Below are positions 1 through 64,000 of a stretch of 64,000 bases of DNA, in pieces. Location of the stretch: the NCBI GenBank assembly GCA_947044365.1, contig OX345638.1, forward strand, positions 6,953,201-7,017,200. The letters are read 5' to 3'. Numbering within the stretch: position 1 is the stretch's first letter; each line of letters opens with the position of its first letter. The notes beneath the pieces are model-generated. The model was not told the origin of the DNA. It saw nothing but the letters and a program-made list of their open reading frames with translations, and ran no database searches. This stretch comes from Petrosia ficiformis (lineage: Eukaryota > Porifera > Demospongiae > Haplosclerida > Petrosiidae). The position numbers were made by a program, and so were the translations under genes.

Positions 1-312
1 CCATTTCCTGATTTGCATGCCTGTCGAGAGAGATCTAATTCCCATCGGTCTGGAAAAAATTGTAATTTCCTTGGTAGCTAAATCTCCCAATAGGAAAGAA
101 TCAAGTTCAATATTCTTGACTGATAGACCTGTATCTTCAACAACTGCTGATAGATTCTTAAACCAGCTATCTTTACCAGAAGAAGCTAAACAGCAAGATA
201 GAATTAGGGTATCTTCTACTGAAACAGAGGCATTCCCTTCACAAATTCTATTCCAAAACTTAACAACTTTCAATTTAGTGGAGACCCAAATTAATATTAA
301 AGCAATTGTATA
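1..312 (-). mobile_element. Possible 3' end of a LINE reverse-transcriptase ORF, truncated by window edge
   Basis: On the minus strand a reading frame stays open from a stop at 313-315 to the left edge of the window. It contains KVVKFWNRI followed about 30 residues later by DSWFKNL and a G-L-S motif. That spacing resembles the region after the reverse-transcriptase domain in L2/CR1-type LINEs (K-x-W-x-R ... W ... G-L). The plus strand is also open here (17-334) but gives no recognisable protein. The call rests on a weak motif match; host coding sequence cannot be excluded. Confidence 0.3.
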
Positions 313-588
313 CTATGATAAGTTGAAACAGTAACTGATCATGTACTGCTTCGCAGACAGTGCTGTAGCTAAGTGAAATTGTCTGTGAGTGAAAGAGAAT
401 GTTAATCAATTCATAAATAATTGATGGACTGACCTTCATTGATTAATAAGCTTTAAAATGAAATTGTGATTGTATGATTTCATGATATATAACTTACACC
501 AGTATTTCTGAAATCAACCAAAATATTCACACCATTCAGAAAAAAAAACAATGGAAACAAGTATAATAAAAAACATTTTCAATAAAAC

Positions 589-840
589 TGAAAGATGTAA
601 GGATGTCAAAACCCAAAAAGTATGTGAACAATATTAATGTTGGGAGGTTAACGTAGGAACCAAAATAAAACAAACCACTTCTATATAACACTACATAAGT
701 ACAGCTCTTTGTATTTTGCTTTATAGTGCAAGTACTTACCCATTTAGGGTTATATGAAAATAGTTTGTTTAATTTTGGTTCCTGCGTTAACCTCCTGACC
801 TTCGCATACTTTTTGGGTTTTAACATCCCTACATCTTCCA
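589..840. repeat. MITE with ~80-bp imperfect terminal inverted repeats
   Basis: The left arm (about 589-675) is the inverse of the right arm (about 760-840). Both carry the segment GATGTaaGGATGTcAAAACC and a downstream block ending AACAAAC. The middle is about 90 bp and non-coding. The minus-strand frame at 536-841 is a by-product of the repeat. Confidence 0.7.
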
Positions 841-952
841 TTTTTATTTATTATTCTTGTATAAAATTATAACTGCATGACAATCTCATTAATTATTAAT
901 AATATCTTAATTATAATCTATACATGCATAATTATACATAGTGCTAATTTAT

Positions 953-1218
953 TCATCGATGGTTGCAAACAAAATTTCTAGCAATATTTTTTGCTGTTGT
1001 TATAGCAAATGATTCTGAAAGTGCTCTAATTAATCTATTCCAGGTAGGTTCTGGTTCTTTAGTACTCTGTCTTCTCAACCATGAGTCGATCATCTTACAC
1101 ATTTTTTCCCTTACATCATGACAATTAGCCTCTATCGTGTCTATTGTTGTTTTCCTCATTTGTAATTCTGATCCTAGGTACTTCCAGTCACTGCTAAACT
1201 CCTTACACACTTTGAAAA
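953..1218 (-). CDS. Terminal exon encoding Death domain
   Basis: Acceptor AATTCAG then 88 codons including the stop. The six-helix Death pattern is visible: a DW in helix 1, LGSEL, I-E-A-N turn, SWL, PTWNRLIRAL and TAKNIA in the final helix. The conserved tryptophans of the family are present. Confidence 0.8.
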
Positions 1219-2670
1219 CTGAATTAAAATCCTCTATATATACCTGTCATGAAATGTAAATATGTGACATTCATAATAATGACTTCAGCAAACTTACTTA
1301 GTACACAATAACACACATCACCCAAAAATTCTGTTTCAGTAGACCGAGACGATGAATGGTCTGAAAGGTGATATAATTAATGGATAAAAATTAATATTAT
1401 AACGTTGTGTAGTAAATACAGAAGGGTTAAGTGATTGGTTCTGTCCGTTTTTCATACAATTAAAATGTATATACCTTTAGTGCTAGCTGCTGTTGTTTCG
1501 GGAAAACGGTTTATGTAAATCTCTTGAGCAGTACACTCTATTCCTATCAGAGGAACTGCATAACTCAATTCATCAGTTGTAAGTGTACGGTTAGCAGTTA
1601 CTGTCACGAGACAAGATGGGAGAATTGGACTCCCTTCAAATTCATTGGAACCAAAGAGATCAACAGTATTCCTTGTGATCTTTGAAAAAGATAATAAATA
1701 ATATGTACAAACATTATAATGTATATACTCTACAACTAAAATAATGATTATACTTTTAATCTAAAAATACTACCTTGCAAGGTACTATCTGTGGTAAAAT
1801 GTTCCATCTTCTAAATGAATTGTCTTGTAGCTTGTGGAGTTTGAATTCAATATATTCAAAATCATGTTTGAAAGTAAACAAAATATCTTGGTCAGGTTCA
1901 ACATTAGAAGGCAAATTTGACTTCACATACTGGATTAGACATTCAATCAATTAATTATAATGATTTATTTATCAGGAGTAAATAAATACCTGTGAAAAAA
2001 CACTGAGATGTTTTGTTGCTATGAATCTCAATGACCATTGATTTACTGCAATTTTCTCGTAATATGTTGTGACCTTGTATGACAAATTGGCAGAATTCAC
2101 TGTTTCAGGAATACAATAATTATATTAAACTATAATTGATTTTAATAATAGTTGATAACTTATTACAGACATGAGCAACGATTTAATACATTAGGAACCC
2201 TATAGTGTACATGTTAACACACTAACCTCTACTTTGTTCACTACTCACAAACTTCAGAATTCCAATTAAGCATGATGTGACATTGGTTATTTTTATAAAC
2301 CCATATCGAATTTTAAAAGAAAATTCTCCTCCTTCAATGAGATCAAAATGATGTGGTAGAGGTCCACGCAGTGGTGCTTTTGCAAATACTAGTAGCTGAG
2401 CTTGTTGCTCATTCTCCAATGAGACACAATGTTGAATGCCAATTTGAACAGGTTGTAGAATGTCCTTAGAAAAGGACACAGCGTATACAGCACTAACTAG
2501 TTCAGTACCTTCTGGGAACTTGAAACATCCACCAACCAGAGCACCAACAACAATATCCATACCACACGGACCCGTTGGTAGAAGAGAATGTTGCTTGAAA
2601 TTTAGAAGTAAATGACTTTGAAAAATCTCCATGTAAATGAAAGTGCCTTTGTTGTGCAATATGAATACCA
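953..2670 (-). CDS. ZU5-like / Death-domain protein, 3' part of gene (five exons)
   Basis: Exons 2227-2670, 1990-2099, 1774-1929, 1475-1679 and 953-1218 join with GT-AG borders and matching phases (1, 0, 0, 1) into one frame ending in a stop at 953. The first exon has a ZU5-like stretch: G-C-F-K-F-P-E-G-T-E then SAVYAVSFS and PVQIGIQHCVSLEN, the usual proline-plus-HC pattern. The middle exons (NQWSLRF, RRWNILPQIVPC) are beta-rich and not assigned. The last exon is a Death domain: SSDWKYLGSELQM, an EANCHD turn, the SWL helix and a closing TWNRLIRALSE. ZU5 followed by Death is the order in UNC5, PIDD and ankyrins, so an intracellular adaptor role is inferred. The 5' exons were not found; the first exon begins at a phase-1 acceptor, so the start codon lies elsewhere or is lost. 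Confidence 0.75.
2227..2670 (-). CDS. Exon encoding ZU5-like domain
   Basis: The exon is 444 nt, phase 1 at both ends, with acceptor TCTTAG and donor GAG/GTTAGT. It encodes 147 whole codons. Key residues are G-P-C-G-M-D-I, the glycine pair before CFKFPEG, and IQHC. It then runs into a QLLVFAKA strand and a closing segment with YGFIKITNVTSC, consistent with ZU5 topology. Confidence 0.65.
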
Positions 2671-2984
2671 CTAAGATGATCTATACAATAATAATACTAC
2701 AGTTAGTTATAAATTTTAGTGTTCAAGTTTAATGAATGAAATTTGAATGAAAATGAGGAAATTTTGGGAATTTCCTCAATGGCTATTATCAGGAGCGCAT
2801 GAACCGAAGGGCTCATGTGCTCCTGCTGTTGTATAGTAGGTGACCATGCATGCAACTCAGGTGCAGTTCCACTGTAATAATAAATGATGAACACTATTTA
2901 TCATGTTTGTTTCTGGTTTTGGAGCCACAAAGCAATTATAAATTGTTAACTGCTAATTATCAATTGTTCATTCTGCATTGGCCT

Positions 2985-3137
2985 GAGGATCTGACAAACA
3001 CTGTTTCATTTTCCTAAACACACACACACACTCCTGTTTTACTAGTTATATCATCAGTAGGGGTAGTGGCTATACAAGGAACCAAAATCAAACAATATGC
3101 TATCAACTGAAATGTGTATGTAATTATATGCTTACCT
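2985..3137 (-). pseudogene. Relic of a ROC-COR exon/intron boundary
   Basis: This stretch aligns by eye with 28650-28835, the intron flank of the intact ROC-COR exon. Shared landmarks are the CA run, ATATCATCAGTAGG, the TACAAGGAACCAAAA-type block and a degenerate TTACCTGCTTCAGG corresponding to the ACTCACCTCTTTCAGG donor. The coding part is missing: the ABC-transporter fragment starts where the exon should continue. Confidence 0.5.
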
Positions 3138-4033
3138 GCTTCAGGGGTGATGTTGATCTGTGAACTCAATATTCGTTGGTTAAGGACTCAATTAGGTATT
3201 GTATCTCAAGAACCTATTCTATTTGATACTAGCATATCTGATAATATAAGATATGGTGCTAATCTTCGTGAGGTATCTGATGAAGATTCTGCAAAGGCTG
3301 CTAATATTCATGATTGTATACAATCATTACCACAGCCTAGACAGGTAGGTATATATTATCCTTCTGTTCATATCTATCTATCTGTTCATATTATCAATCT
3401 ATCCATCTATATGTTATTACCATTTATCTATCTATATGTTCGTAACATCTATCTGTCTATATGTCCATACTATCTATCTATTATAAGTACGAAAATAAAA
3501 AAATATATGTATTTGTCATTTTGTCCCCATACATGCATTCATCCATCCATTCAATCAATCTATCTATCCATTCACCCGTACATCAATTCATCCATCCATT
3601 CATCAGTCCATCTGTCTATTCATCCGTCCATCCATCCATCTATCTATTCATCTATTATCTATTCATTCATTCAGGGTTATAGTACTAATGCTGGTGATAA
3701 AGGCATTCAGCTAAGTGGAGGACAAACATAAAGCATTACCATAGCCCATGCTCTGATTAGAAACCTATAAATACTTCTTCTAGATGAAGTAACATCAGCC
3801 CTGGATAGTGAATTAGTGATAGTGAGACAATAGTCCAGAAAGCTCTCAAGGGAGGGTTGTACCGGGATATATACTGTTATGGATTATCTATTGTATATAG
3901 TGTTGATTGTATTGTTGAGTATGGTTCACACACTGAACTGTTAGCTAAGGGAGGTGTAGATTATCAGTTACATCAACATCAACATCAACACTTGATGAGA
4001 AGAAATAATAATCAATTTGAATTAGGAACTTTA
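3138..4033 (+). pseudogene. ABCB/MDR-type ABC transporter, last nucleotide-binding domain, decayed
   Basis: The plus strand encodes [10 protein letters not shown] then [20 protein letters not shown], the Q-loop region typical of ABCB proteins. This is followed by [15 protein letters not shown], then after a repeat-rich insert [15 protein letters not shown] (the ABC signature), a Walker B-like LLLDEVTSALDSE, and a C-terminal region ending Q-L-H-Q-H-Q. In-frame stops follow SGGQT and the HALIRNL stretch, and frame is lost near the H-loop, so the copy cannot be functional. The N-terminal domains and Walker A are absent. ABCB proteins are ATP-driven lipid and drug exporters of the plasma membrane; here only a dead C-terminal fragment remains, and its orientation is opposite to the neighbouring genes. 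Confidence 0.85.
3350..3672. repeat. Degenerate (ATCT/ATCC)n tetranucleotide repeat
   Basis: The stretch is nearly all TCTA, TCCA and TTCA units. It lies within the former intron between the SLPQ and STNAGDKG parts of the ABC pseudogene. The apparent open frames through it are artefacts of the repeat. Confidence 0.85.
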
Positions 4034-4035
4034 TA

Positions 4036-4847
4036 ATTACATAATTATTATTATATTGTTTGAACTTTTGAACACTTCATTATTTCACTTGCTGCCTTTA
4101 AAAATGATTTGCCATTTCGTTATAATTATTGTTTGAGAATTAATTTTTCATATTAACATAATAAGTGGTGGTGATAAAAAGATGATGATAAAAGTACCAC
4201 TGTTCATCACTGTATATACACTTAGCTAACCTCATTATTGAAAAACATCCACCACGCCAGCCACATCTATTCTGGCTGGTGTACTAGAAATATGGTAATT
4301 TGTGTTTGATAGTCTCAATTTATTGGGCTGCCTTGTCTACACATGGTGTTGCTGGATGTTGTAGTCTAGATACCCATGTTAAGAAATGTTTCTAAAATTC
4401 TTCCCATTTCAAAACACTGGCATCTCTATTGCATATATTTTGGTCACCGTTCATTTCTCTACCCCAAACTTGTCTCCTTTTCCAACATGGAGTACTACTT
4501 CTACCAACTTGCTTACTGGGACTCGAAAGTCCCAAAGCGCTTCGTAGAATAAAACCAAATTATGCAGTACTCTTCCTTTTTTGACTGGAACTGGAGCAAA
4601 CAAAATGACCCCACTGCATGTTGGCACCAGCTACACCCACAATTTTGGGGGAAATGCCTAAAATTGGAGAATGCTAAAACCATAATTATAATACTTTAAG
4701 AATTATGAACAAAAATGCAGGTTAATTTATGCTTGTGTGTACAGTGAGATTATACAAATATAATCAATTATTATTATGCAAATTCAATCTACAATACAAC
4801 AACAACAACAAATTGCAAAAATATTAAATAAAGTAACTATTAATGCA
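4036..4847. other. Non-coding gap with remnants of a dispersed repeat
   Basis: No gene seen. The part near 4405-4560 (ACTGGCATCTCTATTGCATA and following) resembles the interior of the TTAA-flanked repeat at 20875-21117, so it is probably an old copy. 4795-4812 is a short CAA run. Confidence 0.4.
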
Positions 4848-5188
4848 TTAAATTCTTTCCTTCGTACTACTCTCTCTTTTCATCTTCTTGACGATTCCAT
4901 CAAGGAATTGTTCATTTTCCAAAGCTTGCTGTATGATATCCAGGAGTTCAGGACTGTGTTCAATCTTCATTTGTACATGAGTAAATAATATGTCAGCACC
5001 AGTAAATCCCCCTTTTTTGAGAACATCAATCTTTGTAGAGATGTCAATGATTCCTTTAGCATACAGCTCAACTGTTAATGATAACAGAGTTGATTCGCTG
5101 CCATTTAGTAGTCTACACAGTTCAGCATGATTTAATCTCAATACATTGGGGCTTATCATTGGATGTCTGCTATCAGTAGAGTATATTT
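4848..5188 (-). CDS. Terminal exon: Death-like (CARD/DED-like) domain
   Basis: 113 codons including the stop. The pattern is NHAELCRLL, then LYAKGIIDISTKIDVL (the G-I-I-D turn typical of this sponge Death-like group), followed by ILFTHVQMKIEHSPELLDII and a basic tail KKMKRESSTKE. Acceptor is AATAATAG at 5189-5190, chosen because it alone matches phase 1; the pyrimidine tract is weak. Confidence 0.6.
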
Positions 5189-8100
5189 CTATTATTGGAT
5201 ATGATTGTATTATTATAATTACATTCAACATTATTATATTTTATGTCCCAGTAAATTAACATATAAATTTCCACAATTTGTATAACATTTCAGGTGTATC
5301 TTAACCACATGCATTATGTGCATGCGCATAATAAAGTATCAGTATTCGGGCTGGGAATCGACTGAGATTTTGAAATTGATCCCTAACTTCAAATCAATTG
5401 ATAATCGAATAAAATCAGTGGAAGTAATTAGATCAATTAAGTTAATTAATACAGGAAACTCCTCCCATTTGAGATCAAGAGGCTTCCTATCACTTACATA
5501 TTGTACTGTTGCATGCTTGAAAACTATGTCTTTTGGAATAATTAGCATAATTGATTTAATCATAAGAATTTTAAATATCAATTGATTAATTGATGAATCG
5601 ATTAATCATCCCAGCCCTAATCAGTATAGTACTCGATAACATCGATTACTATTCCCAAACTAATCAGTATCGTATCGAAATGAAAATTATTGATGTAATC
5701 AAGTATCCTAGCAACATTCAATGTATCTTAGCAACCACCTACACACTTGATATAAACCAATTATAACACCCCCAGTTGTGCTGTATCTGATTTATAATCA
5801 CTCCGCCCTTGGGCGTCGTGCTTATAAATCAGACACAGCCTGCCTGGTCATGTTATAACTATTAAATACATATCAGGAGTGCAGCAATTAGTTATAATAA
5901 AAAGGCTCAAGTGCTCTTGTTTTAAAATCTACTGATATAAAATGTAATAACTCATAGATATAATCGAACACTTGTGTAGCAAAAGGGTAGTATTTATGAT
6001 TAATATAAATTCTTTACATGTGAAAAAATGTGTAATAGTTCTTATACGTTGAGAATATTATTAATTATTAACCTGTTTTTTCAGTCTGTGAAACTGATCT
6101 ATCAATCTCTGTTTGATGAACTGCACCTTGATCTGAAATGTATACAATAATTAATTGATTATAATGTAAATAAGTAAATGATGGGTATAGGAAAGTATGA
6201 CGAACTAGCTGTAACAATGTAAATTAAGGATGAGTTATTTTGCCAGTATTATAATTATTGTAGTATTATAATAACCAAGTTACTATTTACATATCAATCT
6301 AGATATTTAAACATGATATAATATTATATAGAGAAAAAAGTATCCCTATGACTGCTTTGTGGTGTCCAACATTCAGTAATCATGGCTGACTTTATCATGC
6401 CTGAAACATAGTCTCGCCAGGCCAGCACCTCACACGCTATGTGGGAAGAGGGTCTGGTCAAACTCGCATGTTGCATTCGTGTTTAACACGCCGCAGTTCC
6501 TGTGGCGTGTTAACCACAGGCTAAGTGTATAAAGTATGTCAACACCTCAGTTTTAATTAATTTCACCCACTTAAGAAACCTGCCCCAGCTGCTGACTGCA
6601 ACACGAATGCAACAGGTGTTGACAACTTGACACTTAGCCTGTAGTTAACATGTCACAAAAACTGTGGCATGTTAAACACGAATGCAACATGCAAGTTTGA
6701 CCAGACCTGCTTCCCGGGTAGCATGTGAGGGGCTGGCCTGGCGAGACTACCTGAAACACAACAGCCTACTATAGTTATTATTTCGATTATCCACTCTCCT
6801 TACCTTTGAAAGACCTTCTAGAACTATATTTCAGGAAGAACAGCCAGTTATTAGTTCCAGTGTTTACATAAGCTAGTAAAGCTACAAGCAGCTTTTGCTC
6901 TGTACTGTCATACTAGCTTGAGCACATGTTCTATTACATGTCATGCCCATTAATTGACCGAGCCCCCGGGAATGATGTAACTTCCTTAACTACATATACA
7001 ACACATACTCGAGTAAGTGACATAAGAATATACGTAAATTTATATATATATATATATAGTTTGAACCCGTGGGAAAGCAATCATAGGGATGGCTACGGGC
7101 CATAAAAATTAATGTTTCTCTGAATACAATAGTAATTATATTACATCAGAGAGTAATAGATAATTATACCTATACCAAGAGTACATAAGAGATGGAGAGT
7201 GTTGAATGATGCTTACAGCCATTAAATACTGTGTAAAGTAATGTGACTTTCTTTCATATCACAATTATGATGTGTACTGAATTTACATCACGAAGCATAC
7301 TGAAATAATTTATATAAAATTAATGTTACACGCCTGTCATACTGCTTCTCACACAGATTTGAATACATGTAGCTGTATGCATCCTTCAACACTTCTTATG
7401 ATCTCTCATTCTTATGATCATGTATCTATCATGTGACTTGCATGGTCTGCATTGAGCCTGGGCAAAGATAGCTAGAGCACAGAGTGGCAAATATAGAGTA
7501 TGTTAACGCACTCAAGCTAGAGGATAAAAGTAATTCATTACCAAATGATTGAAATTTTTCTGACTTCTTTTACGCTATTAAAACTGAAGAAACATTCAAC
7601 TAGTAACCATGGTAACATACTCCTCCAACAACAGGGATTTTCCACATTTATACGAAATAAATATGGATTATGGAAAATTACACTGAGAGTACAGATAGTA
7701 CATGTGCTCTGACTAAAAACATGAAGTGCCTTTCAGTAATACTAGCTCAGCATCTAGTAAAGCCTCTAGTAGTGAGTCTACAGCTAGGAATGTAAACTGT
7801 GTTACAGTTAGTGATACTGATGTCAGTGTACCTACCAGAAAGAAGACTATGCGCTAGATGTTGGACAGACTAATTTAGTCTGGCCACATCCAGGCTTCTA
7901 ACTGCATATTTTTACAGAACAAATCAAACATTGAGAATGTTATTAGTTATTAACCTGTTGTTTCTAGAGTCTGTGAAACCGAGCTTTTGATCTCTGTTTG
8001 ATGAACAGCATCTTGATCTGCGAAATATATATATACAAGAATGAATTATTGATCATTACACTATACATGTAATTAAATTAAGTAAATGTTGGCCATAGCA

Positions 8101-11100
8101 CAATATGATATAAAGAAGTAAGTTTCAACTAGCTTGATTTAAGGATGAGTTATGTTGCCAGTATAATAATTATTATAGTAATAACTATTTACAGTTCAGC
8201 CTAATTCAATATATATTTCTATAATACATATACCTATACCAAAAGTACATAAGAGATGGAGAGTGTCTAATGATGCATGTAGCTGTTATATGTAAAGTAA
8301 TGTGGGTTTCTTTCGTATCGTGTTTAAGATGCCATTATGCAAAGCATGTGACAATAGTATTGAAGTAACTGAATTTAATAACGTCAAAAAATATACCGTT
8401 AGTTTACACACAGTATTTCAATGGCTGTATGGATCCTTCGACACTCTCCTTCTCTTATGTACTTTTGGTGTAGGTATATCTATTTAATAACTAAACACAC
8501 TGGATATCTTTGTGATATTTTAAGATAGCTAGGAATATTTCTCTGCTAAATGACAAATCACATCTACTAGTGGATGAAACAAAGATTATAAAAAAATCAG
8601 TTTGTAGATGATATATACCATAATAATTATTATTTTGAAAATGAATTACGTATAATCTCGTAGAGTCTATATCTATTACTGGATATGAACATAGTAAATG
8701 TAGTTACATAGATATTATACATGCCTGGTTTTGACAGTCCATGTGAACTAGGTGGAACAGTTTCCTGAATGTCTAACTTTAGACTGAGTTGGGACTCATA
8801 ATTGTCTTCCAGACGTCTCTTCTCTCCTACACACTCCGGAGTGATATGCTGATCTTCTTTTCTTTTCATATTAAACTCAATAATGTCTTCATTTGGTCTC
8901 TTCATTGAGAATCTGTAATTATAATTATAGCTCACAAACTATAGAGTTTTGTACATCACAAATTCATGTAATATAAATATGTCTGAATTAGTTTACTTAT
9001 AGGCCTTTTTTACACACTACGGTGGAAATTAATTGTGTAAACAAAGATGTCAAATCACTTACTCTATATCCAATTTGGTAAATGCTTGAGCAGATTGTAC
9101 ATCTTCACAACCTAATGTATGATGAAATGTATATTTGGTATAGTGATGCATATACCTGTTATATGTGTAAAGTAACATGAGACTTTCTTTGATATCATGA
9201 TTATGTGACCCCATTATACAATACATGTGGCTATAATATTACGTAACTGATACCACAAAGTATATACTGAAATAATTTATGCAAACATGTTATATATGTG
9301 GCTGTCACATTACTTTACACACAGTATTTCAATGGGTATATGCTTCCTTTGACATCCTCCTTCTCTTAAGGGTTCTCTATGCACTGACATTATAAAATAT
9401 AAAAAATGACTAAGCACACTGGAAATGTCTGTGATATTAAAAGAGAGTCATATTTCACTACAAAACGACAAATCACAAAATAACATCTACATTTTATATA
9501 TTAGTGGATGAAACAATTTGAAAACTTAGTTGCTATATGTGTTCTGGTATGCCTTTATCACAAGGAGGTTAATTATAATTATCCAGGTAATATGCATGAC
9601 TATCAAAATGAAATTACTATTAACTAACCTTTGAACCAATGCTCTCTCTCTTTACTTACACAATATTTCATATTAGTACGAAGACACTTGATCTTCATTT
9701 CTTTACGATCAGCTTCAGCACAGTGTTTCTCGTCCTGTGCACATTCAGGGAGACTACAGTAGAAACCATACTTTTGAGCACAAAACGATTCATCATACCG
9801 CAGACTCTTGCAAACATTATTGATGCCTTCTTCAAGATTTTTACAAATATTATAACAGTCCGCAGTGTGATCTACTTTAATATATACTTCCAAGCATTTG
9901 TCTGTAGCTTTCAGAGTAACAGGACAATTGTCATCTTTGCTGTTAGTGTAAAAGGATGCTTGATTACGAAAAAGAAGGGGTGAGCCTCTGCGATACGCAA
10001 TTCTCCATTCCAACTCACGTACTAAGTATGCAAGTAGTGCGCTAAAAATTCCTTTGGGAACAAATCCTCCCTTAAACAACACTAAAAGAGGATCTGAGTG
10101 GATTTCAGTAGGATCTGGATCATCTGGTGCATGAACCAAAGCACAAGGAAGAAAATAATCATAATCGGGATCATGTACACGACCAAGAATGTTGAGATAT
10201 TTAAGAAGAGCAAGAAATGCATCACAAGATATTTGAAGCTTATCTTGATGCTTCTTGAAAATGCTTTTAAGAGTATCCCTTTTGAACAAACCTAAAGTTT
10301 CAAAGGTCTTTATTTCTGGTCTGTCAACATTCCTTTGGGTGAATGTGTTGGTAATTAACTCTGATACTGCCTCAAAGATAACACTTGGTTGTATGATGAT
10401 AGTGTTCTCGAGCTCTTCAATTCTATGATAGTAACGAATCGTGCCAGTTTGGTGATGAAGAAACAACAAACAAGCTCGTAAATCTTCCTCAGAGATACAA
10501 CATTTCTTAGCTATCTGTATACATTCTCCATATGTCATAGTTGACTGATTCATATTTCTTAACCACAACTCAAATGCTAACCAATTGACAGGAAAAACAA
10601 CTTTGTATGGAGTTTCTCCGTCTTTCTCTTTTCTAATTATATTTTCCACTACCTTTTTAACAGAGGTACTATCATTTTTTTCATCGTAGTTATCCACTGG
10701 TATAACAAGTTGATCTTTCGCATCAGGAGAATATTCAATGCACCCATCATCGAAAAGCGAGGTTGGTTCAACAGCTTCTTTCAGCTCCTTATCAATCTCG
10801 ATCATCTCTTCGTTTGTGACTAAATCTTTGTGTGTTGCTACTACCAAGACAGAAAGAGGAGGGACACGGCATTTGGAATTGCGAAGTGCAACATCTTGCG
10901 ATAATGCATTGTGATAACTTGCAATGCTGGAAAGGCACTGCATAAAGACATTCTTAACAGTGAAAGAACTCTCATAAGGATTACTTTCCTTATCAGATGT
11001 ACGGTAGGTGACGGTATACCTAGCTCCTAGACCTTTAGCCAAATTAAATATTAAAACAAAAATCGTTGGACCGGCGACTAGAGCAGGTAGCACCTCTTGA

Positions 11101-11836
11101 AACTCTGGCTGACCTCCAGTATCAGTATAAAAGATGGTCAAGGTGTCCTTAAAAAGCTTTTCAACTTTACTCATATCTTTGTGTTTGATAGATTCTAACA
11201 ACTCATGGAGTAGATTAGAACCAGTGTCTGTTCTATGAGTAACAGAACGAGGATTTGTTTCTGTGGCTCTAATAGGATCACCATAGTGACTGTTAATATT
11301 CTCATCAGGATTTGGTTGAGAAATGAAGTCATTAGTATGAGTGTTTGTAGGTGTATACATGTATGACTTAGCTACATCTACATGTTCTGTTGGCTCATTA
11401 ACATCTGATGGAATGATACGATCAGCACTATTAACTGAAACTGGCTTGTTAACATCTGGTGGAATGATACGATCAACATTAGGTTCATCAACATCTGATG
11501 AAATGATAAGATCAACACTATTAACTAAAACTGCTGTTTCTTCTTCAAGATTTTCTACCTCTCTCCAATTGCCATCTTCTGCTATAACAGTAGAGTATAT
11601 AACCTTCCTCTTATCCAAGGCAATCGTGCTATTTGGTGCGCTGCCTGGTGCATCACGTGTAGCTGGTGTTCCTTCGACAGGTTTGTTTACAAGCCGATTG
11701 AGGAGACACGTTTTACCAACACGAGGTGGTCCAAATGGCATGCATTGAGCCATATACATTGGAAGGGATCCCTGATTCCTGACTGCATCTTGAAAAGCCT
11801 GAATAACTTTCTCAGTTTCTGCATCTTCAAAAGTCT
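4848..11836 (-). CDS. ROC-COR GTPase with C-terminal Death-like domain (six exons; possible 3' half of a larger gene)
   Basis: Exons 9629-11836, 9063-9111, 8725-8912, 7955-8017, 6073-6132 and 4848-5188 have compatible phases throughout (1,2,1,1,1). The large exon carries the Roco switch and COR region; four linker exons rich in Q, T, S, K and E follow; the last exon encodes a Death-like helical domain and the stop. The 8725-8912 exon uses a GC donor (CCAG/GCATGT), the only choice that keeps phase. The first exon starts at a phase-1 acceptor (TTCTTTACAG), so a start codon is missing locally. The simplest sources are the upstream ROC-COR exon at 12559-14625, which ends in phase 1, or lost 5' exons. 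The likely role is a cytosolic signalling GTPase that recruits Death-fold partners; this is inferred. Confidence 0.65.
5339..5620. repeat. MITE with GGGCTGGGA terminal inverted repeats
   Basis: Left end TTCGGGCTGGGAATCGA and right end ATCGATTAATCATCCCAGCCC are inverted copies. The 280-bp interior is AT-rich. The two overlapping frames on opposite strands here (5316-5585 and 5339-5581) follow from the symmetry and are not genes. Confidence 0.6.
6073..6132 (-). CDS. Linker exon (G-A-V-H-Q-T-E-I type)
   Basis: 60 nt, phase 1 at both ends, acceptor CATTTCAG and donor CAG/GTTAAT. It encodes QGAVHQTEIDRSVSQTEKT and is a paralogue of the linker at 7955-8017, a local exon duplication. Confidence 0.6.
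6330..7103. repeat. MITE family M1 (ATCCCTATGA...TCATAGGGAT ends) with a nested element
   Basis: The left end reads TATCCCTATGACTGCTTTG and the right end GAAAGCAATCATAGGGATGG, which are inverted copies. The family recurs at about 17000-17190, 17325-17378, 20590-21245, 24178-24604, 31500-31735, 32180-32235, 34878-35405, 36366-36990, 52555-52918 and 59640-60000. No coding capacity was seen, so it must be non-autonomous. Confidence 0.75.
6409..6749. repeat. Nested TAGTCTCGCC inverted-repeat element with 9-bp target duplication
   Basis: The element starts TAGTCTCGCCAGGCC and ends GGCCTGGCGAGACTA. It is flanked on both sides by CCTGAAACA (6400-6408 and 6750-6758). Other M1 copies have a single uninterrupted CCTGAAACACAACAGCC at this place, which gives an empty-site control. 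Its right half survives alone at about 52500-52592. Confidence 0.85.
7165..7440. repeat. MITE family M2 copy (ACCTATACCAAGAGTACAT ends)
   Basis: The left arm matches the left arms at 8228 and 52978. Right arm is degenerate (TTCAACACTTCTTATG). It lies in the intron downstream of the exon at 7955-8017. Confidence 0.5.
7955..8017 (-). CDS. Linker exon
   Basis: 63 nt, phase 1 at both ends; acceptor TTTCGCAG, donor ACAG/GTTAAT. It encodes QDAVHQTEIKSSVSQTLETT. No fold is expected; it separates the ROC-COR module from the terminal Death-like domain. Confidence 0.6.
8228..8485. repeat. MITE family M2, well-preserved copy with ~70-bp inverted arms
   Basis: The left arm ACCTATACCAAAAGTACATA...GAGAGTGT is the inverse of the right arm ACACTCTCC...GTACTTTTGGTGTAGGT. 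The open frame at 8302-8487 is derived from the repeat. Related copies lie at about 9130-9430, 52974-53125 and 53840-54100. Confidence 0.7.
8725..8912 (-). CDS. Charged linker exon with GC donor
   Basis: 188 nt, enters in phase 2 and leaves in phase 1. It encodes FSMKRPNEDIIEF then a lysine/glutamate-rich stretch. The first half is paralogous to the exon at 53346-53398 (FSTKRPHKDIEF). The 3' border is CCAG/GCATGT, a GC donor. Confidence 0.55.
9063..9111 (-). CDS. Linker exon (D-V-Q-S-A-Q type)
   Basis: 49 nt, phase 1 in, phase 2 out; acceptor ACATTAG, donor GA/GTAAGT. It encodes CEDVQSAQAFTKLDI, paralogous to 53775-53823 (CGDLQSAQPHTEKDI). The surrounding intron is also duplicated, so about 7-9.6 kb and 52.5-54.3 kb are an old duplicate pair. 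Confidence 0.6.
9629..11836 (-). CDS. ROC-COR exon (Roco-family P-loop GTPase module)
   Basis: 2208 nt, phase 1 at both ends, donor AAG/GTTAGT. After a helical lead-in comes Walker A GPPRVGKTCL and a switch I-like T-P-A-T-R stretch. A long low-complexity insert with repeated NSADRII-PSDVN-P units follows, then the DxxGQ motif DTGGQPEF and a base-recognition motif VVATHKDL. The COR part follows: PVNWLAFELWLRN, FLHHQTGTIRYY and IIIQPSVIFEAVSELI. The exon ends in a cysteine-rich segment and W-F. Roco proteins are GTPases whose COR domain mediates dimerisation; no leucine-rich repeats or kinase domain are encoded here. The insert between switch I and DxxGQ is longer than in classical Roc domains. 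Confidence 0.85.
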
Positions 11837-12265
11837 CTGTAAAGAAAATATAAAAAAAGAGCATTTCATATACAGACATAATAGTGGATTAGAAAATAGA
11901 ATATACATATTTAGCACACTTCCATTGTTGCTCCTAGAAGGGTGGCTTAGTGTATAATACCAAATTGTTCAGATTTATAACCCAAATGAATAATATATAC
12001 ACATGGTACATGTATACAGAACCCTCACCACTATAGTATATACTTTGGTGAATAGAAGTGAACTGAGATAAACCGAGTATTTTGTCTATGCTGTGTTAAA
12101 TAACACATTTCATATCTTATCCACATACTATTATATTCTAATTTTGCTGAAGCAAATTTATACAGTCTTTATGTAGTTAAGTAGGAGTGGTAGCTATGCA
12201 AGGAAGCCAAGTCAAACAGGAAAAACTTCATACCAGGCCAAACGAGGTAAACTATGATAACTCAC

Positions 12266-12475
12266 CTGTTGAATTAAACCAAGATAGATGACGGAACATG
12301 TCAGCCTTGCATGTAATATCACTTCCACTGCAAGTAAGTATTGGTTTAGTTTTATACGGCTCACAGAAATGGCTCGGTGCAATCCGCAATTTTACATTGA
12401 AAAATTTCCTGTGCAAAGGATAGCGATTCATCCCAGCCAAATTTGCATACAACGAATTTCATTCCCTTACAAATG
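12266..12475 (-). pseudogene. Frameshifted partial duplicate of the ROC-COR exon 3' end
   Basis: Minus-strand sequence repeats the last ~70 codons of the neighbouring exon at 12559-14625 (FGWDESLSFAQEIFQCKIADC) and ends in a good donor ACAG/GTGAGT. Relative to the intact copies it lacks bases after CTEP, which causes a frameshift, and there is no upstream acceptor. It is best read as a leftover of unequal crossing-over. The adjacent 12195-12245 stretch also matches the 3' boundary of the exon at 28816. Confidence 0.65.
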
Positions 12476-12558
12476 ACAGAACGAACATTAATGTAAAGTC
12501 TATTAATAATGTATGGCCCAAAAATTATTTTGAACCTATGACAAACTGTTTAACTTAC

Positions 12559-14625
12559 CTGATGAATCAAACCAAGATAGATGACGGTACGTACATGTAT
12601 CAGCCTTGCGTGTAGTATCACTTTCACTGCAAATAAGTTTTGCTTTAGTTTTATCCACCTCACAGAGATGGAATGATGGCTTAGTGCATTTCGCAATTTT
12701 ACATTGAAACATTTCTTGTGCAAGAGATAGCGACTCAACCCAGCCAAATCTACGTACAACAGATTTTATGCCATTACGAACGATACGACGAACACTGCAG
12801 CAATTATCAGCCGGACCGAAGTAGCGTATAGCTACCCATTCTACTTGGTCAAGTAAATGCATAGTACCACCGAAATCTTGACACCTCAAGACCACTTTGT
12901 TGCGATAAATATCACTTCCCAATTTAAATTTAGTTGAAGAATCAAGCTCGAGAAGGAACACAACAAGTGCTGTAAAAAGACCATTTGGAATCAACTGATC
13001 ATCCCATGTGAGAAAAAGAGGCTCGACATTCTCATCAGGATGATTTTCAAATGGATCATCAATTGTATCCAGGACACATGGAATAAAATACTTTGTGTCG
13101 GGAGGGATCTTCGAGATGATCAGTAAGCCTTGCATTAGCTTGAGGAAATCGTCAGACGAGACACCATCTTCCTGTAAATTTATGATATCTAGTAACTCTC
13201 GATTGAATATACCCTTATACTTGAGATTTTCAATTGTGGCAACATCGTAGCGGTCACCTCCATATGAGACAGCAATTAACTGAGAGAGCATATCAAATAG
13301 TACTTGAGGGTCAAGAAACACAACTTTAGGTAGAATATCGGCGAAGTAGAGAAATACAGTCAAATTATGGAAGTACCACAAAGCAGCTTTTACCTCACTT
13401 TCTGGCATACCAATAGATTTTCCAATTTCAAGGCACTCACGAAGGCTTATTACTCTGCGGCTTTTTGATTTTGACTTGAGCTCTAACTGGAAGAAGAACC
13501 ATCGTGCTGGAACTTCAGCTGTAATGTAAGACTGGTTGGCAATCTTACGGATTCGTTTTGCAATATAAAGTTCATGCCTTTTTCTACTTGTCGTGTCAAT
13601 AGGAAAGATTACATCTTTTTCTTCAATGTAGTCAATTCGAACATCTTTATACCTTTTAAGCTCACTACGAAGACGATGATTTTTTTCATCAAGGCTCTCT
13701 TCAAGCTGGTTACCTTGTTGAAGCATTTCATACTTATCATAACAAGTACCAACTACTATATAATTTGGCTTTCCCTGCTGTTGAACATTCTCAACTCCTT
13801 GCAAAAGAGGAGGACGAAGCTGCGATTTGCATTGAAAAAAGCCTTTCGTCAGCTGCAGAGTGCTCATCTGCCTTTTCTCACCTTTGCCAACTCTTCTCCC
13901 ACGTACCGAAAAAAAGAAATTTGCTTTGTCATCAAGCTTTTCGTCAAGCCTTAGGACAATCATGTTGAGAAAATTAAAACGCAATAGAGCTGGAGCGATA
14001 TCAAGGAAAGCAGCCTGGCCTCCTGAGTCCAGACCATACATCATATGAGCATTGTACAACTCATCAGACTTCTCTACCTTAGACAACAATTCCAGAAATT
14101 CATCGTAAGTAGAAATAGAGTGTTGAGGTTTGGTGATTGGTGTCGAAATGGAAGTAAGTTGTGATGGTTTAACTAATTCTATGTCAGGAATTCTTTTCTT
14201 TACGTGGAGTTGATCTTCCATTAATTGTGATGGTGGTTCAGCTTTACTACGAACACAATGTTTTAAGGCCTGGATGAATTTGATCTTCACTTCCTCTGCA
14301 TCTGCAGACACCCAGTAGCAATTTCCATCAGCAATGATAATATTCCTTCCAAATTCCGTGACTGCGGTGTCACCACTCTCCTGGCTTTTATCAGATGAAG
14401 ATGTACCCTCATCCTCATCATCATTATTTGCAACTTCCCTCACTAAACATACAGCAGGAGATTTGACAACAGGAGTGCTGTCATGATCCAGTACTGGTTT
14501 TTTTCGTAATAGGAGGTTTAACAAGGAAGTTTTCCCGACACCAGATGCTCCAAATATTGAAAAACTTGTCCACTTAATGTACACGAAACCTTCCTTTCTT
14601 GCTTTTTCTAGTATCTGTAAAAAGT
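12559..14625 (-). CDS. ROC-COR exon, copy 1
   Basis: 2067 nt, phase 1 at both ends; acceptor CTTTACAG, donor CAG/GTAAGT. Motifs: FGASGVGKTSLL (Walker A), DSTPVVKSP (switch I-like), a D/E/S-rich loop, GLDSGGQAAFLDIAPALL (DxxGQ), VVGTCYDKYE in the position of the T-K-x-D base motif, then COR motifs ARWFFFQLELK, ALWYFHNLT and VVFLDPQVLFDMLSQLIAVS. The C-terminus has the family Cys pattern and ends SWFDSS. It is nearly the same as 55305-57293 except for indels. Confidence 0.85.
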
Positions 14626-17600
14626 CTGTAAAGAAATGGGAAATAAAAGGTTATCTACTCTCAGTAAATAAACTGAGGATATACAGAATATATATAATTA
14701 TTAGTAGTATAGCTATTCACTAATAAGATAATCAAGAAAATATTACGATGCTGCATATACAGAGAAATAGTCTCACTGATTATAGCTAAATGTATGACAC
14801 ATCTGAGAAAACTGTGACAGAACTTGTGACAAGAATACAAGAATTTTCAATTAATTGATGGATTACTAAACATTTTTACTTGTTTACAGCAGCAGCAGGA
14901 TTTTGTAATCACACTTTATATGTATATTATATCCTTCCAATTTGATTGCTGAATATTCTAACCTACTTTATTGCATAGAAGACATCCTAAAAAGTCAAAT
15001 ACCAGAATGATTGTTCATTCTAGCAGAAATATTAAGGACAGAGTTAGAAAGTTTTCTAATTGTCAGTTACACTGTAATCAAATGTTTGTGGTGAAATTGA
15101 CATGATCTACTGATTTTGTTGGTTATACAGAAATTCTTCCAGACGTTCACAAATTCTGACACATTTTCCCCATATATTTCCTCCTTTTAGAAATAGCTCA
15201 GATACATGAGGCTAACAGTTTATGAGGAGATGACATAAGTTTACAATAGTAAATTGAAACTGAAAAAATATGAAGAGAGAGATTCATGTCCAGGAAAGAT
15301 TTGATCCAGTTGGTGTTGGAACCCAAGACCTTCTGATTGATGGACAAATGCTCTATCATCTGAGTTACTGAAGAGCATTTCATAGTCAAATGTTTACTAC
15401 TTAGGTCAGGCAAATTCAGCTGTATGTGTCTCTCTCTACTTGGTATCACCAGGGTTCGAATTTAGCACTTGTCCACTTGTCCTGACAAGTGAAAAATGCT
15501 TTGGGACAAGTGAAAAATGATTCAAATTGTCCCTTGGACAATGTTTCTAAATTTAATTATATTCATTGCAATGATTGTGGGTGTAGCCACACCTTTGTTT
15601 ACATAACGTGGTTACTGTATCAGCTGTTACTGTGAGGTAGTCTACTGAAGTCAAAGACTCTGAACAGTGAGTTTCCTGTGGACCACACACAATAAGCACG
15701 CATTTTTCAGACCACATGGTTAAAAAGTTTCGATGGCTACGGTATGGTGATGTAATGTTCTGTACCATTTGTTGATGTAATAAGGATGCAGCAGACATTA
15801 CACGTACCTTTGTTATAGTATAATTAGTAATTAATTTGGACACACCCCTCATGAATATTAATAAATTGTCTGGGACAAGCGATTTTTGTGCCTACTTGTC
15901 CTATGGACAAGTGGATTAGAAAGTTAAATTCGAACTCTGGGTATCACTAGTCTACTACCACAACTACTATGCATGTGCTGTCAGAACTTCTTGTAGGTCG
16001 ACAGGTAAGACCAATTCCTTTGAACTGGACCCATACAAAGCAACATATCGTGGGGGCATCGTCACCAAATGTACAGTTGTTTTCAATTGCATAAATGGAC
16101 TAATTTGTAATTAAACTATTTAAATCACTAGGTTTGATGAGAGAATATAAACTGTGAAATGCTTTTCCTCAACCTGGCTCCAGTAGCTCAAATGATAGAA
16201 CATCTGACTAGCAATCAGAAGGTCTTGGTTTCAAACCTCTGATGGTTCAGAAGTTTTATGGACATGTGTATCTCCCTCTTTATATTCTATCATTATGCAT
16301 ACCTAGTCATTTAAATACGTTAAATATAATATGAACTATAACAAAATTCCCAATTATGCTACACAATGAATTCTCTGCAATCAGTATTATTTAAGCTGAG
16401 GCTATCAAGTTTCTATACATTCAGAGGAACTCAACACAAGACCTGTTACAGCTAAAATATTTATGATAAAGCCATTGAAATTGTACATTAGTCAGTATAC
16501 CTTGCTGGGTTGTGCCCTGTTTCTTGGTGTCACTAGAGCTCATATCTGTAAAGAGGAGGAAAAATGAGCTTTGCATGTCATTTGATAATTAACATTAGTA
16601 CACAATTCCCACCAAATTAACTTAGTAAAGGAGTTTATTCATGATCATCATCACAATTACTATGAAATAATTATCATGGTAAACAGGTATATAGATATAA
16701 TTGCATGTGGACTGGAAAATTAGTGAAAAAAATTTCCACAAAGTGGGAAATCTACTCTCAATTTCTTCAAATCATAAATATTGAAGCATTCAAACATATA
16801 CGCTTTATAGACAACTATATAGTGTACAATATGGAAGTGACAGGAAGCTTTTTTTGATCATCAAATGGGAGGAGTTACATGCATTTTGACTGAATTGGCC
16901 CAATTACATCCACTAATTTTAATTGATTATCAATCAATTTGTTGTAGCTTATGTAGAAACTGGAACTAATAGCTAGCTATTCTGCCTGAAATATATTCCT
17001 AAAGTTCTACAAGGTCCTTTGAAAGGTCAGGAGAGTAGATAATCAAAATAATAAGCTGTTGTCTTTCATGCTTGATAAAGTCAGCCATGATTACCGAATG
17101 CTGGAGACCACAAAGCAGTCACAGAGATATGTTTATCTTTGCTTAAATTTGTAAAGCAATCATAGGGATGTTTTTTTTCTCTATATACACTTGTTATGTA
17201 GTAAAACAGTAATCACCCGAGTAAGCCATAACTGTCTATTTTCACTCATATCTCAAAATTAATAATTATCCCAGAAGCCTGATTTTCGCAAATTCGGTCA
17301 CATATATATATAATATTATATATATATAGTTTGAACCCGTGGGAAAGCAATCATAGGGATGGCCCTACGGGCCATAACAAACAAAAACAGTCCAGCACAA
17401 TTAGCAGCAATCTGTTTTACTGTTTTACACTGTGTGGTTTATTTGTATTCGAAGTACGTTGTTAAAAATGCAATAAATTACTGCTTTAGGCAGGACATTG
17501 ACTTTTCAGTTCAAGTGGGGATCATTACCTGATTTAAGCCTAGCTAGAACACTGCTGACATGTTACATGTATATACCTTAAATTCCATGACCTCGTTGGT

Positions 17601-20600
17601 GATACAAATGATACAAATATAAATCATGTTACGTAGTTATTACATACTATATGAGACCTAATTTTGAGAAAACCACACTTTTGTGCATGCATAATAATAT
17701 TGAACAAACGCTTACTTCTAAAAGCTTTTGAGCATTTTTGTAGAGGAAGCCAATACAATTTGGTATCCAGGAAGACTGGTTAATGCTCCTCCTGGATACC
17801 AAACGTACAATTTGGGAATTTGACAAGTAAGTAAGTGTTTGTTTAAAATTATTATGCACCATAATTCTCACATGTATATTACCTGATATAGAGCTCTGCT
17901 TTTTCAGATTTTCCAACATATTCTTATCATCACCTTGTATTACTTTATGTGATATATCTGTTGATTGAGATGACATTTCAATATACAATAATTGGTTGGA
18001 ACTTGGAAGTACATGTATAGCTACAGACCCACTGAGAGGAGGGGGATAACCCAGATCTGTTTGGAGAAGCCAAAAGTTTATTATTAGTAAACAATCATGT
18101 TATAAAAAGAAGAGGAAAAAAATAACAGCACACAATTCTAAACAAACACTTAAGTTAACACAAGAAATTTTGACGGAAGCACTAAAATTGAATGTTTACC
18201 CCAGGCCCAACCTGTTCTCTCATTGGCCTTGTATAGCTATTATGCTATATATCATTATAGAGTGCCTGGAGTACATCAACTATACATTCAGTTCAATATG
18301 AAAACTTACCTATCTGATTCAATATAGTATCTGCTACTCCATTGAGAGCTGGATCATCTTGTTCCTTTAATATATAGCAAAATGACTTCAGCATTTTAGG
18401 CTCACTAGACAACTCAAGGACATGTTGAACTTCATTCAACAGTCTACTAGTTTTTTCAAACCGGCTAAGAGATGGTTCGTTCACCATTTCATCTTTGATC
18501 TTTTCAGATATTAATCCATACGATGAGAGCTGCTTTGCTAATTTATCTGGGTTGGGTATTAGACCTAGGAGATGTGGTACGTGGGGCTTCAATATGTTGT
18601 GTGGTAGGTTGGTGCGAGATATAGTTGTTGCTGTCATTCCTATGACACAAATGGAAATAAAACGATGGTCTCTAATCTGTGATGAATTATTCATTTATTA
18701 ACACTTATAGTATGAGTTTACACTAATCACTCTGGTTAAAGCTCATTCTCACCTACATGTACTATTACAATAATCATCACAATCATGCTCACTGATTTAT
18801 ATGAAGTAGAAATTAGGGTTCCACCCAAACCACATTATACCAATATTTCCGATACATATTCTAGATATAAACTGATACTGATATGAGAAACCTAATATTA
18901 TGTAGATTATTCATGTTTAATTACAGTCCCACCCAACTCTTTTCGCTACAGTTGCATTTAGACATTTTGGCTGGACAAGTCAATTTCAGACTCTCAGCCA
19001 ATTCCCAGTCCAGATATTATTCATACCAAATGATTTACTGCTAACAACAAAAGACATGCTATTTTGTAAAGTCAGTATTAGGAAATCCAAAATTATCTTC
19101 ATAGGTTATACGGTAAATTTAAATCCAACCTTTTTTTTTTAAACGATCACCAAATAATTGTATATAATATCATATTAGAACAGATACATAGTATGGTTTT
19201 GAGGTGTGTATTAGCAATATCAGACCTGAACCATAAGATACTAAATATTACTCCAGATAACAGACTAACCTACCTAATTTACTGGATTTACATATAAAAT
19301 GGCTAAAAATATTTGTCCAGTTAAAATGTAAACTTTGTAAAGAGAGGTACATGTACATGTGTAAGCATCTTCAATCATTAAATACATGATTCATAAATCA
19401 CTAATCACAATAGAAAATATTTTCACCTTGTTCTTCTTCTGATATATCTTCCGTAGGCTTGACTTTCAGTGGCTCTGGTTGTCTGGACTGCAAGAAATAG
19501 TATATAATTATTACATTCTTCTTAATTATTAGTATGAGCATTATTATTATTACTACTATTAATGTGATGTCTAAGTTTATCTGGTGAAAAATTATAATTA
19601 CTTTTGTTTTTATAAAAAATACTTTGTATTTACAATAAATCATAACGATAATATGAAAAACCCATAATAACTGTTTTCATATTCTTCTACTGGATTTAGT
19701 GCAATACGCAAAATTTTCAACCTAACAACATGTAGTTTAAGATACATGTACTTAATCCTTTCACAGTTGAATTATTAACTGACAATGTGGATGTTAATAA
19801 CCATACGTTATGTTATTGTTAATATAACATACCATAGTTGTTTGTAAAGTATCGTGCAGTGTTTTGTCACCGACGTTTTCATCTGTAAATAAATGATAAT
19901 GGATAAGTAGCATGAGTCTTTAGATTTGAACAAATTACATACAAATGCATTTTTATGAAAAGACAATTATATCTACAAGGCAGTGCTGCATACAGAAAAT
20001 GAAGCTGGGGGGGGCAATATGAGACTTTAGAGAACGTAGGGCGGGCAACGATGTTACCATGTGCCGTAAACACATATTGGTGTGACATTTTGGGAAACAC
20101 TCGTGTATTTTTCTGTAACAGTTGAAATTTTGGCCATGCATTTCCTGATTAACTACTCTAGAGTCATTCTGTATGACGAAAACTACAGCAATGTCAGCAC
20201 ACAGTTCAGCATTGCACCATTTAACAATTAGACTACATGTATACAGATATAACATGAAAAAATCTCACATGTACTACATGTACAATGTAACATGTAGTAT
20301 TTACTTTTACGTCACACTCATGAAAGTCTAGGGGGGGGGCAGGAGCTCCCCTTGAGGGGGCAAATGCCCCCCCCCCCCACCCTCTCTAAATGCAGCCCTG
20401 AAAACCCAGTATATACACATGTGTATCATGATTAAAATATCTAGCAGCATCTCTGTGTGTCAGTGAAGATATTCATGAAGTTTAAAATTCATGTCTGACA
20501 GAAACTGACACAATTTTCAGTATTCACTTGAAAACGTAGCTTCTGTTGTTCTGTTGTATATTTACACATATAAATGTATATGTATGTAAAATGATTGATT

Positions 20601-22090
20601 GCTTTCCCATGGGTTCAAACTATACATGTATATTTATATTCTTGCATCACCTACGTGAAGCAAGTATGCATTGTATACATAGTTAAGGAAGTTGCCTCAT
20701 TCTGGGGGGCTCTATCAATTAATGGCACGGCATGTAATAGAATGCGTGCTCGAGCTCTACACAGTACTGACCAGCAAGAAGAAAGAAAGCTGCTTGGAGC
20801 TTACATAGAAACTGAAACTAATAGCTAGCTATTCGACCTAAAAAATAATCCTAAAGTTCTACAAGATCCTTTAACCCTTAGAGCACTGAGCCTGTATTTC
20901 AAAATTCTTCCCATTTCCAACACTGGCGACTCTATTGCATATAATGTGGCCATCGTTCACTTTCTCTACCGAAAAACCATCAACTTTTTTTGCCACATTC
21001 AGCAGCTTGTGCCTGACGCCAATTACAAGCATTTGGACAGCTTCGTGTAGCTAGGAACAGACGGCGAACCACGTAGGGGTGAAATGTCACATATATGTGA
21101 CATCAGTGCTCTAAGGGTTAAAAGGTAAGGAGAGTAGATATCATAATAATAACTGCAATAGGCTGTTGTGTTTCAGGCATGATAAAGTTAGCCATGATTA
21201 CTGAATGCTGGACAACACAAAGCAATCATAGGATACCTTTTTCTCTACATATCTTGTTTCTAGTGTTATGAATAACCTCCTGAAAAAAATACTGTTTACT
21301 GTTCTATTTTTGCGATATGAACAGGGTTGTATCTTCATCTACCATTCAAAATGCATAATACCAAACAAATGACTGTAACTTTATGTACAAAATAGCTGAA
21401 TAATGAACATTAAAGTATCAATGCAGGGATGGATCCAGAATGGAATTATGGGGTGTGCTAAGAGGTGTGGGTTGAACGTAAATGGCAGTAGAACTTGAGG
21501 GAAACAGAAAAGTGTTTAAAACTACTGGTCTAGGGACGGAAAACAAGAATTACATTATAAGTTATTTTCTTGTTTAAGTATACTTACTACCTGTATAGCA
21601 GGAATGGCCAAAAAAGGGGGTAGGGCTATAGCTAAATCCACCTCTGCAATGACTATAGAGACTCCTTGACAAAAAAAGTGAAAGGGTTTACAATATGCCT
21701 TCATTATAAGGTCAACTTGCTGTCACCTTTAACATCTTGCATTTCATACCTTTTTCCAATGTTGCCTGAAGTTCTAAAATGTTGTTGATATGAAATGCTG
21801 TAGGAAGGCCAACTACTCCACTGTCAGGAAGTTGTGTAATACAGTGACATGAAGGACACTTTACAACATATCTGTCCTGCTGTGTTAATGATAACATAAA
21901 TATCTTTAGCAGTGTAGCCATAGTAATCACATACCTCTAGTTCTTGTGGTAATTGTTCAATACAAGTTGTACAAAATGAATGATGACAAATTAGCACTTT
22001 TGGATTAATATATCTCTGCAAACAGACACCGCAGGTTATATTCTCTTCCAATTTCCGTTTGAATCCTGTAGTAGGAGTTTGTTCAGCCAT
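12559..22090 (-). CDS. RING / Death-like / ROC-COR gene, copy 1 (eight exons recognised)
   Basis: Exons 21935-22090, 21750-21879, 19833-19882, 19427-19487, 18310-18639, 17883-18056, 16501-16545 and 12559-14625 join in one open frame of 1004 codons plus one base. The start is the ATG at 22090, directly before the RING. Domains: C3HC4 RING at residues 20-63 (ligands C20, C23, C35, H37, C40, C43, C60, C63), Death-like domain at about 155-240, a Ser/Thr/Gln-rich linker, then ROC from about 330 with Walker A GASGVGKTS at 341-349 and DSGGQ, then COR. The last exon ends in phase 1 without a stop, so a downstream exon is required; the next phase-compatible one is 9629-11836. If so, the product would have 1973 residues and two ROC-COR modules. 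The RING suggests ubiquitin-ligase activity, the Death-like domain homotypic signalling, and the ROC a nucleotide switch. Confidence 0.75.
15313..15390 (-). repeat. tRNA-derived SINE head
   Basis: The minus strand reads AACTCAGATGATAGAGCA (box A-like) and, about 30 nt on, GGTCTTGGGTTCCAACACC (box B-like), the spacing of a pol III internal promoter. It is too diverged for a functional tRNA. A copy lies at about 57978-58055 in the duplicate. Confidence 0.55.
15450..15955. repeat. MITE with ACTTGTCC-rich inverted termini
   Basis: The left end GGGTTCGAATTTAGCACTTG and following CACTTGTCC repeats are inverted at the right end (GGACAAGTGGATTAG ... AATTCGAACTC). The 99-codon frame inside (15553-15852) has no recognisable domain and is identical in the duplicate at 58218-58517, as expected from duplication rather than selection. 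Confidence 0.65.
16178..16255 (+). repeat. tRNA-derived SINE head
   Basis: Reads TAGCTCAAATGATAGAACA (box A-like). An anticodon-like arm follows: TCTGA, loop CTAGCAA, TCAGA. Box B-like GGTTTCAAACC comes next. The arm would carry AGC as anticodon, suggesting tRNA-Ala ancestry. The acceptor stem is absent, so it is not a functional tRNA. Confidence 0.55.
16501..16545 (-). CDS. Short linker exon, copy 1
   Basis: 45 nt, phase 1 at both ends; acceptor TTTACAG, donor AAG/GTATAC. It encodes MSSSDTKKQGTTQQ. Present in copy 3 (59166-59210) but replaced by a different linker exon in copy 2 (31290-31352). Confidence 0.65.
17883..18056 (-). CDS. Linker exon, copy 1
   Basis: 174 nt, phase 1 at both ends; acceptor AAACAG, donor CAG/GTAATA. 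It encodes a proline/serine-rich start (LGYPPPLSGSVAIHVLPSS) then a polar helix around DDKNMLENLKKQ. The larger open frame reaching down to 17647 reads into an intronic inverted repeat and is not coding. Confidence 0.65.
18310..18639 (-). CDS. Death-like domain exon, copy 1
   Basis: 330 nt, phase 1 at both ends; acceptor GTCATAG, donor TAG/GTAAGT. After a short lead comes HVPHLLGLIPNPDKLAKQL, SYGLISEKIKDEM, RLLNEVQHVLELSS and MLKSFCYILKEQDDPALNGV. The L-x-x-Y-G-L-I helix turn and the closing F-C-x-x-L-K-x-Q-x-x-P motif are shared with the exon at 54662-54955. The length and helix spacing fit the CARD/DED/Death superfamily. Confidence 0.7.
19427..19487 (-). CDS. Acidic linker exon, copy 1
   Basis: 61 nt, phase 0 in, phase 1 out. 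It encodes SRQPEPLKVKPTEDISEEEQ. Identical in the two other copies (34647-34707 and 62414-62474). Confidence 0.6.
19833..19882 (-). CDS. Linker exon after RING, copy 1
   Basis: 50 nt, phase 1 in, phase 0 out; acceptor TTTACAG, donor ATG/GTATGT. It encodes ENVGDKTLHDTLQTTM and connects the RING exons to the acidic linker. Confidence 0.55.
19981..20400. repeat. Repeat with CAGKGCTGCA ends and poly-G/poly-C tracts
   Basis: Left end CAGTGCTGCATACAG and right end TGCAGCCCTG are inverted. Interior G and C tracts differ in length among the copies at 35724-36176 and 62947-63381, so they are mutating by slippage. All three copies hold it, so it predates the duplications. Confidence 0.5.
20590..21245. 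repeat. MITE family M1 copy, carrying a nested TTAA-flanked element
   Basis: Left end GATTGCTTTCCCATGGGTTC and right end AAAGCAATCATAGGATACC mark the M1 ends in reverse orientation. The same element lies at 36366-36990 in copy 2. Confidence 0.65.
20875..21117. repeat. piggyBac-like MITE with TTAA target duplication
   Basis: CCCTTAGAGCACTGA at the left and TCAGTGCTCTAAGGG at the right are perfect inverted repeats, each next to TTAA (20871-20874 and 21118-21121). TTAA duplication with CCC-starting termini is the piggyBac hallmark. In copy 2 the left end is truncated (about 36625). Confidence 0.8.
21750..21879 (-). CDS. RING exon 2, copy 1
   Basis: 130 nt, phase 0 in, phase 1 out; acceptor AACACAG, donor AAG/GTATGA. 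It supplies the last two zinc ligands (KCPSC) and a helical extension VVGLPTAFHINNILELQATL, similar to the segment after the RING in TRIM proteins. No B-box follows. Confidence 0.75.
21935..22090 (-). CDS. RING exon 1 with start codon, copy 1
   Basis: 52 codons, ATG at 22090, donor GAG/GTATGT. The zinc-ligand pattern is TCGVC, then ICHHSFCTTC, and the remaining CxxC comes from the next exon. Upstream are a GCGC-rich stretch (22148-22165) and no TATA box that I can support. Confidence 0.8.
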
Positions 22091-22294
22091 CAATCCAGGT
22101 GTGTACACCGTTTGGCTTTGGAAAGGGGTGGCAAACTGGCAATATGCAGCGCCCGCGCGCGCGCAGTGCTGTAGACACCACGCCCTCAAAATTATTTCCT
22201 TAAAAGATACGGTAAGTTGACACTTGTGACATGACAATGTGATCATGGACTATGTATCAATGGCTGTTTATAAACAAGAAGCGTTCCTCTCGAA

Positions 22295-22423
22295 CTAAAG
22301 ACAGGGAGCCAAAGGAGTCCAGATATCTGTAAGATCTTCTTGAGTAGCAAAGATTTCTTGGGGTGTGTTTATAGCCTCCTCTGTGTTTGGGGTGGTCTTT
22401 TTTGTGTCACTTTCAAGAGCCAT
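22295..22423 (-). CDS. Conserved 42-codon ORF in the divergent promoter
   Basis: ATG at 22423 to TAG at 22295 encodes an acidic, Thr-rich peptide (MALESDTKKTTPNTEEAI...). It is unchanged in copy 2 (38301-38429) and broken by a transposon in the fourth copy (about 43840-44650). It could be an upstream ORF, a 5' exon of the RING gene, or chance. No domain recognised. Confidence 0.3.
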   Translation of the reverse strand: MALESDTKKTTPNTEEAINTPQEIFATQEDLTDIWTPLAPCL

Positions 22424-22434
22424 TTGAAAAAATA

Positions 22435-24712
22435 ATGGATTCTATTGATTTGTCAAAACTTAGGGTGAGTTCATAATACTATGTTAAACTAGAATGTATG
22501 TAATTATAAATTATATAATAAGTAGTAATACACTAATAATGAGATGTTTTGAGTTATCGAATAATAATATGATCATAATTAACCTCTAAACACTCATTGT
22601 TTTGCTATTTTCTACAAAATATGTACTAAATTTGTATTTAAATTCGTAGCTTCTCTTCATGGATGCCAAATTTAGTATAAAAATAAAATAAAATTTTAAA
22701 AATTTAGTATATTATGTTATCTGTTTATGGAAGAATTTGGAACCATTCTTAAAAATCTGAGCAGCTACCATTCTAATAGACCACACCCACTAATTAAAAT
22801 ATAGAACTTATAATTATGTCAACACATACGAAAATTGAACATTTAAGGAAGTATTTTTCAATCAAGTGTTCACTATTTGGGTGTTTTGTACAGGAATCCA
22901 ATGAAATCCACCATCTTAGAACCCGACTTGTCATTGCTATTCATGAATACCAAATTTCGGTACAAAACAATTAACTACACTATATATGTAGCAACTGTTT
23001 ATACCAGGGCTACAATGAAGCTTTTTTCAGTATTTCTTTGCTTAAAAATGAATATTCTCACGTGGTTTTAGATAAAATATTAATTATTAGTTCACCATTC
23101 ACTGTAACTAACTACTATATACTGTATATTTATGACACCAGCGTTATTAACACCTTGCCAACATAGGCAGAGGTTACTGTAATAATTATTAAGTTTCAAA
23201 CTAGCTTTGAAACTCATACAATGTTATACTCCTTTGCCATTGTAAGGAGTCTGGTGGCTCAGATTGTAAGAGCAGAAACAAAACACATGTAACTTTTAAG
23301 AAAATTAAATGGTAGCAGAAGAGGTTTCTTGGCTTGTAGATCATAGAACGTATAATATGGTGGTATAATTTCCCTGGTTGTAGGTGGTCTGGGGGCATGC
23401 CCCCACAGTAAAATTTTGATTTGGACCCAAAAAATGGCAATCTGGGAGTTATTATAGTCATACCAGCTCTTTAACTACATATATAAAGTACTACTTGATA
23501 CTATGTATAAATGAATACCTTTCTTGCCAAAACTGGAAGTAAGCCATCAAACAGTCATTACCATGTTGGTATGTGTAATTTAGGGAGGGCGCCGACTCAC
23601 CTATCTAATTATCACTGTGCCACTGGGATTCAGTTGATAATTGGGTGTGGCTCATATACACAGAACAAGAAAATTGGTTATCCATACAAAAGTCACTAAT
23701 AATATTGTACTATTAATAATTAACCTCTTTTGTTATTACATGATTGTATTAAAATGTTTAAAATCTTTATTACAGATGTGAGAAGGATTCTCCAGTGATT
23801 CTATTTACTCCTGTAAAATCTGAACAATCTCCTAAGAATGAAAAGGAGACAGATGTGGGTGTGACAACAAAAAGAAATAAACAGATAAAAGATCTCTAGA
23901 GGATTACAACAGGTATGAGAATATTGTCATGTGACATACATGTACATGTATAGTATCAGTCATGTGACTTGTAGTATCAAATGTCTATAATATGCTGTTA
24001 TAGTTATTTGTATTGTTGCTTTATCACATTCAAAAAACCATACCCATTTTAATGTGTGTGTGGGAAGCCAACAAACTGTCTGGAGTAAAATGTTTATGAT
24101 CTTGTACAAAATGGCAAATGGCAACCTTTTGAATAACAAAAGTACCAGTTTTCCCAGAGCTAGTTAAACAAGATATATGGAAAAAATAGTATCCCTATGA
24201 CTGCTTTGTGGTGTTCACCTGTCCGGCATTCAGTAATCATGGCTGACTTTATCATGCCTGAAACACAACAGCCTATTATAGTTATTATTTTGATTATTAC
24301 CTTTTAAAAGACCTTGTAGAACTTTAGGAATATATTTCAGGTAGAATAGCTAGCTATTAGTTTCAGTTTCTACATTTCTTTCTTCCTTTCTGCTGGTCTG
24401 TAAGCTCAAGCACATTCTACATGTATTGCACACCATCCACACTAATTGACAAAGCCCCCTGAAATGACACAAGTTTCTTAAGTATGTATACAACGCATAC
24501 TTGTGTAAGCGACACTAGAATATAAATAAATAAATATATAATTATGTATGTATACATTAAACCCTGTGCAACGCATTTATAAGGATGGCCCTACGGGTCA
24601 CAAAAATTCGAATTTTTGAATCTTTACTATTTCTCTACAGGAAGAATGTAGTGAAGAGTCTAAACAGCACAAAAAGAAGAAAAAGAAACACAAGAAAAAT
24701 GATGATGATTAA
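22435..24712 (+). CDS. Small plus-strand gene, incompletely resolved
   Basis: A first exon 22435-22464 (MDSIDLSKLR, donor AGG/GTGAGT) can be joined in phase 0 to 22894-22959 (ESNEIHHLRTRLVIAIHEYQ..., acceptor TTTTGTACAG). Further plausible exons are 23776-23910 (KDSPVILFTPVKSEQSPK) and a terminal exon 24641-24712 with a lysine-rich tail and DDD before TAA. The third exon does not match the phase of the second without an extra exon, and its frame meets a stop before the donor. I do not recognise the family; the basic tail would suit a nuclear protein. The first exon begins 345 bp from the RING start on the other strand, so the two share a promoter region. Confidence 0.35.
24178..24604. repeat. 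MITE family M1 copy
   Basis: Runs from GTATCCCTATGACTGCTTTG to GGATGGCCCTACGGG, ending about 40 bp before the terminal exon of the plus-strand gene. The right terminus is diverged (GCATTTATAAGGATGG). Confidence 0.65.
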
Positions 24713-25067
24713 AACTCTTATTTCTAAACACTTTATTAATCATCTCCTAAAGAACATCGTCTCTTTTCAATATTTTTAGAGTCTAATTTCAGAATATTAT
24801 TTTGTAAGGAATATATAATGAATTTCCACAGACTAGTGCTATGTTGTGCACTGGATAAAGATATATTCAATTTTGTTTCTGGGTGGAGCAATAACACATC
24901 TTCAATATGATTGAAACTTTCTCTAAAACGCGAGCAAAACCATTTTGTAAAAATTGTAAATCTTCTCCCTGCTCAGCTATTGTCTTGGTTTTTGAAATAA
25001 TTATTGTTAAGAAAAAGAATTATCATAAAATTAATAATAGAAAAAATAGTTTGCTATCGGCCTATCA

Positions 25068-25423
25068 CTAGTCGCCTAAAGGTATAAAATCCGGCTTCTG
25101 TATATACTGGTCAATCACTTCTTGCTTTTTAAGGTACTCTTGAACATTCACAGCAATGTTTTTCAATTGCATTTTTTTTAATATGTGTATCACGTTTTCC
25201 CATGTTACTGGTGAACTATGTGACTCAATCCACGTCTTCAAAACAGTCTCCAATCTTTCCCAATTTTCTAAACTGTTATTATGTTTTAAAGATTCACGTG
25301 TATTATCATCAATGTTCAATTCCATTGCAAATCGATCCCATCTTGGACAGTAATCTCTAACTAAATCAAAAACATCCTTGCGTTCAGGAGACTTTTGTAG
25401 TATTCGAATGTTGCCTGGTCGAT
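25068..25423 (-). CDS. Terminal exon encoding Death domain, copy 2
   Basis: 118 codons including stop; acceptor TTTTTCAG. Pattern: KDVFDLVRDYCPRWDRFAME, LNIDDNTRESL, ENWERLETVLKTWIES, SPVTWENVIHILKKM and NIAVNVQEYL. The W-x-x-F-A-x-x-L and T-W-x-x-(I/L) motifs are diagnostic for Death domains. A short polar tail follows. Confidence 0.85.
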
Positions 25424-28400
25424 CTGAAAAAAATTGGTTGAGAAAATACTATTATAGCATTCTCATCTGCAAACTATTTTAGTCAATACCCATGGAGTGC
25501 TATTGGGGTCAAAATAGTATTTAAAATGTTTGCGTTATGTGGTGAATATATAAATCAACGTATTTATAAATTACATTGACGTATTTAATAAACATGTTGA
25601 CTTATTTGTAAATACATCGACGTACTTATATATACTGCAACGTACTTATAAATCTCTCCCGACACAAACAACATGGATGATAACCCTAACAATCCCAGGG
25701 CCTAAACTGGGGGGGTGAAGCCCCACCAGACGCCCACAGTTTGTAAATAGTAAATACGTTGCGGTATATATAAGTACGTCGATGTATTTACAAATAAGTC
25801 AACGTATTTATTAAATACTATTTTGACCTCAATGGCACTCCATAAATACCTACATGTATAGGTGTGCATCAATGAAAACAATGAAGTGTAGGAACATGCA
25901 ACTCCCACGTAAATAATTAACAAGAAAAATGTGTCTATAATGCTTTGTGATTACTATGTGTATCAAATATTGCTGATGGCACTGGTATCTACCTTTCTGT
26001 GTACTCAAATACTGGGGTCTGAAGAGCTACATGTAAGTGTAACTCCAGTCTAGGTACACAGATCTTTGATGAAACTGAAGTACTCTTTCAAGGTTCTAAA
26101 TGATGACCTCCTCGTGTCTGTAACTCTTGCATTAATTGACCAAACCCCTTGGAATGACGTAACTTATATGTGACCAAAAAACCACACTTGTGACACATAA
26201 TCAAACACTTGTTATTCAGCCATTTTATAAAGGACACCAATGATATTTGGTATCTAGGAGAAGCACTAATTGGTTTTCCTGTTTGCCATATTTCATTGGC
26301 TTCATGTAAAAATGGCTGAATAGCAAGTGTTTGAAGGTAAGCATTTGTTATTATGCGCCACAAGTGTGGTTTTCCAAAATTGGGTCACATATATAAATAC
26401 CGTAGAATCTCGAATATAGGCGGGATCCGACTATAAGTGTATACTTTCTTACAAGTGCATATCAGCTTCCTTTATTTAACACTTGAATAAAAGCGGATTG
26501 AGCCGACCATAGCGACCGATAGCTCGATATTATCCTACAATTGGAGACCAGACTAACTTGTATACATGATGTCCTCTTACTACACCAGAAAAAAACGAAG
26601 CTCTCATCCTCCTTACCCGGTATTCTAACAGTGTTTCCCCAGGATAAATACTAAGGATGGGGGAGTGCATCAGTGGTACATCATTGATTAGTTATATACA
26701 AATTTATGTATTATACTAATACATTCGTTATGTTGTATAACAAGGAAGTTACATGACAAGGAGAAACAGTGGAATTACAGAATTACAGAATTGGCAGAAA
26801 TGATTACATTGTACATTACATATCCAACTGTCATTTCCACAATTCTGCTATTTCTAATTCTGCTGTTTCTCCTTCCCCAAAGTTACAGGTATAGAGGAAT
26901 AAATATTAATTATGCTTCTATCTTATGCTTCTATCTGTGCCACTATATTAGTCAATACCGCCCACCCCTACTCCACTGCTAGCTTACATATTACATGATT
27001 AGCAGTTACCCCTTCATAGCAAAATCAAAGAAATGGCTCAATATGTTTTGATATTGAAAGTAACTTATCACAGCCACAAGAAATTCTACTACACTAATCA
27101 AAGTAACATACATTTTAGCCTTACTCAATCAATATATATCGAAAAAACATAAAATTAATATATGACAAGGCTGGCTCTAAGTATTCCTGTCATGGAAGTC
27201 ACTTCAATTTAATTATATACATGTTTGTAATTACATAATTATATGATAATAACCTGGTGAATACACAATTACACAGGTATCACTTCTCTACATAATAACA
27301 AATCACACAAAATTGTCTATTGGTGGATGAAACAGAGATGTGAAAAAAACCTCTGCCATGGGAATTAAAATTACTAAAAAAATAATTATTCTGAACATAG
27401 TCACAATATTAACAGTGATCAAACTGAAATGTTACCTGATAAAGGTTTGTCATCCACTAATGTTCCAATTGCTATCTGTGGTGAGTTATCTGTGAAATGA
27501 ACACAATTCTAAAAACAGACACACACAAACATACAACACTAGGTTTTAATTAAACGCCCACTGGAGGTTAATTAGGAGACCACAGCACATGGTAGGTACA
27601 TGTTTAAAAGGACGAATAAGAATGGGCCGTTATTTAACTTGAAGGTTTTGTAAGTAAGTTATTATTACATGTATTTACTGATGCATTGGTGAACAGGACT
27701 CTATAAGCATTTTCCAGCAAAGATGCCTTTAACCCTAGTTCTGGTTCCCAAGGCCAGACTATCCATGTCAAATGGTCCTGTAACACCAAAGCATCAAAGC
27801 ATATGTGAATATGTTAAAAGTTAAATACTATTCGTGACACTGCTTTAGCGTTTTGACCAATTAACAAAACTCTGAACCATAGGTAAAATACCAGGCTGGT
27901 CATCTTTCTAAAGCTCAAAGGAAAATCACCATTTCTGTGACATGACAGAAACTTTACACCGTTGGTGCTAGAACTGTGCACTAACACACACACACACACG
28001 CGCGCGCGCACACACATGTATAGACACACACACACAAACACAAACACACACACACACACACACGCACACACACACACAGACACACACACAGACACACACA
28101 CGCACACAGACACACACACACACACACAGCATCTGTGGTCTTACAGTAATTTTAATTATTAATTAACAAACGCCCACCTAAGGTTAATTAATAGACCACA
28201 TGTGTAAAAGCACATGATTTTCAAGGGAATTAGATCTTCTGTAATCCAATGGGAATGGGCCATTATTTAACTTCAAGATTGTGAAAGTAAGTGATTATTA
28301 CATGTATTTACTGATGCATTGGTAAACAGGACTCTGAGCATTTCCAGATACGGATAGAGAGGGAGGGTTGGGATCCCACCAAAGATGTCTTTAACCCCCA

Positions 28401-28667
28401 GTTCTGGACTACCCCTGTCAGGAGTCCAATAACACCAAAGTATCAAAGCATATTAAAGTCAAGATTGTTAAATACTGTTTGTGATACTGCATGCTTTTGA
28501 CCAATAAAGTCCCAAATATAGAAAAGCTCTGAACCATGAGTGAAATACTGGGTTGTCTGACTAAAGCTCAGAGGAGAAACTTTACACTGTTGGTGTTGGA
28601 ATTGGGCACTACCTGCCTCAGTGGTTCAGCTAGCTTGCCCTTTCCACCCAACATGTAAATACACACC

Positions 28668-28732
<65 letters not shown>

Positions 28733-31700
28733 TTTATTTGTTGTATCATCAGTAGGAGAGTAGCATACAAGAAAACAAATGTTACCAACTAAATTGCATG
28801 CAATTATATACTCACCTCTTTCAGGAACAGCTCCATACCAGGCCAAACGAGGCTGCCCTTCAGTATCTTCTACTATCTCATTAGTTGCACAGCACTGAAG
28901 CTGAGTAGGATGATCCTGTGCAACTACAGCTATATGGTTAAGTGGTTCACAAGGACAAGGACAGAAGAAACCTGGCTCAGGTTTGACATTCCCTTTTACA
29001 GCAGCCTCTACCGATTCATGGATGGCACACCTCACTTTTTCTATGTCATCAGGAATTTCGCTAAGTAACTGGATGTAATATGGAGTTTCCATGATGGCAA
29101 ATTTTCCTATCCTCTGGAGTGGTTGAATAATCATAAAGTTCGAATAATTTAATGCATTTCGATTACAAATTATTGACCATTTGTGGGAAAGGAGATGGAC
29201 AATTATGGAACAGAAAAGCCCCATTGGTAAACCTTTTTTGAAGTAAAAAAGCATTGGTGGAATAGTGGATTCAGGAAAGGGATTGATATGTGTAGTATCA
29301 CATACTGGTAGTAGTGCGGGAATGAAGTATTGATCTTCATTTTTTTCGACCTTTACTGCAATAAGAAGATGTTGAAAAATGGCTAGCAATTTCTCCACAA
29401 ACTGAGGGAAACTTTTCAATATGTTTGAACACGTCTCCATCGTTTTGATGAAATCAATGGTAGCAATACCTTCCATAGCTAACAGCTTAATATCTAAATT
29501 GGGGTACTTGTTCACATTGCGTGCGTTACAAATAGTAACCATCAACTCATTGATAATATCAATAAGGCAGTGAATGTTGGCAAATACTATATCATCAGCT
29601 CCTGAATCAGGATAGTACAGCATGGAATTGAAAATATGGAAAAACTTGATAGCACTGACTACTTCTTCATCACTCATACCTAGCTTATGACCGAAAACCT
29701 TGCATAGTGACATATTGAGGACACCACAGCGATTCAAAGCTGCTTTTTGGATGAGAATTTGAAAGCAGTGCCACTTCAAAGGTACTTTGACAATGTATGC
29801 TTGCTCTCGAAGCTTAAGTGCTATTTCTTCTACAACTGGATCATCGAAATTACCTTCCTTTGCTTTTCTGCCATCAACTTCATGCAAGATTTTGCATTGA
29901 GCTTTGTTTTGGTAACAGATTTTTCCTTCCACTGATTTCAAGATATTTACGAGCTTCTCTTCTTTGTCTTCGATACTTTCTGTGTTTCCATCATACTCAT
30001 CTCGATGTGTAGCTATGGCCATAATGCTTAGACTATCAGGAGGCGTGATATATTTGGAGAGAATGCGATCATTTTCGATGATTGCTTTCTGTTGCTGTGA
30101 ACTGGAATTGACCATTACCAGGAGCTGCTTCAGCATTTCCTCCACTTTAGGCGAATGCTCAGTAAAATTGATTTGTCCAGTCTCCAAACACATTTCTGTT
30201 GAAGCTGGCCCAGAGAGATCTTCTGCTAGATTAATCACTAACATGAGGGCTGATGCACACGATAGAAAAGCTGGAAGTAATTTCTGAAATTGAATTTGCC
30301 CTCCACAATCTGTAAAATACAGCCAGCGCTCATGAAGACTCAACTCTTGAGCTTTGATACCTGTACTACACCTGTGATATAGCTCTTGTATAAGAGCAAC
30401 AGCTTTTTCCACATCCTCGGTCTGACCAGGTGTCACTGGGAATTCACTACTAACATCGATATCATTTTGCGATATTTCTTCATCATCTTCATTTAAACGT
30501 GCAGATGCTACTGACAAAGCAATCATTTGTAATTCTGCTAGAATTTTTTCTTCCATGTCTTGATTGTTGACACAAGTCCAGCATTTCCCTGATTTGCCAA
30601 ATCGGCCTACGGACAAAGTGCCAACAGCAATATCTGGAGCTTGAATACAGGGAGTACTGAGTTCCTTGTATGGAAGTGATAAAATGAGGGATTTGAGGGA
30701 TGTTTTACCAGCACGGGCTGCTCCTTGTATGACAGCCTTGGTTATATGTGACTCGACAAAGCCATCTTCCATAGCTTTAACAAAATGCTGTCGATCTATT
30801 GCATCAAAATTATAAAATTAATGAAAAAATATTAATTATGCAGTATATAAAATTATATACATACATGTATTGCCTTAGACAAAGTTACACATTCCACTAA
30901 ATTTTAGTTAACATTTCTCCAGTATGAGCTTGCAGCATACTACATATGATTAGAAGTTACCCAACAAAATAGAAATCCAAGAATTGGGTCAATATGTTTT
31001 GATATTGGAAGCAAATTATCAAACCGAAAAATTGAAAAGAAATTCTACTTCACTAATCGAAGTAACATGTATTTTAACCTTACTATAAATTAAAAGAAAA
31101 AGTTTATTCCAGCAAAAATGAGCTAAATGCATGAAAAGGCTCCTCCAATACTTATTAAGACCAACCACTTTACACTCAAATCTTCCTCCCTCCCCTCTCC
31201 TCCAATCTTCTAATAGCCACAAACAAGAACATTATTGCATTACTGTTAATAGCAATGATTTATGATGTAATCTAGCATAAAGGACTAACCTATTTCTTTA
31301 AAAGGAATAGAGGGTGGAGTTGATTCAGACTGTACAATGCCTTGAGCAGATTCTAAAAAACATAAAAATTAGCTATTAAAAAGGATTAATGATAATTAAA
31401 ATTATAAAATTATGCATCCCCTCATATAGAAAACATACATGTATACTCCCAATCTTTATACATAATTATTGCAACAAGATATATTGAGAAAACAATTGTA
31501 TATAGAGAAAAAAACATCCCTATGATTGCTTTATAAATTTAAGTGAAGATAAACGTATCCCTATGACTGCTTTGTGGTGTCCAGAATTCAGTAATCATGG
31601 CTGACTTTATCAAGCCTGAAACACATCAGCCTATTATAGTTATTATTTTGATTATCTACTCTGTTTACCTTTCAAAGAACCTTGTAGAACTTTAGGAATA

Positions 31701-34700
31701 TATTTCAGGTAGAATAGCAAGCTATTACTTTCCAGCTTCCAGGCCCATAGCCAGACTTCCGAAATGGGGGGTGCTAAATTGGGGTACCAACTACCAAGGC
31801 TATGAGATGCACAATCAACAATGAAGTGTTAAGCTAATACCCTATTGTCACCATAGTTGCAATAAGCTGTCATGTGGTTGTCTTGCTCAGCATCAGTTAT
31901 CAGTGTGACTATGTCCCAACATGTAGCTGACAACCACAAAGAATGCTCTAGTGAAGGGTGTCATGGCTCCTTATTCATAGAATCTATGTTTGAAAGGGGG
32001 GGTGCTCGTGCACACCCCTGCACACCCCCCCCCCCCCCCCCTTTAATGAAGCTTTTTATGTAGTAAAACAGTAATCACCCGAGTAAGCCATAACTGTCTA
32101 TTTTCACTCATATCTCAAAATTAATAATTATCCCAGAAGCCTGATTTTTGCAAATTCGGTCACATATAATATTATATATATATAGTTCGAACCCGTGGGA
32201 AAGCAATCATAGGGATGGCCCTACGGGCCATAACAAACAAAAACAGTCCAGCACAATTAGCAGCAATCTGTTTTACTGTTTTACACTGTGTGGTTTATTT
32301 GTATTCGAAGTACGTTGTTAAAAATGCAATAAATTACTGCTTTAGGCAGGACATTGACTTTTCAGTTCAAGTGGGGATCATCACCTGATTTAAGCCTAGC
32401 TAGAACACTGCTGACATGTTACATGTATATACCTTAAATTCCATGACCTCGTTGGTCATACAAATGATACAAATATAAATCATGTTACGTAGTTATTACA
32501 TACTATATGAGACCTAATTTTGAGAAAACCACACTTTTGTGCATGCATAATAATATTGAACAAACGCTTACTTCTAAAAGCTTTTGAGCATTTTTGTAGA
32601 GGAAGCCAATACAATTTGGTATCCAGGAAGACTGGTTAATGCTCCTCCTGGATACCAAACGTACAATTTGGGAATTTGACAAGTAAGTAAGTGTTTGTTT
32701 AAAATTATTATGCACCATAATTCTCACATGTATATTACCTGATATAGAGCTCTGCTTTTTCAGATTTTCCAACATATTCTTATCATCACCTTGTATTACT
32801 TTATGTGATATATCTGTTGATTGAGATGACATTTCAATATACAATAATTGGTTGGAACTTGGAAGTACATGTATAGCTACAGACCCACTGAGAGGAGGGG
32901 GATAACCCAGATCTGTTTGGAGAAGCCAAAAGTTTATTATTAGTAAACAATCATGTTATAAAAAGAAGAGGAAAAAAATAACAGCACACAATTCTAAACA
33001 AACGAGTTCAAACACTTAAGTTAACACAAGAAATTTTGACGGAAGCACTAAAATTGAATAGTGATGTGCGATACGTATCGATATATCGAAATATCGATAT
33101 TTTCATTGAATATCGTGATACAATATTAGCTTTTGGGTGTATCGATACACTGGAATGGACAGTTTAGTAAATATGGTTTTTCTAATTTGTCTAATTTGAT
33201 ACCTAAAAGTAATTATAACAAGCTAGTGCGCATAACTTTCATTGATTTCTTTTACCATTTCTTGACAAATACATCCAAATAGGACATTTATTTACATTTT
33301 ATAAGTGTTTCAATATTATTTCAAATATCGTGATACTGTATCGTATCGTGATATTTTTGGTAGCGATACGCAATACTATTATTTAGTTGTATCGCACATC
33401 ACTAAAATTGAATGTTTACCCCAGGCCCAACCTGTTCTCTCATTGGCCTTGTATAGCTATTATGCTATATATCATTATAGAGTGCCTGGAGTACATCAAC
33501 TATACATTCAGTTCAATATGAAAACTTACCTATCTGATTCAATATAGTATCTGCTACTCCATTGAGAGCTGGATCATCTTGTTCCTTTAATATATAGCAA
33601 AATGACTTCAGCATTTTAGGCTTACTAGACAACTCAAGGACATGTTGAACTTCATTCAACAGTCTACTAGCTTTTTCAAACCGGCTAAGAGATGGTTCAT
33701 TCAACATTTCATCTTTGATCTTTTCAGATATTAATCCATACGATGAGAGCTGCTTTGCTAATTTATCTGGGTTGGGTATTAGACCTAGGAGATGTGGTAC
33801 GTGGGGCTTCAATATGTTGTGTGGTAGGTTGGTGCGAGATATAGTTGTTGCTGTCATTCCTATGACACAAATGGAAATAAAACGATGGTCTCTAATCTGT
33901 GATGAATTATTCATTTATTAACTCTTATAGTATGGGTTTACACTAATCACTCTGGTTAAAGCTCATTCTCACCTACATGTACTATTACAATAATCATCAC
34001 AATCATGTCCACTGATTTATATGAAGTAGAAATTAGAGTTCCACCAAAACCACATTATACCAATATTTCCGATACATATTCTAGATATAAACTGATACTG
34101 ATATGAGAAACCTAATATTATGTAGATTATTCATGTTTAATTACAGTCCCACCCAACTCTTTTCGCTACAGTTGCATTTAGACATTTTGGCTGGACAAGT
34201 CAATTTCAGACTCTCAGCCAATTCCCAGTCCAAGATATTATTCATACCAAATGATTTACTGCTAACAACAAAAGACATGCTATTTTGTAAAGTCAGTATT
34301 AGGAAATCCAAAATTATCTTCATAGGTTATACGGTAAATTTAAATCCAACCTTTTTTTTTAAACGATCACTAAATAATTGTATATAATATCATATTAGAA
34401 CAGATACATAGTATGGTTTTGAGATGTGTATTAGCAATATCAGACCTGAACCATAAGATACTAAATATTACTCCAGATAACAGACTAACCTACCTAATTT
34501 ACTGGATTTACATATAAAATGGCTAAAAATATTTGTCCAGTTAAAATGTAAACTTTGTAAAGAGAGGTACATGTACATGTGTAAGCATCTTCAATCATTA
34601 AATACATGATTCATAAATCACTAATCACAATAGAAAATATTTTCACCTTGTTCTTCTTCTGATATATCTTCCGTAGGCTTGACTTTCAGTGGCTCTGGTT

Positions 34701-37700
34701 GTCTGGACTGCAAGAAATAGTATATAATTATTACATTCTTCTTAATTATTAGTATGAGCATTATTATTATTACTACTATTAATGTGATGTCTAAGTTTAT
34801 CTGGTGAAAAATTATAATTACTTTTGTTTTTATAAAAAATACTTTGTATTTACAATAAATCATAACGATAATATGAACAAGATATATAGAGAAAAAAACA
34901 TCCCTATATTTGCTTTGTGATGACTATGTATTAAGCATTGCTGATGGCACTAGTGTCTCTACCTTTCTGTGTACTCCTGGGGCCTGAAGACGTAAGTGTA
35001 AGCCTAATTGCAGTCTAAATACACAGATGTCTGATGAACTGACTGAGGTACTCCTTCAAGGTTCTAAATGATGACTTCCTTGTGTCTGAAACTCAACAAC
35101 TTATCATACTTACTTGTTAAAGATTCTTGCATAATATCTATACTGTTTCTCTGCTATATACAACAGTTATTAGCAGTTTTACATCCATTCTGAATCTTCC
35201 TGGCTGGTCTGTAGCTCAAACGCGCGTTCTTTTACGTGCCACGCCCATTAATTGACTGAGCCCCCCCCCCCCCCCCCCCGGGAATGACGCAACTTCCTTA
35301 ACTACGTATACAACGCATAGTCGCGCAAGTGACACAAGAATATATATATATATATATATATATATACATTAAACCCCGTGGAAAGCAATTATAGGGATGG
35401 CCCTACCCATAATAACTGTTTTCATATTCTTCTACTGGATTTAGTGTAATACGCAAAATTTTCAACCTAACAACATGTAGTTTAAGATACATGTACTTAA
35501 TCCTTTCACAGTTGAATTATTAACTGACAATGTGGATGTTAATAACCATACGTTATGTTATTGTTAATATAACATACCATAGTTGTTTGTAAAGTATCGT
35601 GCAGTGTTTTGTCACCGACGTTTTCATCTGTAAATAAATGATAATGGATAAGTAGCATGAGTCTTTAGATTTGAACAAATTACATACAAATGCATTTTTA
35701 TGAAAAGACAATTATATCTACAAGGCAGTGCTGCATACAGAAAATGAAGCTAGGGGGGAGGGGGGGGGGGGGCAATATGAGACTTTAGAGAACATAGGGT
35801 GGGCAACGATGTTACCATGTGCCGTAAACACATATTGGCAAACTAAGGGACTTTGTGTGACATTTTGGGAAACACTTGTGTATTTTTCTGTAACAGTTGA
35901 AATTTTGGCCATGCATTTCCTGATTAACTACTCTAGAGTCATTCTGTATGACGAAAACTACAGCAATGTCAGCACACAGTTCAGCATTGCACCATTTAAC
36001 AATTAGACTACATGTATACAGATATAACATGAAAAATTTCACATGTACTACATGTACAATGTAACATGTAGTATTTACTTTTACGTCACACTCATGAAAG
36101 TCTAGGGGGGGGCAGGAGCTCCCCTCGAAGGGGCAAATGCCCCCCCCCCCCCCACCCTCTCTAAATGCAGCCCTGAAAACCCAGTATATACACATGTGTA
36201 TCATGATTAAAATATCTAGCAGCATCTCTGTGTGTCAGTGAAGATATTCATGAAGTTTAAAATTCATGTCTGACAGAAACTGACACAATTTTCAGTATTC
36301 ACTTGAAAACGTAGCTTCTGTTGTTCTGTTGTATATTTACACATATAAATGTATATGTATGTAAAATGATTGATTGCTTTCCCATGGGTTCAAACTATAC
36401 ATGTATATTTATATTCTTGCATCACCTACGTGAAGCAAGTATGCATTGTATACATAGTTAAGGAAGATGCATCATTCTGGCTCTATCAATTAATGGCATG
36501 GCATGTAATAGAATGCGTGCTCGAGCTCTACACAGTACTGACCAGCAAGAAGAAAGAAAGCTGCTTGGAGCTTACATAGAAACTGAAACTAATAGCTAGC
36601 TATTCGACCTAAAAAATAATCCTAAAGCACTGAGCCTGTATTTCAAAATTCTTCCCATTTCCAACACTGGCGACTCTATTGCATATAATGTGGCCATCGT
36701 TCACTTTCTCTACCGAAAAACCATCAACTTTTTTTGCCACATTCAGCAGCTGGTGCCTGACGCCAATTACAAGCATTTGGACAGCTTCATGTAGCTAGGA
36801 ACAGACGGCGAACCACGTAGGGGTGAAATGTCACATATATGTGACATCAGTGCTCTAAGGGTTAAAAGGTAAGGAGAGTAGATATCATAATAATAACTGC
36901 AATAGGTTATTGTGTATCTGGCATGATAAAGTTAGCCATGATTACTGAATGCTGGACAACACAAAGCAATCATAGGATACCTTTTTCTTTATATATCTTG
37001 TTTCTAGTGTTATGAATAACCTCCTGAAAAAAATACTGTTTACTGTTCTATTTTTGCGATATGAACAGGGTTGTTCAAAATGCATAATACCAAACAAATG
37101 ACTGTAACTTTATGTACAAAATAGCTGAATAATGAACATTAAAGTATCAATGCAGGGATGGATCCAGAATGGAATTATGGGGTGTGCTAAGAGGTGTGGG
37201 TTGAAAGTAAATGGCAGTGTATAGAACTTGAGGGAAACAGAAAGGTATTTAAAACTACTGGTCTAGGGACGGAAAACAAGAATTACATTATAAGTTATTT
37301 TCTTGTTTAAGTATACTTACTACTACCTGTATAGCAGGAATGGCCAAAAAAGGGGGTACGGCTATAGCTAAATCCACCTCTGCAATGACTATAGAGACTC
37401 ATCGAAAAAAAAAGTGAAAGGGTTTACAACATGCCTTCATTATAAGGTCAACTTGCTGTCACCATTAACATCTTGCATTTCATACCTTTTTCCGGTGTGG
37501 CTTGAAGTTCTAAAATGTTGTTAATATGAAATGCTGTAGGAAGGCCAACCACTCCACTGTCAGGAAGTTGTGTAATACAGCGACATGAAGGACACATTAC
37601 AACATATCTGTCCTGCTGTGTTAATGATAACATAAATATCTTTAGCAGTGTAGCTATAGTAATCACATACCTCTAGTTCTTGTGGTAATTGTTCAATACA

Positions 37701-37826
37701 AGTTGTACAAAATGAATGATGACAAATTAGCACTTTTGGATTAGTATATCTCTGCAAACAGACACCGCAGGTTATATTCTCTTCCAATTTCTGATTGAAT
37801 CCAGTAATAGGAGTTTGTTCAGCCAT
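25068..37826 (-). CDS. RING / Death-like / ROC-COR / Death protein, copy 2 (complete, ten exons)
   Basis: Exons 37671-37826, 37486-37615, 35578-35627, 34647-34707, 33530-33859, 32739-32912, 31290-31352, 28816-30795, 27436-27489 and 25068-25423 sum to 3354 nt, exactly 1118 codons with the stop. Domains in order: C3HC4 RING (residues 20-63), linkers, Death-like domain (about 155-240), linkers, ROC with Walker A GAARAGKT at 346-353, DCGGQ and ATHRD, COR, a cysteine-rich end, a short linker and a Death domain (about 1012-1095). All zinc ligands, the P-loop lysine and the DxxGQ glutamine are present, so nothing argues against function. Expected role: a cytosolic E3 ligase whose oligomerisation is set by a Roco-type switch and whose Death-fold domains recruit partners. 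The 5' region is altered by a transposon insertion next to the ATG. Confidence 0.8.
25492..25843. repeat. Inverted-repeat element (ATGGAGTGCYATTGGGGTC ends)
   Basis: ATGGAGTGCTATTGGGGTCA at the left is inverted as TGACCTCAATGGCACTCCAT at the right, with further inverted blocks of ACGTATTTA and ACGTACTTA inside. The centre carries CCTAAACTGGGGGG, also found inverted inside the element at 44736-44981. It is in the last intron of copy 2. Confidence 0.7.
26166..26392. repeat. MITE family M3 (TATGTGACC...GGTCACATA)
   Basis: Termini TATGTGACC and GGTCACATA enclose inverted CCACACTTGTG / CACAAGTGTGG and an inner inverted pair around TTTGGTATCTAGG. Degenerate relatives lie at about 17650-17880, 40905-41110 and 46040-46270. 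The open frame at 26088-26363 reads through the repeat. Confidence 0.7.
27436..27489 (-). CDS. Linker exon between COR and Death domain, copy 2
   Basis: 54 nt, phase 1 at both ends; acceptor TTTCACAG, donor CAG/GTAACA. It encodes NSPQIAIGTLVDDKPLS. A decayed relative is visible at about 53285-53320. Confidence 0.65.
27545..28600. repeat. Local tandem duplication with CA microsatellites
   Basis: About 27545-27980 and 28160-28600 are diverged copies sharing AACGCCCAC, GGGCC-TTATTTAACTT, ATTACATGTATTTACTGATG and CAGGACTCT blocks. The copies end near CA tracts (27984-28129 and 28667-28731). A third partial match is near 54310-54365. Confidence 0.6.
27984..28129. repeat. (CA)n microsatellite with CG and GACA interruptions
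   Basis: Almost pure CACA interrupted by CGCGCG and GACACA units. Frames on both strands through it are artefacts. Confidence 0.95.
28667..28731. repeat. (CA)n microsatellite
   Basis: A near-perfect dinucleotide run about 85 bp from the donor of the ROC-COR exon; it lies in the intron. Confidence 0.95.
28816..30795 (-). CDS. ROC-COR exon, copy 2 (divergent type)
   Basis: 1980 nt, phase 1 at both ends; acceptor GCAATAG, donor GAG/GTGAGT. Motifs: IQGAARAGKTSLKSL (Walker A), STPCIQAPDIAV (switch I-like), YFTDCGGQIQFQKLLPAFL (DxxGQ), IMAIATHRDEYD (base motif), then COR with VPLKWHCFQILI, AIKFFHIFNSMLYYPD and LLIAVKVEKNEDQYFIPALL. The cysteine-rich end reads FFCPCPCEPLNH and closes with AWYGAVPE. 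It is clearly homologous to, but much diverged from, the ROC-COR exons of copies 1 and 3, although the N-terminal exons of all three are almost the same. Confidence 0.85.
31290..31352 (-). CDS. Linker exon before ROC, copy 2
   Basis: 63 nt, phase 1 at both ends; acceptor TTTTTAG, donor TAG/GTTAGT. It encodes SAQGIVQSESTPPSIPFKEI, unlike the MSSSDTKKQ linker in the same place in copies 1 and 3. The SAQ/VQSAQ start resembles the linkers at 9063 and 53775. Confidence 0.65.
   Translation of the reverse strand, partial: NLLKALYSLNQLHPLFLLKK
31500..32235. repeat. M1 MITE fragments around a poly-C repeat, replacing part of copy 2
   Basis: 31500-31735 is the 5' half of an M1 element, 31740-32042 a different G/C-tract repeat, and 32180-32235 an M1 end shared with copy 1. 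In copy 1 this interval holds the intron containing the 16501-16545 exon. The duplication breakpoint with copy 1 is at about 32050. Confidence 0.55.
32739..32912 (-). CDS. Linker exon, copy 2
   Basis: Counterpart of 17883-18056 with the same borders, phases and peptide; no differences seen in the coding part. Confidence 0.65.
33060..33403. repeat. 344-bp MITE with perfect 15-bp ends and 10-bp target duplication
   Basis: Ends AGTGATGTGCGATAC and GTATCGCACATCACT; flanked by AAAATTGAAT at 33050-33059 and 33404-33413. Copy 1 has the single AAAATTGAAT (18186-18195 region), so the empty site is known. Interior is rich in ATCGATA. The same insertion is at 60828-61171. The frame at 33305-33547 reads out of it and is not a gene. 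Confidence 0.9.
33530..33859 (-). CDS. Death-like domain exon, copy 2
   Basis: Same 330-nt exon as in copy 1, with substitutions giving DEMLNEP, EKASRLL and SSKPKML in place of DEMVNEP, EKTSRLL and SSEPKML. All of these are shared with copy 3, linking copies 2 and 3 here. Confidence 0.7.
34647..34707 (-). CDS. Acidic linker exon, copy 2
   Basis: Same sequence and phases as 19427-19487. Confidence 0.6.
34878..35405. repeat. M1-like MITE insertion unique to copy 2
   Basis: Copies 1 and 3 read ATATGAAAAACCCATAATAA without interruption at this place. In copy 2 the sequence is split by an element running from CAAGATATATAG to AGGGATGGCCCTA, with a C tract and a TA run inside. A few A bases of the target are missing, so no clean target duplication can be stated. 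Confidence 0.8.
35578..35627 (-). CDS. Linker exon after RING, copy 2
   Basis: Same borders and peptide as 19833-19882. Confidence 0.55.
37486..37615 (-). CDS. RING exon 2, copy 2
   Basis: 130 nt; encodes QDRYVVMCPSCRCITQLPDS with both zinc cysteines kept, then the same helical extension with one ATPEK change. Confidence 0.75.
37671..37826 (-). CDS. RING exon 1 with start codon, copy 2
   Basis: 52 codons, ATG at 37826. Changes from copy 1 lie before the first cysteine (PITGFNQKL) and at Y-T-N-P; the zinc ligands are untouched. Confidence 0.8.
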
Positions 37827-37859
37827 CACTCCAGGTGTGTACACCCTTTGGCTTAGTAT

Positions 37860-38135
37860 CGAGTATCGAATGAATGCATTAACGAGTAATCGATACCAAA
37901 CCACGCCCTTAATTTAATTATGTGCGGTTAATAAACTTTAATAACATTTGATTATAATTAATTTTTTTGAAGTCCTCAGGCCAGTGTAGAGAACTGCGCA
38001 TGCTCAGTAACACGTGGCAGTGGCCACGTGTTACTGAACATGCGCAATTTTCCAGTACTCGATACTATCGATACTCAATCCCAAACTACTTGGTATCGTA
38101 TCGAAATGGAAATTTCTGGTATCGCCCATCACTAC
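37860..38135. repeat. GTATCGA-rich inverted element inserted upstream of the copy 2 RING start
   Basis: Copy 1 lacks this segment: sequence before and after (TTTGGCTT ... GGCAATATGCAGCGCCC) is near-contiguous there. Its right end GGTATCGCCCATCACT resembles the TIR of the 344-bp MITE, so the two are related. It begins about 35 bp from the ATG and must affect the promoter or 5' UTR. Confidence 0.65.
37995..38046. promoter_or_regulatory. 24-bp inverted repeat with CACGTG boxes
   Basis: Arms 37995-38018 and 38023-38046 are inverted with one mismatch and a 4-nt loop. Each arm holds CACGTG, the canonical E-box recognised by bHLH proteins. It sits in the inserted element upstream of the copy 2 RING gene. 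Regulatory function is inference; it may simply be a nested transposon. Confidence 0.4.
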
Positions 38136-38300
38136 AAAGTGGCAATATGCAGCGCCCGCGCGCGCGCAGTGCTGTAGACACCACGCCCTCAAAATTATTT
38201 CCTTAAAAGATACGACGGTACGTTGACACTTGTGACATGACAATGTGATCATGGACTATGTATCAATGGCTGTTTATAAACAAGAAGCGTTCCTCTCGAA

Positions 38301-38429
38301 CTAAAGACAGGGAGCCAAAGGAGTCCAGATATCTGTAAGATCTTCTTGAGTAGCAAAGATTTCTTGGGGTGTGTTTATAGCCTCCTCTGTGTTTGGGGTG
38401 GTCTTTTTTGTGTCACTTTCAAGAGCCAT
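38301..38429 (-). CDS. Conserved 42-codon ORF, copy 2
   Basis: Same as the ORF at 22295-22423; no change seen. Meaning unknown. Confidence 0.25.
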   Translation of the reverse strand: MALESDTKKTTPNTEEAINTPQEIFATQEDLTDIWTPLAPCL

Positions 38430-38440
38430 TTGAAAAAATA

Positions 38441-40135
38441 ATGGATTCTATTGATTTGTCAAAACTTAGGGTGAGTTCATAATACTATGTTAAACTAGAA
38501 TGTATGTAATTATAAATAGTAATACACTATAATGAGATGTTTTGAGTTATCGAATAATAATATGATCATAATTAACCTCTAAACACTCATTGTTTTGCTA
38601 TTTTCTACAAAATATGTACTAAATTTGTATTTAAATTCGTAGCTTCTCTTCTGGATGCCAAATTTAGTATAAAAATAAAATAAAATTTTAAAAATTTAGT
38701 ATAATATTATGTTATCTGTTTATGGAAGAATTTGGAACCATTCTTAAAAATCTGAGCAGCTACCATTCTAATAGACCACACCCACTAATTAAAATATAGA
38801 ACTTATAATTATGTCAACACATACGAAAATTGAACATTTAAGTAAGTATTTTTCAATCAAGTGTTCACTATTTGGGTGTTTTGTACAGGAATCCAATGAA
38901 ATCCACCATCTTAGAACCTGACTTGTCATTGCTATTCATAAATACCAAATTTCTGTACAAAACAATTAACTACACTATATATATAGCAACTGTTTATACC
39001 AGGGCTACAATGAAGCTTTTTTTGGCATTTCAATATTCACTTTGCTAAAAAATGAATATTCAAATTCAGCTTGGTCACGTGGTTTTAGATAAAATATTAA
39101 TTATTAGTTCACCATTCACTGTAACTAACTACTATATACTGTATATTTATGACACCAGCGTTATTAACACCTTGCCAACATAGGCAGAGCAGAGGTTACT
39201 GTATAATTATTAAGTTTCAAGCTAGCTTTGAAACTCATACAATGTTATACTCCTTTGCCATTGTAAGGAGTCTGGTGGCTCAGATGGTAAGAGCAGAAAC
39301 AAAAGACATGTAACTTTTAAGAAATTAAATGGTAGCAGAAGAGGTTTCTTGGCTTGTAGATCACAGAACGTATAATATAAGCACAGGGGCTTTACATAGG
39401 ATAAACCTTACGTCTAATACATGTAGTTTGCCTAGTACTGGCCATGTACCTTCAGGCATCTGTACCATCAACAGCTGTTAACAAGGGCGAATTCAGGATT
39501 CTAGATTATGGTGGTATAATTTCCCTGGTTGTAGTGGGTCTGGAGGCATGCCCCCACAGGAAAATTTTGATTTGGACCCAAAAAATGGCAATCTGGGAGC
39601 TATCATAGTCATACCAGCTCTTTAACTACATATATAAATTACATATACATTTTAAAAATACTACTTGATACTATGTATAAATGAATACCTTTCTTGCCAA
39701 AACTGGAAGTAAGCCATCAAACAGTCATTACCATGTTGGTATGTGTAATTTAGGGAGGGTGCTGACTCTGCCCCCCCACATTAAATCCTGCACTGGTTAA
39801 AATAACCAATACCTGATAGTGCCCGATTACCTATCTAATTATCACTGTGCCACTGGGATTCAGTTGATAAATGGGTGTGGTTCGTATACACAGAACAAGA
39901 AAATTGGTTATCCATACAAGAGTCACTAACAATATTGTACTGTTATTAATAATTAACCTTCTTTGTTATTACATGTATAAAGATGTTTAAAATCTTTATT
40001 ATAGATGTGAGAAGGGTTCTCCAGAAATTTTATTTGCTCCTGTAACAATCTCCTAGAAATAAAAAGGAGACAGAAGTGGGTGTGACAACAAAAGAAATAA
40101 ACAGATAAAAGATCTCTGGAGGATTACAACAGGTA
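38441..40135 (+). pseudogene. Duplicate of the plus-strand gene, broken
   Basis: The first exon MDSIDLSKLR with its donor is intact, but the second exon has a stop (CGA in copy 1 is TGA here) and the third has an in-frame TAG and a deletion. The lysine-rich terminal exon is absent because homology to copy 1 ends near 40320. A 140-bp insertion at about 39375-39510 is also private to this copy. Confidence 0.55.
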
Positions 40136-40396
40136 TGAGAATATTGTCATGTGACATACATGTACATGTATAGTATCAGTCATGTGACTTGTAGTATCAA
40201 ATGTCTATAATATGCTGTGTATAGTTATTTATTTAAAGTTTTGTTGCTTTATCACATTCAAAAAAACCATACCCATTTTAATGTGCATGTGGGAAGCCAA
40301 CAAACTGTCTGGAGTAAAATGTTGATCAGTTTTCCAGCCTTACCCAACCCAAAATATTTGAACATATTAAGAGCCTTAGTATACATGTAGTTATTA

Positions 40397-40441
40397 TTGT
40401 AAATGCACATGTTTACCTTCCATTCCAGTATCCTCAGGTCT
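40397..40441 (-). CDS. Isolated linker exon candidate
   Basis: Acceptor TTTTATAG and donor AAG/GTAAAC bound a phase-1 stretch encoding NSGNRPEDTGME. It may belong to the relic RING gene around 40.7-43.7 kb. Weak alone. Confidence 0.3.
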
Positions 40442-40720
40442 GTTGCCACTGTTGTCTATAAAAGCATAATGTACATTGTAACACTAGTAATGTTGGGATG
40501 AGCCTAGCTAAGCATTCCCAACACCTGTATAAACACTTTACAAGAAGGAAGCCAGAGATAAGTGTATACAATCATCAAAATGTGTGTTATCAGAAATTCA
40601 TTAGTAACAGAGTATTATTATATACATGTATGCAAGTAGTTTGCATTTTAATGTGTATAGAATAAGTTATCCAACACAACATGATATACTTTGAAACCAT
40701 GCATTTAAGATCTTAATTTT

Positions 40721-43690
40721 CATTTCTTTCTCCAGCAATGCCCGTAGTTCAAAAATTGTTTGGACGTGCATTGCAATAGGAAGGTCAGCAACTCCAGTGT
40801 CAGGACTCAGGAAGTTGTGTTAAATGGTCACATTGAGGTCAGTGTATAACATATTGGTCTTGTTGTGTAAAATAACAATACTGTTAATTATAATTTTGAC
40901 CGTGGATGTGAAAATCGGTAAATAAGTATGTTGCCAAAGACTTTCATTTAAAGCTTGTTACTCAGCCATTCTGTACAGGAAATTAACTGAATTCGGCATC
41001 TGAGTTGCCGTTCCAGGATCGCAGATTTCGTTGGCTAACTTCACAAAATGTCTGAATAATGACCATTTAAATAATATGTTGTTTAACAAAATTGCCAATG
41101 AATGATTTTTAACACCCACCATGATAATTGGTGAGCCCCACGCTTATCAGGTAGCTGGAAAATTTGCACAGTATATAAAATTATATATATATACAATATA
41201 TATATATATATAATTATATAATTATATATACATGTATATAATGTTGGTACATTACGTATTCTGTAAATATCTTAATGTTCAAATTTCTAAAGCAACATGC
41301 GTGTCACTGCATAAAAGCTATGGATGAAAAGAGGACAGAGCTAAACGAGCTGCAGAGACTAAAGCTAACAAATGAACTGTTGCATTTTGCTTTTCTTCGC
41401 ACTAAAAGCTTGTTTTTACTCAGTGTCAAAAATTTGGTTATTCTAACCACGTCTTCTCATGATTGCTAGTCTCACAAGCCAGACCCAACAGCTAACCAGC
41501 CAATGTACACTGTATATAACTATATATAGGTATAAAAGTACATGTTCATGCATATACTACATACACGATGTTACAGGAGATGTAGAAAGAAAGAAAGAAA
41601 GTAAGAAAGAAAGAAAGAAGAAAGACACATGTACATGAACATACATAGCATATTTGCACAAATACATACATGTATATATATAACATCTGCAGATACATGT
41701 ACATAAGTGTTTATGTACAAGTTAGTAACATACATATGTACATGTTGTATATGTGACAGGATCTAGTACTCTAGTTATTCAATTCATGAGCAGTGCCCCT
41801 ATCTTAAAAGTTAGCTGAATTAAATCTCGCGATTGAATAATGAAAGTAATATTTTCTTTAAGCCGGTTAAAAATAGCCATGACAAATTATATTCTACATC
41901 TCAGGGATACACATGTACAAGTGTATGTGACCATGCAAGTATCACAGTTTCAAATTGCATGTTAGTACATGTACATGTAGTGTATGCACTGTAGACATCA
42001 TCAGCTCCATGCTGGTATATTGGTGACATACTGTTTCTAAGTTATGGCTGCTTAAATTTCTATTGCTGTGAAAATTAGATTTTGAGAACACGCCCATTTA
42101 ATTAAGAGCAATTTACATGCATTAATTACATGTACATTAAAATGGCACGCTTTAAATGCTCATCCTACACAAACTATAGAAATCTGCGGTTTAAGATTAG
42201 TTGCACACAGCTAGCAAAGGTATTATACATGTCCTGATATAGGCATATTTCTAGTGTACATACATGTACATGTAGTTATACACTCCATTCTCTAATGAGC
42301 TCTTGGGTATAGTACATGTACATATACGTACATGTATGTCTCGTTTGTACACATGATGCTAATAAACAACTTGACCTCTCAGATCCTGTGTGACAATATG
42401 AGAGTCTCGTTATACTAATAAACATTTGTTGGATATTCAGAAACATTTTGGTATAACTATGTGTAATGTTAAATAATCACAATATTTAAATACCACTGTT
42501 ATTACAAACACATTTATAATTTACACATATATACTATTTAATAAATTATAGCATAGTCATACTTACCTACAGTGGTAACAGGTTTATGGGTAGTTTGACT
42601 GGTTTGGTTGGAAACAGGTTCAAAAGAAGTTTTACGTCTTGGTCTGAGTTCTACAATTATAAAGGTAGATAAAATAAGACTAAAAAAATTTAATTAAAAT
42701 CATTTGCCTGATGTTATGCATACAAACCCCCCATAATTCCATTAAATTATTAACTTGATGAGCGTCTTCAGAAAAAATTCACAATATGAATATTATTGAA
42801 GTTTGGCTGCCAAATAAAAAAGGAAAAAACAAACCAATCATACCTGAGTGTATCTTTTTCATCTTTCTTCTGTGAAATGTCGCATGAGCTTATAGCTTGG
42901 ACTGCTATGATATACATGTATGCATACAGTGTAAAAATACAACAAATTAATGTTACAGTAGTAAGATACAAATAGCATGACAAAACACGATGAGCTCCCA
43001 TAAAGTACTAAAAATTTTTCTTTAACAGTGGAAAATGAGTGATAATACCTGGCTGTTTCTTTTCCTTCTGTTGCAAACGTTACTTGAGCTTGTATCTTGC
43101 ACTGCTGTTGAACTAATCAAGACAATGGAAGACTACATACAGGTACATGTAGGACGTCTTTGAAAAGACTTTTGCTTTATGTACATGTACGAAATAACTG
43201 AATAAGGATTAAAGATGTCTCTCACACTAGAGGCTGACCTCATCTGTTTGACCAAAAAGCTAAAAGGGTTTACAATGTGGCCTTTAATATACATAACAAG
43301 GCTTGCTGTCATTTTAAAAATCTTGTATCTCATACTTTTTTCCAGTGTGGCTTGAAGTTCTAAAATGTTGATATAAAATGCTGTAGGAAGGCCAACCACT
43401 CCACTGTCAGGAAGTTGTGTAATACAGCGACATGAAGGACACCCGCCACACTGATTTGTCCTGCTGTGTTAAACTGTTAATGATAACAATTTATCTAAAT
43501 ATCTTTATCAGTGTAGCTATAGTAATCAAATACCTCTAGTTCTTGTGGTAGATATTGGATACAAGTTGTACAAAATAAATGATGACAAGTTAGCACTTTT
43601 GGATTAGTATATGTGTCCAAACAGACACCACAAGTGAGATTATCTTCCAATTGTTGACTGAATTCATTAGTAGTACATGTAGTTCAGCCA
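40721..43690 (-). pseudogene. Fourth RING / linker gene copy, broken
   Basis: RING exon 1 (about 43545-43690) still encodes LTCGVCLDTYTNPKVL, CHHLFCTTC and LPQELE, but the ATG upstream is out of frame with the zinc knuckles. RING exon 2 (about 43345-43465) has one extra base just before CPSC. A second, older RING exon 2 remnant is at 40721-40825 (PDTGVADLPIAMHVQTIFEL). Linker exons at 43040-43115, 42844-42901 and 42567-42650 retain splice signals; the last is paralogous to 49236-49319 in copy 3. No Death-like or ROC exon was found between them, so this copy is a degenerate remnant. Confidence 0.65.
41162..42560. other. Non-coding stretch rich in TA runs and TACATG repeats
   Basis: Contains a TA run (41190-41230), an AAAG run (41585-41623) and many TACATGTA palindromes. 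The 64-codon plus-strand frame at 41275-41469 has no recognisable domain. Confidence 0.5.
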
Positions 43691-43936
43691 TCATACAGGT
43701 GTGTTATTATTTAAAGAAAGGCACATCTGACACCTTGCTCTCCTTTCAGTCATGTGACTGTACTTTTGTAAACACCACACCCTCAAAATTATTTCAATTT
43801 TTGTTCAATTAGAATTCTACAGGATCTAACTAAACCTAACGAGCCAGAGGAGTCAAGATACATGTATCTTTAAGATCTTCTTGAGTGGTACAGATTTCTT
43901 TGGGGTGTGTTTTTAGCCTCCTCTGTGTTGTTTGGT

Positions 43937-44593
43937 TAGTCTGGCGAGCAGACCTTTCGCTTCCGCTTTTACATTGAGACGGGGCGGAGGAAAGGTCTGG
44001 AGACTCTTGACATGATTTCATGGGCTCTGCAGGAATGTTGATAGAGCCAATGAAATGCGAGTAGTCACATGACTCTAGCCGCAAACACGCTAATTAACAC
44101 GAGTTACGGAATTAAAATGGAAGAGGCAATCCAGACGGCAGCTGAAGAGCTAGGTTACTCGAATTTACGAGTAAAACAGAAGGAGGCAATAATGCACTAT
44201 CTACAAGGTAAACAAAGGAATGGTCCATCTGAGGAACAGCTGTTTGAAGGTAATCTTACTACACCAGCAAGGCCTAGTCTAGTGGCTTCGACTTTAAATA
44301 ATTCTAGAACTGTACAAGATTGATGCTCCGTACAACCTCCTTCTTTTATTTGCAGACGGCAAACTCACCAAATAGAGACAGCATTTCATCGTGACTCGAC
44401 GATAAATTATAAACGTTACGTACTCGCGAGCTCGGTGCAGGTGCGCTGAGGCGCAAGGCGTGGTGAAATCAGATCATGTGACATGGATTGATTACATTCC
44501 TACGGCCCATGAAATCATGTCAAGAGTCTCCAGACCTTTCCTCCGCCCCGTCCCAATGTAAAAGCGGAAGCAAAAGGTCTGCTCGCCAGACTA
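43937..44593. mobile_element. Non-autonomous DNA transposon with ~90-bp TIRs and 9-bp target duplication
   Basis: Ends TAGTCTGGCGAGCAGACC and GGTCTGCTCGCCAGACTA continue as long inverted arms through TTTACATTGAGACGGGGCGG. TTGTTTGGT flanks it at 43928-43936 and 44594-44602. The target, the 42-codon ORF, is unbroken in copies 1 and 2. The 9-bp duplication and TAGTCT ends match the smaller element at 6409-6749. It carries a helicase-like fragment rather than a transposase. Confidence 0.9.
44117..44230 (+). pseudogene. RecQ-like helicase N-terminal fragment captured in the transposon
   Basis: The plus strand encodes MEEAIQTAAEELGYSNLRVK then QKEAIMHYLQGK, matching the Q-motif region ahead of the Walker A in RecQ-like DEAD helicases (L-G-Y-x-x-L-K-x-K-Q-x-E-A-I). 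A splice-donor sequence AAG/GTAAAC follows CTACAAG, so it looks like a captured first exon. The helicase core is absent. Confidence 0.65.
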
Positions 44594-44735
44594 TTGTTTG
44601 GTGTGGATAAAATTGCTCTGTCTTTTTGTGTTACTTTCAGGAGACATTTGAAAAAGAATAATGGATTCTATTTATTTGTCAAAACGTAGGGTGAGTTCAT
44701 AATATATATACTAATTATATCTAGAATGTATTATT

Positions 44736-44981
44736 GGATCAACTAGAATATTCGCCACTCATTAATTATGCACAATAGGTGTGGTCCCACTGGTGTACAT
44801 TTACGCTGGGCCGATAGGCTCAGCGTTGTTCCTGACAAACAGGGGGGGGTCTTTGGGGGCGCAGCCCCCCAGTTTAGGTCCCTTGTCGGTAGGGATATCA
44901 TCAGCATGTTAGCGAGCAAAGTTACAACCTGCCACACCTATCGTGCATAATTAATGAGGTGGCGAATATTCTAGTTGATCC
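44736..44981. repeat. hAT-type MITE with ~49-bp TIRs and 8-bp target duplication
   Basis: GGATCAACTAGAATATTCGC at the left is inverted at the right end; the arms extend to the CACACCTAT block. GTATTATT flanks both sides (44728-44735 and 44982-44989). Frames on both strands inside are repeat-derived. Confidence 0.9.
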
Positions 44982-44989
44982 GTATTATT

Positions 44990-46035
44990 TTATAAATTTG
45001 TACAATTGTACTACACAATACACTATTTTGATTTTGACCAAGGCTATATATAGTTCAGGGTAAAATTCGAATTTTGAGAGAATATTAAAATGCTCACGGT
45101 TCTAACAGATAATAATATTGATCGAAACCACTTTGGAAACATAATAAGGACATGATTATCTAACTCTAGGAACAGTTTCGGCTCGATCTGAAACGATTGA
45201 TTTTGCAATGAAAAAATCAGTACCAAGGCTATAGATAGATAATGTATTATGCTACATAGATAAGCAATTTCTTTCTACACAAGGTGCTTTCAGCAAATTG
45301 TGATTCAATGATTTAACTGCACTTCCCAACAAATTCTGTTTTATTGCTAATCTATGTAGTATGGGCTGTAGATACTCATATTCAGTGCAAGACGAGCATT
45401 TTAAGTCATGCCTATGGATTTTTGCTGCTTCGCCATTTTAAACACCTACATGTACTCAAGTAATTAGGGCTGTACTTAAGGACTACCAGATATCTGGTAT
45501 TTCTCTGAATGAATGCTATGCTTACAGTGTACCAGACCCTCCCTGGCTTGTAAAGTGGGAGGGGCTGGCAAGCGAGACTAATTATCAGTCACTTGGGAAT
45601 AATAAAAGTTTACCTCTGTTACCACTGTTTCGCGATTCCAAGTGGATCAATAGTTCCTCTTCCAAATTTAGTATATTCTGTTGTCTGTTTACACAGAAGA
45701 AACCATTCTTGAAAATCTAAGCAGGTATCAACCCAAAAACCGAATGCACTACTGTAACAGCTGTGTTAAAGTTTAGCATTTCACATACAATGTCTAGTCT
45801 TTAAATTTAGCAAAAACCAACAGTGTATAGTCTTAGCTCTTAAATTGTGGTTTCTCTAATTACATGTATATAAATGTTTAGTATAGTACCATATATGATC
45901 TAATTATTACATACTATTTTACAAGACACGTGTAGTTTGTTCAAAATTATCATGATATTGTAAGACCACTTTTCAAAGAACTAGTCAATCATAAAGCTGA
46001 TCACTGGTCTTTTCTTCACATATATATATATATAT
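44990..46035. other. Non-coding stretch with transposon scraps
   Basis: A lone GGGGCTGGCAAGCGAGACTA end near 45562-45582 resembles the TAGTCT-type TIR. No gene seen. Confidence 0.4.
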
Positions 46036-46039
46036 ATAT

Positions 46040-46270
46040 TATGACTGTAGATGTGAAAATCAGTCCTTTGGCATATGTGAAGTTTGTCAAATGCTTGTTA
46101 TTTAGCCATTTTTATTACAAGAAACTAACTAAATTTGGTATCACGATGGACCAATAGTTGCTCTTCCTGACTACCTGTACAACATAGGTGTCAATACAAA
46201 TGTTTAGATGATGTATTTGACAAAATTATTATGTGCCAATGACTGATTTTCACATCTGTGGTCACATATG
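46040..46270. repeat. MITE family M3 relative
   Basis: Ends GTAGATGTGAAAATCAGT and ACTGATTTTCACATCTG are inverted; the inner block TTATTTAGCCATTTTTA and TTTGGTATC are shared with 26166-26392. Confidence 0.6.
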
Positions 46271-46398
46271 TACATGTACAAACCAATGTCATTTAGAGTC
46301 ACACTGATCATCTGTTTACATGTACACATGTACTTATACACAACTGTATTTACATGTACATGTACAAACAATGTCATTATGACTCACACTGATCATCT

Positions 46399-46900
46399 GT
46401 GATCTCGACGCAATTTGCCAAAATGTTAAAGTTGAACCAACCCCTGTCCAGTGAGTCTCTATCTTATTGGACTTTCAACACCAAAGGCGATGCTCGTCTC
46501 GATGTGGCAGCAACTAGCTTTGGGACTGTCATGGTCAAAGTGCATTCTTTAATGTTAGAGTGTTTAACCCTTTTGCACAAACTCATGTCAGTAAAATCTC
46601 TAGCTACTTGCTACAGAAAGCATGAATATGAGAAAAGAAGAATTTATGAACAAAGAGTCAGAGATGTTGAGCATGGTTGTTTTTCCCCAACTAGTTTTTA
46701 ATACCTCAGGTGGAATGGGGCCTATTGCGACTACTGTATACAAGAGAATAGCTTCAACGATATCTGAAAAATATGACTGTCGATACAGTAACACAATAAG
46801 ATGGATTAGATTAAATTTCTCTCTGCTAAGGTCAACTATTATGTGCTTACGAGGGTCACAGTCCTCTCCTGTAACTGTTCTATATCTCCTGACTCAGACA
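46399..46900 (+). pseudogene. Degenerate mobile-element ORF (C-terminal region)
   Basis: Two overlapping frames encode SYWTFNTKGDARLDVAATSF, then ACYRKHEYEKRR-like LATCYRKHEYEKRRIYEQRV, and after a frame change LVFNTSGGMGPIATTVYKRI and LRSTIMCLRGSQSS. This block is a frequently repeated C-terminal module following reverse transcriptases in marine-invertebrate elements, as I recall it. Frameshifts show it is inactive. Confidence 0.55.
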
Positions 46901-47092
46901 TTGACCTTGCCCTTCATGAGGGGAGGGTCACTATTTAAATATTCATATACTTTTACAGTTTTACTTGTTATTTTTATAGATCATACACAATACTGTAAAA
47001 ACATCATCTGTATATTTAAGTGTACACATGTACAGTACTTACTTATACAATGTACATGACTATATTTATGTGTACAAGCAATGTTATTACAA

Positions 47093-47221
47093 CTCTCTTT
47101 CTCTCTCTCTCTCTCTCTCTGTCTGTCTGTCTGTCTCTGTCTCTCTCTCTGTTTCTCTCTGTCTCTCTCTCTGTTTCTCTCTCTGTCTCTCTCTCACTGT
47201 CTCTCTCTCTCTCTCTCTCTC
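47093..47221. repeat. (CT)n microsatellite with GTCT interruptions
   Basis: Nearly pure CTCTCT with CTGT units immediately upstream of the filamin pseudogene exon, perhaps its former polypyrimidine tract. Three overlapping frames here are artefacts. Confidence 0.95.
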
Positions 47222-47231
47222 AATATAAATA

Positions 47232-47800
47232 GGCATTTCTTCCCGACCCAAAAGTCACAAATATCTCAACTGATTGGAAGAATGGAATCATTTTATCAGT
47301 ATTGATAGACAAGCTCCACCCAGGTCTAATTCATGATCATGCTTCTCTAGATCCTAACAATGGATTGGAGAATACTCGATATGCTATGAGTATAGCCGAA
47401 AAGAAACTGGCTCTGGTACGTTTCAGACAACATTCGATGGAGCAGTATGGCCAATTGACTTTCAGCTTGTGTCTTCTGTTGCACATGTTTTCAGATATTG
47501 TTATCTTTGTATCACAGACTGGAGAATACACCATTGATGTCAAATAGGTTGGCATTCATATTCCTGGCAGTCCATTCAAAGACGGTCACAGCTAAAGAGG
47601 TATTTCCTCAGCCAACAGCTTGTGTGATTCTAGAGCAAACATTAGGTCATGTGAAAGTGCGGGAAGAGACAGAACTTTGTGAAAGTGGATTGCTCGAGTG
47701 CTGGAAAGGGAGTGCTTAGAGCAAAATCAATGTCCCCTGAAGCTCCAACCTGTCAAGTTGATTTGGATGTTGAGCAGGATACTGCCAAAGGCGGTATTAA
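47232..47800 (+). pseudogene. Filamin fragment: second calponin-homology domain and part of a filamin repeat
   Basis: Plus-strand AFLPDPKVTNISTDWKNGII then LSVLIDKLHPGLIHDHASLD, NNGLENTRYAMSIAEKKLAL matches the second CH domain of filamins (TDWxDG, PGL, DP, N-A-x-x-A-M). A donor CTG/GTACGT follows. Further on GEYTIDVK, a stop, then GIHIPGSPFKD matches the end of a filamin immunoglobulin-like repeat. The stop and loss of the actin-binding CH1 show it is dead. Filamins crosslink actin; this copy cannot. Confidence 0.75.
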
Positions 47801-47981
47801 GCTACTTCTTGATAATTATATATTTATTATTTTTATAACGTTTTACTAACAGGATTTGGTAATATAATCAAAAATTAAAATCTAAAAAGGAGGAATAGTA
47901 GCAAGCTATTTTGTGTGTACAATCATAATAGAGTACATGTACATGTACAGTAGTACTGAACTAAACTAACAGGTATATATA

Positions 47982-48349
47982 CTACACATTTAACTGAATT
48001 CCCAGTTTATCTCTGACTGACTCTTGTATAGATTTCTTGATCTTGTTAGCTGCATCGACATATGGACCACATATTTTATAAAAAGCATTGAAGAATTTCG
48101 TGCAATATTCCTCAATCTCTTCTAGGTCATCTTTGAATTCAAAACCAGATAAGAAACAGTTAATAATATTGTCACTGGTAGGATTTGTCTGAATATCATG
48201 TGTTATTATACCAGCTGCTAATAATTCATCAGCGACACTTTTCAATGAACCAGTCTTAAATAATCGAGTGAGTTTAGCATGATTCTTCTCCATTACTAGT
48301 TCAATACATCTTATAACTTGACTAGCATCAACATTGGCTCTATGTGTAC
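47982..48349 (-). CDS. Terminal exon: Death-like domain 3, copy 3
   Basis: 122 codons including stop; acceptor ATGTACAG. HAKLTRLFKTGSLKSVADEL, LAAGIITHDIQTNPTSDNII and a long helical tail ending RDKLGIQLNV. The A-G-I-I turn matches G-I-I-D in 4848-5188, so both are the same C-terminal module class. Confidence 0.6.
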
Positions 48350-51263
48350 CTGTACATGTAAATAAATAAATATAATATATTGACATAAGTACAGTCATGT
48401 GACTTCATGGGCTGAGGTGAGGCCAAACTTAGAGTCAGTATATACAGAGTGGCAAATATAGAGTATGTTAACTCTTTTAATGCTTTTAATGCACTCAAGG
48501 TAGAGGATAAAAGTGCATGTACATGTATATATATATATTACATACATGTACATGAACACACATAGCATACATTGTATTTACACAAATACATATAATATAC
48601 ATGTACATAACATCTGCAAATACATGTTGCTGTGAAAATTTTATTTTGAGAACATGCCCATTTAATTCTGAGCATTCTACATGTATTAATTACATGTATA
48701 ATGAAAATGGCACTCTTTAAATGCTCATCCTACACAAACTATAACAATCTGTGGGTCAAGATTAGTTGCACAACAGCTAGCGAAGGTTTTATACTACATG
48801 TACATGTACAGCTAATAAAACTGAAATCTTCATACCAATTGTTTTCTCTGAATTTTGTGCTATACTGAAAAATAAACTTTTAACTTGCTTGGCCACATTT
48901 AAGTACTAACAGAAACTATAATTATTAATTATTATAGTAACTGCCTTATATGGGCTGATATCTACATACATGTAGTTATACACTGCATTCTGTAATGGGC
49001 TCTTGGGTGTAGTACATATACATACATGTACATATACATCTCGTTTGGACACAAAATGCAAATAAACAACTTGACCTCTGAGATCCTGTGTACCAATATG
49101 AGAGTGTTGTTATACTACATGTATTAAACATTTGTTGGATATTCGGAAATGTTTTTGTATAACTACATGTATGTTACATAATCACAACAATTATTACAAG
49201 TGCATTTATAATTTACACAGCATAGTTATACTTACAAGCAGTGGTATCAGGTTTATGGGTAGTTTGACTGGTTTGACTGGAACCAGGTTCAAGAGGAGTT
49301 TTACGTCTTGCTCTGAGTTCTAAAATTATAAAGGTAGATAAAATAAGACTAAAAAAGCAATTCCTCTTCAATTTCTAATACAAATCATTTGCCTGATGTT
49401 ATACATACAAACACAAAAAAATATGAATAATTGTTATAGGAATATACAACTTGATGAGCATCTTTCGAAAGCATAAATTTAAATTGTACTGAAGAGCTAT
49501 CTAGTTTAGCATTCATGACATGTTTGTACATGATTAGTTCACTAGATGAAATTGTACACTTTGTTTATGATCATTAACCCGAACGTGTAGGCGGAGCGTT
49601 ATAGTAATCGGTTAGTGTGTGTGTGTGTGTGTGTGTCTGTGTGTTACCACGTAATCTTTGCAAATATACCTGATGATACTAATGTGTTGACACATGGTTG
49701 AAGACCCATCCATAATGCCGACATTTAAAGGATTTGTTCTGAACTCATCTTGTTGCAGAGAAACAGCCGTGTAAACTCTTGTCTGTCGCCATTTTTTTCG
49801 TTTTTGCTGATGTCAGCAGAAAACACTGATCCACTAACTTTTGTCTCTTTGAAGCTTTGTTTCTTGAGCTTTGTCTATCGTCCTAACGAGTGTTCATACA
49901 GCTATTTGTGAAGTTTTGTCCAGAAATTCGCTAGTTCTCAAGAGATCTGATGGCCATGCTATCCCCATAATTTGCATATTCATGATGTACTACTGACTTC
50001 TTAGTGTTGATACGAATGGTGTGTTCCTGGCTGTTGCAATATGTTACTTAGGCAAAGTTGTTCTAAAGCCATGCTGTTTAGCAGTAGCTAGCGAGGGTTA
50101 TGCACTTTAGTGCATTCATTTTTTTGTGATTATGTACTATCTAGTTGAATCAACAGCTGTTTCTTTTCCTTCTGTCGTAGAGATTGAGTAAGATATTAAT
50201 TATACAGTTTGGTATCTTCACTTGTAGCATGTTTTGACAACTGGTTATGATCCTAAATGCAACACTACTGGCTTTTTTTAGTGGTTTTTACTACACACAG
50301 TTATATATTGTTTGGCCAAAGAAAATAAAAGTAAGTGTTGTTATCAATTATACCTTGTTGTTCCATTGGAGGGTTTTCTCTTAAATCTTCATTTGAGCTT
50401 GTATCCTGGACTATACATGTAGTTGAGTGTGAACTATTAATTGGTGCACTGTATACATGTACAAATGAGGATAATTAAATGTTAATATCGAAACATAAGT
50501 TACTGACAACATTAATTTTCTTCACAATGCATGTAGCTATGAATGACATTATATATATTTATTTAGTCAAAATCTGGTGGGCCAGTCCCCTCACATAGAT
50601 GAGGAAGAGTCTGGTATGGTATAAGAATTTCTTTTAAAAATCGTAAACTATGTTTCAGCAAGAAATCACAGTTACTTATAGGCCTTTTTTACACACCATG
50701 GTGGAAATTAGATGTGTAAACAAAATATTTGCAAAGCTTTAGGTAATAGGTTTGCAACAATACAGTTACCTTCAAGCATGGCAGTTCATTAAAATTGATC
50801 GTGACGCAATATTTGAGCAAAGGATTGATTTGTTAATGAAATGAAAGTGATACTCAAAACAGAATATTAGTATGTGATACCTACAGTACATATCAGATGC
50901 AACTTAAGAGACAGACGCGTTTCACACGTAGCGTAAACGCATGCATCATAAATTGGAACGCGTTCGTAGTTCAACCCACACGCGTTGGTAGTTGAATGCG
51001 CACGCGTTGGCGTACATGCGTTTAGCACACACGTAAACGTGCACGCGTGACGTACGTGCACATTAAGAGGGGAGGGGCTAGGTGCAGGTGTGTTGCTGTT
51101 GTTTATTTTTACTGTTGTAGTTGTTCTTATTCCGCAGCTGCTATCTTCTGTAAGTTTTCATTTATAAGAGCTAATGATTGAACAGTTAATTAAGTTGATT
51201 GTGAAACTTTGAGATTGATTTTTGTGATTATAATAATTATATAAATTATAATAAAAATAACAA

Positions 51264-51302
<39 letters not shown>

Positions 51303-54300
51303 ATTCTTCACTAAAACTCCTGTTTCATCATCTTCAACTAATATTCTTGTACAAGACAATATGCTGCTACTTTCTGACAGAAAAGAGTTAATATACAAGA
51401 ATATGCACAACAGATTCAAGAAAGACGACGTTATATCTATCAGAATTGACTATATATATATATATATATATATGTACAATATTATTACAGTCAATAAAAT
51501 AAAATGTAAGAATACAGGTAACAACATTAGATCTATATCTCCTGTCAAACGCGTAACGTTAAACGCGTTCAACAATAAATGTGTACGCGTTCGACAATAA
51601 ATTGTACGCGTTTGACAAAAATTCGCCCGCGTTCTACACGGGTGTGCCTCTTAAGTTGCATCTGATATATACTGTATATACTAACAATCACACTACATGC
51701 ATAACATACCTGTTTGTCGTATTCTCAGCAAGCATTTTCTTAATTCGCTCAGCTACTGCAACCTCATGTACATCATGTTGTAAAACTTTCACCAGTATAT
51801 CCCACCTGGCATTACCCAAATGAATCCATGACATCAACATTTCTTGTCGACATCGTTTCAGATTACCACAGTGGTTAGCCTCAATCGTTTTAAGCTCTTC
51901 ACATTTTACTTTCAGATGTAAACCTAGTGTAAACCAGTCAAAAACTTCATTCGTTGCTAACGTTACTTCTGAGAGATCTTTCTCTGCATGTAAAGAAAAT
52001 ACAGTGTATACTTATCATATGTGAATTTCATGTTCATTAGGAAACTTTTCTTATTATTGCAGGTATATCACAATCTCAAAAGAGCAATATACAAGAAATA
52101 TATTGTTTATAATCATTGTAACTTGTAATAATTACATAATTATAATAAAATTATTATAATATAATATGTAATGTATGTCAAAATAAGCATGTGTACAGTT
52201 TGGAGGTTGATATGACATAATCCCTGCTGCGGAGGAGATTTATGTGGATATATCACATAAGTCTATATGGCCAAAGGGTTTATCCATATAAACACTTGTA
52301 AACCACCAAGTCTTATATCTAGCATGTACACAATTTAATTATTATTATACTATGATTTGACAATTGAATTTTTGAGGTGTATAATTACGAACAATATACA
52401 ATTAACTGTTGCCATGGTATATATCTATATAACACCAAAATTGGCAAAACATATGCATTAATTAAATTAAGGTTTAAGTGATAATAACAAGGAAAACATC
52501 CATAGACTGTGGCGTGTTAAACATGAATGCAACATGCGAGTTTGACCAGACCCTCTTCCCGTGTAGCGTGTGAGGGGCTGGCCTGGCGAGACTACCTGAA
52601 ACACAACAGCCTACTATAGTTATTATTTCGATTGTCTACTTTCCTGACCTTCTAGAACAATATTTCAGGAAGAATAGCCAGTTATTAGTTCCAGTTTCTA
52701 CATAAGCTAGTAAAGCTACAAGCAGCTATTGCTCTGTACTGTCGTACTACCTTGACCACGTGTTCTATTATGTGCCATGCCCATTAATTGACCGAGCCCC
52801 CGGGGATGATGTAACTTCCTTAACTACGTATACAACGCATACTTGTGTAAGTGACATATATATATATATATAGTTCGAACCTGTGGGAAAGCAATCATAG
52901 GGATGGCTACGGGCCATAAAAATTAATGTTTCTGTGAATACAATAGTAATTATATTATATCAGAGAGTAATAGATATACCTATACCAAGAGTACATAAGA
53001 GATGGGGAGTGTTGAATGATGCATACAGCCATTAATACTGTGTAAAATAATGTGACTTTCTTTGATATCACAATTATGATATGTAACTGAATTTATATCA
53101 CGAAGCATACTGAAATAATAATAACTACAAAATTTTAATGATAAATCACTTCCATTATTGGATGAAATAGAGATGTAAGAAATGTCTGTATGTGGAACAG
53201 GATCACGGCTTGGAAATTGAAAACGTATCAGTCATAATAATAAGTATGATATTAGCAATAACAAAACTGAATTACTACTTTACAAAGGTTTGTCACCATT
53301 AATGTTGACATAATAATTCTATAAATCTTACACACACATACACACCTGTCAATGTCTCACGAAATTCAATATCTTTATGTGGTCTTTTCGTAGAAAATCT
53401 GTAATTGTAAATATATATAGCTTGAGTTTCATACATGCTTAAATTGCACATACAGGGTTTCCTTCACAAAATTTGTCAAGGGGGGGGGGGGGGGGGAAGG
53501 TGAAACGTGAATTTGAAAGACATACAAGGTTATCAATAATGTACGTATTGGCACACCAATTCTTTGGGGCAAATGCCCCATTAATTGAAATTCTGACAGA
53601 GTACGATAAAGTCACAAATTCGCTGAATAAAATAATTATTGAGTTTTTAACTTTAAGAATTCCTTTCAAAAATCGTAAACTATGTTTCACCAGGAAGTCA
53701 CAGTTACTTATAGGCCTTTTTATATACTATATAGTGGAAATTAGATGTGTAAACAAAGATGTCAAATCACTTACCCTATATCCTTTTCGGTATGTGGTTG
53801 AGCAGATTGTAGATCTCCACAATCTAATGTATGATGAAATGTATATTTGGTATAGTGATGCATATACCTGTTATATGTGTAAAGTAACATGACTCTTTGA
53901 TATCATGATTATGTGATCCTATTATACAATACATGTGGCTATAGTATCAACGTAACTGATCCCACAAAGTATACTGAAATAATATATGCAAACATGTTAT
54001 ATATGTGGCTGTCACATTGCTTTACACGTAGCATTTCAATGGCTATATGCTTCCTTTGACATTCTTCTACTCTTAAGAGTACTCTATGCACTGACATTAT
54101 AAAATATAAGCTAAACACTGGATATGTTTGTGATATTGAAAGAGAGTCATATTTCTCTACAAAACAACAAATCACATAATAACATCTATTATTAGTGGAT
54201 GAAACAATTTGAAAACTTAGTTGCTATATGTGTTGTGGTATGCCATTATCACAAGGAGGTTAATTATAATTATCCAGGTAATATGCATGACTATCAAAAT

Positions 54301-57300
54301 GAAATTACTCAGTTCTGGTTCCCAAGGCCAGACTATCCCTGTCAGGAGTCCAATAACATCAAAGCAGTTAATCGGTTAATTAATACCTAATATGTGCTAG
54401 AAATTGTAATACCTAAGATATGCTAGAAATTGTATTGCTGAAAGTGACTGGAATGGCGCTAGAATCATTGTGATAGTTCAACAAACACAAAATGATTTGT
54501 CTGAAAAGTATTAATATGATTTTGCCAGTTTTGCCACTTGCCGATTTTTTACCTTTAAGCGACAATCTTTGGCCATCTAAAAGGTGCTGGTAAACATGAA
54601 TACACTTTGAAATGTATGGGCGGCTATCTAACAGTATAAGAAATACCATCAATATACTCACTTGATAACTGTTTCAATATATCATCAGATATTTTTGTCA
54701 ATCCTGGATTTTGCTGTCTCTTCAAAACTTCACAGAACGTTACTAACATTTCTACTCTATTGAAGATCTTTAGAGGTCTATAAACTTCATCTAATATCTT
54801 GGCCGTTTTCTGGAGTCGAGTGGTCAGTATATTATCTTTGACTGCATCAGGAAGAAGACCAGCTGACCATAAGTCAGTAGCTAACTTGTCAGGTTCAGTG
54901 ATACTATCATGTATTTCTGAGGTATGTCTCTTGAGTATATGATGAGGAGATGTGTCTGCACAAAGAAAATTGAATGCTGTAATTATAATAATTATATTTA
55001 TTTATTTAAAAAGGAATTATTGGTAGTACAGGTAGTAGTGTGCGATGTTATATGTGAGATAGAGACAGTACATAGTAATGTGATTCCATAAACAATAAAT
55101 ATTGTAGTGCTCAAGTAGTTTTATGCTGATCTTAATTATTAAATTATTATCTACTATACTTCCATACCTGTTAATATTATATCATCTCTTGAGACTTTTA
55201 AAAAAGAGGAAATGTTGGATACAGGAACACCTGTATATAAAAGGAACATGTATACTGGCTAAGCACAATACAAAAAAATGTATAATTATTTGATTGTTAC
55301 TTACTTTTTAAATTAAACCAACATAGATGACGGGAGTTATCTGCCCTGCATGTAGTACTACTTCCACTGCAAGTAAGTATTGGTTGTGTTTTACACAGCT
55401 CACAAAAATGGAACGATTGCTTAGTGCACCCCACTATTTTACATCGAAACCTTTCCTGCACAAAGGATAGCGATTCATCCCAGCCAAATCTGCGTACAAC
55501 GGATTTTATTCCATTAAGGATGAAAGAACGAACACTGCAACAGTTATCAGATGGACCGAAGTAGCGTATAGCTAGCCATTCTACTTGGTCAAGTAAATGT
55601 ATAATACCACCAAAATGTCGACATCTCAAAACCACTTTGTTGCGATGAATATCACTTCCCAATTTAAATTTAGTTGAAGAATCAAGCTCGAGAAGGAACA
55701 CAACAAGTGCTGTAAAGAGACCATTAGGAATCAACTGATCATCCCATGTGAGAAATAGAGGCTCGACATTCTCACCAGGATGATTTTCAAATGGATCATC
55801 AATGGTATTTAGGACACATGGAATAAAATATTTTGTGTCGGGTGGGATCTTCGAGATGATTAGTAAGCCTTGCATTAGCTGGAGGAAATCGTCAGAAGAG
55901 AAACCATCTTCTCGTAAATTTATGCTATCTAGTAACTCTCGATTGAATATACCCTTATACTTGAGATTTTTAATTGTGGCAAGATCGTAGCGGTCACCTC
56001 CATATGAGACAGCAATTAACTGAGAGAGCATATCAAATAGTACTTGAGGGTCAAGAAACACAACTTTAGGTAGAATATCGGCAAAGTAGAGATATAAAGT
56101 CAAATTATGGAAGTACCACAAAGCAGCTTTTACCTCACTTTCTGGCATACCAATAGATTTTCCAATTTCAAGGCACTCACGAAGGCTTATTACTCTGCGG
56201 CCTTTTGATTTTGACTTGAGCTCAAACTGGAAGAAGAACCATCGTGCTGGAACTTCGGCTGTAATGTAAGACTGGCTGGTAATCTGACGGATTCGTCTTG
56301 CGATATGGCGTTCATGCTTTTTTCTACTTGTCGTGTCAATAGGAAAGATTACATCTTTTTCTTCAATGTAATCAATTCGAACATCTTCATATCTTTTAAG
56401 CTCACTACGAAGACGATGATTTTTTTCATCAAGGCTCTCTTCAAGCAGGTTACCTTGTTGAAGCATTTCATACTTATCATAACAAGTACCAACTACTATA
56501 TAATTTGGCTTTCCCTGCTGTTGAACATTCTCGACTCCTTGCAAAAGAGGAGGACGAAGCTGCGATTTGCATCGAATAAAGCCTTTCGTCATCTGCAGAG
56601 TGCTCATCTGCCTTTTCTCACCTCTGCCAACTTTTCTCCCACGTACTGAAAAAAAGAAATTTGCTTTGTCATCAAGCTTTTCGTCAAGCCTTAGGACAAT
56701 CATGTTGAGAGAATTAAAACGCAATAGAGCTGGAGCGATATCAAGGAAAGCAGCTTGGCCTCCTGAGTCAAGACCATACATCATATGAGCATTGTACAAC
56801 TCATCAGACGCTTCTACCTTAGAAAGCAATTCGAGAAATTCATCGTAAGTAGAAATAGAGTGTTGAGGTTTTGTCATTGGTGTAGAAAGACATGTAAGTG
56901 GTGAAGGTTTAACTAATTCTATGTCGGGAATGCTTTTCTTTACGTGGAGTTGATCTTCCATTAATTGTGATGGTGGTTCAGCTTTACTAACTCGACTTCG
57001 AACACCATGTTTTAAGGCCTGGAGGAATTTGATCTTCACTTCCTCTGCATCTGCAGACACCCAGTAGCAATTTCCATCAGTAATGATAATATTCCTTCCG
57101 ATTTCAGCGACTGTGGTATCATCACTGTCCTGGCTTTCATCAGATGAAGACGTAACCTCATCTGGTTTTTTTCGTAATAGGAGGTTTAACAAGGAAGTTT
57201 TCCCTACACCAGATGCTCCAAACATTGAAAAATTTGTCCACTTAATGGACACGAAACCTTCCTTTCTTGCTTTTTCTAGTATCTGTAAAAAGTCTGTAAA

Positions 57301-60300
57301 GAAATGGGAAATAAAAGGTTATCTACTCTCAGTAAATAAAGTGAGGATATACATAATATATATAATTATTAGTAGTATAGCTATTCACTAATAAGATAAT
57401 CAAGAAAATATTACGATGCTGCATATACAGAGAAATAGTCTCACTGATTATAGCTAAATGTATGACACATCTGAGAAAACTGTGATAGAACTTGTGACAA
57501 GAATACAAGAATTTTCAATTAATTGATGGATTACTAAACATTTTGACTTGTTTACAGCAGCAGGATTTTGTAATCACACTTTATATGTATATTATATCCT
57601 TCCAATTTGATTGCTGAATATTCTAACCTACTTTATTGCATAGAAGACATCCTAAAAAGTCAAATACCAGAATGATTGTTCGTTCTAGCAGAAATATTAA
57701 GGACAGAGTTAGAAAGTTTTCTAATTGTCAGTTACACTGTAATCAAATTTTTGTGGTGAAATTGACATGATCTACTGATTTTGTTGGTTATACAGAAATT
57801 CTTCCAGACGTTCACAAATTCTGACACATTTTCCCCATATATTTCCTCCTTTTAGAAATAGCTCAGATACATGAGGCTAACAGTATATGAGGAGATGACA
57901 TAAGTTTACAATAGTAAATTGAAACTGAAAAAATATGAAGAGAGAGATTCATGTCCAGGAAAGATTTGATCCAGTTGGTGTTGGAACCCAAGACCTTCTG
58001 ATTGATGGACAAATGCTCTATCATCTGAGTTACTGAAGAGCATTTCATAGTCAAATGTTTACTACTTAGGTCAGGCAAATTCAGCTGTATGTGTCTCTCT
58101 CTACTTGGTATCACCAGGGTTCGAATTTAGCACTTGTCCACTTGTCCTGACAAGTGAAAAATGCTTTGGGACAAGTGAAAAATGATTCAAATTGTCCCTT
58201 GGACAATGTTTCTAAATTTAATTATATTCATTGCAATGATTGTGGGTGTAGCCACACCTTTGTTTACATAACGTGGTTACTGTATCAGCTGTTACTGTGA
58301 GGTAGTCTACTGAAGTCAAAGACTCTGAACAGTGAGTTTCCTGTGGACCACACACAATAAGCACGCATTTTTCAGACCACATGGTTAAAAAGTTTCGATG
58401 GCTACGGTATGGTGATGTAATGTTCTGTACCATTTGTTGATGTAATAAGGATGCAGCAGACATTACACGTACCTTTGTTATAGTATAATTAGTAATTAAT
58501 TTGGACACACCCCTCATGAATATTAATAAATTGTCTGGGACAAGCGATTTTTGTGCCTACTTGTCCTATGGACAAGTGGATTAGAAAGTTAAATTCGAAC
58601 TCTGGGTATCACTAGTCTACTACCACAACTACTATGCATGTGCTGTCAGAACTTCTTGTAGGTCGACAGGTAAGACCAATTCCTTTGAACTGGACCCATA
58701 CAAAGCAACATATCGTGGGGGCATCGTCACCAAATGTACAGTTGTTTTCAATTGCATAAATGGACTAATTTGTAATTAAACTATTTAAATCACTAGGTTT
58801 GATGAGAGAATATAAACTGTGAAATGCTTTTCCTCAACCTGGCTCCAGTAGCTCAAATGATAGAACATCTGACTAGCAATCAGAAGGTCTTGGTTTCAAA
58901 CCTCTGATGGTTCAGAAGTTTTATGGACATGTGTATCTCCCTCTTTATATTCTATCATTATGCATACCTAGTCATTTAAATACGTTAAATATAATATGAA
59001 CTATAACAAAATTCCCAATTATGCTACACAATGAATTCTCTGCAATCAGTATTATTTAAGCTGAGGCTATCAAGTTTCTATACATTCAGAGGAACTCAAC
59101 ACAAGACCTGTTACAGCTAAAATATTTATGATAAAGCCATTGAAATTGTACATTAGTCAGTATACCTTGCTGGGTTTTGTCCTGTTTCTTGGTGTCACTA
59201 GAGCTCATATCTGTAAAGAGGAGGAAAAATGAGCTTTGCATGTCATTTGATAATTAACATTAGTACACAATTCCCACCAAATTAACTTAGTAAAGGAGTT
59301 TATTCATGATCATCATCACAATTACTATGAAATAATTATCATGGTAAACAGGTATATAGATATAATTGCATGTGGACTGGAAAATTAGTGAAAAAAATTT
59401 CCACAAAGTGGGAAATCTACTCTCAATTTCTTCAAATCATAAATATTGAAGCATTCAAACATATACGCTTTATAGACAACTATATAGTGTACAATATGGA
59501 AGTGACAGGAAGCTTTTTTTGATCATCAAATGGGAGGAGTTACATGCATTTTGACTGAATTGGCCCAATTACATCCACTAATTTTAATTGATTATCAATC
59601 AATTTGTTGTAGCTTATGTAGAAACTGGAACTAATAGCTAGCTATTCTGCCTGAAATATATTCCTAAAGTTCTACAAGGTCCTTTGAAAGGTCAGGAGAG
59701 TAGATAATCAAAATAATAAGCTGTTGTCTTTCATGCTTGATAAAGTCAGCCATGATTACCGAATGCTGGAGACCACAAAGCAGTCACAGAGATATGTTTA
59801 TCTTTGCTTAAATTTGTAAAGCAATCATAGGGATGTTTTTTTTCTCTATATACACTTGTTATGTAGTAAAACAGTAATCACCCGAGTAAGCCATAACTGA
59901 TTTTCGCAAATTCGGTCACATATATATATAATATTATATATATATAGTTTGAACCCGTGGGAAAGCAATCATAGGGATGGCCCTACGGGCCATAACAAAG
60001 AAAAACAGTCCAGCACAATTAGCAGCAATCTGTTTTACTGTTTTACACTGTGTGGTTTATTTGTATTCGAAGTACGTTGTTAAAAATGCAATAAATTACT
60101 GCTTTAGGCAGGACATTGACTTTTCAGTTCAAGTGGGGATCATCACCTGATTTAAGCCTAGCTAGAACACTGCTGACATGTTACATGTATATACCTTAAA
60201 TTCCATGACCTCGTTGGTGATACAAATGATACAAATATAAATCATGTTACGTAGTTATTACATACTATATGAGACCTAATTTTGAGAAAACCACACTTTT

Positions 60301-62847
60301 GTGCATGCATAATAATATTGAACAAACGCTTACTTCTAAAAGCTTTTGAGCATTTTTGTAGAGGAAGCCAATACAATTTGGTATCCAGGAAGACTGGTTA
60401 ATGCTCCTCCTGGATACCAAACGTACAATTTGGGAATTTGACAAGTAAGTAAGTGTTTGTTTAAAATTATTATGCACCATAATTCTCACATGTACATGTA
60501 TATTACCTGATATAGAGCTCTGCTTTTTCAGATTTTCCAACATATTCTTATCATCACCTTGTATTACTTTATGTGATATATCTGTTGATTGAGATGACAT
60601 TTCAATATACAATAATTGGTTGGAACTTGGAAGTACATGTATAGCTACAGACCCACTGAGAGGAGGGGGATAACCCAGATCTGTTTGGAGAAGCCAAAAG
60701 TTTATTATTAGTAAACAATCATGTTATAAAAAGAAGAGGAAAAAAATAACAGCACACAATTCTAAACAAACGAGTTCAAACACTTAAGTTAACACAAGAA
60801 ATTTTGACGGAAGCACTAAAATTGAATAGTGATGTGCGATACGTATCGATATATCGAAATATCGATATTTTCATTGAATATCGTGATACAATATTAGCTT
60901 TTGGGTGTATCGATACACTGGAATGGACAGTTTAGTAAATATGGTTTTTCTAATTTGTCTAATTTGATACCTAAAAGTAATTATAACAAGCTAGTGCGCA
61001 TAACTTTCATTGATTTCTTTTACCATTTCTTGACAAATACATTCAAATAGGACATTTATTTACATTTTATAAGTGTTTCAATATTATTTCAAATATCGTG
61101 ATACTGTATCGTATCGTGATATTTTTGGTAGCGATACGCAATACTATTATTTAGTTGTATCGCACATCACTAAAATTGAATGTTTACCCCAGGCCCAACC
61201 TGTTCTCTCATTGGCCTTGTATAGCTATTATGCTATATATCATTATAGAGTGCCTGGAGTACATCAACTATACATTCAGTTCAATATGAAAACTTACCTA
61301 TCTGATTCAATATAGTATCTGCTACTCCATTGAGAGCTGGATCATCTTGTTCCTTTAATATATAGCAAAATGACTTCAGCATTTTAGGCTTACTAGACAA
61401 CTCAAGGACATGTTGAACTTCATTCAACAGTCTACTAGCTTTTTCAAACCGGCTAAGAGATGGTTCATTCAACATTTCATCTTTGATCTTTTCAGATATT
61501 AATCCATACGATGAGAGCTGCTTTGCTAATTTATCTGGGTTGGGTATTAGACCTAGGAGATGTGGTACGTGGGGCTTCAATATGTTGTGTGGTAGGTTGG
61601 TGCGAGATATAGTTGTTGCTGTCATTCCTATGACACAAATGGAAATAAAACGATGGTCTCTAATCTGTGATGAATTATTCATTTATTAACTCTTATAGTA
61701 TGGGTTTACACTAATCACTCTGGTTAAAGCTCATTCTCACCTACATGTACTATTACAATAATCATCACAATCATGTCCACTGATTTATATGAAGTAGAAA
61801 TTAGAGTTCCACCAAAACCACATTATACCAATATTTCCGATACATATTCTAGATATAAACTGATACTGATATGAGAAACCTAATATTATGTAGATTATTC
61901 ATGTTTAATTACAGTCCCACCCAACTCTTTTCGCTACAGTTGCATTTAGACATTTTGGCTGGACAAGTCAATTTCAGACTCTCAGCCAATTCCCAGTCCA
62001 GATATTATTCATACCAAATGATTTACTGCTAACAACAAAAGACATGCTATTTTGTAAAGTCAGTATTAGGAAATCCAAAATTATCTTCATAGGTTATACG
62101 GTAAATTTAAATCCAACCTTTTTTTTTAAACGATCACCAAATAATTGTATATAATATCATATTAGAACAGATACATAGTATGGTTTTGAGGTGTGTATTA
62201 GCAATATCAGACCTGAACCATAAGATACTAAATATTACTCCAGATAACAGACTAACCTACCTAATTTACTGGATTTACATATAAAATGGCTAAAAATATT
62301 TGTCCAGTTAAAATGTAAACTTTGTAAAGAGAGGTACATGTACATGTGTAAGCAAAAATAAATATTAAATACATGATTCATAAATCACTAATCACAATAG
62401 AAAATATTTTCACCTTGTTCTTCTTCTGATATATCTTCCGTAGGCTTGACTTTCAGTGGCTCTGGTTGTCTGGACTGCAAGAAATAGTATATAATTATTA
62501 CATTCTTCTTAATTATTAGTATGAGCATTATTATTATTACTACTATTAATGTAAGTTTATCTGGTGAAAAATTATAATTACTTTTGTTTTTATAAAAAAT
62601 ACTTTGTATTTACAATAAATCATAACGATAATATGAAAAACCCATAATAACTGTTTTCATATTCTTTTACTGGATTTAGTGTAATACGCAAAATTTTCAA
62701 CCTAACTACAAGATACTTAATCCTTTCACAGTTGAATTATTAACTGACAATGAGGATGTAAATAACCATACGTTATGTTATTGTTAATATAACATACCAT
62801 AGTTGTTTGTAAAGTATCGTGCAGTGTTTTGTTACCGACGTTTTCAT
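47982..62847 (-). CDS. Death-like / ROC-COR / multi-Death protein, copy 3 (fourteen exons; 5' RING exons expected beyond window)
   Basis: Exons 62798-62847, 62414-62474, 61298-61627, 60507-60680, 59166-59210, 55305-57293, 55168-55230, 54662-54955, 53775-53823, 53346-53398, 51710-51983, 50354-50448, 49236-49319 and 47982-48349 give one open frame of 1308 codons to the stop. Order: linkers, Death-like domain 1, linkers, ROC-COR, linker, Death-like domain 2, linkers, Death domain, linkers, Death-like domain 3. By comparison with copies 1 and 2, RING exons should lie about 2.1-2.3 kb past the first exon, outside the window. The ROC keeps Walker A GASGVGKTS and DSGGQ but has lost its switch I-like segment. 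Four Death-fold domains in one chain would favour large assemblies; this is inference. Confidence 0.75.
48400..49235. other. Intron with TACATG-rich repeats
   Basis: The region 48620-49170 is a diverged duplicate of about 42060-42480 (shared GAAAATTAGATTTTGAGAAC-type and CTCTTGGGTRTAGTACAT blocks). No exon seen. Confidence 0.5.
49236..49319 (-). CDS. Linker exon (R-R-K-T type)
   Basis: 84 nt, phase 1 at both ends; acceptor TTTTAG, donor CTT/GTAAGT. It encodes LRARRKTPLEPGSSQTSQTT and is paralogous to 42567-42650 in the relic copy. Confidence 0.6.
49320..50353. other. Intron, non-coding
   Basis: Contains a GT run (49613-49643) and unclassified sequence. A scrap near 50150-50185 resembles linker-exon flanks at 43040. 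No exon seen. Confidence 0.4.
50354..50448 (-). CDS. Linker exon (V-Q-D-T-S-S type)
   Basis: 95 nt, phase 2 in, phase 1 out; acceptor TATACAG, donor AAG/GTATAA. It encodes APINSSHSTTCIVQDTSSNE and then DLRENPPMEQQ. Relatives at 43040-43115 and 42844-42901. Confidence 0.6.
50884..51674. mobile_element. Tc1/mariner-like non-autonomous element with ACGCGT arrays
   Basis: CAGTACATATCAGATGCAAC at the left is inverted at the right as GTTGCATCTGATATATACTG, each next to TA (50882-50883 and 51675-51676), the mariner target duplication. Nine ACGCGT motifs occur only near the ends: five within about 50916-51052 and four within about 51550-51612. The interior is AT-rich with TA runs and no transposase. 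It lies in the intron between the Death-domain exon and the next linker. Confidence 0.75.
51710..51983 (-). CDS. Death domain exon, copy 3
   Basis: 274 nt, phase 1 in, phase 2 out; acceptor CATGCAG, donor CAG/GTATGT. Pattern: EVFDWFTLGLHLKVKCEELK, TIEANHCGNLKRCRQEML, SWIHLGNARWDILVKVL and VAVAERIKKML. The E-A-N turn, SW-helix and W-x-x-L motif are typical and match the Death domain at 953-1218. Confidence 0.8.
52500..52918. repeat. Truncated M1 MITE with half of the nested TAGTCT element
   Basis: 52500-52592 is the right half of the element seen whole at 6409-6749, followed directly by CCTGAAACACAACAGCC and the rest of M1. Same nesting point as at 6.4 kb, so the two loci descend from one nested ancestor. 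Confidence 0.7.
53346..53398 (-). CDS. Linker exon (F-S-T-K-R-P type)
   Basis: 53 nt, phase 2 in, phase 1 out; acceptor TTACAG, donor CAG/GTGTGT. It encodes FSTKRPHKDIEFRETLT, a shorter paralogue of 8725-8912. Confidence 0.6.
53775..53823 (-). CDS. Linker exon (D-L-Q-S-A-Q type)
   Basis: 49 nt, phase 1 in, phase 2 out; encodes CGDLQSAQPHTEKDI, paralogue of 9063-9111. Confidence 0.6.
54662..54955 (-). CDS. Death-like domain 2 exon, copy 3
   Basis: 294 nt, phase 1 at both ends; acceptor TGTGCAG, donor CAA/GTGAGT. ITEPDKLATDLWSAGLLPDA, NILTTRLQKTAKILDEVYRP and MLVTFCEVLKRQQNPGLTKI. Helix order matches the 330-nt Death-like exon (D-K-L-A ... G-L-I/L ... F-C-x-x-L-K). Confidence 0.7.
55168..55230 (-). 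CDS. Linker exon after COR, copy 3
   Basis: 63 nt, phase 1 at both ends; acceptor TATACAG, donor CAG/GTATGG. It encodes VPVSNISSFLKVSRDDIILT. Confidence 0.55.
55305..57293 (-). CDS. ROC-COR exon, copy 3, with switch I region deleted
   Basis: 1989 nt, phase 1 at both ends; donor AAA/GTAAGT. Nearly the same as 12559-14625: Walker A FGASGVGKTSLL, GLDSGGQAAFLD, VVGTCYDKYE, COR motifs ARWFFFQFELK and VVFLDPQVLFDMLSQ. It lacks about 27 codons right after LLLRKKP, including the D-S-T-P-V-V stretch; the rest of the exon stays in frame. The C-terminal end differs (CWFNLK instead of SWFDSS). Confidence 0.85.
59166..59210 (-). CDS. Short linker exon, copy 3
   Basis: 45 nt; counterpart of 16501-16545 with one substitution (QGTTQQ becomes QDKTQQ). 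Confidence 0.6.
60507..60680 (-). CDS. Linker exon, copy 3
   Basis: Counterpart of 17883-18056; the only change noted is a 6-bp expansion of a TACATG unit in the adjacent intron. Confidence 0.65.
60828..61171. repeat. 344-bp MITE, second insertion-by-descent copy
   Basis: Same ends, same length and same target duplication (60818-60827 and 61172-61181) as 33060-33403, so it was inherited by duplication or conversion rather than inserted twice. Confidence 0.9.
61298..61627 (-). CDS. Death-like domain 1 exon, copy 3
   Basis: Same as the copy 2 exon at 33530-33859, including the DEMLNEP, EKASRLL and SSKPK variants. Confidence 0.7.
62414..62474 (-). CDS. Acidic linker exon, copy 3
   Basis: Same peptide as 19427-19487 (SRQPEPLKVKPTEDISEEEQ). 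Confidence 0.6.
62798..62847 (-). CDS. Linker exon, copy 3
   Basis: Same peptide as 19833-19882. It begins in phase 1, which requires an upstream exon; the RING exons are predicted beyond 64000. Confidence 0.55.
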
Positions 62848-63538
62848 CTGTAAATAAATGATAATGGATAGGTAGCACGAGTCTTTAGATTTGAACAAAT
62901 TACATACAAATGCATTTTTATGAAAAGACAATTATATCTACAAGGCAGTGCTGCATACAGAAAATGAAGCTGGGGGGGGGGGGGGGGGGGGGGCAATATG
63001 AGACTTTAGAGAACGTAGGGCGGGCAACGATGTTACCATGTGCCGTAAACACATATTGGTGTGACATTTTGGGAAACACTTGTGTATTTTTCTGTAACAG
63101 TTGAAATTTTGGCCATGCATTTCCAGATTAACTACTCTAGAGTCATTCTGTATGACGAAAACTACAGCAATGTCAGCACACAGTTCAGCATTGCACTATT
63201 TAACAATTAGACTACATGTATACAGATATAACATGAAAAAATCTCACATGTACAATGTAACATGTAGTATTTACTTTTACGTCACACTCATGAAAGTCTA
63301 GGGGGGGGGCAGGAGATCCCCTTGAGGGGGCAAATGCCCCCCCCCCCCCCCCCCCCCCAGCCTCTCTAAATGCAGCCCTGAAAACCCAGTATATACACAT
63401 GTGTATCATGATTAAAATATCTAGCAGCATCTCTGTGTGTCAGTGAAGATATTCATGAAGTTTAAAATTCATGTCTGACAGAAACTGACACAATTTTCAG
63501 TATTCACTTGAAAACGTAGCTTCTGTTGTTCTGTTGTA

Positions 63539-64000
63539 CAGTGGCGCTCAAAAGAATTCGGACACCCACGCAGAAATAATTAATAACTAATTATTAGATC
63601 TATAAAGTTGTAAGGTTTCACAGAGTCACCACAAAATCACGTGTGCTACCATTGAGAAAATATTGCTGGATTGTTAGGTAAGTGCTACAGAGATACAGAA
63701 ATATAAATTTACCATAGATGGATGCCTAAATATTATTAATTCTGGTTATTAGACTGGAGTGTTATTTATAATAATAATTGTTGTTATAGTGTGTGTGAGA
63801 CTTGTAGCTAGCTATGAAGGAAAAGAATATGTGATGTATATAAAATGTATAATAATTTATTATAGTTAAATAGGTATAAATTCTCTAGTATTTTGTATGA
63901 CACCCCTTTGCTTTTATCACTTCAGTAACTCTTCTTGGCATTGAACAAACAAGGTTCTCTATAACTGCTGATGGAATGACATCCCAAACACTCTTCAGGT
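63539..64000. mobile_element. Tc1-type transposon, left end, running off the window
   Basis: Starts CAGTGGCGCTCAAAAGAATT directly after TA (63537-63538). Copies 1 and 2 have an uninterrupted TTGTATATTTACAC here, so the TA target is confirmed. The transposase lies inside on the minus strand. Confidence 0.85.
63885..64000 (-). CDS. Tc1-family transposase, C-terminal fragment (cut by window)
   Basis: The minus strand from the right edge encodes SVWDVIPSAVIENLVCSMPR then RVTEVIKAKGCHTKY and a stop at 63885. The W-x-x-I-P ... L-x-x-S-M-P-R-R-x-x-x-V-I-x-A-K-G-x-x-T-K-Y ending is the hallmark of Tc1/mariner transposases. The catalytic DDE core would be beyond 64000. No stop or frameshift is seen in the visible part. 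Confidence 0.85.
   Translation of the reverse strand, partial: LKSVWDVIPSAVIENLVCSMPRRVTEVIKAKGCHTKY

Follow-up and report, generated by a model that had tools for sequence, protein, structure and literature searches.

The question raised by this locus is whether a single gene of a sponge encodes a RING finger, a CARD-like fold, a Roco GTPase module and a Death domain in one chain. The gene, here called gene A, lies on the reverse strand of the window (the whole 64,000-nucleotide stretch of DNA that was analysed), and an earlier sequence-only reading had laid it out as ten phase-matched exons of 1117 codons, a model that we recovered with the same ends, exon number and length (Table 1). Joined in frame, the exons give a coding sequence of 3354 nt (1117 amino acids and a stop codon), with all ten exons open, GT-AG borders in all nine introns and phases that agree at every junction; an alternative acceptor for exon 2 (37612 instead of 37615) would shorten the protein by one residue. 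For the open reading frames of the RING, the CARD-like module and the A-type Roc-COR alike, the longest ENA contig listed has 10,494,744 bases, and, judging by this length, presumably the same single contig stands behind all three entries.

Table 1. Gene A, its copies and related features in the window.
Feature	Positions	Strand	Content	Support or remark
Gene A exon 1	37671..37826	-	Start codon; first six RING ligands C20, C23, C35, H37, C40, C43	Pfam, exon model, TRIM RINGs in PDB
Gene A exon 2	37486..37615	-	Last two RING ligands C60, C63; also P61, R64	Pfam, exon model
Gene A exon 3	35578..35627	-	17 aa	Interpreted as what remains of an ankyrin-Roco gene's final ankyrin exon
Gene A exon 4	34647..34707	-	Linker
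Gene A exon 5	33530..33859	-	CARD-like six-helix module, phase 1-1
Gene A exon 6	32739..32912	-	Linker, phase 1-1	Repeated in copies B and C and at other loci
Gene A exon 7	31290..31352	-	Linker, phase 1-1
Gene A exon 8	28816..30795	-	Predicted Roc-COR GTPase module: P-loop GAARAGKTS, DCGGQ, THRD
Exon 8 tract	28900..30699	-	Closer to C1 ankyrin-Roco genes than to copy A'	Interpreted as gene conversion; borders approximate
Gene A exon 9	27436..27489	-	Linker, phase 1-1
Gene A exon 10	25068..25423	-	Death domain and stop
AATAAA	24732..24737	-	About 330 nt 3' of gene A stop	Consensus match only
Copy B exons 1-2	21751..22090	-	RING
Copy B exons 3-6	17884..19883	-	Includes CARD-like exon 18311-18640
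Copy B Roc-COR	12539..14605	-	B-type	COR-A 3.7e-11, above cut-off; end is end of open frame
Second Roc-COR behind copy B	9627..11888	-	R3 type	COR-A 1.7e-12, above cut-off; extent is open frame
Copy C exons 3-6	60508..62848	-		RING of copy C lies a little past the right edge of the window (L029:2307-2646)
Copy C Roc-COR	55300..57273	-	B-type
Copy C second CARD-like exon	54630..54947	-	After Roc-COR
Copy D	43334..43662	-	Isolated RING relic	No Roc-COR match between it and the RING of gene A

Both ends of the predicted protein were as the earlier reading had them. The C3HC4 RING has its complete set of eight ligands and passes the Pfam cut-offs as zf-RING_UBOX (3e-6) and zf-C3HC4 (7e-6), and its exon 1 resembles the RINGs of TRIM2/31/34/5/21 in the PDB; V22, P61 and R64, residues of significance in RINGs, are also present, with R64 at the linchpin position. 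At the other end, exon 10 matches Pfam Death at 6.9e-7 (29.8 bits against a cut-off of 22.6), with Fas/FADD matches in the PDB at E 0.01-0.07.

The two modules between them were borne out in part. The CARD/DED-like fold claimed for exon 5 is recovered in a predicted structure, a six-helix bundle (pLDDT 90) to which CARDs are nearest, but that match is suggestive and not significant, and so the label 'CARD-like' rests on the predicted fold and weak profile evidence. The Roco module likewise misses the Pfam cut-offs in a search with the gene A protein (Roc at E 0.23 and 12.1 bits against a cut-off of 27, and no COR-A row), whereas exon 8 is homologous to the B-type Roc-COR exon, which does pass COR-A, and its model has Roco proteins only among the best 21 Foldseek and the best 25 VIA matches in the PDB, LRRK1, LRRK2 and bacterial and archaeal Roco proteins included. 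COR follows directly C-terminal of Roc, and the G1, G3 and G4 motifs (the last reading THRDEYD) are in place; in an alignment of 22 Roc-COR sequences, DxGGQ and the T and D of THxD are invariant and the P-loop G/GKT is kept in at least 90%. Judged by predicted fold, G motifs and B-type homology, exon 8 is a Roc-COR GTPase module. Assignment of gene A to the NLRs was rejected, as Pfam gives no NACHT or NB-ARC row and the nucleotide-binding module models as Roc-COR.

Gene A is not a lone oddity: it is one member of a shuffled tandem array in which copies B and C carry the same N-terminal exons in front of other Roc-COR exons. This membership had escaped the earlier reading. A second copy of exons 1-8 lies at C3:6478-6488 kb, a RING/Roc-COR pair is also present on contig C5, and several related copies in the same cluster as gene A are broken, among them Roc-COR fragments containing as many as 10 stops. 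On a different contig, C1, A-type Roc-COR occurs in ankyrin-Roco genes, upstream of which gene A exons 3, 4 and 7 have collinear homologues: exon 7 in all six paralogues read, exon 4 in five (donor GT in 5/5, acceptor AG in the 4/4 alignments extending that far) and exon 3, for its 3' part and donor, in four. DNA similar to exon 9 is found in three of the six, with no alignment in copy A'. Because exons 3, 4 and 7 are homologous in paralogues and the arrangement recurs at neighbouring loci, the architecture of gene A goes beyond chance.

Could the ten exons nevertheless belong to two head-to-tail neighbours that are joined only on paper, exons 1-6 to a RING/CARD-like gene and exons 7-10 to a Roco-Death gene? 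In favour of this, all six C1 genes read have A-type Roc-COR without a RING, B-type Roc-COR copies also occur at sites with no listed RING match, and the block that copies B and C share with gene A stops at about 32.05-32.14 kb, between exons 6 and 7; moreover, support for linking exons 1, 2, 5 and 6 to the rest comes entirely from recent duplicates, in which introns and exons are conserved to about the same degree. Nevertheless, the exons next after the RING, 3 and 4, have homologues among the exons of the ankyrin-Roco genes, and so Roco-gene exons stand on both sides of the CARD-like pair; a Roc-COR exon, of one of several types, lies at most 10 kb downstream in 9 of the 13 close RING copies of the cluster, and phases are compatible at every gene A junction. 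We therefore regard two separate genes as unlikely, and gene A as probably one gene for a 1117-aa RING/CARD-like/Roc-COR/Death protein, presumably read as a single transcript. The comparative exon evidence supports the single chain well; the interpretation given in the earlier reading is, as a whole, partly supported.

The middle of exon 8 matches the ankyrin-Roco genes at 92-99%, while the introns on either side of the exon match a neighbouring RING-Roco gene at 99-100%, and so exon 8 is likely a gene-conversion mosaic. Against this explanation, an eighth C1 gene and copy A' are about equally distant from gene A in exon 8 (dS 0.20 and 0.22, respectively). Another possibility is that gene A, joined as described, is a decaying or transitional copy, either a pseudogene or a by-product, not expressed, that tandem duplication and gene conversion left behind. 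Broken relatives in the cluster (the Roc-COR fragments, RING relic D) are in keeping with decay, as is the undetectable constraint on the A branch (4 synonymous and 8 non-synonymous substitutions, p 0.24-0.42); RING exon 1 compared between A and B (dN 0.033, dS 0.032, 5 changes) shows no constraint either. Ten open exons with canonical splice dinucleotides argue against it, as do the intact residues of the RING and of the G motifs and a Roc-COR dN/dS of 0.23-0.41 against eight C1 paralogues, although that value reflects the whole family, and we consider decay improbable.

How would such a gene have arisen and worked? Both exon 3 and the C1 paralogues indicate that the ancestor bore ankyrins. 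In the single-gene explanation that we favour, an ankyrin-Roco-Death gene would have received RING exons and the phase-1 CARD-like exon pair in place of all its ankyrin exons but one relic, and the middle of exon 8 would later have been exchanged with an ankyrin-Roco gene on contig C1; exon swapping has seemingly turned ankyrin-Roco genes into the RING-Roco family. Dimerisation generally activates TRIM-type RINGs. Roc-COR may act as a dimerisation switch controlled by GTP and GDP, which on assembly would bring the RINGs together and lead to ubiquitination of the protein itself or of clients; the CARD-like module and the Death domain could, for their part, recruit or seed death-fold partners. 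The product would then be a GTP-switched RING E3 and death-fold scaffold, plausibly immune, in which GTP-controlled oligomerisation could be coupled to ubiquitin signalling in an inflammasome- or TRIM-like design. That it is instead a non-enzymatic death-fold scaffold, with the RING as a dimerisation module only and Roc-COR as a structural platform, neither ubiquitin ligase nor GTP switch, seems very unlikely: some RINGs are not E3s and many Roco GTPases are slow, but the eight zinc ligands, V22, P61, R64, the P-loop, DCGGQ and THRD are all present.

Taken as a family, these sequences suggest a GTP-switched ubiquitin or cell-death sensor. More tentatively, the cluster might be a combinatorial receptor array, in which RING-CARD-like 'front ends', interchangeable Roc-COR 'engines' and Death-fold 'outputs' are joined by symmetric phase-1 cassettes and inter-contig gene conversion, which would equip an early-branching animal with GTP-switched ubiquitin-ligase/cell-death sensors in a diversifying family. 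The array and its exon-limited mosaic offer a test case for the assembly of multidomain innate-immune-like proteins, and gene A a compact system for asking if the GTP cycle of a Roco protein is able to switch a RING ligase.

A limited literature search found no described RING-Roco protein or family, in agreement with the earlier reading, to which no described Roco family with an N-terminal RING ligase was known. TRIM E3 ligases have a RING of similar sequence, but assignment of gene A to them was rejected, as Pfam gives no B-box row up to E 1 for the whole protein. DAPK1 itself has ankyrins. In those parts of the cited papers drawn on here, the DAPK1 group of the Roco family (kinase, Roc-COR, Death; PMC6337361) shares with gene A a Death domain at the C-terminus, behind Roc-COR, whereas a Pfam search of the gene A protein gives no kinase row and RING and CARD-like exons appear to have displaced the ankyrins. 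The ROCO proteins of the placozoan Trichoplax are likewise an expanded family that combines Roc-COR with CARD and Death domains, and includes members with a second, Ras-like GTPase domain; the main text of PMC4104024 does not mention RING. In molluscs, too, ROCO proteins join Roc-COR to domains of immune signalling, TIR in Aplysia as well as LRR and others, and no RING fusion was found in the portion of PMC9334734 drawn on. The brown-algal LRR-ROCO genes, proposed immune receptors, resemble the sponge cluster in being an expanded set of Roco genes that exon shuffling has diversified (PMC11378527; Zambounis 2012, cited through PMC11378527 and PMC4104024), but they shuffle single LRR exons in phase 2, whereas shuffling in the sponge involves RING exons, CARD-like exons and entire Roc-COR exons, mostly in phase 1, and the Roc-COR core is likely gene-converted. 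Finally, a RING ligase is paired with a Roco protein in trans, as two separate proteins, where TRIM1 acts on LRRK2 (PMC8919618) and praja2 on MFHAS1 (PMC5520684); gene A would join such partners in one chain, and a natural RING-Roco fusion of this kind would be a Rosetta-stone case for the mammalian link between RING ligases and Roco proteins.

The sequence-only reading had proposed that a RING, a CARD-like fold, a Roc-COR module and a Death domain are encoded by a single ten-exon chain, and this chain (gene A) was indeed present, with GT-AG introns, agreeing phases and a product of 1117 aa. Exons 3, 4, 7 and 9 measure 50-63 nt each and, taken alone, would be weak. Exons 5 to 9 are every one phase 1-1, a class whose gain or loss leaves the reading frame intact.

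A search of the genome (191 Mb, 29 contigs) identified at least 13 near-complete relatives of the A-type Roc-COR exon on contig C1, at 88-94% identity (67 of 495 candidates scored), two of which carry a single stop codon each. Six of the 13 were compared, each with ~19.5 kb upstream; no RING or CARD-like exon was present in that stretch in any of them, and all six had ankyrin-like exons, by motif, 4 to 17 kb upstream of Roc-COR, with Pfam reporting ankyrin repeats (2e-11 to 4e-8) in all four that were tested. Homologues of exon 3 (3' part, 4/6), exon 4 (5/6) and exon 7 (6/6) precede the C1 Roc-COR exon collinearly with gene A, mostly with splice sites retained, and thus the short exons after the RING in gene A are Roco-gene exons, with the CARD-like pair (exons 5 and 6) lying among them. 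Downstream of the C1 Roc-COR lies a Death-like exon in three of the six (35-41%) and a CARD-like exon in two others (41%). The C1 homology, together with exon arrangement and phases, is the chief argument, on comparative grounds, that gene A is one gene.

RING exon 1 occurs genome-wide in at least 11 places at 92% or more and in at least two more at 73-75% (150 of 296 candidates scored), and all 13 listed close places lie on the minus strand of contig C3, from 6.07 to 7.06 Mb. Nine of the 13 are followed by a Roc-COR exon within 10 kb, on the same strand and ahead of the next of the 13 (see table). By that measure none follows the isolated RING relic D; among the matches listed, two further copies had none within 15 kb, and the nearest to another was 24 kb off. 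In the window, copies B and C, tandem relatives on gene A's strand, comprise, respectively, a RING (22090), exons 3-6, a different Roc-COR exon and a second of R3 type, and exons 3-6, a B-type Roc-COR and a further CARD-like exon. The Roc-COR pair behind copy B, found again at C3:6178-6184 kb, possibly places both modules in a single protein. The 7060.8 kb locus is without a CARD-like exon and its Roc-COR is merely 22% identical to B; at 6554.7 kb a broken A-type Roc-COR precedes an R3-type exon; and the match at 6070.7 kb is without ~80 N-terminal residues of the query, P-loop included. In a further copy, A' (6488 kb), exons 1-8 lie ahead of an R3-type Roc-COR and then a Death-like exon, with no exon 9 found. 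B-type Roc-COR has at least seven further relatives (89-94%, one partial) at C3 4.0-4.76 Mb, with no RING exon there among the matches listed. One front end (RING and CARD-like exons) thus goes with two or more separate Roc-COR lineages, which apparently occur without it too.

Features in the window and related loci of the same genome
Feature	Position	Strand	Remark
Gene A	37826-25068	-	ten exons
AATAAA	24737		3' of gene A
Lysine-rich frame, stop at end	24641-24712	+	by eye, final exon of gene convergent to gene A
Long CA/TG repeats	28670-28735; 27980-28130		by eye; intron 3' of exon 8
Two tandem Roc-COR exons, different types	9627-14605	-	after copy B front end; ends phase 1 by eye
Degenerate duplicate of B-type Roc-COR 3' end	12254-12490	-	directly after exon; pieces 59-63% identical
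Death-domain exon	956-1246	-	above Pfam cut-off, 3.2e-10; strand of copies B, C
Death-domain exon	51691-52011	-	above Pfam cut-off, 6.7e-5; strand of copies B, C
152-aa frame	2225-2680	-	resembles ZU5 by eye; nothing in Pfam at E <= 1
ABC transporter-like exon	3111-3728	+	by eye
RecQ-like helicase exon	44054-44320	+	by eye
Calponin-homology-like exon	47233-47544	+	by eye
Tc1/mariner-type transposase-like frames	L029:2-944 (beyond right end)	-	by eye; between RING and exon 3 of copy C
RING copies with Roc-COR downstream	C3: 7060.8 kb, C, A, B, 6554.7, 6488.3, 6420.3, 6192.7, 6070.7 kb	-
RING exon, then B-type Roc-COR match, P-loop part absent	C3:6068622-6070878	-	<=~500 bases apart
RING-exon match (62%), then Roc-COR match (25%, 838 aa frame)	C5:1916320-1918646	+	~650 bases apart, one strand; possible independent RING-Roco gene

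Exon 8 of gene A shows a mosaic pattern. Gene A and A' are 98-100% identical through most of 30.7-34.2 kb and 99-100% identical beside exon 8 (27.9-28.8 and 30.8-32.0 kb), aligning poorly past ~27.9 kb, whereas across most of exon 8 they share just 81-93%. There, bin by bin, gene A is 92-99% identical to the C1 genes L002, L004 and L008, whose introns reach at most 70%, save 51 exon-adjoining bases (77-80%). The outermost 84-96 bases of the exon are nearer A' again, and one 200-base bin (29700-29899) is alike across all compared. Synonymous divergence of exon 8 agrees with this for most C1 genes: gene A stands at dS 0.08-0.11 from seven of them and at 0.22 from A', but an eighth, 56914957, is at 0.20. 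On the simplest account of these alignments, a C1-type ankyrin-Roco gene donated ~1.8 kb to gene A by ectopic gene conversion, the tract stopping inside exon 8 because the introns are too dissimilar to support exchange. A join introduced during assembly is a possible alternative, one that would require two switches within a single exon.

Roc-COR dN/dS between gene A and its relatives was 0.23-0.48, which speaks for the family, not gene A alone; the four synonymous and eight non-synonymous changes on the A branch are no evidence for or against constraint.

Elsewhere, ORF P0042 is 100% identical to the RING piece, P0031, P0033, P0034 and P0037 are 85-92% identical to the CARD-like exon, and P0020 and P0023 74-77% to Roc-COR; all three kinds probably lie on one 10,494,744-base contig of another assembly, perhaps from the same species. 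Among the 29 matches listed after 8000 candidates had been scored, none spanned more than 59% of the query and there was no full-length or named relative. In the window's own genome, contigs C9, C15 and C17 hold many RING matches within single ~750 aa frames, probably intronless TRIM-like genes.

Roco proteins such as bacterial Roco and LRRK2 cycle among oligomeric states in a nucleotide-dependent manner, TRIM-type RINGs act as dimers, and death-fold modules nucleate assemblies. Combining Roco cycling, RING dimers and death-fold seeding in one chain would make the product of gene A a RING ligase gated by GTP and a platform for death-fold assembly, a function inferred at every step. Expanded, mosaic and partly broken, the array has the look of a rapidly evolving family with a putative role in recognition or defence.

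Among the papers listed, mostly open-access and covered by title and the start of the abstract, no RING-Roco fusion was described. Published work divides Roco proteins into LRR, LRR-kinase and Death-bearing DAPK groups (PMC6337361), places CARD and Death among the partners of Trichoplax ROCO proteins (PMC4104024), and reports LRR exon shuffling in brown-algal ROCO genes (PMC11378527) and TIR-ROCO proteins in Aplysia (PMC9334734). RING ligases target Roco proteins in trans, as TRIM1 does LRRK2 (PMC8919618) and praja2 does MFHAS1 (PMC5520684).
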